From Streptomyces sp. CG1 (GTDB lineage Bacteria > Actinomycetota > Actinomycetes > Streptomycetales > Streptomycetaceae), in NCBI RefSeq assembly GCF_041080625.1, contig NZ_CP163518.1, forward strand, positions 5,208,001-5,272,000: 64,000 nucleotides of DNA, in the 5' to 3' direction. A program made the translations under genes and the position numbers. The notes beneath the pieces were generated by a model that made no database searches, was not told the DNA's origin, and saw only the letters and a list, made by a program, of their open reading frames with translations. Of this stretch, positions 1 through 64,000 are shown in pieces; within the stretch, counting starts at the first letter, position 1, and each line of letters begins with the position of its first letter.

Positions 1-488
1 GCCCGGCTGATGAACTCCCGCTTGGGGCCGCGCACGACCCGGGAGGAGCGGGCGAGCCGGGAGCCGATCGCGAGGTCCGAGTGACCGGAGATCAGCGGCG
101 CCACCAGCGGCAGCAGCGCGTTGAGGTCGGTGGACAGATCGACGTCCATGTAGGCGAGGATCGGGGCGTTCGACGCCGACCACACGGTCCTCAGGGCCCG
201 TCCCCGGCCCTTCTGCTCCAGGCGGAAGTTGGTGACCTCGGGGATCTCCGTCGCCAGCCGCGCGGCCACCTGTGGGGTGGTGTCCGTGGACGCGTTGTCC
301 GCGATCGTGATGCGGAACGCGTACGGGAAGGTGCGCTTGAGGTGCTCATGCAGTCTGAGCACACATGGCTGGAGGTCCTTCTCCTCGTTGTAGACGGGGA
401 TCACTACGTCCAGGACAGGCGTACCGGCGTCGCCGGCCGGGAGGTGCTCCCGCGCCGGCAGAGTGCCGGGAGAAGAGTCGGTTCGCAT
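1..488 (-). CDS. Family 2 glycosyltransferase (polyprenol-phosphate sugar transferase type), 3' end outside window
   Basis: The 162 codons visible begin at ATG 488. They show a GT-A nucleotide-sugar fold: VVIPVYNEEKDL near residue 30, ADNASTDTT near residue 70, and the metal-binding YMDVDLSTDL near residue 125. These match the dolichyl/undecaprenyl-phosphate glycosyltransferase branch, which loads a sugar onto a lipid carrier at the inner membrane face. The stop codon and any C-terminal membrane segments lie outside the window. It starts 14 bp after the sensor kinase stop on the same strand, so it is probably the third gene of the response regulator-kinase operon and may be an envelope-modification output of it (inference). 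The exact sugar and acceptor cannot be told. Confidence 0.85.
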   Translation of the reverse strand, partial: MRTDSSPGTLPAREHLPAGDAGTPVLDVVIPVYNEEKDLQPCVLRLHEHLKRTFPYAFRITIADNASTDTTPQVAARLATEIPEVTNFRLEQKGRGRALRTVWSASNAPILAYMDVDLSTDLNALLPLVAPLISGHSDLAIGSRLARSSRVVRGPKREFISR

Positions 489-502
489 GGGACCGACTCA
501 AC

Positions 503-2161
503 TCAAGCCCCCTGTTGCACCCATGTGGTGGCACTGTGCTGTGCCTGTGAGTGCGACTGCCAGTCGGTTTCGGGAGCCGGCCGGACAGTGGCCGGGGCAA
601 GCGCGGGCAGATGCACGGTGAACACGGTCCGGCCCGGAACGCTGTCCACCGTCACGGCGCCGCCGTGCGCGGTCGCGACGGCCTGCACGATGGCGAGCCC
701 CAGCCCGGTGGACCCGGTGGCCCGCGAGCGCGCGGAGTCGCCGCGCGCGAACCGCTCGAAGACATGCGGCAGCAGATCGGACGGAATGCCCTGCCCGTTG
801 TCCTCGACGTCGACACACATCCACGGCCCGCGCCGCTGCACGCGCGCGGTGACGGTCGTACCGGGCGGGGTGTGCTTGCGGGCGTTGCCGAGCAGATTGA
901 CGAGCACCTGCTGGATCCGCGCCGCGTCCGCCGACACGAGCGCCGGCTCATCGGGCAGATCGAGCCGCCAGTTGTGATCCATGCCGGCCGCGCGGGAGTC
1001 GCTGACGGTGTCCACGACCAGCGGGATGAGATCGGTCTGCTCGAACTGCAACGGCCGCCCCGCGTCCAGGCGGGCGAGGAGAAGGAGATCCTCGACGAGG
1101 AGTGTCATCCGTCCCGCCTCGGACTCGATACGGCCGAGGGCATGCCGCGTATCGGGGCCCACCTGCTCCCGCCCGCGCCGGGTCAGCTCGGCGTACCCGC
1201 GAATGGAGGCGAGGGGCGTGCGCAGCTCATGGCTGGCGTCGGCGACGAACTGCCGTACCCGCGTCTCGCTCTGCTGCCGGGCGTGGAGGGCCCCGTGCAC
1301 ATGGTCGAGCATACGGTTGAGCGCGGCCCCGACCTGCCCGACCTCGGTGTGCGGATCACACTCGGACTCCGGGACCCGCTCGCTGAGGTTCACCTCGCCG
1401 GTGTGCAACGGCAGTTCGGAGACGCGGGTGGCGGTGTTGGCGACCTTGCGGAGGGGGCGGGTGGCGACGCCGACGAGCACGGACCCGGCGATACCGGCGG
1501 CGACAAGTCCGGCCACGGTGACGCTGACCTCGATGAGGATCAGGGCGTTGATGTTGTCGTCGACGGCCTTGGTCGGGATGGCGACGTAGTAGGTGCCGTT
1601 GGGTCCGGTGACGTACTGCACGCGGTAACTACCGAGGCCGGGGAGGTCCACGGTGTGCATGTTGATGTCCTTGGGCACGGCGTCGAGAGCCGCGAGCTGC
1701 GCCTTGTTCAGCGACTTGGCGCTCATCGAGAAGTCGTCGTCGGACTTGTGGCCGACCTTGCCCTCGGTCGTCCCGCCGTTGTCCACCTTGGCCACGACCG
1801 TGTTCTGCGACGGCTGCGGGCCTCGGCTGACGAACTCGGTGAGGTTCACCGCGTGACCGTTCTGCCCGCCATCCGGCTGGCCGCTCTGCCGGCCGTCCGG
1901 ACGGCCGCCGGGCACGACCGCGTCCTTGCCCTGGCCGAGCGGACCGAACTGCCCGGACGCCCGGGCGCCGACCTCGTGCAGCTGCCCGTTCAACTGGTCG
2001 TACAGATGCGAGCGCAGCGCCACCGTGGTCACCGTGCCGATCACCGCGCACACCACGGCGATCAGCACGACCGACGCGACGACGAGCCGGCTCCGCAGGG
2101 TGCGCGGCTGACCTCGTCGCTTCTGCCGCTGCTGCGGACCCGGCCGTCGTCGCCGGCTCAT
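503..2161 (-). CDS. Membrane sensor histidine kinase (HAMP-HisKA-HATPase)
   Basis: A 552-residue class I kinase. A basic N-terminus precedes TM1 (about residues 26-48). An extracytoplasmic domain of about 150 residues follows, containing a Gly/Gln/Asn-rich stretch (PDGRQSGQPDGGQNG). TM2 is near 206-232 and leads into a HAMP segment. The HisKA motif is ASHELRTPLASIRGY with phosphoacceptor His311. The ATPase boxes are all present: N (NLLGNARKH), G1 (DNGQGIP), F (FERFAR) and G2 (GLGLAIV). It overlaps the response regulator stop by 4 nt (ATGA), so the two are translationally coupled and should be cognate partners. The signal is unknown; the large external loop suggests envelope sensing. Confidence 0.93.
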   Translation of the reverse strand: MSRRRRPGPQQRQKRRGQPRTLRSRLVVASVVLIAVVCAVIGTVTTVALRSHLYDQLNGQLHEVGARASGQFGPLGQGKDAVVPGGRPDGRQSGQPDGGQNGHAVNLTEFVSRGPQPSQNTVVAKVDNGGTTEGKVGHKSDDDFSMSAKSLNKAQLAALDAVPKDINMHTVDLPGLGSYRVQYVTGPNGTYYVAIPTKAVDDNINALILIEVSVTVAGLVAAGIAGSVLVGVATRPLRKVANTATRVSELPLHTGEVNLSERVPESECDPHTEVGQVGAALNRMLDHVHGALHARQQSETRVRQFVADASHELRTPLASIRGYAELTRRGREQVGPDTRHALGRIESEAGRMTLLVEDLLLLARLDAGRPLQFEQTDLIPLVVDTVSDSRAAGMDHNWRLDLPDEPALVSADAARIQQVLVNLLGNARKHTPPGTTVTARVQRRGPWMCVDVEDNGQGIPSDLLPHVFERFARGDSARSRATGSTGLGLAIVQAVATAHGGAVTVDSVPGRTVFTVHLPALAPATVRPAPETDWQSHSQAQHSATTWVQQGA

Positions 2162-2907
2162 GACGTGGCGGGCTTGATCAGGTAACCGGCACCACGCCGG
2201 GTGTGGATCATGGGCTCGCGGCCCGCGTCGATCTTCCTCCGCAGGTACGAGATGTACAGCTCGACGACGTTGGCCTGCCCACCGAAGTCGTACGACCAGA
2301 CCCGGTCCAGGATCTGCGCCTTGCTGAGCACACGCCGTGGGTTGCGCATGAGAAAGCGCAGCAGCTCGAACTCGGTGGCGGTGAGATGGATGGACTCCCC
2401 GGCCCGCGAGACCTCGTGACTGTCCTCGTCGAGGGTCAGGTCCCCCACGACGAGGACGGAGTCGGACCTCCGGTCGGCGGCCCCGGACCTGCGAATCAGC
2501 CCCCGCAGCCGCGCCACGACCTCCTCCAGGCTGAACGGCTTGGTGACATAGTCGTCCCCACCGGCGGTGAGCCCGGCGATACGGTCCTCGACGGCGTCCT
2601 TGGCGGTCAGGAACAGCACGGGCACATCGGGCAGTTCGCGCCGCAGCCGCCCGAGCACGGCCAGCCCGTCCATGTCGGGCAGCATCATGTCGAGCACGAC
2701 GGCATCGGGCCGGAACTCACGGGCGGTCTGGACGGCGCCCTGCCCGTCCCCCGCACTCCTGATCTGCCAGCCCTCGTAACGAAGGGCCATGCTCAGCAGT
2801 TCGGTGATCGACAGCTCGTCGTCCACCACAAGCACTCGGACGGGGCTCCCGTCCGGCCTCAGCAGTTCGGTGCGCCCCTGGGGCGAGGTCGTGGTCATGG
2901 TGGACAC
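2158..2907 (-). CDS. OmpR/PhoB-type response regulator
   Basis: A 249-residue DNA-binding regulator. The receiver domain (about residues 18-130) has the acidic pair in VLVVDDE, the phosphoacceptor Asp in VVLDMMLPDMDG, a conserved Thr in LFLTAKD and Lys in YVTKPF. The C-terminal winged helix (about 145-245) includes LTATEFELLRFLMRNP and a VVELYISYLRRKID recognition helix. GTG 2907 is preferred because AGAGGG lies about 12 nt upstream; ATG 2898 (MTTTSPQ) is an alternative. It heads a minus-strand operon with the kinase and a glycosyltransferase. The leader (2908-3053) holds CTGAGA...TCTCAG inverted half-sites that may be an autoregulatory site (weak inference). Confidence 0.93.
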   Translation of the reverse strand: MSTMTTTSPQGRTELLRPDGSPVRVLVVDDELSITELLSMALRYEGWQIRSAGDGQGAVQTAREFRPDAVVLDMMLPDMDGLAVLGRLRRELPDVPVLFLTAKDAVEDRIAGLTAGGDDYVTKPFSLEEVVARLRGLIRRSGAADRRSDSVLVVGDLTLDEDSHEVSRAGESIHLTATEFELLRFLMRNPRRVLSKAQILDRVWSYDFGGQANVVELYISYLRRKIDAGREPMIHTRRGAGYLIKPATS

Positions 2908-3053
2908 CCTGTCGCCGCCCTCTGAGAGGAGGCTTTCCCCAATCTGTGATTTCCCTGAGAAACACACAGGCACCTCTCAGGCAGCCCCTGGGAGACGGAA
3001 CGGGATCGGACCGGGTCGCCGAGGGCCTGACTTCGGCGACCGAAGGCCGGACT

Positions 3054-3413
3054 TCAGCGGCTGAAGACGTGACCGTGCTCGACCCGGGCGATGTGGATCG
3101 CGTACCGCTCGTACCACCGTTCACGCCCGCGCCGCTTGGCCGCGAGGTGCGCGGGATGGTCGCGCCACCGCTCGATCCCTTCGAGATCCCGGAAGTAGGC
3201 GACGCTGATGGCGAGCCCTCCCGGGCTGTGGGCGAAGTCCTCGCCGAGGAATCCGGGCACTTCACGGACGAGACGGGAGAGATGCGCGGCCGTCTGCTCG
3301 TATGCGCCGGGTTCGGTGTCGGTGCGGGTCGAGGTGAAGATCACGGCGTAGTAGGGGGGTTCGGGGACAGAGGCAGGCCCGGGCCGTTCAGCTGCGTTCG
3401 ATTGATGGCTCAT
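3054..3413 (-). CDS. Antibiotic biosynthesis monooxygenase (ABM) domain protein
   Basis: A 119-residue single-domain protein of the dimeric alpha/beta ABM fold: YYAVIFTSTRTD at the first strand, then FLGEDFAHSPGG, ISVAYFRDLEGIERWRDHP and a final RYAIHIARVEHG strand. This family includes small cofactor-free monooxygenases and haem-degrading or unassigned proteins, so the domain is clear and the reaction is not. ATG 3413 was chosen because upstream in-frame codons are poorly conserved-looking; the ribosome site is weak. It stands alone between the response regulator and the DUF2797 gene. Confidence 0.8.
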   Translation of the reverse strand: MSHQSNAAERPGPASVPEPPYYAVIFTSTRTDTEPGAYEQTAAHLSRLVREVPGFLGEDFAHSPGGLAISVAYFRDLEGIERWRDHPAHLAAKRRGRERWYERYAIHIARVEHGHVFSR

Positions 3414-3500
3414 GTCAACAACCGTCGGTGACAACCCTGTTGTCAGTCCATGAACCTTGCTGAAGGGGATCCGTCCGGGATCCAACTCTTTACGATCGCC

Positions 3501-4376
3501 TCAGAACAGCCCGCCCTGCTCGCCCCGGAACTCCCGCACGGCAAAGGTGAGTCGGTGAGACGGCGAACCCGGCGGCGGCACCAGCTCCCACCCCACCATC
3601 AGCCGTGTGTCGAGTACCACGACCCCGCGCCCTGCGACCGCCAGATGCAGATCGGGCCCGGCGGCCGCGACCAGCTCACCGCTCACAGCTCCGCCCGGGG
3701 CCAGCTCCGCGACCTCACCGAACGCGGCCGTCGCCCGATCGAGCCCGAAAACCCTGAAGTGATCGGTCACTTCACAAGGCTCCGGCTGCAGGGACTCCGG
3801 CCACCCGGCAAGCGCCACGGCCCGCTCGTGCAGCTCCCGCACCTCGGCGGCACGCTCCTCCGCGCGCTCCGGCAGGGCCGCCCGCACGGCCCGTTTCTCG
3901 GCGTACGGAATCCGGTCCGGCACCTGGAGCGCGGCCCGCAGCAGCTCTTCGGTGCGGCGGGCGGCCATCAGCGGACCGGTGCCGAGCCAGCTGAAACAGA
4001 CGGCACCCTGTTCGAGCAGCCGCGCGCTGCCCCGCTGGACGGCGGTGATCCCGACCTTGACCATCCCGGGCCCGAACCACGCCAGATACACCCGGTACGG
4101 CCGAGGGTCGTCGGCGATGGTGTCTGCGGCCACGGAGTGCGCCCGGTCCAGTCGCGCACACTCCTCGCACCGGGCCCCCGTACTCCGCGCCGGCACCACG
4201 GCTCCTACCGGACACACATGCCCCCGCGCCCCCACACACGTCCGCACGCCCCCTTCCGGCACCGCGAAACCGACCCGCTTCCCCCAGGGCAGCCCACTGC
4301 ACCGCCCGCCGCCCCACACCAGCACGGGCCCCTCGGACGACCAGCGCAGTCCGGTGCACTTCCACAGCTGTCCCAT
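3501..4376 (-). CDS. DUF2797 family protein
   Basis: A 291-residue protein with the DUF2797 pattern: an N-terminal CTGLRW segment, a cysteine cluster (CPVGAVVPARSTGARCEEC, about 50-70) that probably binds a metal, and the core YRVYLAWFGPGMVKVGIT near residue 95, followed by a helical LLEQGA region. The function of the family is not established. The start at 4376 matches the usual N-terminus of these proteins; the frame stays open upstream to 4541, with an ATG at 4505 that has GGAGG placed too close to be convincing. It is minus strand, downstream of the HGxxPAAW gene. Confidence 0.8.
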   Translation of the reverse strand: MGQLWKCTGLRWSSEGPVLVWGGGRCSGLPWGKRVGFAVPEGGVRTCVGARGHVCPVGAVVPARSTGARCEECARLDRAHSVAADTIADDPRPYRVYLAWFGPGMVKVGITAVQRGSARLLEQGAVCFSWLGTGPLMAARRTEELLRAALQVPDRIPYAEKRAVRAALPERAEERAAEVRELHERAVALAGWPESLQPEPCEVTDHFRVFGLDRATAAFGEVAELAPGGAVSGELVAAAGPDLHLAVAGRGVVVLDTRLMVGWELVPPPGSPSHRLTFAVREFRGEQGGLF

Positions 4377-4563
4377 CACTCGTGAGGGTATGCGGTGGGT
4401 CTGACAACGGGCGGTGGGCAGGCGGTGGGCAGTGGGGGGAGACGGACCTGCTTCCGCACCGCTGGCTGCTCCGAAGGGGTCCAGTTCTGCTCGTACATCG
4501 AGCATCACCTCCACCCGGAAGCCGGGAACAGCGATCACCAACTACTGCTCCTCGAGAGCACAT

Positions 4564-4920
4564 TCACTCGATCGGCGACAGAGGCATCGATTCGGCGCCC
4601 TTCGCCGCGGCCACCACGGCGCCCCGGCGCTCCCGCCCCACCAACCGACAGCTGACGCACTTGGCGTGCCCCTCCCGGGCCTGTGCGTCCCGGACCCGCA
4701 TGCCCCACTGCTCCCGGGGCCGTACACCCGGCGGCTTGCCCCAGCCGGTCAGATGCAGGACCCACGTCACCACCACGCTCACGGCCGCGACGGCGAGCCC
4801 GCCCGCGACCACCGGCAGCGAGGCCTCGCACACACCCAGCCCGACCACACCGCTTCCCACCGTCGCGATGCCGAAGCCGGTCCAGCCGGCGATCGTGTGA
4901 CCCTCGTCGTACAGACTCAT
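4564..4920 (-). CDS. HGxxPAAW-family small membrane protein
   Basis: A 118-residue protein beginning MSLYDEGHTIAGWTG, a variant of the HGxxPAAW signature of small actinobacterial membrane proteins. Two hydrophobic segments follow (about 14-35 and 38-58). The cytoplasmic tail has CVSC and many charged residues. GGAGG lies 6 nt before ATG 4920. It is divergent from a MarR gene across only 50 bp, so the MarR protein may control it (inference). The function of the family is unknown. Confidence 0.75.
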   Translation of the reverse strand: MSLYDEGHTIAGWTGFGIATVGSGVVGLGVCEASLPVVAGGLAVAAVSVVVTWVLHLTGWGKPPGVRPREQWGMRVRDAQAREGHAKCVSCRLVGRERRGAVVAAAKGAESMPLSPIE

Positions 4921-4970
4921 ACAGCGCCTCCGGGGACGAGATTCCCTCACGAGCTAAGGGATTCCGAAAG

Positions 4971-5462
4971 ATGCACGGCACGCCGCGACCGCCCGCCACC
5001 CCGGCCCAGGCGCTGTCGGCGATGGACCACCTCATCGCCGCCCACGTGATCGGACAGCAGGAGCTGGCCCGGCGGCTGGGGCTGAACGTCACCGACCTGA
5101 CCTGTTTCGCCTTCGTCCTGGAGGCCGGCGACGACCTGCTGACGACCGGCGACCTCGCCGCCCGCGCCCATGTCACCACCGGCGCGGTGACCGGCATCCT
5201 CAACCGTCTCGAACGCGCCGGCTATGTCACCCGCCGCCCCGACCCCACGGACCGCCGCCGGGTCCGCGTGGCAGCCGTACCGGCCGCGGTCACCCGCGTC
5301 GAGGCGGTGTACGCCGGCCACTACAAACGGCTGACGACCCTGTTCTCCGACTACTCCCCCGAAGAACTGGCGATCATCACCGACTGGTTCACCCGCGCCA
5401 CGGCCCTGGCACACGAGTACCTCGAGAGACTGAACCGGAACGACCCCGACGAGGAGTGCTGA
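4971..5462 (+). CDS. MarR-family transcriptional regulator
   Basis: A 163-residue winged-helix regulator. The DNA-binding core spans about residues 45-110: LTTGDLAARAHVTTGAVTG (helix-turn-helix), then LERAGYVTRRPDPTDRRRVRV (wing with the DxRxxRV signature of MarR proteins). Flanking helices should form the dimer interface. ATG 4971 fits the usual length; a loose AAGGG lies about 10 nt upstream. Its divergent neighbour encodes a membrane protein, and the short shared intergenic region is the likely operator. Confidence 0.9.
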   Translation: MHGTPRPPATPAQALSAMDHLIAAHVIGQQELARRLGLNVTDLTCFAFVLEAGDDLLTTGDLAARAHVTTGAVTGILNRLERAGYVTRRPDPTDRRRVRVAAVPAAVTRVEAVYAGHYKRLTTLFSDYSPEELAIITDWFTRATALAHEYLERLNRNDPDEEC

Positions 5463-5591
5463 CGCACACCGCCGGACACCCTGCTCCCTGGTCCCGGACC
5501 CCTGAACCCGGACGAGCAGACGCCCGGCGCTTCCCCCGGACCACTTGGGCAACCCACCTGGCCCCCAATCCACCTGGGGCTAGTCCGGAGG

Positions 5592-5723
5592 TCAGTCGTC
5601 GTCGCTCCGGTCATCCAGCTGCCTCAGGCCGTCGGCCGACTGTGCGGAACTCACGGGGCCGTACTCGAGCACGACCTCCTCGCACCCGCTGACCAGGGCA
5701 CCGATCCCGGGCGGGCAGAACAC
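5592..5723 (-). CDS. Possible small protein (43 aa), unknown
   Basis: A short minus-strand frame from GTG 5723 gives a peptide with coding-like composition (EEVVLEYGPVSSAQSADGLR, acidic C-terminus RSDDD). It ends just before the chromosomal side of the left att site of the tRNA-Arg element. No convincing ribosome site or family was recognised. It may be a genuine small gene or a remnant. Confidence 0.25.
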   Translation of the reverse strand: MFCPPGIGALVSGCEEVVLEYGPVSSAQSADGLRQLDDRSDDD

Positions 5724-5742
5724 CGCCGTCAAGGCACATGCA

Positions 5743-5770
5743 AGAGGCCCCGGATTTCCCCGGGGCCTCT
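5743..5770. terminator. Hairpin terminator flanking left att copy
   Basis: A perfect 11-bp GC-rich stem (AGAGGCCCCGG / CCGGGGCCTCT) with an ATTT loop. It sits immediately outside the left 43-bp att copy. It is where the terminator of tRNA-Arg would have lain before integration. Confidence 0.75.
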
Positions 5771-5777
5771 AACCTGC

Positions 5778-5820
5778 GTGCACTCGGCAGGATTCGAACC
5801 TGCAACCTTCTGATCCGTAG
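5778..5820. repeat. Left att copy: 3' end of tRNA-Arg(ACG), 43 bp
   Basis: Exactly repeats 9781-9823, i.e. the T arm, acceptor 3' strand and anticodon-loop side of the intact tRNA-Arg gene. The remaining 5' half of a tRNA is absent here. This is the classic scar of a tyrosine-integrase element that duplicates the 3' part of a tRNA. Confidence 0.9.
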
Positions 5821-5968
5821 CTCTAGAGAGATCGGTCAGAGACGGTCATACAAGCGGGATGGGCTAGCCAGGCACTGGCTTGTCCCCCAAGGGCCTTCAC
5901 TGGCGAGGACCGTTCGAGATGGCCAGGTTGACGGTCCCGGCTTCCTCCCGCTCGACCGGGGTGGATGG

Positions 5969-6070
5969 CTACTTGGCGTAGGGGATCTCGGCAGTGATGA
6001 TGATCTGGCCGCCTCGGCCGTAGCGGTCGATGCGTGCCGGAGGTGTCCGGCGGCCGGTTGCCGTGGTCAC
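5969..6070 (-). CDS. Small protein (33 aa) coupled to membrane protein
   Basis: The frame starts at GTG 6070, which overlaps the TGA of the upstream membrane gene (GTGA), a normal arrangement for coupled genes. The peptide contains TGRRTPPARIDRYGRGGQ followed by a beta-prone IIITAEIPYAK end. No family was recognised. The support is the stop-start overlap and sensible composition only. Confidence 0.35.
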   Translation of the reverse strand: MTTATGRRTPPARIDRYGRGGQIIITAEIPYAK

Positions 6071-6546
6071 CTGCCCCGGACGAGGATCCGTGAGAGACGG
6101 CCTATGCCGTGGAGCCCGGTGAGGCGCCTGGTCACACCGCCGCTGCCGTGCTGGACGAAGTGCAGCAGATAGAGCGCCGCTGTGAACACGCACCAACCGA
6201 TTGGGACGAGCCGGGTGTCGGTGGTGTGGTCGCCGAACATCAGGCTTTCGGGATAGCCGAGCATCACACACAGACACAGGGCTGCCACGGATGCGAACGC
6301 GCCGGCCTTCAGTTGCCGCTCCCAGCGCTGTCTCGGCCGTTGAGGCCGGTAGTAGGCGGCCAGAATGAGCACCAGCGCTGATCCGACCATGAAGTCGGAG
6401 AAGTCCCAGTTGCTCGACTCATTGTTCACCAAGAAGGCCGCCGCGAGTGCGGTGCCCATGAGCACCGCCTGATCGGTGGCGTGCGCGGGTGCCGCGCCAC
6501 CGGGTTGTTCCTGGTGCGCGCTGTCTTGTCCGATGGCCTGAACCAT
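6067..6546 (-). CDS. Hypothetical integral membrane protein
   Basis: A 159-residue protein. A soluble N-terminus of about 25 residues precedes four hydrophobic segments: LMGTALAAAFLV, FMVGSALVLILAAYY, AFASVAALCLCVMLGY and LVPIGWCVFTAALYLLHFV. The C-terminus is basic (RRLTGLHGIGRLSRILVRGR). ATG 6546 follows a G-rich GGGGGG tract 7 nt away. It lies in the tRNA-Arg element; small membrane proteins are common cargo or spread proteins of such elements, but no specific family is recognised. Confidence 0.65.
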   Translation of the reverse strand: MVQAIGQDSAHQEQPGGAAPAHATDQAVLMGTALAAAFLVNNESSNWDFSDFMVGSALVLILAAYYRPQRPRQRWERQLKAGAFASVAALCLCVMLGYPESLMFGDHTTDTRLVPIGWCVFTAALYLLHFVQHGSGGVTRRLTGLHGIGRLSRILVRGR

Positions 6547-6649
6547 GGCCAACCCCCCTGATGGTGCGTCATGTTGATTCCAGTGTCGCTCCAAGGACGT
6601 ACGATTCCGGTGGAGTTCTCCCCAGATACGGTCTTCATCTCCCGCGTGA

Positions 6650-6937
6650 GGACTACGGGCGAAGCCTGCGTATGCCGGAGCACGGGTCATCATCCGGACG
6701 GGCACACCGGAGGCCGGAGCGGCGGTCTCCGCCGACTCGTGGGCTGATCTCCTGCGCGACTGTGCACGCCGAGGCATGCGCGCTCCCGTCCTTGCGGTCG
6801 GCGACGGTGCACTCGGGCAGCCGGTTCACCTGGGGCAGATCAGGGCTGCCGATGGCTCCTGGACGTTCATGTTGTTTCCCACCGAAGACGGCAGCAGGCT
6901 GATCGCGTGCACCGGCGTGCGTCGGGCCCACGTCTGA
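6650..6937 (+). pseudogene. IS256/mutator-type transposase fragment fused to unrelated sequence
   Basis: One open frame contains SWADLLRDCARRGMRAPVLA followed by VGDGALG, which resembles the catalytic region of IS256-family (mutator) transposases. The usual continuation (GALGFW...) is broken at about 6822, and the frame runs on through a segment of different character (AADGSWTFMLFPTEDGSRL) to TGA 6937. No start codon with a ribosome site precedes it. Best read as a transposase relic joined to other debris. Confidence 0.5.
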
Positions 6938-7244
6938 ACCCCGGCCGACGGCAGCCAGCCACGATGGCGAGGGCGTCCGACCGATCACGCGCGCGTATGC
7001 CTAGTTGCACCCCCACTGGCCTCAGCCACGCTGCCGGCGCCGTCGACCAGGGCACGCCGCGACGGCGGCCCGTGACAACGGTGCCGGAGCCATCAGCTTG
7101 GGAAGCTGCGGTCATTTGGGGTCGATTTTACCGCTGACCTGTGCGAACGGTCACGATGCGGCCTCGCCGGGCCCGGCTGCTTTCACCGCAGTTCCCCGAT
7201 GTCACTCCGCAAGCGCCGCGCACGGCGAACACCGACCACACGCA

Positions 7245-7480
7245 AAGATCCGGACCACCCCTCAGCCTGGACAGCATTCCGGGTGGTCCGGTCGTGGAGG
7301 CCCTGATCAGGACCCCGGTGCCGATGGGCACCGGGGCCGTTGGCGTGCTCGGATTCGGGCGCTGCCTCAACACCGGCCTTTCGATGTCGATTTGAAAGGG
7401 GCTCTGACCTGAGCCACAGAAAGTCAGCCACGACGGCGGGTGCGTCGAACGGGCACCCGTCACGTGTGTTGCAGCGACCT
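7245..7480. repeat. Two-hairpin block, copy 1 (also at 29901-30137)
   Basis: Contains a perfect 11-bp hairpin (7250-7260 / 7281-7291), a perfect 10-bp hairpin (7313-7322 / 7327-7336), then a conserved stretch including GAGCCACAGAAAGTCAGCCA from 7411. The same order of parts occurs in the tRNA-Ser element. Copy 1 has CTG where copy 2 has a GTG start, so if it is a leader ORF it is dead here. Confidence 0.7.
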
Positions 7481-7529
7481 CTCACCGGCCTCGGCAACGC
7501 TGCCATGCTTTTGATCTTTAGCCCACAGA

Positions 7530-7736
7530 CGCCTCCGCTCCGAACAGGGCGCCGATGCGCGAATGATCATGGAAGTCCTGGGCCACAGCTCCATCCGCGT
7601 GACCATGGACATCTACACCTTCGTACGGCTGGACTCCCAGCGCTCCGCCTTCGATCGCGTCGGGGATGCGCTGAGGGGTGACGGCAACGGTCCGGACGAT
7701 GACGACCGCGCGGCCGGTGTCCTCGTAGCCGTCTGA
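7530..7736 (+). pseudogene. Tyrosine recombinase (integrase) C-terminal remnant
   Basis: The frame reads RMIMEVLGHSSIRVTMDIYT then FVRLDSQRSAFDRVGDAL to TGA 7736. This is the last part of a phage-type integrase: the LGHSS motif and the catalytic tyrosine in MDIYTFV. The upstream catalytic Arg and HxxR region are missing and no start exists, so the gene is a 5'-truncated relic of the element's integrase. Confidence 0.8.
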
Positions 7737-7812
7737 TCGGCCCCGCGCCCGCCCTCTTGGAACCGGCGGCAGCTTGTGCCGGCGGCGACCTGGTGACAGA
7801 TCCCACAACTAG

Positions 7813-7941
7813 GTCGACCGCTGGCGCGAGGGTGTCAAGCGGTCTATCGTCGACAGGGAGAACGACCGGTCTTCCTACCTCTTCAAGGGCGGCCATTCGG
7901 CTGTGTGGCGGGACCGCCTCCGAGCGCAAAACCGCCACTAG
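7813..7941 (+). pseudogene. Short coding-like remnant, unknown
   Basis: An open stretch directly after an in-frame TAG encodes VDRWREGVKRSIVDREND followed by RSSYLFKGGHSAVWRDRL and stops at 7941. Composition is protein-like, but there is no start codon and no recognised family. It sits just downstream of the integrase relic and is probably debris from a larger gene. Confidence 0.3.
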
Positions 7942-8050
7942 GGCCCGGTGCACATCGAACAGAGATCAAAAAGGTTCCATGAAACCAATCCGCGCCCCGG
8001 CCTGGCCGGGGCCTCCGAGAGGGCCGCTGTTCCGCGCGGCCCTCATATGG

Positions 8051-8659
8051 TCAGCCTCCCGTTCGGATCAGCCGAACCGCGTCCAGCAGGGTCTTGTGGG
8101 CGGTCGTCGTGTCGTCCAGGTAGCCAGCGGCCATGGCGCCGTCGTACAGCATCAGCAACGCACCAGCGGCCGACTCCGGATCGGCGTGGCCGAGCTGGGC
8201 AAGCAGGTCCCGGAAGAGACTGCGGATCCACTCCCGGTGGGACGTCACCAGGCCCCGGACAGGATGATCGGCGTCCGGGTACTCGGCGGCCGCGTTCATG
8301 AACGGCGATCCGCGAAAACCGCGCTCGCGAGCGTGCTCGGAGATCGCCTCGAAGATCAGGTCGATCGCCTCCGCCGGCGGATGCCTGGCGGCCAGCGGTT
8401 CAGCCACCTCCCGGTAGTAGGCATCTTTGGTCAGCAAGTAGGCCACGACCAGGTCGTCCTTGGAGGCGAAGTGCCGGTAGAAGGTCGCCTTCGTCACCCC
8501 GGCCTCGGCGATCAGCCGTTCCACGCCGATCGCGCGGACGCCCTCGTAATAGAACAACCGCGACGCGGCCCGGACCAGGCGTTCGCGGGGCGGTAGTTCT
8601 CTCTCGGCCTTGGTCTCTTGACGCGTGACGTCGGCGGTCTTCTGCCCAGTGCTGCTCAC
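8051..8659 (-). CDS. TetR-family transcriptional regulator
   Basis: A 202-residue repressor. The N-terminal helix-turn-helix spans about 25-70: RERLVRAASRLFYYEGVRAI, VERLIAEAGVTKATFYRHF, then ASKDDLVVAYL. The C-terminal helical domain binds an unknown ligand. GTG 8659, with ATGGGGAA before it, is favoured; the frame is open further upstream. It is divergent from the SDR gene with about 125 bp between them, so control of the dehydrogenase is likely. The pair is the only clearly intact cargo of the tRNA-Arg element. Confidence 0.88.
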   Translation of the reverse strand: MSSTGQKTADVTRQETKAERELPPRERLVRAASRLFYYEGVRAIGVERLIAEAGVTKATFYRHFASKDDLVVAYLLTKDAYYREVAEPLAARHPPAEAIDLIFEAISEHARERGFRGSPFMNAAAEYPDADHPVRGLVTSHREWIRSLFRDLLAQLGHADPESAAGALLMLYDGAMAAGYLDDTTTAHKTLLDAVRLIRTGG

Positions 8660-8784
8660 TTCCCCATTGTGCCCATGGCCCGTCCTTGAGCGGCCTTCAC
8701 CCTCGTACGGCCCCGGCAGGGCCGTCACCTCCCTATCCCGTACGGCCCACAGCAAGGTGAGCCATGTATCGAAAGGCTTGAGCG

Positions 8785-9543
8785 ATGACTCGTCTTGAAG
8801 GAACCGTCGCCCTGGTCACCGGAGCATCCAGCGGCATCGGCCACGCCACCGCCCTGGAGCTCGCCCGCGAAGGCGCCTCCGTGGCCCTGGTCGGCCGACG
8901 CGAGGACCGCCTCACCGACCTCGGCGGGGAAATCACCGACGCTGGCGGAAAGGCCCTGGTCGTGCCCGTCGACATCACCGACGCCCAGGCCGCCGCCGAA
9001 GCGGTCGAGCGGACCGTCGAGGGCTTGGGCCGCTTGGACACCCTGGTCAACAACGCCGGCCTCATGCTGCTCGGGCCTGCCCCCAGCGCGGACCTGAACG
9101 ACTGGCGGCGCATGATCGACATCAACCTCATGGGCCTGATGTACACCACCCACGCGGCCGTCCCCCACCTGGTCAAGGCCGCCACCGAGGAACCGCGACA
9201 GGTCGCCGACATCGTCAACATCGGCTCACTCGCCGGCCGCGGCGCCTTCGCCATGTCCGCCGTGTACTGCGCCACCAAGTTCGGCGTCGGCGCCTTCAGC
9301 GAGGCCCTGCGCCAGGAACTGGCACGCCAGCACGTCCGCGTCTCCGTTGTCGAACCGGGCAGCGTCGACACCGAACTGCGCGCCCACAACCCGGCAGCCA
9401 TCCAGCAGCAGCTCGCTGCTCACATGGACGGCATCGAACGGCTGCAGAGCCAGGACATCGCCGACACCGTCGGCTACATCGTCACCCGTCCCCGCCACGT
9501 GGCCGTCGCCGAGCTGCTCGTACGCCCCACCGAGCAGATCTGA
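8785..9543 (+). CDS. Short-chain dehydrogenase/reductase (SDR)
   Basis: A 252-residue classical SDR. Cofactor motif TGASSGIG lies at residues 13-20. An Arg pair after beta-2 (VGRREDR) suggests NADP(H) preference. NNAG is near residue 90, the catalytic Ser is in VNIGSLAG, and Tyr/Lys are in AVYCATK. The length is typical. The substrate is unknown. Start ATG 8785; divergent TetR neighbour. Confidence 0.9.
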   Translation: MTRLEGTVALVTGASSGIGHATALELAREGASVALVGRREDRLTDLGGEITDAGGKALVVPVDITDAQAAAEAVERTVEGLGRLDTLVNNAGLMLLGPAPSADLNDWRRMIDINLMGLMYTTHAAVPHLVKAATEEPRQVADIVNIGSLAGRGAFAMSAVYCATKFGVGAFSEALRQELARQHVRVSVVEPGSVDTELRAHNPAAIQQQLAAHMDGIERLQSQDIADTVGYIVTRPRHVAVAELLVRPTEQI

Positions 9544-9585
9544 ACACCAAGCGCGTGGCCACTCCGAGAAAAACAAGGAGTCACG

Positions 9586-9735
9586 ATGGCGAAGAGCAGG
9601 ATCCTCGGAACACCATCCCGATGCCCCCTTCGCCACCGTTGACGGCGGGCTCGTGACGGCAGAGAACCTCTCCTCCGCCAAGGCCGTCACCGCCGAGACC
9701 ATCGCGGTTGCCGTCAAATACTGCCGTCAAAGCAA
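9586..9735 (+). pseudogene. Broken gene with intact ribosome site
   Basis: AACAAGGAG lies 6 nt before ATG 9586, an excellent start, yet the frame stops after 18 codons (MAKSRILGTPSRCPLRHR). A neighbouring frame carries on as protein-like sequence (FATVDGGLVTAENLSSAKAV) to the terminator at 9741. Two or more lesions have therefore broken a gene cotranscribed after the SDR. The original function is unknown. Confidence 0.45.
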
Positions 9736-9740
9736 AAGCC

Positions 9741-9772
9741 AGAGGCCCTGCGGATCACTCCGCAGGGCCTCT
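9741..9772. terminator. Element-supplied terminator of tRNA-Arg
   Basis: A perfect 13-bp stem (AGAGGCCCTGCGG / CCGCAGGGCCTCT) with a 6-nt loop. It lies just downstream of the intact tRNA-Arg (minus strand) but inside the element. Its outer stem AGAGGCCC matches the chromosomal hairpin at 5743-5770, so the element appears to have brought a replacement terminator. Confidence 0.75.
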
Positions 9773-9780
9773 GATCTGAT

Positions 9781-9823
9781 GTGCACTCGGCAGGATTCGA
9801 ACCTGCAACCTTCTGATCCGTAG
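9781..9823. repeat. Right att copy within tRNA-Arg(ACG)
   Basis: Identical to 5778-5820. It covers the 3' half of the intact tRNA gene from the anticodon loop to the 3' end. Confidence 0.9.
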
Positions 9824-9854
9824 TCAGATGCTCTATCCGTTAAGCTACGAGTGC
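9782..9854 (-). tRNA. tRNA-Arg (anticodon ACG)
   Basis: A 73-nt cloverleaf on the minus strand: acceptor GCACTCG/CGAGTGC, D arm TAGCTTAACGGATAGAGCA, anticodon loop CTACGGA with ACG, T loop GGTTCGAATCC and discriminator A. CCA is not encoded. It is the integration target of the 5.8-9.8 kb element. Confidence 0.95.
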
Positions 9855-10030
9855 TTGTTGTTTTGTCTTGCCCCCGCTCCCGGCCCTTTCGGCCCGCTCG
9901 CGGCGACAGGAAGAACATTACATGACTGCCGCCGCCATGTGAAATCCGTTCCGCATACCCCTTGTGAGCTGCGAAAACGTCGCTGGGGGGGCGGGCAGAG
10001 GGGTCTCGGGAGAGCCGTGGGGCGGGAACG

Positions 10031-10063
10031 CCGAAGCCCCGGTCCTGGGGACCGGGGCTTCGG
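10031..10063. terminator. Terminator hairpin downstream of tRNA-Ser(GCT)
   Basis: A perfect 15-bp stem (CCGAAGCCCCGGTCC / GGACCGGGGCTTCGG) with a 3-nt loop. It lies 9 nt past the 3' end of tRNA-Ser. Confidence 0.8.
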
Positions 10064-10071
10064 GATCAGGG

Positions 10072-10162
10072 CGGAGGCGGAGGGATTTGAACCCTCGATG
10101 GGCTTTAAGACCCAAACCGCATTAGCAGTGCGGCGCCATAGACCGGACTAGGCGACGCCTCC
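10072..10162 (-). tRNA. tRNA-Ser (anticodon GCT)
   Basis: A 91-nt class II tRNA: acceptor GGAGGCG/CGCCTCC, anticodon loop CTGCTAA, long variable arm (GGTTTGGGTCTTAAAGCCC) and T loop GGTTCAAATCC. A second, different tRNA-Ser(GCT) lies at 61744-61830. Confidence 0.93.
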
Positions 10163-10333
10163 AGCACAACCGCTCACGCGAGCGCGCGAATGGTGTGTGC
10201 AGATGATGACACAGCCGAGCGGCCCGTCACCAATCGCCCCCCACGGTACTAGGCAGTCGGGCCGCAGGGCAAAGGGCTTCCGCCCGGCGAGGCGCGGACG
10301 CAACATCCGGCGGGCGGGGGCGTTGGGCAGGGC

Positions 10334-10822
10334 ATGGTCTTTCGTCTTCAGCAGGGCCCCGTGCGCGGCGGCGGTGCGTCCGTCCTCGCCGTCGTCTCGG
10401 GACTCCTCGTCCTCGCCGCCGTACCCGCCGTCGCCGTACCTCTCGCGCCGCCGCCCGTGCGGCCCGAGGACCAGGCCAGTGATCACCTCACCGTCGTCGT
10501 GCAGCATGCCGGACCCGAGCGGGACGGGGCGCACGAGCTGTTCTGTCATCCGGCCGGCGGGAGCCACCCGGACGCGGCGCAGGCCTGCCGGACGCTGGAC
10601 AAGGACACGCGGTGGGGGCAGGACCTCTTCGCCCCGGTGGCGCCCGGCACCACCTGCACCATGCTCTACGGCGGACCGGCCACCGCCCATGTGACCGGCA
10701 CCTGGGCCGGACGCAGCATCGACGCCACCTACGACCGCAGCAACGGATGCGAGATCGGGCGGTGGGACCGGATGGTGCCGCTGCTGCCGGAACTGGGCTC
10801 GGTTGGATCACCGGTCACGTAA
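10334..10822 (+). CDS. Secreted subtilisin-inhibitor-like (SSI family) protein
   Basis: A 162-residue protein with an N-terminal signal segment (SVLAVVSGLLVLAAVPAVAV). The SSI fold follows: DHLTVVVQHAG strand, LFCHPAGGSHPDAAQAC, a P1-region loop with CTMLYG, then TGTWAGRSI and SNGCEIGRW. Four cysteines are placed as in SSI (two disulphides). SSI proteins are exported, tight-binding inhibitors of subtilisin or trypsin-like proteases. The reactive-site residues differ from the standard CPMVYDP (here CTMLYGG), so specificity may be shifted. ATG 10334 is preceded by GGGCAGGG. Confidence 0.8.
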   Translation: MVFRLQQGPVRGGGASVLAVVSGLLVLAAVPAVAVPLAPPPVRPEDQASDHLTVVVQHAGPERDGAHELFCHPAGGSHPDAAQACRTLDKDTRWGQDLFAPVAPGTTCTMLYGGPATAHVTGTWAGRSIDATYDRSNGCEIGRWDRMVPLLPELGSVGSPVT

Positions 10823-11052
10823 AGGTCCCGCGAAGGTCTCGCGGAGCAGCCCTGGTGGCCGTAGGCCCTGGTCCAGGTGTCGTCGGGGTGTGCGCACGGG
10901 TCCGGTGTTCACTTCGTCGTGGGACCTCCCTCTCATCCGGCGTCGCGAGCGCAACGTGTGCGCTTAGACTCCCTCGCGTGACACGTCGCGGGCCCCTTGG
11001 CAAGATGGCCCGAGCGGTCGGCAAGGTGCGGTAACAGGGAGGAAGGCGTCTC

Positions 11053-14000
11053 GTGAGCAGCAGGCCATCCCGAGGCGCTGCTCGCCTCGCAGCCATACTC
11101 GACGCGCTGCCGGACGCGTTGGTCCTGGTCAACGCCAACGGAACCGTCGTCAACGCGAACACCATCGCGCTGGAGGCTTTCGAGGCGCCGGGCACGGCGC
11201 TCGTCGGGCGCGGGCTGCTCGATCTGCTGCCCGAGTTCGACTCGCGGCTCATCCCCGGGTCGATGCGCCGGCCCGCTCACATGGACCCGCAGGGGCGGAC
11301 CAAGCCGACCCGGATGATCGCCCGGCGGACCGACGGGAGCGAGTTCCCGGTCGAGGTCACGAGCGCGAACCTGGAGAACGGACAGCAGGCGTACGACGGT
11401 TACGGCTACACCGGCGACGAGCTGCTGATGATCGTCGTACGGGACCTGTCCGGGACCGTCGACACCGAGGCCGAGCTGGCGCGCTCGCAGCGGCAGACCG
11501 AGATGATCCTGCGCGCTGCGGCGGAGGGGGTCGTCGGCACCGATACCGACGGGCGGGTCGTGCTCGTCAACCCCGCCGCCGCTCAGATACTGGGGTACCG
11601 GGCCGGTGAGCTGGGCGGCAAGGAGCTGCACGCCCTTGTGCTGCACTCGCGCCCCGACGGCTCCCCCTTCCCGTACGAGGAGTCCCCGCTCGCCGACACC
11701 CTGCGCTCCGGGCGCAAGCATCGGGTGCGCGGACAGGTGCTGTGGTCCAAGGGCGACCAGAAGGTGTCCGTCGACCTCACCACCGCGCCGGTGCGCGACG
11801 GGGACCAGCTCGTCGGTGCCGTGATGACCTTCACCGACCGGCGGCCGTACGAGGCCCTGGCCGAGGAGAAGGCCGCGCAGGAGAAGGCGTACGCGGCGGA
11901 CATCGAGCGGCTCTCCGAGGAGCACGCCTCCGATCTGACCGCGCTGCGGCAGTCGCACGTCACCGAGGTCGAGGAGCTGCGCGAGCAGCACGCCGAGGAG
12001 CTGGCGGCCGGGGAGGAGCGGTACGCCGCGCTCGCCGAGCGGGAGAAGGACCGGTACGAGGCACTCGCCGGCCGGCACGAGCAGCTGCTGACCCTGCTCG
12101 CCCAGTCGCTGCGCGGGCCGCTCGACGAGCTGCGCCGCGAGCTGGCCGCCCTGGCCGCCGACGACGCCGGGCAGCTGTGGCCCGAGGCCAACCAGGTGCT
12201 CCATCATCTGTCGGCCGGGTACTCGCGCATCACCACCCTCATCGACAACGTCCTCGGCTACCAGCGGCTGGACGCGGGCACCGAGGACATCAGCCGTACG
12301 AAGGTGATGCTGGACGCCGTCGTCGCCGCCGGTGTCGAGGGTGCGGTGGAGCTGATCGGTCCTGGCCGGGTGCAGTTCGCCGTGCACGCGCCGCCCATCG
12401 AGGCCGAGGTCGACCCGCAGCGGCTCGCCACCGCGCTCGCGCACCTGGTGGCGGACGTGGCCGGTGTCGACGCGACCGGCAACTCGCCCGTCTCCGCGGG
12501 CGGTTACCTGGACAACACCGTCGTGGTCGCGGCCGCGCAGCGCGGTGAGGTCGCGCGGATCGAGGTGCGCGGGCCGTACGCCGGGGGAGACGCGGTGCAC
12601 GAGCCGATCGTGCGCGGGATCGTCCGGGCCCACGGCGGCGTGCTGCAGACGCACGAGGTGCCGGGCATGAGCGGCAGCGCGTATGTGCTGGAAGTGCCGC
12701 TCGGCGGTGGCGCCGGGGCGGTCGTCGGGGCGATCGGCGGTCAGCTGCCCGCCGCGCTTCCCGCCGCGCAGGAGCCGGCCGGGCAGGAAGCGGCCGGGCA
12801 GGTCTCCGGCGCCGGTGAGGCTGCCGCGGAGGAGGCCGGTGGCGGACGGCGGCGGGCCCGGCGGGCCTCCACGGACGCCTTCCTGGAGAGCGAGGTGCCC
12901 GGCGCGGGCCAGGCCGGTGAGCCGGAGGGGCCCGCACCGACCGGGCGGCGCCGCAGGCGTGCGGCCGCGGCCGCCGAGGAGACCGCCGCGGTCCCGGCCG
13001 AGACCGCGGAGGCCACGTCCGGCGGTACCGGGCGACGCCGTGGCCGGCCCGCCGAAGCAAACGCCGGCGAGAGTGTGAGCGAGGGCGCAGTGGTGACCGC
13101 GGCCGAGCATGCCGCGGGGGCCGCCGCCTCCGGTACGGGGCTCGGCTCCGCCGTACCGCCGCAGGGTGTGCCCACGCCCGCGGGCCTTCCCGCTCGCCCC
13201 GGGTCCGGCGCCCCGCAGGCCGCCCTGCCGCCCGCCCTGCCCGCGGCGGGCGGCGAGCAGGCCGCTTCGGGTGCGGAGATCGTTCCGGCCGACGGCGCGC
13301 AGCCGACCGGGCGGCGCCGGCGTGCGCTGGCCGCCGCGGCGGAACGTGCCGCCGCGCAGGAAGCGGGCGGCGCGCGTACGGTCTTCGCCCTGCCGCCGGC
13401 CGAGGCCGACCGCTCACCGCAGTCCGCGGACTCGGCGACCGGGGTGGCCACCGTCCCGGCAACCGGTCAGGTTCCGGGTGCTGCCGAGGGGCAGCCGCAG
13501 TCGGGTCCGGGTACCGGGCCGGTGCAAGTGCCCGCCGAAGGCATGCCCGGTGACGCCGGCCGGCACGACGCCGTACCCCTCGACCAGGCCGCGGACCACA
13601 CTCCGCCGCAGCCGCATCCGACCAGCGCGCCGACCGGCCGACGCCGCCGGGCCACCGCCCAGCCGGCCGAAATCGCCAAGCCGACGGCGGCACAGGGGGC
13701 CGCGCAGCCCGCGCTCGCACCGGGGGCCGCACAGCCGGCTCCGGCAGCGAGGCCTGCGGCGCAGGGCGCTCCACGACAGCTCGCTCCCGGGCAGACCGGG
13801 CCGCACCCGGCGGGGGCGCCGACTCCCGGTCAGGGCACGCCGGTTCACGGCGTTACGGCGCAGGGTACGGCCGGGCAGGGCATCCCCGTCCAGGCCGGTC
13901 CCGTGCCCGCCACGGGGAGGCCGCCCGCTCCGGGCCGGCCGGCCGCTCCCGCGCAGCCGGCGCCCGGCGCCCAGCCCGGCGTCCCCGTGCCCGGTCAGCA

Positions 14001-15543
14001 GCCGGCCGTACCGCATCCCGCCGCGCCCGCGCAGGGCACCGCCGGCCGGCCCATGCCGTCGGCTCCCGGGCAGGCGGTCCCGGCCCAGCAGCCCGCTGCG
14101 GCACCGGCCGCGACCCCGCCCGGCGGAACCCCGAACGCCCAGCCGCTGCCCACCGAGGCCGGTGCCGGACCGGTGCCGGTTCCCGGTGTGCCGCAGCAGT
14201 GGCCCGGCGCCGACGACACCTCCGGCGCGGGCACTCCCGTACCGCAGACCGCTACGCCGGCCCCCGGCCCCGCGCTCCCCGCGGAGCGTGCCGGTCTCCA
14301 GCCGCCGCGGGCCGCACAGCCGTTGCCCGCCGAGGGTTCCGCGGTCGACCCGAACTCGACGCAGGGGCGGGCGATCAGCGTCCGCACGCTCGGGCAGGGC
14401 GTGCCGTTCTCCCGGCAGGCCGCGCAGGTGCAGCAGCCGACGGCGACCCCGCCGCCACACGCGCCGGGCGGTTCCGGCCGCCGCCGCAAGCTGGGCACGC
14501 CTCCGGACCCGGCCCAGCGCCAGGAGCAGCAGCCGGAGCAGGCTGCGGGCCGGCCGCATCCGTCGGCCGAACCGGCGGCCTCCGGACAGCCGGCTCCTGG
14601 ACAGCAGGGCGCCGGGCAGCCGGGGCCCGTACCCGCGCAGGCGTCGCTCGCCGGGCAGTCCCGGCTCGCGCCGGGCACCGAGGGTGCCGGGCGCTCGTAC
14701 GCCATAGGTGCGCCGGACGCGGACGCCGCCGAGGGACCGGAGCCGCTGGACGGTCCCGGTGGGGCCGTCGAGGTCGCGGACGCGCCGCTGCCGCAGCCGC
14801 TCGACGACGAGCTGCCCCCGGAGCCGCTGGACAACCCGCGCCGGCTGCTGGTGTGGCCCGCGCCGGACGCGACGACCCAGCAGGCGCTGAGCGACCGCGG
14901 CTACCGGCCGGTGATCGTGCACTCCCGTGAGGAGGTCGACGCGCAGATCGCGGCGTTCCCGGCCGCGCTGTTCGTGGACCCGCTGACCGGGCCCATCACG
15001 CGTACGGCACTGCAGTCGCTGCGCCAGGCCGCCGTCGCCGCCGAGGTACCGGTGCTGGTCACGGCAGGGCTCGGGCAGGCGACGCGCGAGGCGGCGTACG
15101 GCGCCGATCCCGCCGTACTGCTGAAAGCGCTGGCGCCCCGCGACAGCGAGCAGCATCCGCCGCGGGTGCTGCTCATCGAGGAGCACGCGGAGATCGCGCT
15201 GGCCCTGACCTCGACGCTGGAGCGGCGCGGGATGCAGGTGGCGCGGGCCGGGAGCGACAGCGACGCGGTGACGCTGGCGGGGCAGTTCCGGCCGAACCTC
15301 GTGGTGATGGACCTGATGCAGGTGCACCGTCGGCAGGCCGGTATCACCGGGATCATCGACTGGCTGCGCGCGAACGGGCAGCTCAACCGCACCCCGCTGG
15401 TCGTCTACACCGCCGCCGTCGACCAGGCCGACCTGCCCCGGCTGGCCTCGGGCGAGACGGTTCTCTTCCTCGCGGAGCGCTCCACGAGCACCGAGGTGCA
15501 GAGCCGGATCGTGGACCTGCTGGCCCGGATCGGGACCAATTAG
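11053..15543 (+). CDS. Giant PAS / degenerate histidine kinase / receiver protein with basic-motif linker
   Basis: A 1,496-residue protein from GTG 11053 (AGGGAGGAAGG upstream). Domains in order: PAS (about 8-115), second PAS (about 150-270), acidic coiled coil rich in EE/REQ (about 275-350), a DHp-like helix LLAQSLRGPLDELRRELAAL lacking the phosphoacceptor His, and a kinase-like region without clear N/G boxes (to about 550). A Pro/Ala/Gln-rich linker runs from about 555 to 1225. A C-terminal receiver (about 1375-1496) has VVMDLMQ, but AE replaces the usual Lys-Pro. The linker carries basic motifs [10 protein letters not shown] about every 30-280 residues. It is probably a non-catalytic signalling scaffold rather than a working hybrid kinase (inference). 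Confidence 0.75.
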   Translation: MSSRPSRGAARLAAILDALPDALVLVNANGTVVNANTIALEAFEAPGTALVGRGLLDLLPEFDSRLIPGSMRRPAHMDPQGRTKPTRMIARRTDGSEFPVEVTSANLENGQQAYDGYGYTGDELLMIVVRDLSGTVDTEAELARSQRQTEMILRAAAEGVVGTDTDGRVVLVNPAAAQILGYRAGELGGKELHALVLHSRPDGSPFPYEESPLADTLRSGRKHRVRGQVLWSKGDQKVSVDLTTAPVRDGDQLVGAVMTFTDRRPYEALAEEKAAQEKAYAADIERLSEEHASDLTALRQSHVTEVEELREQHAEELAAGEERYAALAEREKDRYEALAGRHEQLLTLLAQSLRGPLDELRRELAALAADDAGQLWPEANQVLHHLSAGYSRITTLIDNVLGYQRLDAGTEDISRTKVMLDAVVAAGVEGAVELIGPGRVQFAVHAPPIEAEVDPQRLATALAHLVADVAGVDATGNSPVSAGGYLDNTVVVAAAQRGEVARIEVRGPYAGGDAVHEPIVRGIVRAHGGVLQTHEVPGMSGSAYVLEVPLGGGAGAVVGAIGGQLPAALPAAQEPAGQEAAGQVSGAGEAAAEEAGGGRRRARRASTDAFLESEVPGAGQAGEPEGPAPTGRRRRRAAAAAEETAAVPAETAEATSGGTGRRRGRPAEANAGESVSEGAVVTAAEHAAGAAASGTGLGSAVPPQGVPTPAGLPARPGSGAPQAALPPALPAAGGEQAASGAEIVPADGAQPTGRRRRALAAAAERAAAQEAGGARTVFALPPAEADRSPQSADSATGVATVPATGQVPGAAEGQPQSGPGTGPVQVPAEGMPGDAGRHDAVPLDQAADHTPPQPHPTSAPTGRRRRATAQPAEIAKPTAAQGAAQPALAPGAAQPAPAARPAAQGAPRQLAPGQTGPHPAGAPTPGQGTPVHGVTAQGTAGQGIPVQAGPVPATGRPPAPGRPAAPAQPAPGAQPGVPVPGQQPAVPHPAAPAQGTAGRPMPSAPGQAVPAQQPAAAPAATPPGGTPNAQPLPTEAGAGPVPVPGVPQQWPGADDTSGAGTPVPQTATPAPGPALPAERAGLQPPRAAQPLPAEGSAVDPNSTQGRAISVRTLGQGVPFSRQAAQVQQPTATPPPHAPGGSGRRRKLGTPPDPAQRQEQQPEQAAGRPHPSAEPAASGQPAPGQQGAGQPGPVPAQASLAGQSRLAPGTEGAGRSYAIGAPDADAAEGPEPLDGPGGAVEVADAPLPQPLDDELPPEPLDNPRRLLVWPAPDATTQQALSDRGYRPVIVHSREEVDAQIAAFPAALFVDPLTGPITRTALQSLRQAAVAAEVPVLVTAGLGQATREAAYGADPAVLLKALAPRDSEQHPPRVLLIEEHAEIALALTSTLERRGMQVARAGSDSDAVTLAGQFRPNLVVMDLMQVHRRQAGITGIIDWLRANGQLNRTPLVVYTAAVDQADLPRLASGETVLFLAERSTSTEVQSRIVDLLARIGTN

Positions 15544-15637
15544 GGCCGGAAGGGCGTCCTTGGAAACGGAAGCGTCCTTGAAACGGGCGCGCCCATGAGA
15601 CGGGAGCGCCCCTGAAAAGGGGCGCGGTGCTGCGCCG

Positions 15638-17293
15638 TCAGAGACTGGTGACGTCCAGCTGGCCGTCGGCGTACCGCCTCCGCAGCACCTTCTTGTCGAA
15701 CTTGCCCACGCTGGTCTTCGGCACCGACTCGACGATCGTCCAGCGCTCGGGGAGCTGCCACTTGGCGATCTTGCCCTCCTCGGCGAGGAAGGTGCGCAGG
15801 GTCGCGAAGTCGGCGGTGGCGCCCTGCCGCAGAACGACCGTGGCCAGCGGGCGCTCGCCCCACTTGTCGTCCGGTACGGCGACCACGGCGGCCTCGGCGA
15901 CGTCCGGGTGGGACATCAGCGCGTTCTCCAGCTCCACCGAGGAGATCCACTCGCCACCGGACTTGATGACGTCCTTGGCCCGGTCGGTGAGGGTGAGGAA
16001 GCCGTCGGAGGAGATGGTGCCGACGTCGCCGGTCTTCAGCCAGCCGTCCTCGCTGAACTTGTCGGCGGGGCGCAGCGGTTCGGCGTCTGGGCCGTTGTAG
16101 TACGCACCGGCGATCCACGGGCCGCGCACCTCCAGCTCGCCCGCCGACTCGCCGTCCCAGGGGAGGCGCTCGCCGCCGGGGCCGGTGAGACGGGCCTCGA
16201 CGCCGGCCGGGAAGCGGCCCTGGGTGAGGCGGTAGGCGAACTCCTCCTCGGTGCCGGCCGCGTGGGCCGGCGGGCGGGCGACCGTGCCGAGCGGCGAGGT
16301 CTCCGTCATGCCCCAGGCGTGACAGACGCGCATGCCGAGCTTGTCGAAGGCCGCCATGAGGGAGGGCGGACAGGCCGCGCCGCCGATGGTGACCTGGGTG
16401 AGGGAGGAGACGTCCCGGGGCTTTGCGGTCAGCTCGGCGAGCAGGCCCTGCCAGATGGTCGGGACGGCCGCCGCGTGCGTCGGCTTCTCGCGCTCGATCA
16501 TCTCGGCGAGCGGCGCGGGCTGCAGGAAACGGTCCGGCATCAGCAGGTTGACGCCGGTCATGAAGGTGGCGTGCGGCAGACCCCAGGCGTTGACATGGAA
16601 CTGGGGCACGACGACGAGTGAGGTGTCCTGGTCGGTCAGGCCCATCGACTGGGTCATGTTGACCTGCATGGAGTGCAGGTAGATCGAACGGTGGCTGTAC
16701 ACCACGCCCTTGGGGTCGCCCGTCGTGCCGGAGGTGTAGCACATGGCGGCGGCCTGGCGTTCGTCGATCTCCGGCCAGTCGAACCTCTTCGGCCGGTCCG
16801 CGATCAGCTCCTCGTACTCGTGCACCCGCGCGGTCGCGCCCTGGAGCGGCGTACGGTCACCGGGGCCGGAGACGACGATGTGCTCCACCGTCGGCAGCTG
16901 GGGCAGCAGTGGTGCGAGCAGCGGGATCAGCGAGCCGTTGACGATGATCACCCGGTCGGCCGCGTGGTTGACGATCCACACCAACTGCTCGGCGGGCAGC
17001 CGAAGATTGAGGGTGTGCAGCACCGCGCCCATGGACGGGATGGCGAAGTACGCCTCGACGTGCTCGGCGTTGTTCCACATCAGGGTCGCCACCCGGTCGT
17101 CACCCCGGACGCCGAGTTCGTCCCGCAGGGCGTTCGCCAGCTGCACCGCGCGCACTCCCGCCTCGGCGAAACTGCGCCGCTGCGGCTCGGACTCCCCGGT
17201 CCAGGTGGTGATCTGGGACCGCCCGTGCACCAGCACACCGTGCACAAGGATGCGGGTGACGGTCAGCGGTACGTCCTGCATGGTGCTCAGCAC
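15638..17293 (-). CDS. Acyl-CoA synthetase (AMP-forming, FadD-like)
   Basis: A 551-residue ANL-superfamily ligase that activates a carboxylic acid to acyl-AMP and then to the CoA thioester. Motifs: P-loop YTSGTTGDPKG (about 170), A5 region HAWGMTETSPLG (about 320), hinge GWLKTGD with DRAKDVIKSGGEWISS (about 420), and the catalytic Lys in TSVGKFDKK near the C-terminus. GTG 17293 has GGGAGG 5 nt upstream, better than ATG 17281. The sequence resembles medium/long-chain enzymes. Its position next to the acyl-CoA dehydrogenase/MaoC operon fits lipid or steroid side-chain catabolism. Confidence 0.92.
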   Translation of the reverse strand: MLSTMQDVPLTVTRILVHGVLVHGRSQITTWTGESEPQRRSFAEAGVRAVQLANALRDELGVRGDDRVATLMWNNAEHVEAYFAIPSMGAVLHTLNLRLPAEQLVWIVNHAADRVIIVNGSLIPLLAPLLPQLPTVEHIVVSGPGDRTPLQGATARVHEYEELIADRPKRFDWPEIDERQAAAMCYTSGTTGDPKGVVYSHRSIYLHSMQVNMTQSMGLTDQDTSLVVVPQFHVNAWGLPHATFMTGVNLLMPDRFLQPAPLAEMIEREKPTHAAAVPTIWQGLLAELTAKPRDVSSLTQVTIGGAACPPSLMAAFDKLGMRVCHAWGMTETSPLGTVARPPAHAAGTEEEFAYRLTQGRFPAGVEARLTGPGGERLPWDGESAGELEVRGPWIAGAYYNGPDAEPLRPADKFSEDGWLKTGDVGTISSDGFLTLTDRAKDVIKSGGEWISSVELENALMSHPDVAEAAVVAVPDDKWGERPLATVVLRQGATADFATLRTFLAEEGKIAKWQLPERWTIVESVPKTSVGKFDKKVLRRRYADGQLDVTSL

Positions 17294-17489
17294 GAGTCCT
17301 CCCGGGGCGGCGTTGCCTACGCGGTAGTAAGGGCTCCGCTGATTCTGCTCACATACCGCGCGGTATGTCACTAGGGGGTGCGTCACCGGGGAGGAAAATA
17401 CGGCCCGCCGCACGCCCATCTCCGCCTATCACGCCCATCTGCGCCTATGAGGTGCCGTCGATGTCCAGGGCCTGATGCGCGGACAGGCC

Positions 17490-18083
17490 TTAGCGCACCA
17501 GTCCCAGCTCAGGGTCCTCGCGCAGCTTGCCGAGTGCTCGCGACACCGCCGACTTCACCGTGCCCACCGACACCCCGAGCACCTCGGCGGTCTGGGCCTC
17601 GCTGAGGTCCTCGTAGTACCGCAGGACGACCATCGCCCGCTGGCGTGCCGGGAGCTTCATGACCGCCCGCCACATGGCGTCGTGCAACGCCTGCCGCTCG
17701 GCCGGGTCGTCGTCACCGGGCACGGGTTCCGGCTCGGGCAACTCGTCACAGGAGAACTCGTCCACCCTGCGCTTGCGCCACTGCGAGGTCCGGGTGTTCA
17801 GCAACGCGCGGCGCACATAACCGTCGAGCGCCCGCTGGTCCTCGATCCGCTCCCACGCCACATAGGTCTTGGCGAGCGCGGTCTGCAGCAGGTCCTCGGC
17901 GTCGCTCAGGTTCGCGGTCAACGAGCGCGCGGTGCGCAGCAGGACCGGCTGGCGGGCCCGCACATACGACGCGAACGACGGGTATGCGGGAGCCTCCCCG
18001 CCCGCCCGGAGCCGAGGGTGGGGGAGAGTCTGCCGCCTAGGTGCGGCGGCGGCCGAGGCGCTGGTGCAGACGGGTGTGGTCAT
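17490..18083 (-). CDS. SigE-family ECF RNA polymerase sigma factor
   Basis: A 197-residue group 4 sigma factor. Region 2 (about 38-105) contains LTANLSDAEDLLQTALAKTY and VAWERIEDQRALDGYVRRAL; region 4 (about 140-190) has LPARQRAMVVLRYYEDLSEA and VLGVSVGTVKSAVSRAL. A 35-residue leader rich in Ala/Pro/Arg precedes region 2. No anti-sigma gene adjoins it. The upstream 300 bp may hold an autoregulated promoter, but no consensus was proved. Confidence 0.9.
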   Translation of the reverse strand: MTTPVCTSASAAAAPRRQTLPHPRLRAGGEAPAYPSFASYVRARQPVLLRTARSLTANLSDAEDLLQTALAKTYVAWERIEDQRALDGYVRRALLNTRTSQWRKRRVDEFSCDELPEPEPVPGDDDPAERQALHDAMWRAVMKLPARQRAMVVLRYYEDLSEAQTAEVLGVSVGTVKSAVSRALGKLREDPELGLVR

Positions 18084-18388
18084 GGCTCCACGCTAGGAGG
18101 GGACCTCCCTGCGGCGGATCGCCCGCAGGTCCCGAAGCGGAGTCCCCCTCAGGTTGTAGGGGTGGTGCTGACTGCACCTCCTGAAGGTGGACGGCGAGTG
18201 CACCCCGTCTGCGGGTACGACCCTGAGCCCGCCCCGATCATCCCTGGCCCCGTCGGCCGAACCGACCCTGACACGGAGGGCCGACCCCACGCTGACCAGG
18301 GGCGCGGGTCGGGTGCCGAGCGGCGGCTCCGGGCGCGCTCCCGCCAACGGCCAATGGCCGATAGCCGCTGACCGTCAGCCGTCAGCCG
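18084..18388. other. Intergenic region with 7-bp tandem repeat
   Basis: No gene is seen. The right end holds about five tandem CCGTCAG units (18372-18406), running through the stop codon of the lipid-transfer gene. The rest is the presumed promoter side of the sigma factor gene. Confidence 0.6.
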
Positions 18389-19555
18389 TCAGCCGTCAGC
18401 CGTCAGGATCAAGCCCGATGTCGGGACGCCGGTGCCGGCCGTCACCAGGGTTCGGGTCGCTCCCGGTATCTGGTTCACCGCCGTGCCCCGCAGCTGACGT
18501 ACCGCTTCCGCCATGCCGTTCATCCCGTGCAGGTAGGCCTCGCCCAGCTGGCCCCCGTGGGTGTTGAGCGGCAGCCGCTCCTCCGTCACGAAGTCCGCCG
18601 CCTCCCCCTTCCCGCAGAACCCGAACTCCTCCAGCTGCATCAGCACGAACGGTGTGAAGTGGTCGTACAGGATCCCCACGTCGATGTCGGCCGGGCCGAG
18701 TCCGGAGGTGCGCCACAGCTGACGGGCCACCACTCCCATCTCCGGCAGGCCGGTCAGATCGTCCCGGTAGAAGCTGGTCATCTGCTCCTGCGCCCGGCCC
18801 GCGCCCTGGGCCGCCGCCGCGATCACGGCGGGCGGACGCGGCAGGTCCCGGGCCCGCTCCAGGGAGGTGACGACGAGTGCCTGCCCGCCGTCGGTCTCCT
18901 GGCAGCAGTCCAGCAGCCGCAGCGGCTCCACGATCCAGCGGGACGCCGCGTGCTCGGCCAGCGTGATCGGGCGGCCGTGGAAATACGCAGCCGGGTTCGT
19001 CGCCGCGTATCTGCGGTCCAGCACGGCCACCTGCCCGAACGCCTCCGGCGTCAGCCCGTACGCGTGCAGATACCGCTGAGCCGCCATCGCCACCCAGGAA
19101 GCCGGGGTGAGCAGCCCGAACGGCAGCATCCAGCCGAGCGCCGTGCCCTCCGCCGACGGCTCCCGGTGCTGCACACCCGCGCCGAATCTGCGGCCCGACC
19201 GTTCGTTGAAGGCGCGGTAGCAGACCACCACCTCCGCCACGCCCGTCGCCACCGCGAGCGCCGCCTGGAGCACGGTCGCACAGGCCGCGCCGCCGCCGTA
19301 GTGGACCCGGGAGAAGAAGGACAGCTCGCCCATCCCGCAGGCCTGAGCCACCGTGATCTCCGGGTTGGTGTCCATCGTGAACGTCACCATCCCGTCCACG
19401 TCCGCCGGCGCCAGCCCCGCGTCGTCCAGCGCGGCCCGCACCGCCTCCACGGCCAGCCGCAGCTCGCTGCGCCCGGAGTCCTTGGAGAACTCGGTGGCCC
19501 CGATCCCGGCGATCGCCGCACGGCCGCCCAGGGTGTCCCGCGCCCGCGCGCTCAT
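18389..19555 (-). CDS. Thiolase-like lipid-transfer protein (Ltp2-type retro-aldolase)
   Basis: A 388-residue thiolase-superfamily protein of the SCP-x/lipid-transfer group: AIAGIGATEFSKDSGRSELR at the N-terminus, a nucleophile-region segment HYGGGAACATVLQAALAVA, and the C-terminal NTHGGQLGEAYLHGMNGM. In Mycobacterium tuberculosis the like-sized Ltp2 (386 aa) cleaves the last steroid side-chain intermediate together with the DUF35 domain of ChsH2. Here it is the last gene of a five-gene operon with the same set. It overlaps the MaoC gene by 4 nt. Confidence 0.85.
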   Translation of the reverse strand: MSARARDTLGGRAAIAGIGATEFSKDSGRSELRLAVEAVRAALDDAGLAPADVDGMVTFTMDTNPEITVAQACGMGELSFFSRVHYGGGAACATVLQAALAVATGVAEVVVCYRAFNERSGRRFGAGVQHREPSAEGTALGWMLPFGLLTPASWVAMAAQRYLHAYGLTPEAFGQVAVLDRRYAATNPAAYFHGRPITLAEHAASRWIVEPLRLLDCCQETDGGQALVVTSLERARDLPRPPAVIAAAAQGAGRAQEQMTSFYRDDLTGLPEMGVVARQLWRTSGLGPADIDVGILYDHFTPFVLMQLEEFGFCGKGEAADFVTEERLPLNTHGGQLGEAYLHGMNGMAEAVRQLRGTAVNQIPGATRTLVTAGTGVPTSGLILTADG

Positions 19556-19986
19556 GACGCGCCTCCGGCAGGCAGGGTGACCGTCACCGTCCCGGTCACA
19601 TGCCGGCCGCTGCCGTTGGCGCCGACGACCCGCACGGTCGCCGTGTCGCCGTCGACCTCCTCGATCCTGCCGGTCAGCACCATCGTGTCCCCCGGGTAGT
19701 TGGGCACCCCGAGCCGGATGGCGACCTTGCGGAGCACCGCCGCCGGCCCGAAGTGGTCCGTGATGTATCTGCCGACGAGGCCGTTCGTCGTCAGGATGTT
19801 CATGAAGACGTCCGGGGAGCCCTTCTGCCTGGCCAGTTCCGCGTCGTGGTGCACGTCCTGGTAGTCGCGGGACGCGATCGCCCCCGCCACGATCAGCGTG
19901 CGCGTGACCGGGATCTCCAGCGGCGGCAGTTCGGCACCCACGCGCAGCACCGTCTGCGGCGTCACCGCCCCGGCCTCACTCCCCAT
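19552..19986 (-). CDS. MaoC-family hydratase subunit (ChsH1-like)
   Basis: A 144-residue single hot-dog-fold protein with the hydratase signature DYQDVHHDAELA (catalytic Asp/His) and PDVFMNILTTNGLVGRYI. By size and position it resembles ChsH1, which pairs with the MaoC domain of ChsH2 to hydrate a 3-carbon steroid side-chain enoyl-CoA. The start overlaps the end of the acyl-CoA dehydrogenase by 11 nt. Confidence 0.85.
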   Translation of the reverse strand: MGSEAGAVTPQTVLRVGAELPPLEIPVTRTLIVAGAIASRDYQDVHHDAELARQKGSPDVFMNILTTNGLVGRYITDHFGPAAVLRKVAIRLGVPNYPGDTMVLTGRIEEVDGDTATVRVVGANGSGRHVTGTVTVTLPAGGAS

Positions 19987-21001
19987 GTGCGATCAACTCC
20001 CCCAGTTCCTGGAGCACTTCGGCTCCGCAGCCCAGATACGCGTCCAGCTGCCGGCCCCACAGGAAGTGCCGGTGCACCGGATGGTCGAGGTCGGCTCCCG
20101 CCCCGCCGTGCAGATGCTGACCCGCGTGCACGACTCTCTGTCCCGCCTCGGACGCCCACCAGGCGGCGGTCAGCGCGTGCGTGGCGTACGGCAGCCCGGC
20201 GTCCCGCCGCCAGGCGGCTTCGTAGGCCGTCACCCGTATCGCCTCGGTGTCCATGTGGGCGTCGGCGGCGCGCAGTTGGACGGCCTGCCGGGTGGCGAGC
20301 GGGCGCCCGAACTGCTCCCGGGTGTTGGTGTGCGCGACGGCTCGGGCGAGGGAGCCCGCGCAGACGCCCGCCTGGAGCCCGGCGAAGGCGGTGCGGGCCG
20401 TGGCGAGGACGTCGGCGCAGGCGTCCGGGCCGCCCAGCGGCTCGGCCCACGCGCCCTCCAAGGTGAGCCGTCCCGCCGACCAGGGGGCCGTCAGCTCGAC
20501 CTCCTCGAGCCCGGTGCCCTCCCCGAGCGGCACCAGCCACAGCCGCCGCCCGGCGTCGGCGACCAGCACATGAGTGGCATCCCGCAGCCAGGGGACGACG
20601 GGGACCGTGCCCGTCAGCTCACCCCGTGCCGAGGCCCGCATGCCGGCCTGCGCGGGAAACGCCCCCGCCACCACCGCCGAGCCGTCCTCGACCGCCGGGA
20701 GCAGCCTGCCCCGCTGCTCCGCGCTGCCGTGCGCGGTGAGGGCCAGCACCCCGTACACACAGCTCGCCGCATACGGCACCTGGGCTGTCGTCCGCCCCTG
20801 CTCCTCCAGGAGCAGCACCAGTCCCAGCAGGCCGAGTTCCTCCACTGCGGCCACCAGCCCGGCCGCGCACAGGGCCTTCCACAGGTCGGGGTCGCTGCCG
20901 GTGCCGGCGGCCTTCAGCCGGTCATGGGTCGCGAGGTCGCCGAAGATCCGCGCGGCCAGGTCACGGGCCTCGGTCTGGGCCTCGGTGGGCGTGAAGTCCA
21001 T
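19976..21001 (-). CDS. Acyl-CoA dehydrogenase, short form (FadE28/ChsE1-like)
   Basis: A 341-residue acyl-CoA dehydrogenase fold: N-terminal helical domain (MDFTPTEAQTEARDLAARIF), a middle beta domain reduced relative to standard enzymes, and a C-terminal helical domain with THALTAAWWASEAGQRVVHA and QHLHGGAGADLDHPVHRHF. FAD-binding residues look partly eroded, as in the non-catalytic alpha subunit of heterotetrameric steroid acyl-CoA dehydrogenases. The M. tuberculosis counterpart FadE28 has 339 residues. It starts 1 nt after the previous gene's stop. Confidence 0.85.
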   Translation of the reverse strand: MDFTPTEAQTEARDLAARIFGDLATHDRLKAAGTGSDPDLWKALCAAGLVAAVEELGLLGLVLLLEEQGRTTAQVPYAASCVYGVLALTAHGSAEQRGRLLPAVEDGSAVVAGAFPAQAGMRASARGELTGTVPVVPWLRDATHVLVADAGRRLWLVPLGEGTGLEEVELTAPWSAGRLTLEGAWAEPLGGPDACADVLATARTAFAGLQAGVCAGSLARAVAHTNTREQFGRPLATRQAVQLRAADAHMDTEAIRVTAYEAAWRRDAGLPYATHALTAAWWASEAGQRVVHAGQHLHGGAGADLDHPVHRHFLWGRQLDAYLGCGAEVLQELGELIAHGE

Positions 21002-21002
21002 G

Positions 21003-21971
21003 TCATCCCTCGCCCTCGACGACCCGGAAGACCGGCAGCACCAGCACGCCCTCGTCGTGCCCCTCGTCCCCCTCGTCTCCGTATCGCCGGAAATCCACCC
21101 GCACCGGCAGCCCGATCCGCACCTTGTCGTACGGCACCCCCACGACGTTGCTCACCATCCGTACGCCCTCGGCGAGTTCGATCAGACCGACCGCGTAGGG
21201 CGGCTCGAAGGCCGGGAAGGGCGGGTGGTGCACCACCACGTACGAGTAGACCGTGCCCTCGCCGCTCGCCTCGACCGTGTCCCACTCCAGGCAGCCGCAC
21301 ACGTTGCAGCCCGGCAGCCAGGGGTGGCGCAGGGCGCCGCAAGCCGTGCAGCGCTGGATCAGGAGCCGTCCCTCGGCCACCGCCTCCCAGAAGCCGGCGT
21401 TGTCCCGGTTGACCACCGGGCGGGGACGCGGAGCCGGGGGTGTGCGGCGGGCCGCCGGAGCGTACTTGAGGATGCGGAAGCGGTGTGTGCCCACCAGTTC
21501 ACCGGCGGCCCGGACGTCCGTGCGGGTCGTGACGAAGTACCCCGTGCCCAGCTTCGTCGTCTTCCGTTCCGACACCGACTCGATCACCGAGTCGAACGTG
21601 ACCTCGTCGCCCGGGCGCAGGGGCCGTAGATACTCCTGCTCGCAGTCGGTGGCCACCACCGACGTACAGCCCGAGGCGTCGAGGAAGGACAGCAGGGCGT
21701 CGTAGGCACCCGTGCGGCCCTCGTGGCCGGACAGGCCGCCCATCGTCCAGGCCTGGAGCATGGTGGGCGGGGCGATGGCGTCCGGGCCGGAGTAGGCCGG
21801 GCCGGTGTCGCCCATGGCCTCGCACCAGTGCCGGATCATGGGCAGGTTGACCGGGTCCTTGCCCACCCCGGCGACGGCGGCGGGCTGCCCCTCGTACCCC
21901 TTGAGCCGTGCCCCCACCGCGTCCTCGTCCGGCACGCGCCCGGCCGCCGGCTCACCGCTCCCCCCGCTCAC
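21003..21971 (-). CDS. MaoC-DUF35 fusion (ChsH2-like)
   Basis: A 322-residue bifunctional protein. An N-terminal MaoC-like domain (about 25-175) has PVNLPMIRHWCEAMGD and GPDAIAPPTMLQAWTMGGL. The C-terminal DUF35 OB-fold (about 190-322) opens with the zinc ribbon CTACGALRHPWLPGCNVCG. GTG 21971 overlaps the preceding TGA (GTGA), with GAGGAGGGG upstream; the frame is open much further upstream but overlaps the preceding gene. ChsH2 gives one half of the hydratase plus the scaffold domain that activates Ltp2. Confidence 0.88.
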   Translation of the reverse strand: MSGGSGEPAAGRVPDEDAVGARLKGYEGQPAAVAGVGKDPVNLPMIRHWCEAMGDTGPAYSGPDAIAPPTMLQAWTMGGLSGHEGRTGAYDALLSFLDASGCTSVVATDCEQEYLRPLRPGDEVTFDSVIESVSERKTTKLGTGYFVTTRTDVRAAGELVGTHRFRILKYAPAARRTPPAPRPRPVVNRDNAGFWEAVAEGRLLIQRCTACGALRHPWLPGCNVCGCLEWDTVEASGEGTVYSYVVVHHPPFPAFEPPYAVGLIELAEGVRMVSNVVGVPYDKVRIGLPVRVDFRRYGDEGDEGHDEGVLVLPVFRVVEGEG

Positions 21972-23137
21972 CGCCGTCCCCTCCTCATCCCGAGCCGCAT
22001 CGTCGCGACGATCTCCCGCTGCACCTCGCTCACCCCGCCCCCGAACGTGTTGATCTGCGCCGCCCTGTTCAGCCGCTCCAGCTCGCCGTCCCCGAAGACT
22101 CCCGGGGAGCCGGCGCGAACCAGTCCCGCCTCGCCCGCGATCTCCTGACACATGCGATACGTCGCGACAGTCGATTCCGTTCCCGCGAATTTCACGCCGC
22201 TCGCCTCGCCCGGAGCCAGTCGGCCCGCCCCCACGTCGGCCACCAAACGCCAGCTGAGCAGGCGATTCGCCGCCAGCCGGGCATGCGCCTCGGCGGCCCG
22301 CAGCCGTACCCACGGCTCATCGATCCGGCGTCGCAGATTCACCGGATCGGGTGTACGGGCCGCCGTGAGCGCGGCGGTGAGGAACTCCTCGGCCTGCATG
22401 CCGAGGGCTGCGAGCGCGACCCGCTCATGGTTGAGCTGGCCGGTGATCAGCGACCAGCCCTCGTTCTCCGCGCCGACCAGGTTCCCGGCCGGGACGCGGA
22501 CGCCGTCGTAGTAGGTGGCCGTCGTCGCCTGCCCGCCCACCGTCTCGATCGGCGTCCAGGAGAACCCGGGTGCGTCGGTCGGGACGAGGAGGACGGAGAT
22601 GCCCCGGTGCCGGGGTGCCTCGGGGGCGGTGCGGCAGGCGAGCCAGATCCAGTCGGCGTGCTGGGCGCCCGAGGTGAAGATCTTCTGCCCGTCGATCCGC
22701 CAGCCGTCGCCCTCGCGCACGGCGCGGGTGCGCAGCGAGGCCAGGTCGGTGCCGGCGGAGGGCTCGGTGTAGCCGATCGCGAAGACGGCCACGCCGCTGA
22801 GGATACGGGGCAGGAAATGAGCCTTCTGCGCCTCGCTGCCGTATCGCATGAGGGTGGGGCCGACGGTGTTGAGCGTGACCATGGAGACCGGGGCGCCGGC
22901 CCGGTGCGCCTCGTCGAAGAACACGAACTGCTCGTCCGCGCCCCGGCCCTGGCCGCCGTACTCGACCGGCCAGCCGATCCCCAGCCAGCCATCGGCTCCG
23001 ATGCGGCGCAACAGGGCGCGGGGGTCGGCCGGTTCGCGGGCGTGGGCGGATTCACCGGGGTCCGGCAGCACATCACGGAAGTAGGCGCGGAGTTCGGCGC
23101 GCAGACGCTGCTGCCGCTCCGTGGGGGCGAGGTGCAC
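21968..23137 (-). CDS. Acyl-CoA dehydrogenase (FadE29/ChsE2-like)
   Basis: A 389-residue complete acyl-CoA dehydrogenase: FAIGYTEPSAGTDLASLRT (FAD/substrate loop), GQKIFTSGAQHADWIWLACR, and a C-terminal domain with FAGTESTVATYRMCQEIAGE. The length matches FadE29 (387 aa). It heads the five-gene operon (FadE29-like, ChsH2-like, FadE28-like, ChsH1-like, Ltp2-like). GTG 23137 has GGGAGGG about 10 nt upstream. A TTGACA -35 and an inverted repeat lie 35-75 bp upstream. Confidence 0.9.
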   Translation of the reverse strand: MHLAPTERQQRLRAELRAYFRDVLPDPGESAHAREPADPRALLRRIGADGWLGIGWPVEYGGQGRGADEQFVFFDEAHRAGAPVSMVTLNTVGPTLMRYGSEAQKAHFLPRILSGVAVFAIGYTEPSAGTDLASLRTRAVREGDGWRIDGQKIFTSGAQHADWIWLACRTAPEAPRHRGISVLLVPTDAPGFSWTPIETVGGQATTATYYDGVRVPAGNLVGAENEGWSLITGQLNHERVALAALGMQAEEFLTAALTAARTPDPVNLRRRIDEPWVRLRAAEAHARLAANRLLSWRLVADVGAGRLAPGEASGVKFAGTESTVATYRMCQEIAGEAGLVRAGSPGVFGDGELERLNRAAQINTFGGGVSEVQREIVATMRLGMRRGRR

Positions 23138-23171
23138 GGCGGGGGCCCTCCCGGCCTCGCGTACCTGACAG

Positions 23172-23212
23172 GGACAGTTTCTGACTGTCCGTCAGATATT
23201 GGCGGGTGTCAA
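23172..23212 (-). promoter_or_regulatory. Promoter and operator candidate of igr-like operon
   Basis: Reading minus strand, TTGACA (23212-23207) is followed after 17 nt by GACAGT. That -10 candidate is part of a perfect 7-bp inverted repeat GGACAGT-TTCTG-ACTGTCC (23172-23190). The repeat would overlap the polymerase site, the usual place for a TetR-type repressor. No adjacent regulator gene is present. Confidence 0.55.
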
Positions 23213-23266
23213 GGTCGGCCACCGTCACCGGGGTCCGCCACCAGGGAACGGATACCGCACAAACGC

Positions 23267-23298
23267 CTGCGCGGCGGCACCGAAGTACCGCCGCGCAG
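23267..23298. terminator. Hairpin terminator after secreted-protein gene
   Basis: A perfect 11-bp stem (CTGCGCGGCGG / CCGCCGCGCAG) with a 10-nt loop, located downstream of the minus-strand gene ending at 23365. Confidence 0.65.
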
Positions 23299-23364
23299 AC
23301 GTGTTACGACCCCGAAGCGCTCCCCACGAGGACCCTCCTCACCAAGAGGAGCCTCGTCCGGGGG

Positions 23365-23682
23365 TCACCACAGGTGGGTGAAGTCGACGGCCACGTTCTC
23401 GTTGCCCTGCTGGATGGGTGCGAACGCGGAGTTGTTGGCCTGGGCGGTGCTGCTCTGGTTCGAGGCACCGTTGCCGACCGCGTTCTGCTGCGTGGTGGAC
23501 GAGTTGCCGAAGTTGTCGTGGCCGACTCCGCTGCCGATGACGCCCGCCACACCGGTGTTGGCGCTCGATCCGTTGCCCGCGAAGGAGCCGTTGTCGGCGG
23601 CCGCCACGCCACTGAAGAGTGCGGCTGCGAGCGGGAGAGCGGCGACGACGGCGAGTACGCGGGCGGTACGGATGGTTGCCAT
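23365..23682 (-). CDS. Small secreted N/Q/S/G-rich protein
   Basis: A 105-residue protein with a Sec signal (RTARVLAVVAALPLAAALFS, cleavage near AAA-DN). The mature part is unusually rich in Asn, Gln, Ser, Gly and Ala: NGSFAGNGSSANTGVAGV, FGNSSTTQQNAVGNGASN, and QSSTAQANNSAF. It has no Cys and ends with DFTHLW. GGAGG lies 7 nt before ATG 23682. The composition recalls curlin/amyloid-forming surface proteins, but it lacks the chaplin and rodlin signatures. Function unknown; surface role inferred. Confidence 0.8.
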   Translation of the reverse strand: MATIRTARVLAVVAALPLAAALFSGVAAADNGSFAGNGSSANTGVAGVIGSGVGHDNFGNSSTTQQNAVGNGASNQSSTAQANNSAFAPIQQGNENVAVDFTHLW

Positions 23683-24051
23683 GTTGTTCCTCCAGAACCA
23701 AGAATTCGGCGGCCCTAGGGCCGGAACTGCGTGAAGTACGGCTTGTGTCAAGGCAGTTGGCCGACCGCTCTGACTTTGTGGGCGACGTCGCGAGATCAGA
23801 GTTGCCCACCGAATCCCCGGCGAACCGCCCCGGAAGCCGCGATTAGCACGCAAGCGTGATGACAAGTCGATAAACCTCTATCGCCATCTTTTGCCATCTG
23901 CCGCCTCAGGAGGGATCAGGAGGTTCTTTCACTCCTCAAGCGGCACAAAGGGTGAATCGTTCCGTCGCATATCCGGCCATTTTCCCCGCGCCTGGCGCGT
24001 CGCCGCGGGATCCCTCTTTCTTTTTTCGAACGTACGTACGAACATGGAGCC
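23683..24051. other. Divergent intergenic region
   Basis: 369 bp between the secreted-protein gene (minus) and the Prim-Pol gene (plus). It contains a pyrimidine-rich tract and the 10-bp self-complementary CGTACGTACG close to the Prim-Pol start (24032-24041). No ORF with a ribosome site was seen. Confidence 0.5.
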
Positions 24052-24924
24052 ATGGCCACCTCCGACCGGCAGGCCACGACGCTGGCCCTCGCACACGCCC
24101 TGTCAGCCGCCGAACGCGGCCTGGCCGTCATCCCCCTGTCCCGGACGAAGCTCCCGGCCCTGCGCTCTCCCCACCGCGACGACCCCGACCCGGCCGGAGC
24201 GCGCTGCCACGGCGAGTGCGGCCGCTTCGGCCACGGTGTGTACGACGCCTCGACCGACCCGGTCCGGATCCGCGAGCTGTTCGCCGCCGCACCCTGGGCC
24301 ACCGGCTACGGCATCGCGTGCGGGCTGCCGCCGTACCAGCTGATCGGCATCGACCTGGACACCAAGTGCGGCACCGACTCCTCGACCGCGCTGCGCGAAC
24401 TGGCCCTGCGCCACCTGTTCACGATTCCGGAGACGGTCGTCGTCCGCACGCCGAGCGGCGGGCGTCACCTGTGGCTCACCGGCCCGCCGGACGTCGTCGT
24501 ACCGAACTCGGCCGGCCGGCTCGCCCCTGGGATCGACATCCGCGGCGCCGGCGGCTATCTCGTGGGCCCCGGCTCCCGCACCGAGCACGGCGAGTACACG
24601 ACCGCCCCCGGCACCGCGCATCTGGCCCCCGCGCCCTGTCCGCCCTCCCTGCTGCGTCTGCTCGTGCCACCGCCCCGGCCCCCGCAGCCGGCCCCGTCGG
24701 CTCCGGGTGACCACGGCCGCGGCCTCGTCCAGTTCGTTCTCTCCGCACACGAGGGTCAGCGCAACACCCGGCTGTTCTGGGCGGCATGCCGCGCCTACGA
24801 GAACGGCATCGGCCCCGCCCTGGTCGATCCCCTGACCGAAGCGGCTCGGGGCACCGGCCTGTCGGAACACGAGGCCCGGGCGACGATCGCCTCGGCGGCA
24901 CGGATGACAGGCCACCGGCCGTGA
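24052..24924 (+). CDS. Bifunctional DNA primase/polymerase (Prim-Pol) domain protein
   Basis: A 290-residue protein with the plasmid/phage-type Prim-Pol core at about 12-195: LIGIDLDTK (metal-binding Asp pair), VVVRTPSGGRHLWL (catalytic His) and APGIDIRGAGGYLVGPGS. A short helical C-terminus follows (NTRLFWAACRAYENG); no helicase domain. The family synthesises primers on plasmids and phages. This one lies on the chromosome side of tRNA-Ser(UGA), so it may be a fossil of an older element or a domesticated gene. Confidence 0.85.
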   Translation: MATSDRQATTLALAHALSAAERGLAVIPLSRTKLPALRSPHRDDPDPAGARCHGECGRFGHGVYDASTDPVRIRELFAAAPWATGYGIACGLPPYQLIGIDLDTKCGTDSSTALRELALRHLFTIPETVVVRTPSGGRHLWLTGPPDVVVPNSAGRLAPGIDIRGAGGYLVGPGSRTEHGEYTTAPGTAHLAPAPCPPSLLRLLVPPPRPPQPAPSAPGDHGRGLVQFVLSAHEGQRNTRLFWAACRAYENGIGPALVDPLTEAARGTGLSEHEARATIASAARMTGHRP

Positions 24925-24991
24925 CCACCGGAAACCCGGCCCGGCACGCGAAAGGGACGCCCCCTTCGGAGACGCCCCTTCCCAACATCCG

Positions 24992-25076
24992 CGGTGGGTG
25001 TGGGATTTGAACCCACGGTGACTCGCGCCACGACGGTTTTCAAGACCGTTCCCTTAGGCCGCTCGGGCAACCCACC
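24992..25076 (-). tRNA. tRNA-Ser (anticodon TGA), hybrid at AICE left end
   Basis: An 85-nt class II tRNA: acceptor GGTGGGT/ACCCACC, anticodon loop CTTGAAA, long variable arm, T loop GGTTCAAATCC. The 5' half (25037-25076) belongs to the sequence duplicated at the far end of the AICE, so this gene joins a chromosomal 3' half to an element-derived 5' half. Confidence 0.93.
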
Positions 25077-25118
25077 TCACTCCCGTCCACCTGGGACGGA
25101 GCGGCTACAGCCTACCGG
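25037..25118. repeat. Left att copy of AICE (82 bp)
   Basis: Matches 39237-39318 with 2 mismatches (positions 25105 and 25112); the first 68 bp are identical. It runs from the anticodon loop of tRNA-Ser across its 5' half and about 42 bp of upstream sequence. Confidence 0.9.
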
Positions 25119-26053
25119 TCTCCGGCCTCGCGCGGGGTCCGTGGTCCACACGGGGTCCACTGGCTCCGGGCCGCCCAAGATCACCTCTCGGATCAACCGT
25201 GGCCCAAGGGCCGCGCCGACACCGCAGAAGCCTAATGCGGTGCTGGCCCCATCCGAGATCGCGGGTCTTCGCTGGTCCCCGTGTCTGTGATCACCTGCCG
25301 CGTTTTCATGGCGCAAGGGCATGAGCGGGCTCCTGCATCTTCTGATCCGTAGGATCGGGCGGGCTGTTGGACGGGGGCTCTGCCTTTCTCCCGGATGATC
25401 GCTGGTGGTCGTGATCAACGGTCTCTGCGTGCCGTCGTTGCCGTCAGGGTTGCCGTCAGCTCCGGACGGTGGCACCGCCTGACAACGACCGTATGTGAAC
25501 TGGTGAAAGTGGCTGTGAGCGGCGAACTCGCTGCGTGCGCAGCACTTCAGGCACAGCCCGGCTGTCGGATCCCAGCTGATGCTTGACACAGGCACAGCCC
25601 GGCACAGCCCGGCCGCAAGTGACAACTTTCTCTATTGGTTCAAGGCGGCTCGCCCTGCTCGCCGCGCGCGGTACGGCCCCCGGCCGGGACTGTGCTCCTA
25701 ATGGCGCCCCCGCTCCAGCCGATGATGTCCCGCCACGTGGCGTAATAGCGATCACCGCATAGCCCCTGGTCACGGGGCAGCCATCCGCACAACTCTCCGA
25801 GTAGAGAAGCTCGTTGAAGCGAGAAGTGACGCGATGGCCTTGCCCCGGCATGCCTTACTCCGCCTGATGGAGTCACTGCGTATGGCGGACGGAACGGGTT
25901 GATCAGGGTCCTGGTCCAGCGGACCCTGCAAGAACTCATCTAGGCCACGAGGCCGATTACAAGTAGTACCGCCGCAACAATCCCGAGTGGCGCCATCCCT
26001 CGATTCATGTTAAGAACGTGGTATTCGGCCATCTGAGTGAAAGGTGATGCTCG
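25119..26053. other. Left arm of AICE, no clear gene
   Basis: About 0.9 kb without a convincing ORF. It contains TGGTCCAC (25142) and GGGTCCAC (25153) 11 bp apart near the att core, and repeated GGCACAGCCC units near 25551, 25591 and 25601. These may be integrase arm sites and a transfer-associated repeat. Confidence 0.5.
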
Positions 26054-26278
26054 ATGCATACTCGACGAGCCAGAACCTTCGCGGTTGGCGCCGTCTCTGC
26101 TCTGCTCGTTACCGGCGTTGCGGCCGTTTCCAGCATCCCGGCCTTCGCGGCTTCCGTATCGGGCCGTACCGTAGCAACTTCAACGAGTACCCAGTCCAAA
26201 GCGCGTCCTGACGATGTCTGCTACCGGTGGTACTACGACTCGGACGGTAATTACGTGTCCACGTCATGGAACTGCTGA
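26054..26278 (+). CDS. Small secreted peptide precursor
   Basis: A 74-residue protein with a clear signal peptide (RRARTFAVGAVSALLVTGVA, cleavage near AFA-AS). The mature region is 40 residues and ends DDVCYRWYYDSDGNYVSTSW NC: two Cys with aromatic residues between. GAAAGGTG precedes ATG 26054 by about 8 nt. No family recognised. It lies in the AICE cargo zone, so it may be an extracellular effector or a lysis/exclusion peptide (speculative). Confidence 0.65.
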   Translation: MHTRRARTFAVGAVSALLVTGVAAVSSIPAFAASVSGRTVATSTSTQSKARPDDVCYRWYYDSDGNYVSTSWNC

Positions 26279-26839
26279 ACGGACACCCCATCCCCCTAGT
26301 TCCCGGCGAATCAGGACTGCCCAAGCCCGTTGGTTCGTGTGGGTGCGTTCCGGAGGTCGTCCTGGCGTGGAAGTCCCGTGCGGGCCTCCACGCCGGCGGC
26401 ACCATCCCGCAACTTGCGACGTGTGTAGCGCATAAGTTGGGCGGTGGTCGACCGGAATCTCTACCTGCCCAAGTCCCAGACTGTCCGGTATGCGATATGC
26501 CGGAAGCGCTGGCCTCGCGCGGGCAGCGATGCAAGCCGACGCCCACCTGGTGCTCACCAAGGGCGGCTCACGCTGGCCTGGAATTCTGATGGCCACGGAG
26601 GAAAATCGCCGACCGCCCACTTGGGCGCCCCAACGGCCGTCGACACGTACGCGGCCGGGGTCCACCCGGGGGCCTCATCACGGGCGGCAACTTTTGCCGC
26701 GTCCTTCGGGCGCAAGACGGCGCGGCGACTGCCAGGGCCGGCAACTGCAGGGATTGACACTTATGCCCCACGCGACGACAATATTAGCAAACAGGGACGA
26801 ATGCGAGGTAAGACTCCGCATACCGACCTGGGAGGGATC
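26279..26839. other. AICE cargo-zone gap
   Basis: About 560 bp. Several overlapping open frames exist on both strands, but none has both a ribosome site and coding-like composition. I see no gene. Confidence 0.4.
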
Positions 26840-27118
26840 ATGGTTCTCTGGGGAACGAGCCGTCGGGTTCAAGAACTCATGACAGTTAACATGAACTGTA
26901 AGAACTGCCAGAGAAGTACGATACACAGCCTTCGGTACGCACAGAAGAAATTTACCTTGTACTTCATTCCCCTAGCTCCGTTGAGCACTCAACACTATTT
27001 GCAATGTAATGTGTGTGGTGCTACAAGCGAGATCACCAAGGATCGCGCCACGGAGCTTCAGCAGCAGAAGGAAATGGACCAGAAGTCCGGTCCGTTGCCA
27101 GGTGATACTCCGCAATAG
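26840..27118 (+). CDS. Zinc-ribbon protein
   Basis: A 92-residue protein. After a variable N-terminus the zinc ribbon reads MNCKNCQRSTIHSLRYAQ (first CxxC), KKFTLYFIPLAPLSTQHY and LQCNVCGATSEI (second CxxC), the layout of zinc-ribbon-15-like domains. A charged tail (ATELQQQKEMDQKSG) follows. GGGAGGG lies 4 nt before ATG 26840. G+C is visibly lower than the host. It lies 23 bp before the 247-aa gene and probably forms an operon with it. Confidence 0.75.
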   Translation: MVLWGTSRRVQELMTVNMNCKNCQRSTIHSLRYAQKKFTLYFIPLAPLSTQHYLQCNVCGATSEITKDRATELQQQKEMDQKSGPLPGDTPQ

Positions 27119-27141
27119 CAGGACGCCAGGACAAGATTGCA

Positions 27142-27885
27142 ATGATTCCCCTCATTGTTCTGCACGCACTCAAAGCGCCGGCAGCCTCTGGCGCCAAGTG
27201 CGCGCTTAGCAAGCTGTTCGGGCTGGAAGCAGAGCAAGCCAAAACGCTGAACAGGATTGAGACTAAAATCGATGCCAGCCTGCAGAGTTCATACAATCAG
27301 GGCCTAATATACCTCCAAGACGCCATCAGCGAAACCGACAGCATGCCTCGTCAGCGCGATTACTTGGAGAAAGCAGAATCCCGACTTATCGAGGCGGTCG
27401 CGAATTTCGAAACCATTGATCCGATGCGCAGCGCCTGGGCGGCCATATACCTTACCATGATCTGCAAAATAAATGACAACTCAGCTGGCGCGGGGCGATG
27501 GGCCCTGCGGGCATATAGGGCCTCAGTGAGCGGTGTACAACAGCAGTGTGAACTGATTAACCGCAGTATCGATACCCAAATCGGCAAGAGGCTGAAGGTA
27601 ACAGGAAAAGGTTCATCTGCGCTGACAGGGGTTGCTGCAGGTGCTTTTTGGCCCGTAGGTATACCAGCCTGGGTCAGCATAAACATATACCGAAAGCATC
27701 GCATTAGAGAAGGCCGTGCCACTCTTACCGAACTCGATCAGTTCAGTGATCAGCTGCAAGAAGCAGCGGTACTATTGACGGGTCAACGCGTTCCCGGATA
27801 CTTTCTCGACTTTAACGACGGCACCGGTCGATTTACGTACACTAGACCCATTGTGGTGGATAGTGGACCTGCCCCCCTCGAATAA
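27142..27885 (+). CDS. Unknown AICE cargo protein (247 aa), low G+C
   Basis: No family recognised. The N-terminal 25 residues are hydrophobic to amphipathic (MIPLIVLHALKAPAASGAK). A largely helical body of about 130 residues follows (LNRIETKIDASLQSSYNQG; ISETDSMPRQRDYLEKAE). Next comes a Gly/Ala hydrophobic segment at about 155-180 (SALTGVAAGAFWPVGIPAW) and a C-terminal part with TYTRPIVVDSG. Codon use is far less GC-biased than the backbone, a sign of recent transfer. Paired with a zinc-ribbon gene; a defence or toxin role is possible but not shown. Confidence 0.7.
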   Translation: MIPLIVLHALKAPAASGAKCALSKLFGLEAEQAKTLNRIETKIDASLQSSYNQGLIYLQDAISETDSMPRQRDYLEKAESRLIEAVANFETIDPMRSAWAAIYLTMICKINDNSAGAGRWALRAYRASVSGVQQQCELINRSIDTQIGKRLKVTGKGSSALTGVAAGAFWPVGIPAWVSINIYRKHRIREGRATLTELDQFSDQLQEAAVLLTGQRVPGYFLDFNDGTGRFTYTRPIVVDSGPAPLE

Positions 27886-28135
27886 CGGAGAGAACGTTGA
27901 GTCGCGCAGCGGAGAGTAGCCAGTCACCCAGGGGCATTCCGACCCCCGAAGGCGGGCAAATCGGGCCTAGTGTCTGGATGCCTGGAGTCGTTATGGCACG
28001 GCCAAGTCCTTACTGACTTCAACGACGTCGGGCGGTGGCGTACAAGAGCACCCCTGTCCAATCCGGCACGGCGACGGGGGACAGCGCCAGGACCAGCCCC
28101 TGATCGAACTCCTAAAGCGCGTATCGCAGGTTCGA

Positions 28136-28606
28136 TCAGCCAAGATAGGGCCGCTCACGGTGCTCCAGGAAGTGACGGATTCGGAGCCGCTGTGTGTGAT
28201 GCATCGGCAGTTGATCGATCTCCTCCGGCTGGACGAACCGCAGTTCCGTGGACTCGTCCGAGATCGCGAGTCGGCCGCCGACCACGCGGGCGGTGAAGCA
28301 GACGTTGAACTGTCTGCGAACCTCACCATCCGAATAGGCAATGATGTGGCGAGGGTCGGTGTACGTGCCCACGAGCCCAGTGATCTCTACGTCCAGACCC
28401 GTTTCCTCCTTCACCTCGCGGACGGCCGTTCCCGGGAGTGAGTCGGTCATCTCCAGGCCGCCACCAGGGAGCGCCCAAAGATCGTTGTCCCGGCGGCGCT
28501 GAAGGAGCACGCGCCCTTCGTCGTCGGTCACCACGGCGGACGCGGCGACCACCAAGCTGTTCGGCTCAGGTGCCGCTGGGTCGTCGTAGTACTCGGTCCG
28601 TGCCAT
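28136..28606 (-). CDS. Nudix hydrolase (AICE accessory)
   Basis: A 156-residue Nudix protein. The Nudix box GGGLEMTDSLPGTAVREV then KEETGL (about 48-70) keeps REVKEETG but has Ser in place of the first Glu position. Flanking strands SLVVAASAVVTDDEGRVLLQ and ALPGG are typical. Nudix enzymes cleave nucleoside diphosphate-X compounds; the substrate is unknown. GAAGG is 7 nt before ATG 28606, which is 2 bp after the stop of the XRE-PLD gene. Nudix genes near the regulatory region are a recurrent AICE feature. Confidence 0.88.
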   Translation of the reverse strand: MARTEYYDDPAAPEPNSLVVAASAVVTDDEGRVLLQRRRDNDLWALPGGGLEMTDSLPGTAVREVKEETGLDVEITGLVGTYTDPRHIIAYSDGEVRRQFNVCFTARVVGGRLAISDESTELRFVQPEEIDQLPMHHTQRLRIRHFLEHRERPYLG

Positions 28607-28608
28607 GG

Positions 28609-29352
28609 TCACCCTTCTCGTACCGGCGTCGCGGTCTCCCACACCGCGTCGAAGCTGCTGGCGTAGGTGTCGAACATGCCGCCCTCTCCGTTGCGCCGAA
28701 GATGCCACACGGGAGCACCGTAGGCGTTCACGCCCCAAACATGGGCATTGACCAGCGCCTGGTCATCCGCACGATAGATCGAGTTGTAGAGCGTGGTTGC
28801 ATGGGTCCGCACCTCGATGCCGGGCACCCCGGCAAGGGGGCGATAGTGCATGAGAGCGAGTCGGCAACGGGACTCGATCCCGTGGCCGAACCTCTCTTCC
28901 TGGCCACGCTGTTGGACATTCACACTGTCCGGGTCGCCAACTGCGATACGGACCGCGCACCCGTCGGCAGCTCGCTCTCGCAACAGCTCGTTGAGTCGCG
29001 GGTACGCCTCGTGCAAGAAGACGGCGGCATACACCAGCACGTCGATGTGCTCGCGAGCCTGGGTCAGCAGGTCCACGAAGGTGGACACGGGGATGTCCGC
29101 CCGCTGGTCGTAGAGCGCCACAAGTTCCGGGCTGACAGCGCGGGCGGGGCGCGCCTGTCGGAGCGATGGCCAAAGAGCGTGCACGTCTTCTCCCAGTGTT
29201 TCCGCTGCCAGCATGGCCGTGGCACGGCGCGGCGTACGCCCCAGGTTGACCCAGCGCTCAACGGACTTGAGGTCGACCTTGACCTTGTCCGCAAGGGTCG
29301 CGTACGTCCAACCGCCGGCCGCTATAGCGGCACGTAGCCTCTCGTTCGGCAT
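28609..29352 (-). CDS. XRE-type HTH regulator with C-terminal PLD-like domain
   Basis: A 247-residue protein. The N-terminal helix-turn-helix (about 3-60) includes LADKVKVDLKSVERWVNLGR. A C-terminal domain (about 85-235) resembles the phospholipase D-like fold of bacterial XRE fusions: TFVDLLTQAREHIDVLVYA, NELLRERAADGCAVRIAVGD and a second half with SIYRADDQALVNAHVWG. No HxK catalytic motif was found, so this is probably a ligand-sensing module. ATG 29352 has GGGAGAG 5 nt upstream. It forms an operon with the Nudix gene. Confidence 0.8.
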   Translation of the reverse strand: MPNERLRAAIAAGGWTYATLADKVKVDLKSVERWVNLGRTPRRATAMLAAETLGEDVHALWPSLRQARPARAVSPELVALYDQRADIPVSTFVDLLTQAREHIDVLVYAAVFLHEAYPRLNELLRERAADGCAVRIAVGDPDSVNVQQRGQEERFGHGIESRCRLALMHYRPLAGVPGIEVRTHATTLYNSIYRADDQALVNAHVWGVNAYGAPVWHLRRNGEGGMFDTYASSFDAVWETATPVREG

Positions 29353-29471
29353 CTCAGTCTCTCCCTGCATCCGAGGACGGCACTAGGGACGTTCTACCTG
29401 ACGCGGGACGTCCCGAAGTGGTGCTTGGGGGAGGTTCCAACGTCCTGTCGAACTGCCGGATGCTCCTGTAC

Positions 29472-29843
29472 ATGGGCAGCGACAGGACAGCGAGTCCTCG
29501 AACGGACATGGACGTGGATGAGATCAAGGCGACGATCACCAAAGCCCTGACTGAGCGCTCTGCGTTGCCCCCGTACGAGGATCTGTGCGCGTTGCACCAG
29601 GACTTGGTGCGGCACATCGAGGCGCTGACGCCGTTGGCAGCAAAGCGGGTTGATCGTCTGTGGCGTGGCTCGGTGGAGTGGTATCAGAAGCGTCGCAGGC
29701 TGGACACCGTCCCGCATGAGGTGGGTCGAGGCCTGGGCCCTGGGTTGCAGTCGGCCGCCTGGCACGTGAAGAGCCTGGGCTACACCCTGCGGTTCCTCTT
29801 GGAGAACGCCGATTTGGCTGGGACGGGAGAGGACGCGCACTGA
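29472..29843 (+). CDS. DUF6415-like small protein
   Basis: A 123-residue helical protein: MDVDEIKATITKALTERS, ALPPYEDLCALHQDLVRHIE, then LWRGSVEWYQKRRRLDTV and a basic, Gly-rich middle. The pattern recalls the Streptomyces DUF6415 group, found on mobile elements and near regulators. ATG 29508 is an equally possible start; neither has a strong ribosome site. It is divergent from the XRE-PLD gene. Function unknown. Confidence 0.55.
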   Translation: MGSDRTASPRTDMDVDEIKATITKALTERSALPPYEDLCALHQDLVRHIEALTPLAAKRVDRLWRGSVEWYQKRRRLDTVPHEVGRGLGPGLQSAAWHVKSLGYTLRFLLENADLAGTGEDAH

Positions 29844-29900
29844 GGCGGCAGTACAGCCACGCGTACCGGAAGACCGGGCCGTGCTGAACAACTGCAGATG

Positions 29901-30137
29901 CAAGTCCGGACCACCCCCGCGCCTGGCAGCAACCGGGGTGGTCCGGTGAGGAGTCCCAGTTCAGGACCCCGGTGCCGATGGTACCGGGGCGGTTGGCGTG
30001 CTCGGATGCGAGTGCTGCCGCAACCCCGGCTTCACGTGATCGAGTTGGAGAGGGGTTCTGACGTGAGCCACAGAAAGTCAGCCACGACGGCGGGTGCGCC
30101 GAACGAGCACCCGCCACGTGTGTTGCAGCAACCCCGC
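29901..30137. repeat. Two-hairpin block, copy 2
   Basis: Same architecture as 7245-7480: a 12-bp hairpin (29906-29917 / 29935-29946) and a second hairpin (29967-29976 / 29980-29989, one G-T wobble). Then AGAGGGG precedes GTG 30063, and the conserved GAGCCACAGAAAGTCAGCCA follows. Several differences between the copies preserve pairing. Confidence 0.7.
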
Positions 30138-30660
30138 GCCGGCCTCAGCCACGCTTCTTCATCCGTCACGGTGGCCATCTCGATCCGGCCTGGGCGTTGC
30201 CAAGTGCCATGGTGGCTGGGCTCGGATGACGCTGTCGGCCAAGCGGCCTGGAGCAACGGACGGTTGGGCGGCACAGCCGTGCTTAGTGTGTGTCGGCCTG
30301 GTCCTGGTGCTCGAAGCAGTCGGGTTACTTCCTGGTCCGGCTGTCCGCCTCGGCGATGGTGCGCGCTGAGCGGGTGGGGGCCGCCGGAGCGGTGGCGGAG
30401 ACATGGAGCGGTGGCGGCCACGGGCCGCCAGCGCGCGCGGGCCGCCGTAGGCGGGCCGCCTTGATCCAGTAAAGAAACTCTGAACAGCTCCGCAGGGCAG
30501 GGCAGGGCACGCAGGGCAGGGCAACGCGAGAGACACGCGACCGCACGGCCAACAAGCGCCGGACCTGCACTAGAGGACCTGTCAGGCAAGTGATCAAGCA
30601 GGGCCCCGGCGGCTCGAGCTAGCACCTACGCAACGACGGCACGGCGGCAAACGAGGAGCG
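30138..30660. other. AICE intergenic region with GC-rich tandem repeat
   Basis: No gene could be supported. A GGGCA/GCAGG tandem repeat lies at about 30492-30522, shortly before the small coiled-coil gene. Confidence 0.45.
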
Positions 30661-30888
30661 ATGGCCGAGCACATACCGGACAGCGAAATGGGGTTGACCA
30701 GCATTCACGTCGGGGACGCAGAACAGGTGACCGCTCTGATCAAAGAGATGCGGGCCATGGTCGGTCGCCTCAGCAGGGAGACCAGAGAGTTGCGAGAGGA
30801 AGTGGCCAAGCTCAGAGCTACGGCTTCGCCTGCTGGGCAGCCTTCAGCTCCTCGACCTCACGCCGCAGTTCCTGATGATCAGCACTGA
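30661..30888 (+). CDS. Small coiled-coil protein convergent with GntR
   Basis: A 75-residue protein with an excellent start (ACGAGGAGCG then ATG). Residues about 22-52 form a heptad coil: VTALIKEMRAMVGRLSRETR ELREEVAKLRA. The tail is Pro/Ala-rich. Its last 71 nt overlap, antisense, the 3' end of the GntR gene. The GntR C-terminus has a similar coil (LRDEIRALSADHQELRREVE), so the two proteins may interact. Confidence is moderate because of the antisense overlap. Confidence 0.55.
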   Translation: MAEHIPDSEMGLTSIHVGDAEQVTALIKEMRAMVGRLSRETRELREEVAKLRATASPAGQPSAPRPHAAVPDDQH

Positions 30889-31300
30889 GGGCACGGATCT
30901 CGTCTCGTAGGGCTGTGAGCATTTCAGTGAGGGTGGCGCCGGCGGCTTCAGCGTCGTCGGGCCTTCCCCCCGCTTGCTCTGCCTCGCTCGGCTTCTCGCC
31001 CCTGTTCGCCAAGTACCAGGCAGGCGCGTTGTAGTTCGCTGAGGACTCGCCGCTGCCATCGTGGTCTGCGACGAAGCTGCCCCGACCGTGGATCGTGTAG
31101 ATCAAGCCTTCATCGCGCAGCAGGTTGAGCGCGGACCTCATGGTCATGTTGGCCACGCCAAAGCGTTCCTGTAGCTCGCGAATGGCCGGCAACTGCTCGC
31201 CCGGCTTGATCCGCCCCTGCAAGATCTCGCGCCGGAGCTCGTCGGCAGCGTGCTGATACGGCGGCCGACGGTCCTGCTTGCTCTCTGGCGCGGGGCTCAT
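30818..31300 (-). CDS. GntR-family AICE repressor (KorSA-like)
   Basis: A 160-residue regulator. The N-terminal GntR winged helix (about 10-80) reads YQHAADELRREILQGRIKPG, EQLPAIRELQERFGVANMTM, LLRDEGLIYTIHGRGSFV. The short C-terminal part holds a coiled coil (about 125-155) instead of a large effector domain. In pSAM2 the GntR protein KorSA represses transfer and replication genes. Here it is divergent from the SCO3933-family and transfer genes and separated from them by repeated CCTAGC boxes. ATG 31300 has a weak ribosome site. Confidence 0.85.
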   Translation of the reverse strand: MSPAPESKQDRRPPYQHAADELRREILQGRIKPGEQLPAIRELQERFGVANMTMRSALNLLRDEGLIYTIHGRGSFVADHDGSGESSANYNAPAWYLANRGEKPSEAEQAGGRPDDAEAAGATLTEMLTALRDEIRALSADHQELRREVEELKAAQQAKP

Positions 31301-31318
31301 GGCCCAAGAGTATCGAGT

Positions 31319-31403
31319 CCTAGCACGCCTAGCACACCCCACTGACATAGGTGGCCTATGCCAAATGACACCTAGCTCACTCCACTCACTTGACTCTGCT
31401 AGG
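31319..31403. promoter_or_regulatory. Putative GntR operator array
   Basis: CCTAGCAC occurs twice as a direct repeat (31319-31326, 31328-31335), with related CCTAGCTC (31371-31378) and inverted GCTAGG (31398-31403), all between the divergent GntR and transfer-side genes. A TATGTT -10-like hexamer follows at 31409. The arrangement suits autoregulation and control of the transfer operon by the GntR protein. Confidence 0.5.
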
Positions 31404-31471
31404 TCAGCTATGTTCAATGGTGATCACGCCCCACCGCCCTGGTGGAGCGCAACCGAAAGGACGCAACTCCC

Positions 31472-31822
31472 ATGGCACGCATCCGTGTTGGCCTGCTCCC
31501 CACCTCGTCGTTCATGGTCGGAACCCTGCCGGTGCCGAAGTACGCGGACGCCGAGAAGACTCAGTTCGCGACCGACCGCGAGACCGGCGCGAAGCTCTAC
31601 ACGATCACCCTCTTCTTCATGGAGGAGGACCGCGCCGAGGCCCTGAAGATCACCGTTCCGGAGACCGGTCTCCCCAACGGTCTCCGGCCCGGTGTCCCGG
31701 TCATGCCGGTGGAGCTGTTCGCCACCCCGTGGGCGCGGATCTTCAACGGCTCGCTGTCGGACGGCATCGCCTACCGCGCTGATCGGCTGGACCTGGTGGC
31801 CTCGGCCGCTGAGGCGGCGTGA
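31472..31822 (+). CDS. SCO3933-family regulatory protein
   Basis: A 116-residue protein beginning MARIRVGLLPTSSFMVGTLP. It contains FATDRETGAKLYTITLFFME, LKITVPETGLPNGLRPGVPV and a C-terminal YRADRLDL. This matches, from memory, the SCO3933 family of small regulators carried by Streptomyces integrative elements upstream of the tra gene. AAAGGA lies about 10 nt before ATG 31472. It is the first gene of the tra-rep-int run. Confidence 0.75.
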   Translation: MARIRVGLLPTSSFMVGTLPVPKYADAEKTQFATDRETGAKLYTITLFFMEEDRAEALKITVPETGLPNGLRPGVPVMPVELFATPWARIFNGSLSDGIAYRADRLDLVASAAEAA

Positions 31823-32031
31823 GCGGCACGGATTTCCGGTCCGGCGCTGAGCGCAGCTACCCGCTGCCTCACGCCGGGCCGGATGCCCGGTTCACCGAAT
31901 CGCTCGTGAACTCGGTGGCGGCCGTGCTCGTCGGCTACGGCTATCCCCGCCTCGGCTCCTCGGCGGATCGGGCGGCCCTCGAATCGGCCCTCGTGACCTT
32001 CCTCTACAACTCCCCGGAGAACCACGCATGA
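31819..32031 (+). CDS. Small AICE backbone protein (70 aa)
   Basis: Starts at GTG 31819 overlapping the previous stop (GTGA) and ends overlapping the next ATG (ATGA), so it is translationally locked into the operon. The central segment is helical (LVNSVAAVLVGYGYPRLG; ADRAALESALVTFLYN). No named family recognised; the position is typical of pSAM2-like elements. Confidence 0.75.
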   Translation: MSGTDFRSGAERSYPLPHAGPDARFTESLVNSVAAVLVGYGYPRLGSSADRAALESALVTFLYNSPENHA

Positions 32032-33443
32032 AGGATCAGAACGCCCTGGCTGAAGGGGTCGTCGGCCACACACCCCTATTCGTCGTCCTGGTGCTCGCCG
32101 TGATCGTCGGCTGGGCGGTGTGGTGGGTGGTCCGCTACCTGCGCGCCGACGCCATGACCCGGCAGTCCATCCGGCAGGCCGTACGTGTGCGGTGGGGCTG
32201 GAAGCGGCTCGCACCGATGCTCAAGCTGTCGGTCACGGACAAGACCCCGACCGCGCTGGCAACGCTGGCGAACACGAACGGCAAGCCCATCAAGCCCCGT
32301 ATCCTCATACCCGCCCTGCGGGTGACGCACGACGCGTACGGAGTGATCGCACGGGCGCGGTGCCTGCCCGGCGTGGGCCTCCAACAGTTCCAGAAGGCTG
32401 CCCCACATCTGGCGGACGCCTGGCGGTGCACACGGGTGGCGGTCACCCAGGACAAGCCGGGGCAGGTCCTCATCCGGGGCGTGCGCCTCGATCCGCTGAA
32501 GTTTCCCACCGAGCACCGACCCACAGGTGATGTGCCGGACGAGACGGCTCGGTGGGACCTGGGTGTGGACGAGTACGCCCAACCGGTGTCCGTGGACCTT
32601 ACGCAGGTGCCCGGCGTGACCGTGGCCGGCCTGCCCGGCTTCGGAAAGACCAGCCTGGTCAACCGACTTCTGTCGGACTGGGCACCCTCGCCTGCGGTGC
32701 AGTTCGCCTGTGCGGACGGCAAGGTCTCGGCTGCGTACGAGGGTGACTACGCCGACTGGGTGCAGCGCATGTTCGCGTTCGTGGGCGATGACCTGGAAGA
32801 AGCCAACAAGCTGTTCCGTCACCTCGTGGAACTTCGCCGTGCACGATCGGCCTCGGTGCGCTCGGTGCTCGGCGTGAAATCCATGTGGGACGTCGGCCCG
32901 TCCGACCGCTGGCCGCTGGTCGTGCTGATCATCGACGAAGCCCACACCTACTTCCGCGACCACAAGGGCAGCGACCCGAAGACCAAGAAGCTCGCCGCGC
33001 TGGCCGCCGAAAACGCCCGGCTCGTCGAAGACCTGGTGAAGAAGGGCCGTTCCGTGGGCCTGCTCGTCATCCTCACCACCCAGAAGTCCACCGGCGACGC
33101 GATCCCGACCTTCATCCGGGATGTGTGCCCCGTGGGCCTGAGCTTCGCGCAGAAGACCGCCGAAGCAGCAGTAGCCGCGCTCGGCGAAGAGATCCGGGAA
33201 TGGCCGGACGCCAACCCGATCAACCTCCAGGACCCCACCTATGTCGGCGTCGCGTCCATGAACCACCAGTCCCAACCCGGCTTCACCCGCATCCGCACGC
33301 CGTACGTGCCGGACGCGGACGCGGCCCGCATCGCCGAGCAGACCGCGAGCCTCACCGCCGGCCCTTACACCCTCCTCGAAGCCGTCCTCGGCCCCCGCAT
33401 GGGGGAGTTGGACCTCGTCAAAGCCGACTCCGAATCGGCCTGA
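32028..33443 (+). CDS. FtsK/SpoIIIE-type DNA translocase (TraB/TraSA-like transfer protein)
   Basis: A 471-residue AAA+ protein. A single TM segment (about 14-34, FVVLVLAVIVGWAVWWVVRY) precedes a linker and the FtsK motor: Walker A GLPGFGKTS (about 204-212), Walker B VVLIIDEAHTYF (about 300), then LVKKGRSVGLLVILTTQKST. Actinomycete Tra proteins of this kind move double-stranded DNA between hyphae as a hexameric pump, without relaxase or type IV secretion. It recognises clt repeats, not identified here. Confidence 0.92.
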   Translation: MKDQNALAEGVVGHTPLFVVLVLAVIVGWAVWWVVRYLRADAMTRQSIRQAVRVRWGWKRLAPMLKLSVTDKTPTALATLANTNGKPIKPRILIPALRVTHDAYGVIARARCLPGVGLQQFQKAAPHLADAWRCTRVAVTQDKPGQVLIRGVRLDPLKFPTEHRPTGDVPDETARWDLGVDEYAQPVSVDLTQVPGVTVAGLPGFGKTSLVNRLLSDWAPSPAVQFACADGKVSAAYEGDYADWVQRMFAFVGDDLEEANKLFRHLVELRRARSASVRSVLGVKSMWDVGPSDRWPLVVLIIDEAHTYFRDHKGSDPKTKKLAALAAENARLVEDLVKKGRSVGLLVILTTQKSTGDAIPTFIRDVCPVGLSFAQKTAEAAVAALGEEIREWPDANPINLQDPTYVGVASMNHQSQPGFTRIRTPYVPDADAARIAEQTASLTAGPYTLLEAVLGPRMGELDLVKADSESA

Positions 33444-33494
33444 CCACCCCGGCCCTGCACAGTCACGGCGCCACCCGAGAGGAGGTGAACACCC

Positions 33495-34199
33495 ATGACA
33501 GAGGACCGGATCACTCAGCGCACCATCACCGCCGTCGTGATCGTCATTGCCGCGCTGGCGTTCGTCTTCTCTTTCGGAAACGTCTGGTCTCTCGCCCTGC
33601 GCCTAGGCGTCCCCGCCCCGATCGCACCGCTCATCGCTCCGATGGTGGACCTGTCCGTGGTCGGCCTCCTGGTCGCCCTGCGCTACCTCTCCCTTCACGG
33701 TCTGCCCGCCGAACAGATGACGGCGGCCACCCGGCTCATGCACTTCTCCGGACTGCTGACCCTGGCGCTCAACGTCGCCGAACCGATCGTCGCCGGACAC
33801 TACGGCCGTGCCGCCGTGGACGCCGTGGCCCCGCTACTCCTACTCGGCTGGGGCGCCGTCGGCCCGCAGCTCCTGCGCGCCTTCCACACAGTCTCCCGCC
33901 CGGCCAACCTGAACTCCACGCCGGACGAGGCAGGGCCGCAAGCCGATACGACGCCCGCCCCGGCTGCCCCCAGGGCATTGCCCGCCCCGCCGGAACGGAC
34001 CCCCGTGCCGGTCGCTCCCCTCGCCGCCCCGGCTCCGGCCGCGCCTGCGGTCGAGGTACCTGAGCCGCTGCTCGCCGAAGCGCGTTCCATCGCCGCCTCC
34101 CACCACGCCGAGTACGGCGACAACATCACACCGGCCCAGCTCAAGAGGCGACTCGGTATCGGCCTTCCCATGGCCACCGCTCTCCACGCCGCCTTGTAG
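33495..34199 (+). CDS. DUF2637 membrane protein (SpdB-like spread protein)
   Basis: A 234-residue protein with four membrane segments: ITAVVIVIAALAFVFSF, IAPMVDLSVVGLLVALRY, FSGLLTLALNVAEPIVAG and AVDAVAPLLLLGWGAVGP. A Pro/Ala-rich linker (about 135-190) leads to a short C-terminal helix-turn-helix-like piece (ITPAQLKRRLGIGLPMATAL). DUF2637/SpdB proteins act in intramycelial spreading of the element. GAGGAGG lies 9 nt before ATG 33495. Confidence 0.88.
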   Translation: MTEDRITQRTITAVVIVIAALAFVFSFGNVWSLALRLGVPAPIAPLIAPMVDLSVVGLLVALRYLSLHGLPAEQMTAATRLMHFSGLLTLALNVAEPIVAGHYGRAAVDAVAPLLLLGWGAVGPQLLRAFHTVSRPANLNSTPDEAGPQADTTPAPAAPRALPAPPERTPVPVAPLAAPAPAAPAVEVPEPLLAEARSIAASHHAEYGDNITPAQLKRRLGIGLPMATALHAAL

Positions 34200-34349
34200 C
34201 GCCGTGCCCTCCGCCGGCCTTCCCGGCACCTCCCACCCATGCCCGTCCCTGGGCCCATCCCGTCATGCCTGCGGACAGCAGCCCGAGCGCACTGAATCGC
34301 TGCTGCCCGCAGGTCTCACCCTCGCGCCGGAAAGGAGACCCCGCCACTC

Positions 34350-35810
34350 ATGCGCCGCCCCCTCGACCTGCGGCACGTCGTCAGCCCCGGCCTGCGGGAC
34401 CTGATCGAATTGGCCAACACCCACGACTTCGACCGCGTCAACGAACAGGTCCGCAACCTGCGCGGCTGCACCCGCCCCGTCAACCTCCACGGCTGGACGG
34501 TCACCACCGACCAGGCCACCAAGGAAGTGGTCCGCTCCTACCGTTCCGAAGACGAGCCCTCCGGCCGCCTCCTCACCGTCTGCGGCAACCGCCGCGCCTC
34601 CCGCTGCCCCGCCTGCTCCCGCGTCTACGCCGCCGACACCTACCACCTCATCAAGGCGGGGCTGTCCGGCGGCAAGAACGTCGCCGAAACCGTCCGCGAC
34701 CACCCTCGCGCCTTCGTCACCCTCACCGCCCCCTCCTTCGGCCCCGTCCACAACCGCCCCACCACCGACGCGGGCAAACCGCGCTCCTGCGCCTGCGGTG
34801 ACACCCACGCCGAAGACGCTCCCGAACTCGGCACCCCGCTGAACCCATCCACCTACGACTACGCCGGGGCCGTGCTCTGGAACGCGCACGCCGGACAGCT
34901 CTGGGCACGATTCACCACCTACCTGCGCCGCGCCCTGGCCGAACACCTCGGCATGACGCAGAAGGCACTGACCGCCGCCCTCCGCGTCTCCTTCGCCAAG
35001 GTCGCCGAATACCAGAAGCGCGGCCTGGTCCACTTCCACGCCGTGATCCGCTTCGACGGACCCGACGGCCACACCACCGAGCCTCCGGCCTGGGCCACCT
35101 TCGACGCTCTCAACGTCGCCGTGGGCCTGGCCGTCGAGCGTGCACGGCTCACCATCGACTCAGACGGCATCGGCGAACGCGGCATCACCTGGGGCGACCG
35201 GTACAAGGTCGACCCCATCTCCGCCCTGGGCGACGGTGAACTCACCGATGCCAAGGTCGCCGGATACGTCGCCAAGTACGCCACCAAGAACGCCGAAGGC
35301 ACGGGCACTGTCGACCGCACCCTGATCTGCCGCCCCTGCACCGGGCGCGGCTACGTACGCGGCCCCGACCGCTTCCACGATCGGTGCGCCGACTGTGACG
35401 GCACCGGACAGGCCGAACCCATCAAGGCCCTGCCCGTCCAGCACCACGTACGGCAGATGATCCGCACCGCCTGGGCCCTCGGCCACCTGCCGGAGTTCGC
35501 CGAACTCAAGCTCTGGAAGTGGGCCCACATGCTCGGATTCCGCGGCCACTTCTCCAGCAAATCCCGCGCCTACTCCACCACCCTCGGCGCACTCCGCGAC
35601 GTACGCCGCGCCTGGCGCCTCGCCCAGGCCGAAGCCACCCGTACCCGCGCCGGCCTCCCCACCGCCGACGAGACCACCCTCGTCACCGCCTCCTCCTGGA
35701 CCTACCTCAGCAGCGGCTACCGCCCCGGCGAAGAACTCCTCGCCGCGCAGGTCCGCCACGACATCGCCCACGCCCAACGCATCAAGTCCGAAGGAGATCC
35801 CTGGCTGTGA
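34350..35810 (+). CDS. AICE replication initiator (RepSA-like)
   Basis: A 486-residue rolling-circle-type initiator of the pSAM2/pIJ101-like group. It has a zinc cluster CGNRRASRCPACSRVYAADT near residue 75, FVTLTAPSFG near 128, the histidine motif GLVHFHAVIRFDG near 228, and the YVAKYATKNAEG motif near 310 with the candidate nicking Tyr. A second CRPCTGRGY...CADCDGTG zinc site is near 335. AAAGGAG is 13 nt before ATG 34350, rather far. Confidence 0.88.
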   Translation: MRRPLDLRHVVSPGLRDLIELANTHDFDRVNEQVRNLRGCTRPVNLHGWTVTTDQATKEVVRSYRSEDEPSGRLLTVCGNRRASRCPACSRVYAADTYHLIKAGLSGGKNVAETVRDHPRAFVTLTAPSFGPVHNRPTTDAGKPRSCACGDTHAEDAPELGTPLNPSTYDYAGAVLWNAHAGQLWARFTTYLRRALAEHLGMTQKALTAALRVSFAKVAEYQKRGLVHFHAVIRFDGPDGHTTEPPAWATFDALNVAVGLAVERARLTIDSDGIGERGITWGDRYKVDPISALGDGELTDAKVAGYVAKYATKNAEGTGTVDRTLICRPCTGRGYVRGPDRFHDRCADCDGTGQAEPIKALPVQHHVRQMIRTAWALGHLPEFAELKLWKWAHMLGFRGHFSSKSRAYSTTLGALRDVRRAWRLAQAEATRTRAGLPTADETTLVTASSWTYLSSGYRPGEELLAAQVRHDIAHAQRIKSEGDPWL

Positions 35811-36013
35811 CCACTCCAACCAAGGCCAACAGGCAGACGCTGAAGCTGGGGGAAGCACTGGCTGAGATCGGGGTGTCCCGCGCCGCCTTCTACCGCATGC
35901 GCGCGCGGGGCCAGGCCCCAAGGCACCTGAAGCTCCCCAACGGTCAGATCCGCATACGCCGGGCCGACCTCGACGCCTGGTTCGACTCCTGCGAGGTGCA
36001 GGAAGCGTGCTGA
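35807..36013 (+). CDS. xis: Excisionase (Xis), HTH_17 type
   Basis: A 68-residue protein with a MerR-like winged helix: LKLGEALAEIGVSRAAFYRM, RARGQAPRHLKLPNGQIRIR, RADLDAWF. It overlaps the Rep stop (GTG 35807 in GTGA) and the Int start by 7 nt, the rep-xis-int order of pSAM2. AAGGAG is 10 nt upstream. Xis bends att DNA and directs the integrase towards excision. Confidence 0.9.
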   Translation: MTTPTKANRQTLKLGEALAEIGVSRAAFYRMRARGQAPRHLKLPNGQIRIRRADLDAWFDSCEVQEAC

Positions 36014-37401
36014 CCTACGACGTGCAGATCTGGGGCATCCGCAAGCGGCCCAACCGTTCCGCGGCCTATCAGCTCCGCTGGCGGGTCGGTCCCCGGCCCT
36101 TCTCCAAGAGCTACAAGATCAAGGCTCAGGCCGACGGTCGACGCTCGGAGCTGCTGGCTGCCCTGCGCAACCGTGAGCAGTTCGACACGGAAACCGGCCT
36201 GCCTGCCTCGGAGGTGCAAGCGCTCAACTCCACCACCTGGTACGCCCACACACGCACCTATGCGGAGATGAAGTGGCCCAGTGCCTCGGCCAAGCACCGC
36301 GCAAGCATCGCTGACACGCTGGCCACCATCACGCCGAAGCTGGTCAAGGACAACCGTGGGGCTCCGGCTCCCAAGGTCCTCCGCATCGCTCTCTACTCGT
36401 GGGTCTACCGCTTCGTCCTCAGCGACGACGGGACGCTGAAGCCCCGCATCGACGTCGAGGAGCCGCCCGCCGACATCGTGTCGGCGCTGGACTGGATCAG
36501 CCGGAAGTCCGTCGACATCACCGCGCTCAACACGCCCTCGGTTGTGCGTACGGCGCTCGACGCTCTGAAGCTGAAGCAAGACGGCACGGCCGCTGCCGAG
36601 AACACGGTGAATCGCAAGCGAACGGTCTTCAGCAACTGCCTCCGGTACGCGGTGGAACGGGAGTTGCTGGCGACCCTGCCCCTCGACAAGGTCGACTGGA
36701 CACCGCCCGAAACTGACGACGAGATCGACTTTCGGTTCGTACCTGGCCCGAAGCTGGCGAAGGCGCTGATCGACGCTGTAGGCGAGCAGGGGTCACGGGG
36801 ACGGCACCTGATGGCGTTCTTCGGCTGCCTCTACTACGCGGCCAACCGCCCTGGGGAGGCAGCCAATCTCCGGGAAGACGACTTCACCTTGCCCGAAGAG
36901 GGCTGGGGTGAAGTATTGCTGTCGACGAGCACGCCTCGCGTTGGCTCAGGGTGGACCGACACGGGCGAGTCGTTCGATACGCGCGGCCTAAAAAAGCGGG
37001 CCCGCAAGGCGATCCGGCCTGTGCCGATTCCCCCCGTCCTCGTGCGTCTGGTCCGCGAGCACATCAAGGAATTCGGTACCGCTGAGGACGGCCGGCTGTT
37101 CCGTGCGGCCCAGGGCGGCGGCCTGCTGTCCAAGGAGTACGGGGAGGTTTGGAAAGCGGCTCGACTCGCGGCGCTGACCGAATCTGAAGCGGCTTCCCCC
37201 CTGGCTGACGTGCCGTACTCCCTGCGCCATGCGGGCGTCTCGCTCTGGCTTGAGTCTGGCGTCTCCCCGGCGGAAGTCGCACGCCGGGCAGGTCACAGCA
37301 TCGCAGTCCTGTTCCGCTTCTACGCCAAGGCGATCCATCGCAACCAGCAGCGTGCGAACGAACAGATTGAGCGGGCCTTGGAGGCTGACGACGGGGAATA
37401 G
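36007..37401 (+). CDS. int: Tyrosine site-specific integrase
   Basis: A 464-residue recombinase from GTG 36007. N-terminal arm-binding and core-binding domains (to about 230) precede the catalytic domain: Arg I in YYAANRPGEAANL (about 280), RPVPIPPVLVRLV, HxxR box YSLRHAGVSLWLESG (about 410), AGHS, and the nucleophile in FRFYAKAI (about 440). It should recombine the att copies in tRNA-Ser(UGA). Confidence 0.93.
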   Translation: MLTYDVQIWGIRKRPNRSAAYQLRWRVGPRPFSKSYKIKAQADGRRSELLAALRNREQFDTETGLPASEVQALNSTTWYAHTRTYAEMKWPSASAKHRASIADTLATITPKLVKDNRGAPAPKVLRIALYSWVYRFVLSDDGTLKPRIDVEEPPADIVSALDWISRKSVDITALNTPSVVRTALDALKLKQDGTAAAENTVNRKRTVFSNCLRYAVERELLATLPLDKVDWTPPETDDEIDFRFVPGPKLAKALIDAVGEQGSRGRHLMAFFGCLYYAANRPGEAANLREDDFTLPEEGWGEVLLSTSTPRVGSGWTDTGESFDTRGLKKRARKAIRPVPIPPVLVRLVREHIKEFGTAEDGRLFRAAQGGGLLSKEYGEVWKAARLAALTESEAASPLADVPYSLRHAGVSLWLESGVSPAEVARRAGHSIAVLFRFYAKAIHRNQQRANEQIERALEADDGE

Positions 37402-37668
37402 ACTCAGCGGCACTCCGAGCACAGGCGCCATCCTCACCCTTACCGGGAGAGAGTGGCGCCTTCTCGCTGTCCTGGATATGGTCCGGGTTCCGGACCGTAC
37501 TAGAGCCTGTCCGGCCGATCATGTGAAGCCATAGCGCTGCGTTGCCCGCAGGAATCGCGCCCGGGATCGGCAGTTCCTAGACTGGTTGGGTGGTCAGTAG
37601 AAAGAATTACGCCCGACTGACCGTCACAGGCGCGCTTTGATCTGCAGCGTGTTAACGAGGCGAGCGGC
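37402..37668. other. Gap after int
   Basis: 267 bp without a clear gene or strong hairpin. It probably holds the promoter of the 424-residue cargo gene. Confidence 0.4.
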
Positions 37669-38943
37669 ATGCCCTATGACATACGTATCACCGGGATCGA
37701 TACATGGGACCAGCTCACGCAAGGGGATTTGGGGATCGTCATTGATCCGCTTGTCTTCCGTCTCGGGCAGTTCTTCCTCGCAGGCAAACCGCATGACGAC
37801 TCCGTGGCGGCTGAGCGCTGGGGAGCGATTGAGGCCGACCTCGGCGCTCTGGTGAGCTTCTTCGACTTGGTCGTGATGCACAAACAGCTACCTGCCTTCA
37901 ACTACTACGACACGTTCGACGGACGGCTCGACTTCCGCGACTTCCTAGGGGAGCTTCTCAACACGCACGGCGACCAGACCTTGGTGCATGTGGACGTCGA
38001 GCACGCCATGTATCGGGAGGTGAAGCAAGCTGCCATCCATCAGCTCAGCAGGCGGCTCGAGGAGGATGCCCTGGTCCATCCGTCGGTCGGCCAGGAGATC
38101 CTATCCACGCTTGCGGCGGTCCAGTACCAGTGGGAACCCAGCCTGGAGACGCTGGAACCCCAGCTCGCCGCCGACGCCGATCAGGTCAAGATCGCGCGGT
38201 TCCTGCTCGGACAGCTAGTCTTCGCAGGCTATGCCCAGCTGACCGGGGCACCCCATGTCCTCGCCCCGAAACGCAGCCGGATGCTGACCGCCGTCGGTCT
38301 CGGAGCCGAGGATGCGAGGCCATCCGGGGAGGCCGCGATCTACGACGAGCTGAGTCGGCGATTCCGCGAAGCAGGAGAAGGGTGGCGTGACACGGAATTG
38401 CCCTGGACCCCCTCGTTCCTGCCCTTCCTCCTGAAGCGTATTGAACGCTTTCAGGAAGGCCCGGATGTCCTGCTTGATGCCGCCAAGGAACTGCGGGACA
38501 AGAAGGCGATCCAGCACTACCGCGACCTCCAAGAAGCGCTCGTTTCCAAGGAGCCAGAGGACTCCGACGGCGCACGCAGAGAGCTGAGCGCCGCGGCGGA
38601 CGCAGTGGCGAAAACGTTGGACTCAACTCGTGAGGAGATGCAACTCCAGAAGCGGATAGTGGTCGAGGTGTTGCCGAAGGCCATTGGCGCAGCAGGCGGC
38701 GCGGTGGTGGGAGCCGTCGCGGCGGGTCCGCCGGGCGCTGTTGTTGGCGCGCTTGCTGGAGTCATGGGCGAAGAGGTGCTCAAGGCGGTGCATGGCCGGT
38801 TGTGGGGATGGGTCATCGACCAGTTGCCGTATCGCAGCGCGCGTAAGCTGCTGACTCGGTCCGCCAAAGCGGAGTATGACCTGGGGCCGCAACTGGTGCC
38901 GCAGCTGAGAACGGTATGGGAAACGGGGCGGCGGGCGAGCTGA
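37669..38943 (+). CDS. Unknown AICE cargo protein with C-terminal glycine-zipper segment
   Basis: A 424-residue protein; no family recognised. The N-terminal 60 residues look globular (YDIRITGIDTWDQLTQGDLG), and a mostly helical body follows with YYDTFDGRLDFRDFLGEL. Coil-prone sequence (about 290-330) precedes a Gly/Ala zipper (about 343-370: AIGAAGGAVVGAVAAGPPGA, VVGALAGVMG), typical of membrane-inserting or oligomerising helices. GAGGCG lies 6 nt before ATG 37669. It lies between int and the right att copy, a usual place for self-contained cargo such as defence genes (inference). Confidence 0.75.
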   Translation: MPYDIRITGIDTWDQLTQGDLGIVIDPLVFRLGQFFLAGKPHDDSVAAERWGAIEADLGALVSFFDLVVMHKQLPAFNYYDTFDGRLDFRDFLGELLNTHGDQTLVHVDVEHAMYREVKQAAIHQLSRRLEEDALVHPSVGQEILSTLAAVQYQWEPSLETLEPQLAADADQVKIARFLLGQLVFAGYAQLTGAPHVLAPKRSRMLTAVGLGAEDARPSGEAAIYDELSRRFREAGEGWRDTELPWTPSFLPFLLKRIERFQEGPDVLLDAAKELRDKKAIQHYRDLQEALVSKEPEDSDGARRELSAAADAVAKTLDSTREEMQLQKRIVVEVLPKAIGAAGGAVVGAVAAGPPGAVVGALAGVMGEEVLKAVHGRLWGWVIDQLPYRSARKLLTRSAKAEYDLGPQLVPQLRTVWETGRRAS

Positions 38944-39236
38944 GCTTCGCACGCACAGGAGCCCCGAGCGTCCGGTGACGATGCACTCACATGTCGGCCG
39001 GACTGGTCCTAGGCTAGGCCGCTGACCAGCGGGTTCCCAGCTAGCATCCGCCGGTTCTTGGTCCACGCCTGGTCCACACGCACTGATCTACAACGCGACA
39101 GGGCCGGATCAAGGTGGGACAGACCCCATACAGAAGGGGCGCCCCTCACCGAGGGACACCCCTTCTGACCAGCACGTCTATGACCTGCGGAGGCAGTGCG
39201 GTCCGAGCCCACGGAGACGCTTTCGCGTCCTCACGT
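38944..39236. other. Right arm of AICE with putative Int arm sites and terminator
   Basis: TGGTCCAC occurs at 39059-39066 and 39070-39077, 11 bp apart, mirroring the 11-bp pair near the left att. A hairpin with AGAAGGGG/CCCCTTCT outer arms lies at about 39132-39166 and could terminate transcription before the att core. Confidence 0.5.
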
Positions 39237-39318
39237 TTTTCAAGACCGTTCCCTTAGGCCGCTCGGGCAACCCACCTCACTCCCGTCCACCTGGGACGGA
39301 GCGGGTACAGCGTACCGG
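39237..39318. repeat. Right att copy of AICE (82 bp)
   Basis: 82 bp matching 25037-25118 except at two positions. It contains the 5' half of tRNA-Ser and its upstream sequence with a TACGCT -10-like hexamer (minus strand). The 3' half of the tRNA is missing here. Confidence 0.9.
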
Positions 39319-39344
39319 GATCGAACGTCCGGCGGGCAGCGTGG

Positions 39345-40838
39345 TCAGCTGTCGCCCACTCGGGAGGCCAGGGTCAAGGTGGCGGTGTGGTCCTGGCCGC
39401 CTCGCGTGTAGGTGATCGTGACCTTGTCGCCGGGCTTGTGGGTCCAGATCTCGCCGATCAGGGTCGGGCCGCTGTCGATGACCATGTCGTCCAGCTTGGT
39501 GATCACGTCGCCGGGCTTGAGGCCCGCCTTGTCTGCCGGGCCGCCGGACTCGACCGCGGCGGAGCCGGCCGCGCCCTGGTCGGTGATCTTCGCGCCGCCG
39601 GTGGAGTCCTCCAGCGAGACGGAGGCACCGATCTTGGCGTACACCGGCTTGCCGGTCTTGATCAGTTGCTGGGCGACGTACTTGGCCTGGTCGATCGGGA
39701 TGGCGAAGCCGAGGCCGATCGAGCCGGACTGGCCGGAGCCGCCGAAGCCGCCGCTGCTGCTCGACTGGATCGCCGAGTTGATGCCGATGACCGCGCCGGA
39801 GGCGTCCAGCAGCGGGCCGCCGGAGTTGCCCGGGTTGATCGACGCGTCGGTCTGCAGGGCGCTCATGTACGACGCCTTGCTGCTGGAGCTGCCGTCGCTG
39901 GAAGCCACAGGGCGGTTCTTGGCGCTGATGATGCCGGCCGTCACCGTGTTGGACAGGCCGAAAGGGGCGCCGATGGCGATCGTCTCGTCGCCGACGGCCA
40001 CCTTGTCGCTGTCGCCGAGGGCGAGCGGCTTGAGGTCGGACGGCGGGTTCTTGAGCTTGACGACGGCGACGTCGTAGCCCTGCGCGTGGCCGACGACCTC
40101 GGCCTCGTACTTCCGGCCGTTCGGGAACGTCGCCGTCAGCTTGCCGCCGTTGAGCGCGTCCGCCACCACGTGGTTGTTGGTGATGATGTGGCCCTGGGTG
40201 TCGAAGACGAAGCCCGTGCCGGTGCCGCCGTTGCCATTGCTGCCCTCGGCCTCGATGGTGACCGTGCTGGGCAGCGCCCTGGCGGCCACGCCGGCGATCG
40301 AGCCCGGCGCGCGCTTGACCTGAGAGGCGCCGTTGTCGGAGGCGGAGACCGTGGTGGAGCCGCTGTCGTCGTGGTTCTTGGCCAGGGTGTAGCCGAGGCC
40401 GCCGCCCAGGCCGCCCGCGACCAGCGCGGCCACCAGGACCGCGGCGACGAGCCCGCCGCGCCCGCCACCGCGCGGCCCCGGGGCGGGCTGCTGGTACGAA
40501 GCTCCCCAGCCGCCGGCGCCACCCGCACCGCCGAAGCCGCCGGCGGCACCGGCACCGCCGTTGCCGTAGGACGCGCCCTCGCCGTACGGCGGGGTGGCCG
40601 GCGGCGGGGGCGGCCAGGAGCCGTCAGGGGCCGGGGCGGAGGCGTGCGGGGCGGACGCGTGCGGGGTGCCCGGCGGAGCCTCGGCGGGGGCCGCAGCGTC
40701 CTGGGGGACCGGCGGAAGGGGAGCCGTCGGCGCGTTCCCCTCGGGGGCGGGGCCCTGCGGGGAGGCGGAAGAGGCCACCGGCACGGGAGGTGCGGACGGG
40801 GCCGGGGGTACCTCGTTGCCCTCGTTCTCGGTGCTCAC
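39345..40838 (-). CDS. HtrA/DegP-like membrane serine protease with PDZ domain
   Basis: A 497-residue protein from GTG 40838 (GAGGAG 8 nt upstream). The long N-terminal cytoplasmic tail is Pro/Ala-rich. One TM helix (GGLVAAVLVAALVAGGLGGG, about 140-165) places the protease outside. Trypsin-like triad: His in ITNNHVVADA, Asp in GYDVAVVKL, Ser in INPGNSGGPLLD. The PDZ domain (about 400-490) includes GGPADKAGLKPGDVI. Role: quality control of exported proteins. Its C-terminus abuts the AICE right end without disruption. Confidence 0.93.
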   Translation of the reverse strand: MSTENEGNEVPPAPSAPPVPVASSASPQGPAPEGNAPTAPLPPVPQDAAAPAEAPPGTPHASAPHASAPAPDGSWPPPPPATPPYGEGASYGNGGAGAAGGFGGAGGAGGWGASYQQPAPGPRGGGRGGLVAAVLVAALVAGGLGGGLGYTLAKNHDDSGSTTVSASDNGASQVKRAPGSIAGVAARALPSTVTIEAEGSNGNGGTGTGFVFDTQGHIITNNHVVADALNGGKLTATFPNGRKYEAEVVGHAQGYDVAVVKLKNPPSDLKPLALGDSDKVAVGDETIAIGAPFGLSNTVTAGIISAKNRPVASSDGSSSSKASYMSALQTDASINPGNSGGPLLDASGAVIGINSAIQSSSSGGFGGSGQSGSIGLGFAIPIDQAKYVAQQLIKTGKPVYAKIGASVSLEDSTGGAKITDQGAAGSAAVESGGPADKAGLKPGDVITKLDDMVIDSGPTLIGEIWTHKPGDKVTITYTRGGQDHTATLTLASRVGDS

Positions 40839-41052
40839 AGCTCTTCTCCTCGATCCACGGCTGTTGTATGCAGTCAGCTTTTCCCACGGGCCGTCAGAGC
40901 ACCATAAGCGGTGGCTGTGGGTCCGGGGGACTCTCTTTACATGGGATCTTTGCGGCAAAAGTTACATAAACGAGCATGGTGGATACCGTCGTTCGCCGCA
41001 CAGACGCATCCACGCCGCCGCATGTACCCCACGACGGTGACACCATGACGCG
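40839..41052. promoter_or_regulatory. Divergent promoter region htrA-like / GDPD
   Basis: 214 bp with AT-richer sequence around 40955-40980 (GCAAAAGTTACATAAACG), the likely promoter zone for one or both divergent genes. No regulator box could be named. Confidence 0.4.
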
Positions 41053-41883
41053 GTGACCCACGCACCACAGCGCTCCATCCAGGTCGTCGCCCACCGAGGC
41101 GCCTCCGAAGACGCGCCCGAGCACACTCTGGCCGCCTACAAGAAGGCTCTCGAGGACGGCGCCGACGCCCTCGAGTGTGACGTACGACTGACCGCCGACG
41201 GCCATCTGGTCTGTGTCCACGACCGCCGGGTGAACCGTACCTCCAACGGCCGCGGCGCCGTCTCCGCGCTGGAGCTGGCCGATCTCGCCGCCCTCGACTT
41301 CGGCTCCTGGAAGACGCGCGAGGCCTGGCGCGGACGGGACGAGGAGCCCGACTGGGTGCACCGGCCGGAGGACCCGGCGGACACCTCCGTGCTCACCCTG
41401 GAGCGGCTGCTGGAGCTGATCGCGGACGCCGGGCGGCGGGTGGAGCTGGCCATCGAGACCAAGCACCCCACACGCTGGGCCGGCCAGGTCGAGGAGCGGC
41501 TGCTGGCACTGCTGAAGCGGTTCGGCCTGGACGCGCCGCCCTCGGCCGCCGAGTCCCCGGTCCGGATCATGAGCTTCTCGGCGCGTTCGCTGCACCGCGT
41601 GCGCACCGCCTCGCCGACGCTGCCGACGGTCTACCTGGTGCAGTTCCTCACCCCGCGGCTGCGCGACGGACGGCTGCCCGCGGGCGTGCGGATCGCGGGG
41701 CCCTCGATCCGTATCGTGCGCAACCACCCCGCCTATGTGGAGCGGCTGAAACGCGCCGGTCACCAGGTCCACGTCTGGACCGTGAACGAGCCCGAGGACA
41801 TCGATCTCTGTGTGGAACTGGGCATCGACGCCATCATCACCAACCGCCCGCGCGCGGTGCTGCGACAGCTGGGACGTATGTGA
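41053..41883 (+). CDS. Glycerophosphodiester phosphodiesterase
   Basis: A 276-residue GDPD-family TIM barrel from GTG 41053: VVAHRGASEDAPEHTLAAY with the catalytic His/Arg, GADALECDVRLTADGHLVC (metal-binding Glu/Asp), VHDRRVNRTSNG, AIETKHP, and the C-terminal VHVWTVNEPEDI. It hydrolyses glycerophosphodiesters to glycerol-3-phosphate and an alcohol. No signal peptide, so it acts in the cytoplasm. Confidence 0.92.
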   Translation: MTHAPQRSIQVVAHRGASEDAPEHTLAAYKKALEDGADALECDVRLTADGHLVCVHDRRVNRTSNGRGAVSALELADLAALDFGSWKTREAWRGRDEEPDWVHRPEDPADTSVLTLERLLELIADAGRRVELAIETKHPTRWAGQVEERLLALLKRFGLDAPPSAAESPVRIMSFSARSLHRVRTASPTLPTVYLVQFLTPRLRDGRLPAGVRIAGPSIRIVRNHPAYVERLKRAGHQVHVWTVNEPEDIDLCVELGIDAIITNRPRAVLRQLGRM

Positions 41884-42138
41884 CCTCAAGAGGCCGGTAA
41901 GGAGCCGGGTGCATCCCTTGACCCTGCTGTGCGGCTGCTGAATTCTCCGTTCTCGGCCACACCAATGAAATCCAGCCATACGACGACCACAGGAAGGGCC
42001 TTCGTCACAGGGAGTGCTCCGGCGCGTTCGCTCCGTACGGGGCCGTTGCGAATGCGTCACCGGAAGAGGATTGGCCGGTTTCCGGTACAGGCCAATGGGG
42101 CATCCACACCGTGGCGTGGGGCAAAGGAGGTCTCGGGG

Positions 42139-42690
42139 GTGGCGTTGGTGGTGGCACAGGAGGTGCCCACGTCGTCGAGCATGGCCGTACCCCATGGCCC
42201 TGCGGGCGTGGGGAAGGCGAGGCACCGGATGCGTTCGCAGTTGCGCAGCGGTGGCGTGTCCGAATCGGTCATCGACGATGCCGTACTGATCCTTTCCGAA
42301 CTGTTGAGCAATGCCTGCAAACACGGGCGGCCCCTGGGCGACGCGCTGGCCGGCGACGGTGACGTGCGTGCCGCGTGGCGGGTCGACCCACGGGGCCGGC
42401 TCATCGTCGAGGTGACGGACGGCGGCGGTCCGACCCGCCCGGCGCCGGCCACCCCGTCGGTGACCGCGCACGGCGGCCGGGGGCTCAACATCATCACGGC
42501 TCTCGCCGACGACTGGGGCGTCCGGGACGGCGTCCGCGGCGAGGTGACGGTCTGGGTGGTGGTCCACGAGGACGTCCACGATCCCGATGCAGGGTGCCGC
42601 CAGGACGGTTTCGCTACGCGCGTCACCGCCCCCGCCCTCGCGGACATGTCCGGCCTCGACTTCGCGGACGCGTTCGACGACCTGGACTGA
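42139..42690 (+). CDS. ATP-binding HATPase (anti-sigma-like) regulator
   Basis: A 183-residue GHKL ATPase of the RsbW/SpoIIAB-like group: LILSELLSNACKHGRPL (N box with Glu/Asn), VEVTDGGGPTRP (G1), TAHGGRGLNIITALADDWGV (G2). GTG 42139 has AAAGGAGG 8 nt upstream and is clearly better than ATG 42052, though the frame is open before it. Such proteins phosphorylate anti-anti-sigma factors or sequester sigma factors; the partner is not in the window. Confidence 0.85.
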   Translation: MALVVAQEVPTSSSMAVPHGPAGVGKARHRMRSQLRSGGVSESVIDDAVLILSELLSNACKHGRPLGDALAGDGDVRAAWRVDPRGRLIVEVTDGGGPTRPAPATPSVTAHGGRGLNIITALADDWGVRDGVRGEVTVWVVVHEDVHDPDAGCRQDGFATRVTAPALADMSGLDFADAFDDLD

Positions 42691-42774
42691 GCCGGCCTGG
42701 ACCGAGGGACGCCGCGGACCTCGGCCGACAGGGCTTGGCGCGGGAATGGAGCGGACCGCTGAACGGCCCCGGGG

Positions 42775-42824
42775 TTGTCCACAGGTTCACACCTCTGGCG
42801 CCGTGCTGGCGTGCGTTGTCCACA
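42775..42824 (+). promoter_or_regulatory. Two DnaA-box-like sites
   Basis: TTGTCCACA occurs at 42775-42783 and 42816-42824, each followed by GGTTC. This is the Streptomyces-preferred DnaA box. They lie upstream of the DUF5926 gene, far from any dnaA gene. Confidence 0.55.
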
Positions 42825-42898
42825 GGTTCCCGCCGGTCACGGCCTGAACGGCTAGGCTCCCGCCCGTACGAGAAGCGCCGTAACCGGGAGACCCCACG

Positions 42899-43864
42899 AT
42901 GGCCAAGAAGCGACCCCAGACGAAGGCCGAGCGGCCGAAGCTGATCGACGGCGAGATCCCGGTCGTCGGCGCCCGTGAGCCCTGCCCCTGCGGCAGCGGC
43001 AGGCGCTACAAGGCGTGCCACGGCCGGGCCGCGGCACACGCGGTGACCGAGCTGGTGCACCGCCCGTTCGAGGGGCTGCCCGGCGAGGGCGACTGGGTGG
43101 CGCTGCGCGAGCTGGTGCCGGCCGCGACGGTCGAGCTGACCCTCAAGGACGGCCTGCCCGAGGGCGTTCCCTCGGTCACGCTCGCCACGGTGCTGCCGAT
43201 GGCCTGGCCCGCGCTGCGCCGCGACGACGGCTCGGTCCTGATCGGCCTGCAGAACGACACGGCGTCCGGCGATCTCAGCCGCGACCTCGCCGACACCCTC
43301 CTGCGCGCGCTCCAGGCCGAGCCCGGCACCCCGGTGCAGGGCCGCCGCGCCCCGGCCGAAGGTCCGCGGCTGCAGGACGTGCTGGACCTCCAGGCGCCGT
43401 TCGAGCCGGTCGTGCAGAGCGGCTTCGAGTTCTGGGTGCCGGACGCGGAGAACGCCACGCCGGAGGTGACCGCGTCCCTGGAGCGGGCGAACGCCGCCGC
43501 CATCCCGACGGCCAAGCTGACCGGCGTGGACGCGGCGTACTGGTGCGAGACCCCGGAGAAGAACCACCTGCGCTGGGTCATGCCGCATCCGGAGGAGCAG
43601 CTTCTGGACGCTCTCGCGCGGCTGCACGCGGCGGGCCGCTCCACCCTGGGCGAGGGCACCCGGCTCGTGGGCTCCTTCCGTGCTCACGGCCTCACGGTGC
43701 CGGTCTGGGACCTGCCGAGCGGGGTCACGGCGGACGATGTGGAGAAGCCGGCCGCCGAGTTCGCCGAGCGCCTCGCGGCCGCCCTCGCCGCCACCGAGCC
43801 GCTCACACCGGAGGAGCGCCGGGCGCGCGGCGGACTGACCAACCGGCAGGTCACGCTCAACTGA
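42899..43864 (+). CDS. DUF5926 family protein with SEC-C zinc motif
   Basis: A 321-residue protein. The N-terminus is Lys/Arg-rich and followed by a SEC-C zinc motif PCPCGSGRRYKACHG (about 30-44). The body includes LPMAWPALRRDDGSVLIGLQ and the C-terminal RARGGLTNRQVTLN. SEC-C motifs bind zinc and often link proteins to translation or secretion machinery; the actinobacterial DUF5926 role is unknown. Start ATG 42899. Confidence 0.85.
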   Translation: MAKKRPQTKAERPKLIDGEIPVVGAREPCPCGSGRRYKACHGRAAAHAVTELVHRPFEGLPGEGDWVALRELVPAATVELTLKDGLPEGVPSVTLATVLPMAWPALRRDDGSVLIGLQNDTASGDLSRDLADTLLRALQAEPGTPVQGRRAPAEGPRLQDVLDLQAPFEPVVQSGFEFWVPDAENATPEVTASLERANAAAIPTAKLTGVDAAYWCETPEKNHLRWVMPHPEEQLLDALARLHAAGRSTLGEGTRLVGSFRAHGLTVPVWDLPSGVTADDVEKPAAEFAERLAAALAATEPLTPEERRARGGLTNRQVTLN

Positions 43865-43933
43865 CGCGTTCACGGGCACGGGCCACGACTGAACGGTCGG
43901 TGAGCCGGGTCCGCGCCCGCGAATCAGGTGACT

Positions 43934-43960
43934 CCTGTCACAACTCCCCCTGGTGACAGG
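43934..43960. terminator. Hairpin with C-rich loop after DUF5926 gene
   Basis: A perfect 8-bp stem CCTGTCAC/GTGACAGG with loop AACTCCCCCTG. It can act as a terminator of the plus-strand gene or as the first hairpin of a small RNA. Confidence 0.5.
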
Positions 43961-44021
43961 GAAATCTGTGGCCGAATGACCGAGACGGAATTTGCGATCC
44001 GCCGATCTCTTGTTACCGTTC

Positions 44022-44072
44022 CAATAGCCCGGTTGCTGGTGCATCCCCCGTCGCCAGCAACCGGGTCTTTCC
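44022..44072 (+). ncRNA. Candidate small RNA with C-rich loop hairpin
   Basis: A perfect 12-bp stem CCCGGTTGCTGG/CCAGCAACCGGG (44028-44039 / 44054-44065) has the loop TGCATCCCCCGTCG and is followed by TCTTTCC. TTGCGA and TACCGT (16-bp spacing) lie just upstream as a plausible promoter. C-rich loops recall the actinobacterial 6C RNA. It could instead be a bidirectional terminator between the two convergent genes. Confidence 0.4.
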
Positions 44073-44107
44073 ATGTCCGCGTACGGTGTACATCCCGTCG
44101 CGAAGTG

Positions 44108-44920
44108 TCAACTCCTGCCCGTGGGCTGACCGTTGTTGGTGGCGTTCGCCGTGTCGCTGCCCGAGCGCAGCAGCAGCGCGCCGTCGGCCCCGCGTGTGGC
44201 GAACTCGTCGACGGCCGTGTAGCCGTCCGGTCCGCCCTTGGTGTGCTCACGGGGAGTCTCACAGGTGGCGGGCTCGTCGTCGGTGCCCGTGACGCAGTGC
44301 ATCTGCACACTGCGGCCGCCGGGGCCCATCAGGCTCAGCACGGAGTCCAGCGACTTGCCGGTGGCGTTGCGGTAGTAGGTGCGGGCCCAGGTGTCGGCGC
44401 CCTCGGTCAGCACACAGGTCTGTGCCTCCAGGCCGTCGGCGGAGGTCAGCTGGGGGCCGCACCGCGCGGCGGTGGCCAGGCCGAGCCCGAGCAGCCCGGG
44501 TGTCCGGCCGGCATCGGGGATCTTGGCGTCGCCACCCCCGGCGGCGTCCGCGGCTTTGGCGGCATCCCCGGTCGCGGTGTCGTCGTGGGAGCCGGCGGCA
44601 TGGTCCCGCCCGGATCCCTTACCGCTCCCGGAGGCCTGCTTGTGCCCCGAGTTCCCGGCGGCGTCCCGCGGCCGTTCCGCCATCGCCTGCCGGGCTGCCT
44701 CGCCCACCTGCCCCGCGGACGCCACGGCCAGCGGCAGCACGACCGCCGCCACCACGACGCCGATGAGCGCGAGCAGCCACCACGTCCGGGCATCCGACCG
44801 GCGCGCCTGAGTCGGCGGCGTCCCGTGCCGTGACGATCTGCGGCCGTGTCTCCCGGACGGCCGATTCCCCTGTCCCCCCGAACCCCCAGAACCCCCAGAA
44901 CCCCCAGAATTTCGCAGCAT
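44108..44920 (-). CDS. Hypothetical single-pass membrane protein
   Basis: A 270-residue protein. N-terminal GGSGGSGGSGG repeats and a basic stretch precede one TM helix (WWLLALIGVVVAAVVLPLAV, about 47-67). An external domain follows: a low-complexity Gly/Asp/Ala linker, then a Cys-containing region with RCGPQLTSADGLEAQTCVLT, WARTYYRNATGKSLDSVLSL and VQMHCVTG. Four Cys suggest two disulphides outside the cell. No family recognised. Confidence 0.7.
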   Translation of the reverse strand: MLRNSGGSGGSGGSGGQGNRPSGRHGRRSSRHGTPPTQARRSDARTWWLLALIGVVVAAVVLPLAVASAGQVGEAARQAMAERPRDAAGNSGHKQASGSGKGSGRDHAAGSHDDTATGDAAKAADAAGGGDAKIPDAGRTPGLLGLGLATAARCGPQLTSADGLEAQTCVLTEGADTWARTYYRNATGKSLDSVLSLMGPGGRSVQMHCVTGTDDEPATCETPREHTKGGPDGYTAVDEFATRGADGALLLRSGSDTANATNNGQPTGRS

Positions 44921-44974
44921 GTGCGGAAGATAACGAGCGAGCGGGGCTCGCCCCCGTCGCCCGCGCCGAGATCC

Positions 44975-45640
44975 CTAGAACTCGGGTGCGCTCACACCCG
45001 TACGAGTGAGGGCGTCGACCACGGCGTCCACCACGGCCTCCACGTCGGGCACCCAGGGCGCAGCCGAGCCCGGCAGCGGGGCCCGCTCCCAGCGGAGGGT
45101 GCCGTGGCCGGTCTCGGACGGGGGCAGCGCGACATAGCCGCCCTCGCCGTGGAAGCGCAGGGAACCGGGGACGAAGTCCTTGGCGTAGAGCAGCTCGCCC
45201 AACTGCTGCAGGGAGTACGGCTTGACGAGCAGGGCCCAGCGGTTCGGCGAGGCGATCACCGGACCGAGCCGCATGCCGCGCCGGTCGAGCTGGGCGAGGG
45301 CGTGCGAGGCGGCGAGTGCCGGCAGGCTGACCGCGCAGGGCGCCTTGCCTCCGGTGGCCAGGACGATCGGCGCGCTCGGCCGGTTGGTCCACCACCAGCG
45401 CACCATGCGTGCGTCGGTCGTGGCCGCGAGCAGGCCCGGATCGAAGGGGTGCGCACCGGGCACCGTGCACTCCGGGTCGGGGCAGCCGCAGCGGGCCCGA
45501 CCCCGCGGGTCCGGGGCCACGCCCGGGAGTACCGGCCACTGCCATTCGGTCGCGAAGGTCAGGGCCGCGCTGATCAGCTCAGGCCTCCCGTTGTTCCGCC
45601 TGGACAGGAGCCTGCGTCGCCTTCCGAGGATCTCGCGCAT
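44975..45640 (-). CDS. Second Prim-Pol-domain protein
   Basis: A 221-residue protein of the bifunctional DNA primase/polymerase N-terminal family: FATEWQWPVLPGVAPDPRG, CGCPDPECTVPGAHPFDPG (zinc-like CxC..C..H), VRWWWTNRPSAPIVLATGGK, and FHGEGGYVALPPSETGHGTL. The catalytic GIDLD-type strand is not evident, so it may be non-catalytic. AAAGGAACG lies before ATG 45640. It is conserved-looking chromosomal sequence next to the unknown membrane protein. Confidence 0.75.
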   Translation of the reverse strand: MREILGRRRRLLSRRNNGRPELISAALTFATEWQWPVLPGVAPDPRGRARCGCPDPECTVPGAHPFDPGLLAATTDARMVRWWWTNRPSAPIVLATGGKAPCAVSLPALAASHALAQLDRRGMRLGPVIASPNRWALLVKPYSLQQLGELLYAKDFVPGSLRFHGEGGYVALPPSETGHGTLRWERAPLPGSAAPWVPDVEAVVDAVVDALTRTGVSAPEF

Positions 45641-46110
45641 GAGCGCTCGTTCCTTTCCGTTGCACCGCTGGCAACACCGTGGTCCACATCACACCATGTG
45701 TCGATCACTTCACTGTGCGTACCTGTTGGCGCATCACACCCCTGCATACGGCAGGGGGAACCCCAAGGGGTCGAGCATTGGGCCGCGTCCGCGTTCTTCA
45801 GTGCGTCCATCAAAAGCACGGTTGCGGCACGGGGGTGGCGAAGTATGGCGTTTTTGCCGTCGCGCGTGTTTCTCTCCGCCTCCGCCAGGGAGGATGGGGC
45901 TCGGCCGTCGGTGGCTATGACGCCCGGGTCCGTCGCCAGGTTCCGGGTGGCCCCCAACCACCCCTGGCCTTCTCCGAGTACGTACCCATCACGACCGCTG
46001 TGACGCTCTGTGGAGCAAGGCCAGTCGACCGCAATGAACCGATACCCGAGGCAGTTTTAAGCCAACTTGACAGTAAGGCAAGGGGTTCGAAAGAAACCCT
46101 CGTCCGCCCC
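45641..46110. other. Intergenic region with promoter-like site
   Basis: 470 bp; no supported gene. TTGACA at 46067-46072 and a GGGTT...AACCC inverted repeat lie shortly before the small ORF at 46111 and are its likely promoter region. Confidence 0.45.
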
Positions 46111-46242
46111 ATGGACACCAGGAATCCCCGCAGGACAATGCTGGACATCCCCTCACGAGTGCGTGTACATGTGGAGACACTGCTAGCGGCGCAGAATGAC
46201 ATGGGGGTTTGCGATGCTTTTCAGCAATACGCGCCGGTCTGA
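46111..46242 (+). CDS. Small conserved-looking protein (43 aa)
   Basis: The peptide MDTRNPRRTMLDIPSRVRVH continues as VETLLAAQNDMGVCDAFQQY APV. It has a helix-rich, non-random composition in a stretch of only moderate G+C, unlike shadow frames. It ends 12 bp before the phosphatase ATG, suggesting cotranscription. Function unknown; ribosome site weak. Confidence 0.55.
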   Translation: MDTRNPRRTMLDIPSRVRVHVETLLAAQNDMGVCDAFQQYAPV

Positions 46243-46254
46243 AGGCCAGACGCC

Positions 46255-47655
46255 ATGAACGCCCCGCACCCTCCGAAAGTGGCCGGAATCGATCCAGCGG
46301 TTCCGACGCCCGCACACACTGTCGCGCCCACCCCCCATGCCCCAGGCGCCACTGCCTCCCCGGACGCCGCCCCCCTCCCGGTCCCGAACACCCCCGCGCC
46401 CGGCACTCTCCTCCAGGACCGGCTGGCCGGCTGGGTCTCGGATCTCACGACCCTCCACGAACTCACCGAGCGCCTGTCCCGCACGGACGCGCTGGAACCC
46501 GCCCTGCACGAGCTGCTGCGCGCCGGAGCCGCCCTCGTCGGCGCCCGCCGCGGCCTCGTCGCCCTGGAGCCCGGCGACGGACTCGGCCCCCGTACCACCC
46601 TCGGCCTCGGCCTCGGCCGCGCCGACCTCGGCCACATCGAGACCGTCCCGCGCGGCGCGCTGCCGTACGACACCGGCACGGCCACCGAGATCATCCACCC
46701 CGACCTGCTCGCCGAGGACGGCCTCGACCCCCGGCACCGCGAGGTGGCCGCCCGCCTCGGCTACGCCGCCAGCTACGCCCTGCCCCTCGCCTCCCAGACC
46801 GCCGGCCGCCTCGGCGCCGCCGTCTGGCTCTACGACGAACCGGCCGAGCCCCACGAACGCCAGCGCCATCTCGCCGGCCTCTACGTCCGGCACGCCACCG
46901 AGCACCTCGCCCGGCTCGTGGAGGTGGAACGCACCCGCGCACGCGTGGCGACCATCACCGAGGAGCTGCTGCCCACCCGGCTGCCCCGCGTGCCCGGCGT
47001 GCAGCTCGCCGCCCGGCACCGCACCGGCCCCCATGGCGGCGGCGACTGGTACGACGCGCTGCCGCTGCCGGACGCCGCGCTGGGCCTGTCCGTCGGCTCG
47101 GTCACCGGCTCCGGGCCGAGCGCGGTGGCCGCGATGGGCCGCCTGCGCGCCTCCCTGCGGGCCTACGCCGTGATGGAGGGCGAGGACCCGGTCGCCGTCC
47201 TGTCCGACCTGGAGCTGCTGCTGCGGCTGACCGAACCCGCACGCTCGGCCACCGCGCTGTTCGCCTACTGCGAGCCCGCCCTGCGCAAGGTCACGCTGGC
47301 CGGCGCCGGACACAGCCCGCCGCTGCTGATCGGCCCACGGCGCACCGAGTTCGCCGAGACCTCCGTCTCCGCCCCGCTCGGCATGCTCGCCTGCTGGGAG
47401 GCGCCCAGCGTGGAGTTCCAGGCCGAGGCCGGAGAGACGGTCCTGCTCTACACCGACGGGCTGCTGCACCGTACCGGCGACCCCATGGACCGCGCCTTCG
47501 CCCGCCTGCACGCGGCCGCCGCGAGCATTCCGCGCGCGCTGCGCCACGACCCCGGCGCCATCGCCGACCACGTCCTGCGCACCGTCCTGCCGAACAGCCT
47601 GGACGCCGCTGACAGCGAGGAGGACGTGGTGCTGCTGGCGGCCCGCTTCGACTGA
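46255..47655 (+). CDS. GAF-PP2C (SpoIIE-type) protein phosphatase
   Basis: A 466-residue protein. A Pro/Ala-rich N-terminus (to about 50) precedes a GAF domain (about 60-235: LHELLRAGAALVGARRGLVA; LGYAASYALPLASQTAGRLG) and a PP2C-like SpoIIE domain (about 255-465: GGGDWYDALPLPD, TALFAYCEPALRKVTLAGAG, TVLLYTDGLLHR, SEEDVVLLAARFD). Metal-binding GGDW and TDG motifs are present. Such proteins dephosphorylate anti-anti-sigma factors, so the HATPase proteins nearby (42139, 50814) could be in the same network (inference). Confidence 0.9.
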   Translation: MNAPHPPKVAGIDPAVPTPAHTVAPTPHAPGATASPDAAPLPVPNTPAPGTLLQDRLAGWVSDLTTLHELTERLSRTDALEPALHELLRAGAALVGARRGLVALEPGDGLGPRTTLGLGLGRADLGHIETVPRGALPYDTGTATEIIHPDLLAEDGLDPRHREVAARLGYAASYALPLASQTAGRLGAAVWLYDEPAEPHERQRHLAGLYVRHATEHLARLVEVERTRARVATITEELLPTRLPRVPGVQLAARHRTGPHGGGDWYDALPLPDAALGLSVGSVTGSGPSAVAAMGRLRASLRAYAVMEGEDPVAVLSDLELLLRLTEPARSATALFAYCEPALRKVTLAGAGHSPPLLIGPRRTEFAETSVSAPLGMLACWEAPSVEFQAEAGETVLLYTDGLLHRTGDPMDRAFARLHAAAASIPRALRHDPGAIADHVLRTVLPNSLDAADSEEDVVLLAARFD

Positions 47656-47811
47656 GCGAAACCCCAGGGTGTCGGCATGACCGGGCATAACAGGTCATCC
47701 GGCCCGGGTCCACCCACCGTACGACCGTACGATGATGGAGGCCCCCGCTCGGCCACAAGCGTGAGCGTCGCGGGCCCGGGGGAGATCACACGCCGTACCG
47801 AGGAGGATCAC

Positions 47812-49299
47812 GTGGCCGACGAACTCAACCCGGCTGTGCCCGATGAAGCTGCTACCGCAGCGGGCCCGGTGGAAGAGTCCGAGGAGCCCATCAAGCAGCG
47901 GAAGAACGGCCTGTACCCGGGTGTCTCCGACGAGCTGGCCGAGAACATGAAGTCGGGCTGGGCCGACACGGAGCTGCGTGACCTGCGGCCGGTCCCGCAG
48001 GCCGCGGAGACCGCGCGCCGCCGCGCCGCGCTCTCCGCCCGCTTCCCGGGCGAGCGCCTGGTGATCCCGGCGGGCAACCTGAAGACCCGCTCGAACGACA
48101 CCGAGTACTCGTTCCGCTCGTCCGTCGAATACGCGTACCTCACCGGCAACCAGACTGAGGACGGCGTCCTGGTCCTGGAGCCCACCGCCGAGGGCCACGA
48201 GGCGACGATCTACCTCCTGCCCCGCTCCGACCGCGAGAACGGCGAGTTCTGGCTCTCCGGCCAGGGCGAGCTGTGGGTCGGCCGCCGTCACTCCCTCACC
48301 GAGTCCGAGGCGCTCTACGGCATCCCGGCCGCCGACGTGCGCGAGCTGGCCGGCCGGCTCCGCGAGGCCACCGGCCCCGTGCGTGTGGTCCGCAGCTACG
48401 ACGCCGGCATCGAGGCCGCCCTGACCGACAAGGTCACCGCCGAGCGCGACGAGGAGCTGCGCGTCTTCCTCTCCGAGGCCCGGCTGGTCAAGGACGACTT
48501 CGAGATCGGCGAGCTGCAGAAGGCCGTCGACTCGACGGTCCGCGGCTTCGAGGACGTGGTGAAGGTCCTCGACAAGGCCGAGGCGACGAGCGAGCGCTAC
48601 ATCGAGGGCACCTTCTTCCTCCGCGCGCGCGTGGAGGGCAACGACGTCGGCTACGGCTCCATCTGCGCCGCCGGCCCGCACGCCTGCACCCTGCACTGGG
48701 TCCGCAACGACGGCCCGGTCCGCTCCGGCGACCTGCTCCTGCTGGACGCCGGCGTGGAGACCCACACGCTGTACACCGCCGACGTCACGCGCACGCTGCC
48801 GGTCAACGGCACGTACACCGAGATCCAGAAGAAGATCTACGACGCGGTGTACGAGGCCCAGGAGGCCGGTATCGCGGCCGTGCAGCCGGGCGCCAAGTAC
48901 CGCGACTTCCACGACGCCGCCCAGCATGTGCTCGCCACGCGGCTCGTCGAGTGGGGCCTGGTCGAGGGCCCGGTCGAGCGCGTCCTGGAGCTGGGCCTGC
49001 AGCGCCGCTGGACCCTGCACGGCACCGGTCACATGCTCGGCCTGGACGTCCACGACTGCGCTGCCGCGCGGACCGAGACGTACGTGGACGGCACGCTGGA
49101 ACCGGGCATGGTCCTCACCGTCGAGCCGGGGCTGTACTTCCAGGCCGACGACCTGACCGTGCCGGAGGAGTACCGGGGGATCGGCGTGCGGATCGAGGAC
49201 GACATCCTCGTCACCGAGGACGGCAACAGGAACCTTTCAGCCGGGCTGCCGCGCCGCTCCGACGAGGTCGAGGCGTGGATGGCGTCGCTGAAGGGCTGA
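47812..49299 (+). CDS. pepP: Xaa-Pro aminopeptidase (M24B, aminopeptidase P)
   Basis: A 495-residue metallopeptidase releasing N-terminal residues before proline. An acidic N-terminal extension precedes the AMP_N domain (about 70-210). The M24 domain carries the metal ligands: Asp in LLLDAGVETHTLYTADVTRT, His in GTGHMLGLDVHD, Glu in LTVEPGLYF and Glu in GVRIEDDILVTEDG. GTG 47812 has GAGGAGG 6 nt upstream. Cytoplasmic. Confidence 0.93.
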   Translation: MADELNPAVPDEAATAAGPVEESEEPIKQRKNGLYPGVSDELAENMKSGWADTELRDLRPVPQAAETARRRAALSARFPGERLVIPAGNLKTRSNDTEYSFRSSVEYAYLTGNQTEDGVLVLEPTAEGHEATIYLLPRSDRENGEFWLSGQGELWVGRRHSLTESEALYGIPAADVRELAGRLREATGPVRVVRSYDAGIEAALTDKVTAERDEELRVFLSEARLVKDDFEIGELQKAVDSTVRGFEDVVKVLDKAEATSERYIEGTFFLRARVEGNDVGYGSICAAGPHACTLHWVRNDGPVRSGDLLLLDAGVETHTLYTADVTRTLPVNGTYTEIQKKIYDAVYEAQEAGIAAVQPGAKYRDFHDAAQHVLATRLVEWGLVEGPVERVLELGLQRRWTLHGTGHMLGLDVHDCAAARTETYVDGTLEPGMVLTVEPGLYFQADDLTVPEEYRGIGVRIEDDILVTEDGNRNLSAGLPRRSDEVEAWMASLKG

Positions 49300-49309
49300 T
49301 CTGCGTTTG

Positions 49310-49342
49310 AATGGCCGGGTACCGGGGAGGTGCCCGGCCATT
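49310..49342. terminator. Terminator after pepP
   Basis: Inverted repeat AATGGCCGGG...CCCGGCCATT starting 10 bp past the pepP stop. Confidence 0.7.
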
Positions 49343-49348
49343 CGCGTG

Positions 49349-49428
49349 GGGCCCTGTCGTCACATTCCCGTCGTCCGCCGGAGGGCGGGCCACGCCGCGG
49401 GGCAGGCGGGAATGTGACGACAGGGCCC
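49349..49428. repeat. 22-bp perfect inverted repeat upstream of mocR-like gene
   Basis: Left arm 49349-49370 and right arm 49407-49428 are exact reverse complements over 22 bp (outer GGGCCCTGTCG, inner ACATTCCCG), with a 36-nt spacer that holds a smaller hairpin. It ends 15 bp before the MocR start, so it may be an operator or attenuator rather than a terminator. Confidence 0.85.
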
Positions 49429-49443
49429 AGGGGGAAGGTTCTC

Positions 49444-50808
49444 GTGAACGACTTCTGGTCCGGTGTGGGTGTGGATCTGCATCTCGAACCCGACTCGGCG
49501 GACGGCCGTCGTATCGGGCTCGAACGGGCCCTGCGGGACGCCGTACGGGACGGACGGCTCGCGCCCGGGACCCGGCTGCCGGCCACCCGGCGGCTCGCGG
49601 CCGAGCTCGGGATCTCGCGCGGCACCGCCAAGGCCGCCTACGACCAGCTCGTCGCCGAGGGATATCTGACGGCGCGCCAGGGCTCGGGCACCCGGGTCGC
49701 CGAGCTGCCCGCCGTCGAGTCGGCGGAACCCGGCACGGCGACACGCACGCGTGCCCCGCGTTTCGATCTGCGCCCCGGCAGCCCTGACGTCGGCGCCTTC
49801 CCGGCGGCCGCCTGGCTGCGCGCGCTGCGCCGCGCCATCGCGACGGCACCCTCCCTGGCGTACGACTACGGCGATCCGCGCGGCCGGATCGAGCTGCGCA
49901 CGGCCCTGTCGGGCTACCTGGGCCGGGCGCGCGGGGTCCTGGCACCCCCGGAGCGGATCGTGATCACCTCCGGGTACGTCCAGGGCCTCGCGCTGCTCAC
50001 GCGCGTGCTGGACGTACCCGCCGTCGCCATGGAGGACCCCGGGCTGCCGTTCCACCGGGAGGTCGTCCGGCGCAACGGCGGAACGGTCCTGCCGGTGCCG
50101 GTCGACGCGCGCGGGGTGCGTCCCGAGCAGCTGGGCGAGGCGGCCGCCGTGGTGGTCACACCGGCGCACCAGTACCCGACCGGTGTGACCCTGCACCCGG
50201 AGCGGCGGCGGGCACTCGGCGACTGGGCACGCGCGCGTGGCGGGCTGATCGTCGAGGACGACTACGACGGGGAGTTCCGTTACGACCGCCAGCCGGTGGG
50301 CGCGTTGCAGGGCATGGCGCCGGGCCGGGTGGTGTACCTGGGCACCGCCTCCAAGACGCTCGGCCCGGCACTGCGGCTCGGCTGGATGGTGCTGCCGCCA
50401 CAGCTGGTCGACGCGGTCGCCGACGCCAAGCTGCACAGCGACCACCACACCGAGACCATCGGCCAGCTCGCGCTCGCCGAACTGATCGGCAGCCACGCCT
50501 ACGACCGGCACGTACGCGCGTGCCGGTTGCGCTACCGGCGCCGCCGGGACCAGCTGCTGGACCGGCTGGGGGCGGGCCGGAGCGTGCACGGGATCGCGGC
50601 GGGGCTGCACGCGCTGATCGACGTGCCCGACGAGGCCGAGGTGCTGGCCCGCGCGGAGGCGGAGGGCCTCGCCCTCGGCGCCCTCGGCGACCACTGGCAC
50701 ACCCCCGGCCCCGGCCGCCCGCAGGGCCTGGTCGTCGGCTACGGCACGCCCCGCGAACGGACGTACCCGGAGGCGCTGGAGGTGCTGGCGAAGGTGCTGG
50801 ACGACTGA
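49444..50808 (+). CDS. MocR-family regulator (GntR HTH + PLP aminotransferase fold)
   Basis: A 454-residue fusion. The GntR winged helix (about 10-80) includes ALRDAVRDGRLAPGTRLPAT and LGISRGTAKAAYDQLVAEGY. The fold-type I aminotransferase domain (about 100-454) has VVVTPAHQYPTGVTL, IVEDDYDGEFRYDR (PLP Asp) and the Schiff-base Lys in YLGTASKTLGPALRLGW. MocR proteins such as PdxR sense PLP or amino acids. GAAGG lies 5 nt before GTG 49444. The strong inverted repeat just upstream may be its own operator. Confidence 0.9.
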   Translation: MNDFWSGVGVDLHLEPDSADGRRIGLERALRDAVRDGRLAPGTRLPATRRLAAELGISRGTAKAAYDQLVAEGYLTARQGSGTRVAELPAVESAEPGTATRTRAPRFDLRPGSPDVGAFPAAAWLRALRRAIATAPSLAYDYGDPRGRIELRTALSGYLGRARGVLAPPERIVITSGYVQGLALLTRVLDVPAVAMEDPGLPFHREVVRRNGGTVLPVPVDARGVRPEQLGEAAAVVVTPAHQYPTGVTLHPERRRALGDWARARGGLIVEDDYDGEFRYDRQPVGALQGMAPGRVVYLGTASKTLGPALRLGWMVLPPQLVDAVADAKLHSDHHTETIGQLALAELIGSHAYDRHVRACRLRYRRRRDQLLDRLGAGRSVHGIAAGLHALIDVPDEAEVLARAEAEGLALGALGDHWHTPGPGRPQGLVVGYGTPRERTYPEALEVLAKVLDD

Positions 50809-50813
50809 ACCGC

Positions 50814-51260
50814 TCAAGCGATGAGCAGGGGAGGATCCGTCTTCCACTTGAGGATCTTGTCGAAGCTGACCACCGTGCCTCCCGGGCCGGGCTTGGCGCC
50901 GATCTGGACGTGATCGGCGAGTTCCTGGATGAGACAGAGCCCGCGGCCGTGCTCGGCGTCCGGGCGGGCGGGGCGGATCTCCTGGGCACGCGGGAACCCC
51001 GGTCCGGAATCGGCCACTTCGATACGGCACTTCTCGCCGTCGAGGTACGCGGTCACCCGGTACGCCCCCGAGGAGCCGCCGTGCGGGGTGCGCCCGCCGT
51101 GCTCGACGGCGTTCGCGCAGGCCTCGGTGAGGGCGACGGACAGGTCGTAGGAGATCTCGGGGTCGACGCCCGCCGTCTCCATGGTGCCGATCAGCAGCCG
51201 TCGGGCGAGCGGCACGCTCGCGGCCTCGCGGCGCAGATGGAGTGACCACCAGATGCTCAT
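50814..51260 (-). CDS. ATP-binding HATPase (RsbW-like anti-sigma type)
   Basis: A 148-residue GHKL protein: LSVALTEACANAVEHGG (N box), CRIEVADSGPGFP (G1), AEHGRGLCLIQELADHVQIG (G2). AGGAGG lies 9 nt before ATG 51260. It is a stand-alone kinase domain of the anti-sigma type and converges with the MocR gene, stops 5 bp apart. Partner unknown. Confidence 0.88.
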   Translation of the reverse strand: MSIWWSLHLRREAASVPLARRLLIGTMETAGVDPEISYDLSVALTEACANAVEHGGRTPHGGSSGAYRVTAYLDGEKCRIEVADSGPGFPRAQEIRPARPDAEHGRGLCLIQELADHVQIGAKPGPGGTVVSFDKILKWKTDPPLLIA

Positions 51261-51446
51261 GCTCCAGCCTCCTGGCCGCGGCTCGACATACCGATACGTA
51301 TTGCCGCCCATAGCTGCCCGTAAGCACACCGTTGACGTGACTCCGCCCATACAGCCGATGCGCCACCGGAGGAATCGGTGTATGAGGGGCGATCCCGCGG
51401 CCCTGCCGTAGGGCGCCGATAAACCCAGTGCGATGATGGGCCCGCC

Positions 51447-52337
51447 ATGACTGCCCCCCACCCGCGCACGGCGCGCCCCGGAGCCGGGCTCCGGATCCTG
51501 CGGGCCGCGGTGTTCGCCGCGGTCTGTGTCGCGCTGGCCGCGTGCGGGCACGCCCTCGCCTCCTGTGCGGGCGTGCCGCTGTGGACGCTGGGCGCGGGGT
51601 TCGTCGGCTGTCTGCTGCTCGTGGTGCCACTCGCCGGGCGGGCCCGCTCGCTGCCCGGCATCGCCGCGCTCCTCGCGCTCGGCCAGACCGCGCTGCACAC
51701 ACTGTTCGGGCTGGGCCAGCACGGGGCGGCCATGGTCTCCGGGCCGATGGCGACGGGGGCGATGGGGCCGATGAACCCCGCCGGCTCCACGGGTTCGGTG
51801 GGCGCGACGGGCTCGGTGGGCTCCTCGCTCAGCGACACCACGCTGGTCGAGCAGGCCGCGCGGTACCTGTGCGGGTCGAGCCCCGGCGTCCTCACCCCCG
51901 GGCGCGCCTTCCACGTCCTGCTCGCCGCGCACCTCATCGGCCGCTCCGGCCGGCCCCTGACCGTGCCGGGCGGCCTGCCCCACGCGTACGACGCCACTGG
52001 CTCCTCCGCCGCGCTGCTGCCTTCGCTGCCGATGCTGCTCGGTCACATCCTTGCGGCGGTCGCCGCCGGCTGGCTGCTGCGCCGCGGCGACCTGGCCCTG
52101 TTGCGGCTGATCGAGCTGTCGGCGTACGGAGTCACGGAAGGGGCGCTCGTACGATCCCTGCGCGCGGCGCTCGCGCTGGCGTGCGCCCTGTGCGCCGGGC
52201 TGCTGCCCGCCGCCGCGCCCGGCCTGCGCGTCCGTCGTACCACCCAGGACGAGCCGTCCTCCCCGCGCACCGGCGCACTCCAGCACACGGTGATCCGGCG
52301 CGGCCCGCCCGCCGCGCACTTCCTTCTCGCCGCCTGA
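51447..52337 (+). CDS. Integral membrane protein at head of copper block
   Basis: A 296-residue protein with about five hydrophobic segments (ILRAAVFAAVCVALAACGHA; LWTLGAGFVGCLLLVVPLAG; LLGHILAAVAAGWLLRRG; ALALACALCAGLLPAAAPG). A loop has Gly/Ser/Thr/Val repeats (GSTGSVGATGSVGSS), several Met and His residues and one AARYLCG. The position just upstream of YcnI and SCO1 suggests a copper-linked role, but no family was recognised. Confidence 0.65.
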   Translation: MTAPHPRTARPGAGLRILRAAVFAAVCVALAACGHALASCAGVPLWTLGAGFVGCLLLVVPLAGRARSLPGIAALLALGQTALHTLFGLGQHGAAMVSGPMATGAMGPMNPAGSTGSVGATGSVGSSLSDTTLVEQAARYLCGSSPGVLTPGRAFHVLLAAHLIGRSGRPLTVPGGLPHAYDATGSSAALLPSLPMLLGHILAAVAAGWLLRRGDLALLRLIELSAYGVTEGALVRSLRAALALACALCAGLLPAAAPGLRVRRTTQDEPSSPRTGALQHTVIRRGPPAAHFLLAA

Positions 52338-52365
52338 CGCGACGCGCGCACCACTCCGCGGGAGA

Positions 52366-52440
52366 CCCGCAGAGGCCCCACAGAGGCCCCGCAGAGGACC
52401 CATGGGAGACCCCTGGGAGACCGATGGGAGAGTCCGCCGC
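52366..52440. repeat. Short tandem repeats before ycnI
   Basis: Three 11-bp units (GCAGAGGCCCC and variants), then three TGGGAGACC-like units. They sit in the spacer between the membrane protein and the YcnI gene. Function unknown. Confidence 0.55.
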
Positions 52441-52534
52441 CGCGCGGCACGCACGCGTGCGCTGAACGCGCAGAGCAGCAGGGCACGCGCGCCTCTCTCC
52501 GTCACCGGAACTCTCAGAGTGGAGTACCCCTGCC

Positions 52535-53269
52535 ATGCAGGCTTCTCGTATCGCCTCGCGCGTCGCCGCCACCGCTGTCGCGGGCACGGCCGTCCTCGCG
52601 CTGTCCGTCCCCGCCTTCGCGCACGTCACCGTGCAGCCGGAGGGCACCGCGGCCAAGGGCGGCTACGCGGTCGTCGACTTCAAGGTCCCCAACGAGCGCG
52701 ACAAGGCCACCACCACCAAGGTCGAGGTCGCCTTCCCGGCCGACCACCCGCTCGCCTCCGTCATGCCCGAACCCGTGCCCGGCTGGAACGTGCAGGTCAC
52801 CAAGGCCAAGCTGGACAAGCCGCTGACCATGCACGGCGAGAAGACCGACGAGGCGGTCACCAAGGTCACCTGGACCGCCGCCGACGGCAAGGGCATCCAG
52901 CCCGGCTACTTCCAGAAGTTCCCGCTCTCCGTCGGCGCCCTGCCCGAGAACACCGATCAGCTCGTGTTCAAGGCGCTCCAGACCTACTCCGACAAGGAAG
53001 TCGTGCGCTGGATCGAGGTGTCGCAGGCCGGCCAGGACGAGCCGGAGAACCCGGCGCCGGTCCTGCAACTGTCCGCCGCGGCCGACGGCCACGGCGGCTC
53101 GGCGAACGCCAAGGACACCTCCGACAGGACCGGGAACGCGGCCGCCGCCACGGACTCCGGCTCCCATGACACCGACACCACCGCGCGCGTGCTCGGCGTG
53201 GTCGGCATCGTCGTCGGCGTCGCGGGTGTCGCCTACGGCGTCCTCGCCGGCCGTCGCCGGACCGCCTGA
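52535..53269 (+). CDS. YcnI-like copper-binding protein (DUF1775)
   Basis: A 244-residue exported protein. The signal peptide ends at FA-HVTVQP, leaving an N-terminal His (the copper-brace position of DUF1775), followed by GYAVVDFKVPNERD, a Trp-containing VPGWNVQV, and YFQKFPLSVGALPE. A low-complexity linker and a C-terminal TM anchor (VLGVVGIVVGVAGVAYGVL) follow. YcnI proteins bind Cu(II) outside the cell. Confidence 0.9.
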   Translation: MQASRIASRVAATAVAGTAVLALSVPAFAHVTVQPEGTAAKGGYAVVDFKVPNERDKATTTKVEVAFPADHPLASVMPEPVPGWNVQVTKAKLDKPLTMHGEKTDEAVTKVTWTAADGKGIQPGYFQKFPLSVGALPENTDQLVFKALQTYSDKEVVRWIEVSQAGQDEPENPAPVLQLSAAADGHGGSANAKDTSDRTGNAAAATDSGSHDTDTTARVLGVVGIVVGVAGVAYGVLAGRRRTA

Positions 53270-53379
53270 GCCCACCATTCCGTGCCGCGCACGGGGGGCG
53301 TACGACGCGTGCGACGCTGTCGTGGCCGTCGTACGACCCCCGAGGCGCGCCGGATTACTCACAACTGGGACATTTTTCT

Positions 53380-54033
53380 ATGCGCAAGAAGACGTTCGCC
53401 GCGGCCGCGCTGCTAGCCGCCGCCACCCTGACCCTGTCCGCCTGCGGCAGCGGGAACGACGACAAGTCGCCGGTCTCCGTGGTCTCGGGGGAGTCCGGCT
53501 CGGGCAAGGCCGCCACCGTCCTCGACCAGCCCTTCGAGAAGCCGGACCTCGTCCTCACCGACACGCAGGGCAAGAAGTACGACCTCCGCAAGGAGACCAA
53601 GGGCCATCCGACCCTGGTCTACTTCGGCTACACCCACTGCCCCGACATCTGCCCGACGACGATGAGCAACATCGCCGTCGCCAAGAAGGCGCTGCCCCAG
53701 GCCGAACAGAACGACCTGCGCGTCGTGTTCGTCACCACCGACCCCGGTCGCGACACCCCGGTCCAGCTGGGCAAGTGGCTCAAGGGCATCGATCCCCAGT
53801 TCATCGGCCTGACCGGCGACTTCGCCACCATCCAGGCCGGCGCCCGCTCGCTCGGCATCTCCGTGGAACCGACGACGAGGGACAAGAACGGCAAGCTCGT
53901 CTCCGTCCACGGCACCCAGGTCATCGCCTTCTCCCCGAAGACGAACGCCGGTTACGTCCTCTACGGCGAGGACGCCTCGGTCGACGACTACACCAAGGAC
54001 CTGCCCAAGCTCGTCAAGGGAGCGAACCCGTGA
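53380..54033 (+). CDS. SCO1/SenC copper-insertion protein
   Basis: A 217-residue lipoprotein-like protein: lipobox TLSAC at about 17-22, then a thioredoxin fold with the copper site CPDIC in FGYTHCPDICPTTMSN and the third ligand His in VSVHGTQVIAF. SCO1 proteins deliver copper to the CuA site of cytochrome c oxidase. It overlaps the PCuAC gene by 4 nt (GTGA). Confidence 0.92.
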   Translation: MRKKTFAAAALLAAATLTLSACGSGNDDKSPVSVVSGESGSGKAATVLDQPFEKPDLVLTDTQGKKYDLRKETKGHPTLVYFGYTHCPDICPTTMSNIAVAKKALPQAEQNDLRVVFVTTDPGRDTPVQLGKWLKGIDPQFIGLTGDFATIQAGARSLGISVEPTTRDKNGKLVSVHGTQVIAFSPKTNAGYVLYGEDASVDDYTKDLPKLVKGANP

Positions 54034-54521
54034 GGCAACTCCTGGGGCGCCGAACCGTCCTGACCGCCGCCGCACTCGCCGGCACGCTGGCCCTCGCGGG
54101 CTGCTCGGACTCCGGGTCGAAGTCCGGCTCCGGTTCCGGTTCCGGCAAGGCCGCGCTGTCGGTGAGCGGGGCGTACATACCGCAGCCCGTCTCCGCCGAC
54201 ATGGCCGCCGGCTTTCTGACGATCACCAACAAGGGCGGTGCCAAGGACGAGCTGACCTCGGTGACCAGCGACGCCGCCGGCCAGGTCACCATGCACAGCA
54301 CCATGGGCGGCGCCATGCAGGAGCAGAGCTCCTTCGCGATACCCGCCCACGGTCAACTCGTGTTCAAAAGCGGCGGCAACCATCTGATGTTCGAGAAGCT
54401 GAAGCGCCAGCCGAAGCAGGGCCAGACGGTCACCGTGCGACTCACCTTCGCCACATCCGGGCCCCTCACCGTCGAGATGCCGGTGAAGTCCGCCACGTAC
54501 AACCCGTCGACCGGCCACTGA
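54030..54521 (+). CDS. PCu(A)C-type periplasmic copper chaperone
   Basis: A 163-residue lipoprotein: lipobox LALAGC (about 20-25), a Ser/Gly linker, and the PCuAC domain with the copper motif (H/M)...: VTMHSTMGGAMQEQSS and FKSGGNHLMFEKLK, i.e. the conserved H(M)X10MX21HXM pattern. It hands Cu(I) to SCO1 or directly to cytochrome oxidase. GTG 54030 overlaps the SCO1 stop. Confidence 0.92.
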   Translation: MRQLLGRRTVLTAAALAGTLALAGCSDSGSKSGSGSGSGKAALSVSGAYIPQPVSADMAAGFLTITNKGGAKDELTSVTSDAAGQVTMHSTMGGAMQEQSSFAIPAHGQLVFKSGGNHLMFEKLKRQPKQGQTVTVRLTFATSGPLTVEMPVKSATYNPSTGH

Positions 54522-54538
54522 AGGAGGGACCCGACACC

Positions 54539-56482
54539 GTGACGCGGACCATCACCCCCGCACGACAGCGGAACAGCCTGCGCATCCTGGTGCTGCTGTT
54601 CCTCGCCGTCACCAGCGCGCTGCTGGCGGGCGCCGGACCGGCCTCCGCGCACGCGGCGCTGACCGGCAGCGACCCCGCACAGGGGGTGGTGGTCAAGCAG
54701 GCACCCACCCAGGTGTCGCTCACCTTCTCCGAGAAGGTGGCGATGAACGACGACTCCCTGCGCGTCCTCGACCCGCGCGGCAAGCCGGTGCAGAGCGGCA
54801 AACCCGGCAACGTGAGCGGGACGACGTACGCCGTGCGGCTCAAGAGCGGCCTGGGCAAGGGCACCTACACGGTCACCTACCAGGTCGTCTCGGCCGACAG
54901 CCACCCCGTCTCCGGCGCCTACACCTTCTCCATCGGGGCGCCCTCGCAGACCGTGGTCTCCGGCACCGGGCCGGTCGCGGGCGGCGGAGTCGTCGGCGGA
55001 CTCTACGCGTTCGGCCGGTACGCGTCGTACGCCGGCTTCATCGTGCTCGTGGGCGGCGCCGCCTTCGTGCTCGCCTGCTGGCAGCGCGGCGCCGGTGTAC
55101 GCGCCCTGCAGCGGCTGGTCGTCGGCGGCTGGCTCACACTCACCGCGGCCACCCTGTGGCTGCTGCTCCTGCGCGGCTCGTACACCACCTCCGGGAAGCT
55201 CGCCGATGTCTTCGACCTCGGCCTGCTCGGCCAGGTGCTGCAGACCAAGACCGGGGCCGCCCTGGTCTCCCGGCTGCTGCTGCTCGCCGCCGCCGCGCTG
55301 TTCATCGCCGTCCTCTTCGGCGCCTACACCAAGCGAGAGGAAGGCCAGGAGAAGCGCGATCTGACCTTCGGGCTCGCGATCGGCGGGGTGGTCGTCGCGG
55401 CCGGGCTCGCCACCAGCTGGGCCATGGCCGAGCACGCCTCGGTCGGGCTCCAGCCGGGCATCGCCATGCCCGTCGACGTCCTCCATCTGCTCGCCGTCGC
55501 CGCCTGGCTGGGCGGGCTCACCGCCCTGCTCGTCGCCCTGTACCGGGCGCCCGCCGAAACACCGGTGGAGGCCGTCGCCGTCACCCGCTTCTCCCGCGTG
55601 GCCTTCGGCTCCGTCCTCGCACTCGTCGCGACCGGGACCTACCAGTCCTGGCGCCAGCTGGGCTCCTGGTCGGCGTTCACCGACACCCGGTACGGACAAC
55701 TGCTACTCGTCAAGATCGGGCTGGTGGCGCTGCTGGTCGGCATCGCCTCGATCTCCCGGCGATGGACGGGCCGGCTCGCCGACACCGCCGCCGTCACGGC
55801 CGAGCAGCCCGAGAAGGAGCGGGTCGCCTCCGGCGCGGCCAAGCGCTCCACCGGCTCCGGCACGGCCGAGCAGTCCGCCAAGGGCAAGACCAGCGGAGAC
55901 CCCCGGCGCGCCGAGCAACTCGCCCGGCAGCGGGCCGCCATGGACGCCGCCCGGCAGAAGCGGCTGCGCGACGGTGACGCGAACCGCTTCGGGCTGCGCC
56001 GCACGGTGCTCGCCGAGGCGGGCGTCGCGGTCGTGCTGCTCGCCGTCACCACCTGGCTGACCCAGACCGAGCCGGGCCGCACCGAGCTGGAGGCCAAGGC
56101 AGCCGGCTCGTCCTCGAGCTCGGCCACGGCGCCCTCGAACGGCGCGCTGACCCTGGACATGCCCTTCGACACGGGCGCCACCGGCGGCAAGGGCATCGTC
56201 AGCATCGACCTCGACCCCGCGCGCGTGGGTGGCAACGAGATGCACGTGTACGTCCAGCGACCCAACGGCCAGGCCTTCGACATCCCCGAGGTCAAGGTCG
56301 CCTTCACTCTCGAGGCGAAGAAGATCGGCCCGCTTCCCGTGACCCCCGACCACATCACCACCGGCCACTGGTCGGCGAGCGGAGTGCAGATCCCCATGGC
56401 CGGCGACTGGAAGATCGCCGTCACCGTACGGACCTCCGACATCGACCAGGTGACCGTCTCCAAGAACGCGCAGATCGGCTGA
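54539..56482 (+). CDS. CopC-CopD fusion copper transport protein
   Basis: A 647-residue membrane protein. A signal peptide ends near ASAHAAL with the N-terminal His of CopC, followed by the CopC domain (to about 140: VVKQAPTQVSLTFSEKV; VSADSHPVSGAYTFSI). The CopD membrane domain (about 155-420) has eight or so TM helices with conserved His, a cytoplasmic Lys/Arg-rich loop (about 420-490), a further TM, and an external C-terminal YtkA-like domain (GNEMHVYVQRPNG). GTG 54539 follows GAAGGAGG. It imports or handles copper. Confidence 0.92.
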   Translation: MTRTITPARQRNSLRILVLLFLAVTSALLAGAGPASAHAALTGSDPAQGVVVKQAPTQVSLTFSEKVAMNDDSLRVLDPRGKPVQSGKPGNVSGTTYAVRLKSGLGKGTYTVTYQVVSADSHPVSGAYTFSIGAPSQTVVSGTGPVAGGGVVGGLYAFGRYASYAGFIVLVGGAAFVLACWQRGAGVRALQRLVVGGWLTLTAATLWLLLLRGSYTTSGKLADVFDLGLLGQVLQTKTGAALVSRLLLLAAAALFIAVLFGAYTKREEGQEKRDLTFGLAIGGVVVAAGLATSWAMAEHASVGLQPGIAMPVDVLHLLAVAAWLGGLTALLVALYRAPAETPVEAVAVTRFSRVAFGSVLALVATGTYQSWRQLGSWSAFTDTRYGQLLLVKIGLVALLVGIASISRRWTGRLADTAAVTAEQPEKERVASGAAKRSTGSGTAEQSAKGKTSGDPRRAEQLARQRAAMDAARQKRLRDGDANRFGLRRTVLAEAGVAVVLLAVTTWLTQTEPGRTELEAKAAGSSSSSATAPSNGALTLDMPFDTGATGGKGIVSIDLDPARVGGNEMHVYVQRPNGQAFDIPEVKVAFTLEAKKIGPLPVTPDHITTGHWSASGVQIPMAGDWKIAVTVRTSDIDQVTVSKNAQIG

Positions 56483-56490
56483 ACGACACC

Positions 56491-57774
56491 ATGCCCGACC
56501 CGTCCATCCCCCAGACCCGCACGTCCGCCGAGGTGTCGCAGGAGCCCGAGTCCACCGGCGGCCACGGCGTCTCCCGGCGCACACTGCTCGGCACCGCGGG
56601 CGCCACCGGGCTCATGCTCGGCGCGGCCGGCGGGGCCGCGGGCTACGCCGCCGCACCCGCCCCGGCCACCCCGCTGACCTCGGTGGGCTCCAACCGGGCG
56701 ATGTTTCACGGGAAACATCAGCCCGGCATCACCGAGGGGCTCCAGGCGCGCGGCCATCTCGCCGCCTTCGACCTGGCGGCGGGCGCGGGCCGCAAGGAGG
56801 CCACGGCCCTGCTGCGCCGCTGGTCGACGACGGCCGAGCGGCTGATGGCGGGCGAGGCCGCACCGCACGACGACACCGATGTGGCCCGCGATGCCGGGCC
56901 CTCCTCGCTGACCATCACCTTCGGCTTCGGGCACGGCTTCTTCGGCAAGACCGGTCTGGACAAGCAGCGGCCGAGCGCGCTGGACCCGCTGCCGGACTTC
57001 TCCTCCGACCACCTGGACAAGACACGCAGCGACGGCGACCTCTGGGTGCAGATCGGTGCGGACGACGCCCTGGTCGCCTTCCACGCCCTGCGCGCGATCC
57101 AGAAGGACGCGGGCGGCGCGGCCCGGCTGCGCTGGCAGATGAACGGCTTCAACCGCGCCCCGGGTGCCACCGCCCACCCCATGACCGCCCGCAACCTCAT
57201 GGGCCAGCTGGACGGCACCCGCAATCCGAAGCCCACCGACTCCGACTTCGACCAGCGGATCTTCGTGCCCGCCGCGGGCGAGCCGGCCTGGATGGCGAAC
57301 GGCTCCTACGCCGTCGTACGCCGTATCCGGATGCTCCTGGACGACTGGGAGAAGCTGTCGGTCTTTGCCCAGGAGCAGGTCATCGGGCGCCGCAAGGCCA
57401 ACGGGGCGCCGCTGTCCGGGGGTGGCGAGACGACCCCGATGGACCTGGAGAAGACGGATGCCAAGGGCGAGTACGTCGTCCCGCTCAACGCGCACGCCCG
57501 GATCACCCGGCCCGACAAGAACGGCGGCGCGGCCATGCTGCGGCGTCCCTTCTCCTACCACGACGGCTTCGACGCGGACGGCACGCCCGACGCCGGCCTG
57601 CTCTTCGTCTGCTGGCAGGCGGACCCGCTGCGCGGCTTCGTACCGGTACAGCGCAAGCTCGACCGGGGCGACGCGCTCTCGCAGTTCATCCGGCACGAGG
57701 CGAGCGGCTTGTTCGCGGTACCGGGCGGGGCGGCGAAGGGCGAGTACGTGGGGCAGCGGCTGCTGGAGGGATAG
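56491..57774 (+). CDS. efeB: Tat-exported DyP-type peroxidase / deferrochelatase (EfeB-like)
   Basis: A 427-residue haem peroxidase. The twin-arginine signal SRRTLLGTAGATGLMLGAAG sits at about 30-50. The DyP signature MGQLDGTRNPKPTDSDFDQR (catalytic Asp in GTRNP region) is near 235, and an HxxR-like distal segment lies in NGSYAVVRRIRMLL. The proximal haem His lies in the C-terminal half (LNAHARI or YHDGFD). It begins 9 bp after CopCD, so export of a folded haem enzyme is tied to the copper operon. Confidence 0.92.
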   Translation: MPDPSIPQTRTSAEVSQEPESTGGHGVSRRTLLGTAGATGLMLGAAGGAAGYAAAPAPATPLTSVGSNRAMFHGKHQPGITEGLQARGHLAAFDLAAGAGRKEATALLRRWSTTAERLMAGEAAPHDDTDVARDAGPSSLTITFGFGHGFFGKTGLDKQRPSALDPLPDFSSDHLDKTRSDGDLWVQIGADDALVAFHALRAIQKDAGGAARLRWQMNGFNRAPGATAHPMTARNLMGQLDGTRNPKPTDSDFDQRIFVPAAGEPAWMANGSYAVVRRIRMLLDDWEKLSVFAQEQVIGRRKANGAPLSGGGETTPMDLEKTDAKGEYVVPLNAHARITRPDKNGGAAMLRRPFSYHDGFDADGTPDAGLLFVCWQADPLRGFVPVQRKLDRGDALSQFIRHEASGLFAVPGGAAKGEYVGQRLLEG

Positions 57775-57789
57775 CCCGGGTGTGCCCGG

Positions 57790-57955
57790 GTCGCGGAGTG
57801 GGACTCGGTCCCCGAGTGCGGCACGGTCCCGGAATGTGACACGGTCCCGGAATGTGACGGCTACGGGGGTTACCAGGGTTACGCGGTTCAACAGGTGTTA
57901 CAGAGTTGACCGGAGTTACGGGGTTGACTGGATTTACTGGGGATTCCGGGCACAA
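57790..57955. repeat. Tandem repeats between efeB-like gene and pheA
   Basis: First, CACGGTCCCGGAATGTGA occurs twice in tandem (18 bp units, about 57824-57859) with degenerate upstream copies. Then about 80 bp (57867-57950) follow a 9-bp rhythm GGGTTACnn/GGGTTGACn. No ORF is supported on the plus strand. Confidence 0.65.
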
Positions 57956-58024
57956 ACCACCCGGTCGAGTGGCTCTCGTGAGACACCTGAGCCGGGGCGG
58001 CGCGCGGCCATTAGGGTGAGGGAC

Positions 58025-58957
58025 ATGCCAGCGAGCTATGCGTATCTCGGCCCCGAGGGCACCTTCACCGAAGTCGCCCTGCGGACGCTCCCGGAAGCCG
58101 CCACCCGGGAACTCGTTCCGTTCGTGTCGGTGCAGTCCGCGCTGGACGCGGTGCGGGCCGGCGAGGCCGAGGCGGCGTTCGTGCCGATCGAGAACTCCGT
58201 CGAGGGCGGCATCACCACCACCCTGGACGAGCTGGTCGCGGGCGAGCCGCTGACCATCTACCGCGAGGTTCTGCTGTCCATCACCTTCGCGCTGCTGGTC
58301 CGGCCCGGCACGAAGCTCACGGATATCAAGACCGTCTCCGCCCACCCGGCGGCCCAGCCCCAGGTCCGCAACTGGCTGCGCACGCACCTCCCGGACGCGG
58401 TCTGGGAGTCGGCCGCCTCCAACGCGGACGCCGCCCGCCTGGTCCAGGAGGGCCGCTACGACGCCGCCTTCGCCGGCGAGTTCGCCGCCGCCCGGTACGG
58501 CCTCGAGGCCCTGGAGACCGGGATCCACGACGCGGAGAACGCACAGACCCGGTTCGTGCTGGTCGGCCGCCCGGCACGGCCCGCCGCCCCGACCGGCGCC
58601 GACAAGACTTCGGTGGTGCTGTGGCAGCGCGACGACCACCCGGGCGCGCTCCGCGACCTGCTCGGCGAGTTCGCCTCGCGCGGCATCAACCTCATGCTGC
58701 TGCAGTCCCGGCCGACCGGCGCCGGCATCGGCAACTACTGCTTCTGCATCGACGCCGAGGGCCATATCTCCGACCGGAGGATGGCGGAGGCGCTGACGGG
58801 GCTGAAGCGGATCTGTCTCCAGGTCCGCTTCCTCGGCTCCTACCCGCGCGCCGACATCACACCGACCGAGGCCCGTCCGACGCCGCCGGGGACATCGGAC
58901 GAGGAGTTCATGGCGGCGGCGGACTGGGTGACGCGCTGCCAGGACGGCCGTTTCTAG
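58025..58957 (+). CDS. pheA: Prephenate dehydratase
   Basis: A 310-residue monofunctional enzyme: prephenate to phenylpyruvate in phenylalanine synthesis. The catalytic domain (about 1-185) has AYLGPEGTFTEVALR, VPIENSVEGGITTTLDEL (catalytic Thr-containing motif) and AGEFAAARYGLEAL. The ACT regulatory domain (about 200-280) has HPGALRDLLGEFASRGINLM, the ESRP variant LLQSRPTGAGIGNYCFCIDA. Feedback control by Phe is expected. Start ATG 58025. Confidence 0.95.
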   Translation: MPASYAYLGPEGTFTEVALRTLPEAATRELVPFVSVQSALDAVRAGEAEAAFVPIENSVEGGITTTLDELVAGEPLTIYREVLLSITFALLVRPGTKLTDIKTVSAHPAAQPQVRNWLRTHLPDAVWESAASNADAARLVQEGRYDAAFAGEFAAARYGLEALETGIHDAENAQTRFVLVGRPARPAAPTGADKTSVVLWQRDDHPGALRDLLGEFASRGINLMLLQSRPTGAGIGNYCFCIDAEGHISDRRMAEALTGLKRICLQVRFLGSYPRADITPTEARPTPPGTSDEEFMAAADWVTRCQDGRF

Positions 58958-59508
58958 CCAGTCGTACCTGCATATCATCGTTATCCACAGAAGTTATCCA
59001 CAGGTCCGCTTCTCGACCTGGGGACAAGTCGACAGGGGTGTGTGAGTCGGTCGACAAATCGCCTCTCGCGACCCCCGGGCGGCCACCGCTCCACACCTCA
59101 CCCTTCGTCCACCCGTTTCCGTTGATTCATCTTTTGGGGCGACCACTTTCCACCCAAAAGTGGGTGTGACCCGGATTCATCCTGGGAATTCCTCAGTCCG
59201 GCGACGACTTCCGGAGTGATCAATTCCGAAGTCCACAGACCTTCCACACAGCCTGTGGATAACTCTTCGAGGGGTGTGGATTTCTGTGGACAACCGGGCC
59301 GCGAAGTCCCGTTCTCCACAAGGGAATCCAGTCAACCAGGCACCCGGGACGTGCCCCGTCCCAGGGAGTGAGACACTTTCCCTTGACGCCGTTCTTACAC
59401 GTTCCGCATTTTGCCCATAACGGAACGTAAGTGAGCGAACGTGACAAATGAGAACTCCCTGGAATAGGGATTCGTGAGCGGCAAGCCCGCACCGGTAACC
59501 TTGGCCTC
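58958..59508. promoter_or_regulatory. pheA-serS intergenic region with DnaA-box-like sites
   Basis: 551 bp. TTATCCACA lies at 58981-58989 and 58994-59002; its complement TGTGGATAA at 59254-59262; TGTGGACAA (complement of TTGTCCACA) at 59285-59293; and TTCTCCACA at 59312-59320. Near the serS end are TTGACG (59383-59388) and an 8-bp inverted repeat ACGTTCCG/CGGAACGT (59399-59406 / 59421-59428). No gene is seen. Confidence 0.65.
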
Positions 59509-60786
59509 GTGATTGACCTTCGCCTGCTCCGTGAGGACCCCGACCGTGCGCGCGCGTCCCAGCGCGCCCGTGGAGAGGACGTCGCGCTCGTCGACTCCCT
59601 CCTGTCTGCCGACGAGCGGCGCAGGTCCTCCGGCGTCCGCTTCGACGAGCTGCGCGCCGAGCAGAAGCAGCTCGGCAAGCTGATCCCCAAGGCCACCGGC
59701 GACGAGAAGGCCGAACTGCTCAAGCGCGCCGAGCAGCTGAAGGCGGACGTCAAGGCCGCCGACGCCGAGCGGGACGCGGCCGACGCCGAGACCCAGGAGC
59801 TGCTGCTCCGTCTCGGCAACCTCGTCCACCCCGACGTGCCCGTCGGCGGCGAGGAGGACTTCGTCACGCTGGAGACGCACGGCGCGATCCGTGACTTCGG
59901 TGCCGAGGGCTTCGAGCCCAAGGACCACCTGGAGCTGGGCCAGATCCTCGGCGCGATCGACGTCGAGCGCGGCGCCAAGGTCTCCGGCTCCCGCTTCTAC
60001 TTCCTCACCGGTGTCGGCGCCCTGCTGGAGCTGGCCCTGGTGAACGCGGCGATCGCCCAGGCCACGGCGGCCGGCTTCACGCCCATGCTCACCCCGGCGC
60101 TGGTCCGCCCCCAGTCCATGGCGGGCACCGGCTTCCTCGGCCAGGCCGCCCAGGACGTCTACCACCTCGACAAGGACGACCTGTACCTGGTCGGCACGTC
60201 CGAGGTGCCGCTGGCGGCCTACCACATGGACGAGATCATCGACGCGGACCGTCTCCCCCTGCGCTACGCGGGCTTCTCCCCCTGCTTCCGCCGCGAGGCC
60301 GGCTCGCACGGCAAGGACACCCGTGGCATCTTCCGTGTGCACCAGTTCGACAAGGTCGAGATGTTCTCGTACGTCGCCCCCGAGGACTCCCAGGCGGAGC
60401 ACCAGCGCCTGCTGGAGTGGGAGAAGCAGTGGCTGACCTCGCTGGAGCTGCCGTTCCGCGTCATCGACGTCGCCAGCGGTGACCTCGGCTCCTCGGCCGC
60501 CCGCAAGTACGACTGCGAGGCGTGGATCCCGACCCAGGGCAAGTACCGCGAGCTGACCTCGACCTCGGACTGCACCGAGTTCCAGTCCCGCCGCCTGTCG
60601 ATCCGCGTCCGCGACGGCAAGCAGGTCAAGCCGCTCGCCACGCTCAACGGCACGCTGTGCGCCGTACCGCGCACGATCGTGGCGGTCCTGGAGAACCACC
60701 AGCAGGCCGACGGCTCGGTCCGGGTCCCCGAGGTGCTGCGCCCCTACCTGGGCGGCCGGGAGGTCCTGGAGCCGGTCGCCAGGTGA
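59509..60786 (+). CDS. serS: Seryl-tRNA synthetase
   Basis: A 425-residue class II synthetase from GTG 59509. The N-terminal antiparallel coiled coil (about 25-105) that grips the tRNA-Ser long arm is evident ([20 protein letters not shown]). Motif 2: [26 protein letters not shown]; motif 3: near the C-terminus, [20 protein letters not shown]. It charges serine onto tRNA-Ser, three genes of which lie in this window. It overlaps the HAD gene by 4 nt. Confidence 0.97.
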
Positions 60787-61583
60787 CCGGCTTCCTGTAC
60801 CGGCTGATCGCCACCGACCTTGACGGAACGCTTCTGCGCTCCGACGAGTCGGTCTCGCAGCGCACCCGTGACGCGCTCGCCGCGGCCACCGCGGCGGGCG
60901 CGGCCCACATCGTCGTCACCGGCCGCGCGGTCCCGTGGACCCGGCACATCCTGGACGACCTCGGTTACGACGGCCTCGCCGTCTGCGGCCAGGGCGCACA
61001 GGTCTACGACGCGGGTGCGCACCGCCTGCTGACCTCGGTCACCCTGGACCGGCAGCTGGCGGGCGTGGCCCTGGCCAAGATCGAGGCCGAGGTGGGCCCG
61101 CTGTACCTGGCGGCCGGTCGCGACGGCCTCGACGGTGACGTCCTGGTGGGCCCGGGCTACGCGGTCACCGGTTCCCTCCCCGCCACTCCGTTCACGGACG
61201 TCTCCGACCTCTGGGCGGCTCCGCTGAACAAGATCTACATACAGCATCCGACGCTGTCCGACGACGCGCTGGCCGACGCGGCCCGACAGGCGGCCGGCGG
61301 CTTCGTCACAGTGGCCATGGCGGGCGAGGGCATCGTGGAACTCCTCCCGCTGGGCCTCTCCAAGGCCACAGGCCTGTCTCTGGCGGCCCGCCGCCTCGGC
61401 CTGAGGGCAGCCGACACGATCGCCTTCGGCGATATGCCGAACGACATCCCCATGTTCGCCTGGGCCGGGCACGGGGTGGCGATGGCCAACGCCCATGAGG
61501 AACTCCGCGTGGTCTCCGACGAGGTCACGGCGTCCAACGAGGAGGACGGCATCGCGGTGGTACTGGAGCGATTGCTGCCGTAG
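60783..61583 (+). CDS. Cof-type HAD hydrolase
   Basis: A 266-residue HAD-superfamily IIB phosphatase: motif [15 protein letters not shown] (nucleophile Asp), motif II VVTGRA, the Lys in [19 protein letters not shown], and motif [22 protein letters not shown]. It probably acts on a sugar phosphate or nucleotide-like phosphate. GTG 60783 overlaps the serS stop (GTGA), so it is translated with serS. Confidence 0.92.
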
Positions 61584-61683
61584 CCGCGGGGACGTGCCGT
61601 GGACTCGGGGTTCATCGTCGAGTGCGGGTGCGTGGTGGCTTGTCACGCCCACGCGGCGGTAGCCGCATATCAGACACTGCCCC

Positions 61684-61700
61684 GCGCCCCTACGGGGCGC
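61684..61700. terminator. Short GC terminator hairpin
   Basis: GCGCCCC-TAC-GGGGCGC, a 7-bp perfect stem between the HAD gene and the convergent tRNA-Ser. Confidence 0.6.
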
Positions 61701-61742
61701 GACCCAGTCGACAAGTCGCCCAAGTCGCAGCGACAACGTTGT

Positions 61743-61830
<88 letters not shown>

Positions 61831-62091
61831 GGGTGGGCGGCCCACGCGAGAGCGACATCGCGTGCTCGAAGCGGCCGCCCCGGGCTGCCCCCAGGGCTCG
61901 ACGGTGGGGTAACTACACCGGAGCCGGCCTCGGGCCGCCCTGTCGGGAGCTGGGCGTACTGCCGTGCATGGACATCGCCCACCTCCACTCCCGGATCACG
62001 GCGCCGGGACGTTCCCGGCGGATGGGGCACAACCACTCTGCCCGGCCGCCGAGTTGAGCGCCACCGAATTAGCCGGCGCCGGGCATCCGTG
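61831..62091. other. Intergenic, nothing recognised
   Basis: 261 bp with no supported gene or strong repeat. Confidence 0.4.
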
Positions 62092-62334
62092 CTACCGGCG
62101 GCGCCACTTACGTCTGCGCGCCTTGCTGAAGAACCAGCCCGCCGGCGGCTCCTCGGAGCGCCACGGCTGCGGCTCGGGCTCCTCGGCCCGCCAGCGTGCG
62201 GCGAGCATCCGGGCTCTCGCGGACGGCTCGGAGGTCTCGGCGGAGCGCACGAAGGCCTCGTCCAGGACCAGCTCGTCCCAGGCGTCTGCGTCCGGCCGTC
62301 CCCGCCCGTCGTGCTGCGGTATCTCCTCTGCCAT
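62092..62334 (-). CDS. Small conserved-looking hydrophilic protein (80 aa)
   Basis: Starts MAEEIPQHDGRGRPDADAWD, followed by ELVLDEAFVRSAETSEPSAR and ARMLAARWRAEEPEPQPW, with a very basic tail FFSKARRRKWRRR. No domain recognised. It lies between a tRNA gene and the ABC transporter on the same strand as the latter. Confidence 0.65.
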   Translation of the reverse strand: MAEEIPQHDGRGRPDADAWDELVLDEAFVRSAETSEPSARARMLAARWRAEEPEPQPWRSEEPPAGWFFSKARRRKWRRR

Positions 62335-62433
62335 CACCGGCCTCCTAGCCGTACATCCGCTTTGCCCAGTGTGCCCGGACCGAGGTGAAGTCCCCGTCAA
62401 TGCCGCCGGGCCCGGACGGGGACCCCGCGGTGC

Positions 62434-63153
62434 CTACTCCTCGCCCGCCAGCTTCAGCGTCCGCAGCTTCTGCCCGGCGTACCAGGTGGCCAGCGCGGTG
62501 ACCGCGACGAGCAGCACGGTGGCCGTCCCCAGACTGACGTCCGAGGTCACCAGGTCCCCGCCGGCGATCTTGTGGGCGACGGCCAGCGACCACTGCTGGA
62601 CACTGAGCGTGCGCGCGCCGGGTACCAGCGAGCCGAACAGCGCCTCCCAGACCAGCGCGTAGACGAGCCCGAAGACCACCGCGTGCCGGGAGACCGTGCC
62701 GAGCAGCAGGAACAGCGCCGAGTAGGCGATGGAGGAGACCAGCGCGGCAACGGTGTAGGCCACGGCGATCTGCTGGCCGTTGCCGTTGAGGATCAGGCCC
62801 GCGATCAGGGTCGGCACCGCCGAGAAGACCATGGTCACGGCGATGGCGACGATCAGCTTGGTGAAGATGATCGCGGGCCGCTTCAGCGGCTTGGACAACA
62901 GATAGACGACGGAGCCGTCGTCTATCTCCGGGCCGATCGCGCCGGTGCCCGCGATGACGCCGATGATCGGCACCATCGTGGCGATCGCGAAGCCGCCGAG
63001 CACGTCGGAGGCCGTCTGGTCGTCGGCTCCGGTCAGGGCCCGCACGGCCACGGAGAGCACGATCAGCAGCAGCGGTAGCGCGCCGAGGATGAGGGCCCGG
63101 CGACGGCCGAGCAGGGCTCGGTAGGTGAGCCGGGCGACGGTGGGGTCGTACAT
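62434..63153 (-). CDS. ABC-2 type transporter permease
   Basis: A 239-residue membrane protein with six predicted TM helices (ALILGALPLLLIVLSVAVRA; IATMVPIIGVIAGTGAIGPE; IVAIAVTMVFSAVPTLIAGL; YTVAALVSSIAYSALFLLLG; HAVVFGLVYALVWEALFGSL; LGTATVLLVAVTALATWYAG). It carries the ABC-2 feature IDDGSVVYLLSKPLKR between TM2 and TM3. It starts 10 bp after the ATPase stop, so the pair forms one exporter; substrate unknown. Confidence 0.9.
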   Translation of the reverse strand: MYDPTVARLTYRALLGRRRALILGALPLLLIVLSVAVRALTGADDQTASDVLGGFAIATMVPIIGVIAGTGAIGPEIDDGSVVYLLSKPLKRPAIIFTKLIVAIAVTMVFSAVPTLIAGLILNGNGQQIAVAYTVAALVSSIAYSALFLLLGTVSRHAVVFGLVYALVWEALFGSLVPGARTLSVQQWSLAVAHKIAGGDLVTSDVSLGTATVLLVAVTALATWYAGQKLRTLKLAGEE

Positions 63154-63163
63154 CTTCGGCCTC

Positions 63164-64000
63164 CTACGCCGCGACCAGATACGAGAAGACGGACTCCAGG
63201 GACTCGTCGGACGGCGAGACCGTGAGGAGCCGGATGCCGTGGTCCCGGGCGACCTTCGGCAGCAGGGCGGTGAAACGGCCGAAGTCGACGGCCTGGATGC
63301 GCAGCGCGCCCTCGCTCATGTCGACCTCGATGCCGGCCGTCGAGGGGTCGGCGATCAGCGCGGCCGCAAGCGCGCGGTCGTCGCTGGAGCGGACCAGATA
63401 GCGGTGCGGGCGGTCGGTCATCAGCCGGCGGATCTTGCGGAAGTCGCCGCTGGCCGCGTGTCGTCCGGCGACGACGACCTCGATGTGCCGGGCGAGCTGC
63501 TCGACCTCTTCGAGGATGTGCGAGGAGAACAGCACGGTGCGGCCCTCGTCGCCCATCTTCCGCAGCAGATCCATCAGTTGCATGCGCTGGCGCGGGTCCA
63601 TGCCGTTGAACGGCTCGTCCAGCAGGAGCAGAGAGGGCTCGTGGACCAGCGCGCTCGCCATCTTCACGCGCTGGCGCATGCCCTTGGAGTACGTGGCGAT
63701 CCTGCGGTCCTGCGCGTACTCCATCTCGACCGTGGCCAGCGCCTTCTGCGCCGCCTTGGCGCCGAGGCCGTGCAGTTCGGCGTTGGCTACGACGAACTCG
63801 CGGCCGGTGAGGAAGTCGTACATCGCCTCGCGCTCGGGGACGATGCCGATGTGCCGGTAGATCTGCTCGTTGCGCCACACCGGCTGTCCGTCGAGGGTGA
63901 CGGTGCCGGTGGAGGGGGCGAGGAAGCCGCCCATCATGTTGATCAGGGTGGACTTTCCGGCGCCGTTGGGGCCGAGCAGGCCGGTGACGCCGGGGCCGAT
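63164..64000 (-). CDS. ABC transporter ATP-binding protein, 5' end outside window
   Basis: 279 codons are visible; the start codon lies beyond the right edge. The Walker A GPNGAGKST is encoded at about 63944-63970. Then follow the signature YSKGMRQRVKMASAL, Walker B LLLLDEPFNGMD, the D-loop and switch His in VLFSSHILEE, and an appended C-terminal domain typical of ABC-2 drug/antibiotic exporters. It energises the permease encoded next to it. Confidence 0.93.
   Translation of the reverse strand: MGPGVTGLLGPNGAGKSTLINMMGGFLAPSTGTVTLDGQPVWRNEQIYRHIGIVPEREAMYDFLTGREFVVANAELHGLGAKAAQKALATVEMEYAQDRRIATYSKGMRQRVKMASALVHEPSLLLLDEPFNGMDPRQRMQLMDLLRKMGDEGRTVLFSSHILEEVEQLARHIEVVVAGRHAASGDFRKIRRLMTDRPHRYLVRSSDDRALAAALIADPSTAGIEVDMSEGALRIQAVDFGRFTALLPKVARDHGIRLLTVSPSDESLESVFSYLVAA

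Follow-up and report, generated by a model that had tools for sequence, protein, structure and literature searches.

The locus examined here, which lies in a window of 64,000 nucleotides (the whole stretch of Streptomyces sp. CG1 DNA analysed), raises the question of which DNA now drives a tRNA gene into which a mobile element has integrated. Usually such integration exchanges the 3' end of the gene without affecting its promoter; here the element has taken over the promoter region of a tRNA-Ser(UGA) gene that appears to be single-copy and the codon of which is rare in these genomes (Table 1). The first-pass annotation had reported an 82-bp match between the two ends of the element, and direct comparison confirmed both the match, with two mismatches (25105 and 25112), and its coverage, namely the anticodon loop, the tRNA 5' half and 42 bp of upstream DNA. 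The TAnGCT hexamer reported within it was likewise present, reading TAGGCT in the left copy and TACGCT (39309–39314, minus strand) in the right. Both copies form part of a 124-nt direct-repeat family, matching at 85% over the longer stretch, which was the only direct repeat of more than 30 nt between 24000 and 40500. A search of the strain's own genome with the tRNA plus its leader (E ≤ 0.001) matched four places. Besides the intact tRNA and the right copy these were a relic of the 5' half at 7.72 Mb and one 75% match, so that this whole-genome search revealed no further intact tRNA-Ser(UGA). Between 24991 and 39318 ARAGORN saw only the junction tRNA, and by this search the element has no complete tRNA gene of its own.

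Table 1. Features of the tRNA-Ser(UGA) locus, with window coordinates, strand and the evidence for each.
Feature	Position	Strand	Evidence
PrimPol gene, chromosomal flank on tRNA 3' side	24052..24924	+	Pfam Prim-Pol 3.2e-37; same position in G146
Intact tRNA-Ser(UGA)	24991..25076	-	ARAGORN; acceptor pairs 7/7 in junction table
Left repeat copy (anticodon loop, 5' half of the tRNA, leader and -10)	25037..25118	-	sequence comparison
TAGGCT, -10-like hexamer of putative element promoter P1	25109..25114	-	sequence; TAnnnT retention in relatives
pSAM2-like integrative element (14.1 kb) lying between the repeat copies	25119..39236	.	repeats, gene content
Left GGTCCAC pair (25143, 25154; 11 bp apart), putative integrase arm-type sites	25143..25160	+	same pair in relatives
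Relic resembling tRNA 3' half, then two TGACGGCAAC repeats	25437..25495	-	common in part to some left ends
NUDIX protein	28136..28738	-	Pfam NUDIX 6.9e-21
GntR regulator	30818..31417	-	Pfam GntR 4e-20
SCO3933-family regulator	31442..31822	+	NCBIfam NF051478, 81.7 bits vs cut-off 80
FtsK/SpoIIIE-type transfer protein	32028..33443	+	Pfam FtsK_SpoIIIE 2.6e-05, 24.2 bits vs cut-off 24
RepSA replication initiator	34350..35810	+	Pfam RepSA 9.6e-149
Excisionase-like HTH protein	35810..36013	+	Pfam HTH_17 2.4e-09; PHROG_66 4.8e-10
Tyrosine integrase	36007..37401	+	PHROG_1 integrase 1.7e-24; Pfam Phage_integrase only 0.056
Right GGTCCAC pair (39060, 39071; 11 bp apart), putative arm-type sites	39060..39077	+	sequence
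Broken tRNA-Ser 3' half at element right end	39188..39236	-	acceptor pairs, ARAGORN, comparison
Right repeat copy (5' half of the host tRNA, leader and -10)	39237..39318	-	native in element-free G146
HtrA-like protease gene, chromosomal flank on tRNA 5' side	39345..40958	-	Pfam Trypsin_2, PDZ_2

The native side of the gene was established from the element-free relative G146, in which the order is HtrA, promoter, tRNA-Ser and PrimPol; of 120 survey loci, 117 have an HtrA gene upstream of the tRNA. The sequence upstream of the G146 tRNA (...GGACGTTCGATCCCGGTACGCTGTACCC) matches the right copy of the window plus the flank from 39319 onward, so the native upstream DNA has been displaced by the element end. 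The converse arrangement, an element-free relative with the DNA from 25119 onward as its native upstream sequence, was looked for and rejected on the same comparison, and this empty site supports the earlier proposal that the element supplies the tRNA 5' half and promoter region. The -10-like hexamer lies inside the duplicated segment, and all DNA farther upstream of the working tRNA belongs to the element; the left copy is read as element-borne, and the comparison supports a crossover that would separate a chromosomal 3' half from an element-side 5' half within the intact gene. The displaced 5' tDNA fragment is found at the far junction and the intact tRNA at the near one, as in 5'-fragment islands. 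The claim that the element has no duplicated 3' half was wrong: one is present at its right end, though broken, and the right copy now precedes it.

In gene content the element resembles pSAM2. Its RepSA protein scored 540.5 bits with the NCBIfam RepSA equivalog, under the 700-bit cut-off of that model; an FtsK/TraB-type translocase is present on weak evidence, the NCBIfam TraB model falling far under its cut-off; and the tyrosine integrase gene adjoins that of the excisionase, the nearest chain to the integrase among solved structures being found at E = 0.63. Where a pSAM2-like attP carries and restores the tRNA 3' end, the 3' half in the window is broken and it is the 5' half that is restored.

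It might be supposed that the left tRNA is expressed weakly or not at all, and that a chimeric right tRNA behind the host promoter does the work, the right copy having kept an intact -10 and 5' half. However, only 4 of 7 acceptor pairs and 4 of 5 T-stem pairs can form at the right junction and ARAGORN found no tRNA there, whereas the left copy pairs fully; such an assignment is most improbable, and the left copy is taken to be the working gene.

Many relatives of the integrase belong to classical elements that supply the 3' half, and 34 of 49 integrase relatives have an intact-structure tRNA at the end nearest the integrase. Across the anticodon loop, where the crossover is probably sited, these classical relatives share the 3' half only, whereas the window shares the 5' half only. 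In the window sub-lineage (integrases at least 92% identical) the left end carries the promoter and 5' half and the right end the 3' half, and integration therefore yields two tRNA genes. Left ends of this kind were found with integrases or integrase fragments 92–98% identical (L035, L037–L043, L046–L048, L070, L075, L078 and L080, some on unlinked contigs), left ends being determined for the close relatives other than L036, L044, L045 and L055; eight loci with an in-locus left end and integrases 60–86% identical (L049, L053, L054, L058, L063, L067, L077 and L081) have only the 3' half there. In one genome, G222 (integrase 60% identical), a P1-type left end lies on a different contig, which speaks against dividing the two kinds of left end cleanly by integrase. 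Seven genomes have broken 3' halves, which are of two related kinds, for which reason the broken state looks inherited by the element lineage. Separately, some left ends share an internal segment resembling the right end of another element, which would fit an unproven capture of the 5' half via excision with a neighbouring tRNA.

In relatives the left motif pair recurs with little variation in its distance from the core, and GTGGACC pairs with the 11-bp spacing are found as well at the right end of elements and, where the integrase is related, at the left end of classical ones; these pairs therefore belong to the element family, and the integrase would be expected to bind them. This bears on whether anything in the left copy is element-borne, since local duplication by homologous or illegitimate recombination could have copied the 5' half and leader beside an ordinary 3'-half element. 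Such an origin would account for the window leaders, which agree at 34 of 35 positions although leaders usually diverge between species (median similarity 0.72; 10 of 1431 pairs identical); L075 likewise has near-identical leaders, and L078 differs. Against it, related elements elsewhere carry the promoter and 5' half at a near-constant distance from the paired GTGGACC motifs, and do so also in hosts whose own promoter is P2. Local duplication is thus considered quite unlikely, and an element-borne left end is preferred; because of the near-identity, one must nevertheless assume for the window either gene conversion or a 5' half of local origin, and the leader of the left copy was perhaps homogenised with the host copy.

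Which copy survives was assessed at 17 loci with both junctions read, "intact" being defined as 7 acceptor plus 5 T-stem pairs; at three of these loci the paired junctions come from unlinked contigs. Left out of this set were the tandem G202, the contigs of which are not linked; G222, the left end of which may come from a different element; G207, G210, G217 and G231, in which junctions were absent, not linked or situated elsewhere; and G110, for which no host-side junction was found. The intact copy was the left only at seven loci, the right only at eight, both at two and neither at none, a pattern partly built in because survival demands at least one working copy; the surviving copy was the one with a pairing acceptor stem, and at 7 of the 15 loci with a single intact copy ARAGORN still called tRNA-Ser at the other, counted here as broken. 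The left -10 (TAnnnT) was kept at all seven loci with a good left copy, compared with 2 of the 10 others (Fisher p = 0.0023), the non-TAnnnT hexamers being of eight different kinds; at the two loci with both copies intact the left -10 was mutated. This biased retention supports what would be a real dependence on the element promoter. In G204, G205, G240 and G040 a P2-type host promoter stands before the broken tRNA, and the intact tRNA has P1.

The mechanism that we consider probable is as follows. The element would integrate by an anticodon-loop crossover in the tRNA-Ser(UGA) gene, of which no other intact copy was seen. Its attP would be a tRNA-like gene split over both element ends, with promoter and 5' half (acceptor GGTGGGT) at the left and the 3' half (probably CGCCTCC ancestrally) at the right. 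The left hybrid would consist of element promoter, element 5' half and host 3' half, and the right hybrid of host promoter, host 5' half and element 3' half; the copy with the pairing acceptor stem would be retained and the other would decay, presumably in that order. As the left copy pairs in the GGTGGGT genome of the window, its tRNA would be read from the element promoter, and the host promoter would now face a broken 3' half. Excision, of which the element may be capable, would put the gene back under the host promoter; decay of the element would instead leave its left end in place as a new promoter, apparently a recurrent event in Streptomyces. The suggestion that tRNA expression depends on the element therefore holds only in part: the -10 bias in relatives speaks for it, but the complete gene would need no element, because the joined flanks recreate a complete tRNA behind the host promoter. 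Insertion changes the promoter; the gene itself is not lost.

Traces of such replacement were sought in 100 of 199 same-genus and 20 of 51 other-genus genomes. The former came from two ranked match lists (80 + 20), by which P1/P2 proportions among the 100 are biased; strict-pattern counts among the 199 (59 and 44) are less biased and miss variants. An arm-motif relic (p ≤ 0.05) was present in 22 of 63 further P1 loci (23 of 64 before removal of a training-locus duplicate), always 119–123 bp from the core, and in 1 of 37 P2 or other loci and 1 of 20 outgroup loci; about three passes are expected by chance, and 41 of the 63 had no significant relic. These left-end relics point to repeated promoter replacement in Streptomyces.

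The same counts can be read in another way, with P1 as an old host promoter bearing native GTGGACC motifs that elements captured, so that host P1 loci are not relics. The 41 loci without a significant motif favour this, and capture from some host is necessary at least once. Nor do P1 loci retain element genes as a rule, an expectation that was rejected: among 41 HtrA–tRNA gaps of more than 300 bp, integrase fragments were found in L132 and L151, a whole element in L149 and a weak NUDIX match in L157, and with so few the relic argument leans mainly on arm motifs. Against an old host P1 stand the GTGGACC pairs at right ends and classical left ends; the other-genus loci, 17 of 20 of which have the tRNA start less than 100 bp from the HtrA match end, without P1; and the HtrA tree (116 rows), which requires at least 19 changes between P1 and not-P1, 11 of them forced by starred branches, its "P2like" state meaning merely "not P1 by pattern" and including the short-leader P1 variants L162, L164, L165, L167 and L182, plus L204. 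The last, an other-genus locus, appears P1-like by eye and was scored not P1 by the script. G040 preserves HtrA, a P2-type promoter with a decayed tRNA and then the P1 tRNA, and G082 (L148) has a 5'-half fossil 77 bp after HtrA. An old host P1 is accordingly held to be unlikely, and replacement by element ends is preferred. For the broadest proposition the case appears evenly balanced: that the att site of one AICE lineage may rescue its target tRNA from either side, with promoter and 5' half for one host acceptor allele and the 3' half for another; that repeated arrival and decay replaced the tRNA-Ser(UGA) promoter many times, leaving it as domesticated mobile DNA in a large share of Streptomyces species; and that integration and excision act as a promoter switch.

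The decay of one or other junction copy in step with acceptor pairing offers natural replicates of how tRNA genes tolerate integration and how att sites change side, and leads to a prediction of which hosts an element may enter harmlessly. It also bears on whether mobile DNA rewires the expression of this tRNA in antibiotic-producing bacteria.

No prior description of an AICE replacing the promoter of a Streptomyces tRNA was recognised in the open-licence literature searched. The element shares with pSAM2-type AICEs RepSA, an FtsK-type transfer protein, an HTH excisionase beside a tyrosine integrase, NUDIX and GntR genes and a tRNA target; the vast majority of tyrosine-integrase AICEs are placed in the 3' end of a tRNA gene in the relevant passage of PMC3218068, whereas the window element restores the 5' half and promoter region, its own 3' half being broken. 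AICE accretion, in which tandem elements and remnants gather at one tRNA, has its like in the junctions of L097, L132 and L149, although the pertinent sections of PMC9513070 do not describe promoter replacement. Islander islands with a 5' tDNA fragment (159 of 3919, with a 3' fragment in 3760; PMC4383910, a text without the word "promoter") display the same geometry and displaced fragment; unlike them, the window-type element carries both halves, and one or other junction tRNA decays. With pTN3-like archaeal integrases the integrase promoter expresses the rebuilt tRNA, a situation stated in the part of PMC8371274 concerned to be seldom met in bacteria; those systems differ in being archaeal, with a suicidal integrase and, in the same part, no additional 3' half described. 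In mycobacteriophage tRNA-dependent lysogeny, as outlined in the corresponding portion of PMC10865867, integration into a tRNA gene present in one copy is tolerable thanks to a tRNA function carried by the phage, and an element-carried tRNA function would do likewise here; there, however, a separate phage tRNA gene compensates, whereas here the att site itself would bear the parts.

Comparison of the two repeat copies bounding the element confirmed that, as the first-pass annotation had proposed, they match over 82 bp with two mismatches, and that each spans the tRNA 5' half together with the anticodon loop and 42 bp upstream of the gene, where a -10-like hexamer lies. Both lie in a direct repeat, and the region yielded no other exceeding 30 nt. 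The gene set between them is typical of pSAM2-like elements; for one 424-aa protein (37669-38943), encoded past the integrase towards the right end, no family could be assigned convincingly. No further intact tRNA-Ser(UGA) was found when the strain's own genome was searched; the codon read by this tRNA is probably rare in these GC-rich genomes. The window also contains two different tRNA-Ser(GCU) genes (10069-10163, with acceptor GGAGGCG, and 61743-61830), and the acceptor stems of tRNA-Ser(UGA) itself vary within the genus (GGTGGGT, GGAGGCG, GGAGGTG, GGAAGCG and GGAGACG in survey loci L104-L203).

Features of the element and its flanks (window positions)
Feature	Position	Strand	Detail
tRNA-Ser(UGA) gene	24991-25076	minus	
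Left copy of repeat	25037-25118		-10-like hexamer TAGGCT
Right copy of repeat	39237-39318		-10-like hexamer TACGCT
RepSA	between repeat copies		9.6e-149
FtsK-type protein	between repeat copies		
NUDIX protein	between repeat copies		
GntR protein	between repeat copies		
SCO3933-family regulator	between repeat copies		
HTH excisionase	between repeat copies		
Integrase	between repeat copies		PHROG_1 1.7e-24; Pfam weak, 0.056
HtrA-like protease gene	flank, tRNA 5' side		
PrimPol gene	flank, tRNA 3' side		

Comparison with the empty site of an element-free relative (G146), in which HtrA (~220 bp upstream), tRNA-Ser and PrimPol (152 bp) all adjoin, established that the DNA preceding its tRNA corresponds to the right copy and flank of the window. 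Since, in addition, joining the window flanks at the core, the crossover region in the anticodon loop, yielded a tRNA-Ser(UGA) that is complete and preceded by the TACGCT promoter, the earlier proposal that the element end had displaced native upstream DNA was upheld.

Of the 120 survey loci, 117 contained HtrA, upstream of the tRNA every time. Among the 20 loci from other genera, the tRNA started at most 100 bp from the end of the HtrA match in 17, and 14 carried a TAnnCT-type motif resembling the host-type promoter (P2); that motif as written was not found in L211, L214, L216, L220 and L222, while L204 had the look of P1, the promoter type of the element left end. Strict patterns applied to 199 same-genus genomes detected P1 in 59 and P2 in 44. 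Four genomes (G204, G205, G240 and G040) retained a broken tRNA behind a P2-type host promoter, its -10 lost in the last two, together with a good tRNA with P1; in G082 (L148), a 5'-half fossil lay 77 bp past HtrA and 1.3 kb from the P1 tRNA, the P2 pattern itself giving no match there. Four further loci (L099, L183, L199 and L200) had hybrid-looking promoters combining a P1-type -10 with a GGAGGCG tRNA.

A model of the putative integrase-arm motifs, built from 22 element left ends, identified relics (p<=0.05) in 23 of the 64 other P1 loci, or 22/63 once L149 was dropped, the sole locus of the test set that duplicated a training locus; all lay 119-123 bp from the core. The model gave 1/37 for P2 or other loci and 1/20 for the outgroup (L204). 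P1 and not-P1 states were placed on a tree of HtrA covering 116 of the 120 survey loci; this required at least 19 changes, starred branches forcing 11. The tree is that of one gene, which adjoins the integration site and may recombine with it.

Several observations count against the reading that the element, not the chromosome, supplies the tRNA 5' half and promoter region, and that such elements have repeatedly replaced this promoter: 41/63 P1 loci lacked a significant arm relic, and the gaps between HtrA and the P1 tRNA mostly hold other genes, not element genes. Moreover, the left and right leaders of the window are near-identical, whereas leaders usually differ among species, so that for the window one has to suppose gene conversion or a local source; L075 resembles the window in this respect, L078 does not, and such within-genome likeness suggests gene conversion. 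The element left end probably provides the promoter of tRNA-Ser(UGA).

Related integrases were collected at 49 loci, and the tRNA was sought in 44 genomes, which account for 45 of these loci. An intact-structure tRNA stood at the integrase side in 34/49, before HtrA where the locus includes it; here the 3' half is supplied by the element, the classical arrangement. Eight loci with integrases 60-86% identical had a left end, read inside the locus, with the 3' half only. Where an integrase or fragment was 92-98% identical and a left end was found, paired GTGGACC motifs, P1 and the tRNA 5' half were present, followed by a 3' half belonging either to the host or to an adjacent element, several on unlinked contigs. 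This division by integrase identity is not fully clean, because P1 left ends also accompany relic integrase fragments of 79-88% (L132, L151) and, in G222 (60%), one lies on another contig. GTGGACC pairs with 11-bp spacing also occur at right ends, both in the window lineage and in most elements whose integrases are ~69-86% identical; at left ends, their distance to the core is ~94 and 83 bp in six of the latter elements and ~117 and 106 bp in the window lineage. These pairs are probably integrase arm-type sites, which would place promoter and 5' half between arm and core. At L097, L132 and L149, tandem or neighbouring elements occupy tRNA-Ser(UGA), the left end of one joined via the tRNA core to another's right end.

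Within the element left end, 25420-25495 looks like the decayed 3' half of a tRNA with TGACGGCAAC repeats and may be the right end of a different element family; these repeats or nearby sequence recur in the left ends of L087, L088, L078 and L172. The resemblance of this shared internal segment to another element's right end hints that the 5' half may have been captured by excision with a neighbouring tRNA. Elsewhere in the same chromosome (L003, G000:C1:7720128-7720209), a relic with the promoter and 5' half of tRNA-Ser(UGA) precedes a decayed 3' half and TGACGGCAAC repeats that resemble the ones at window 25437-25458.

Both junctions were readable in 17 loci (14 single-contig, 3 with unlinked contigs). 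Scoring as intact those tRNAs with 7/7 acceptor, 5/5 T-stem and at least 4 anticodon-stem pairs, only the left copy was intact in seven (including the window), only the right in eight, both in two and neither in none; the more lenient ARAGORN still called tRNA-Ser at the broken copy in 7/15 one-sided loci. The left copy was kept in GGTGGGT hosts (one GGCGGGT at the decayed junction), unless the element 3' half matched too, and the right copy in GGAGGCG, GGAGGTG or GGAAGCG hosts. The element -10 conformed to TAnnnT in 7/7 loci with a good left copy vs 2/10 others (Fisher p=0.0023, no more than a guide because the loci share ancestry), the departures comprising eight different hexamers, and was mutated in both loci with two intact copies. 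Seven genomes (G110 plus those of six left-only loci) carry broken 3' halves of two related kinds, so the defect seems to be inherited by the element lineage; in G238, the seventh left-only locus, the right copy failed by acceptor pairing only.

Literature searches found no account of an att site with both tRNA halves, of tRNA-copy decay tracking acceptor pairing, or of recurrent promoter replacement of this kind. Earlier papers describe tRNA-dependent lysogeny (PMC10865867) and AICE accretion (PMC9513070), and assign the great majority of AICEs with a tyrosine integrase to the 3' ends of tRNA genes (PMC3218068). Another states that rebuilt bacterial tRNA genes use the original promoter with very few exceptions, and also describes archaeal pTN3-like integrases that employ the tRNA 5' half (PMC8371274). 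With 159 islands recorded as having a 5' tDNA fragment and 3760 a 3' one (PMC4383910), the 5'-side geometry is known but rare.
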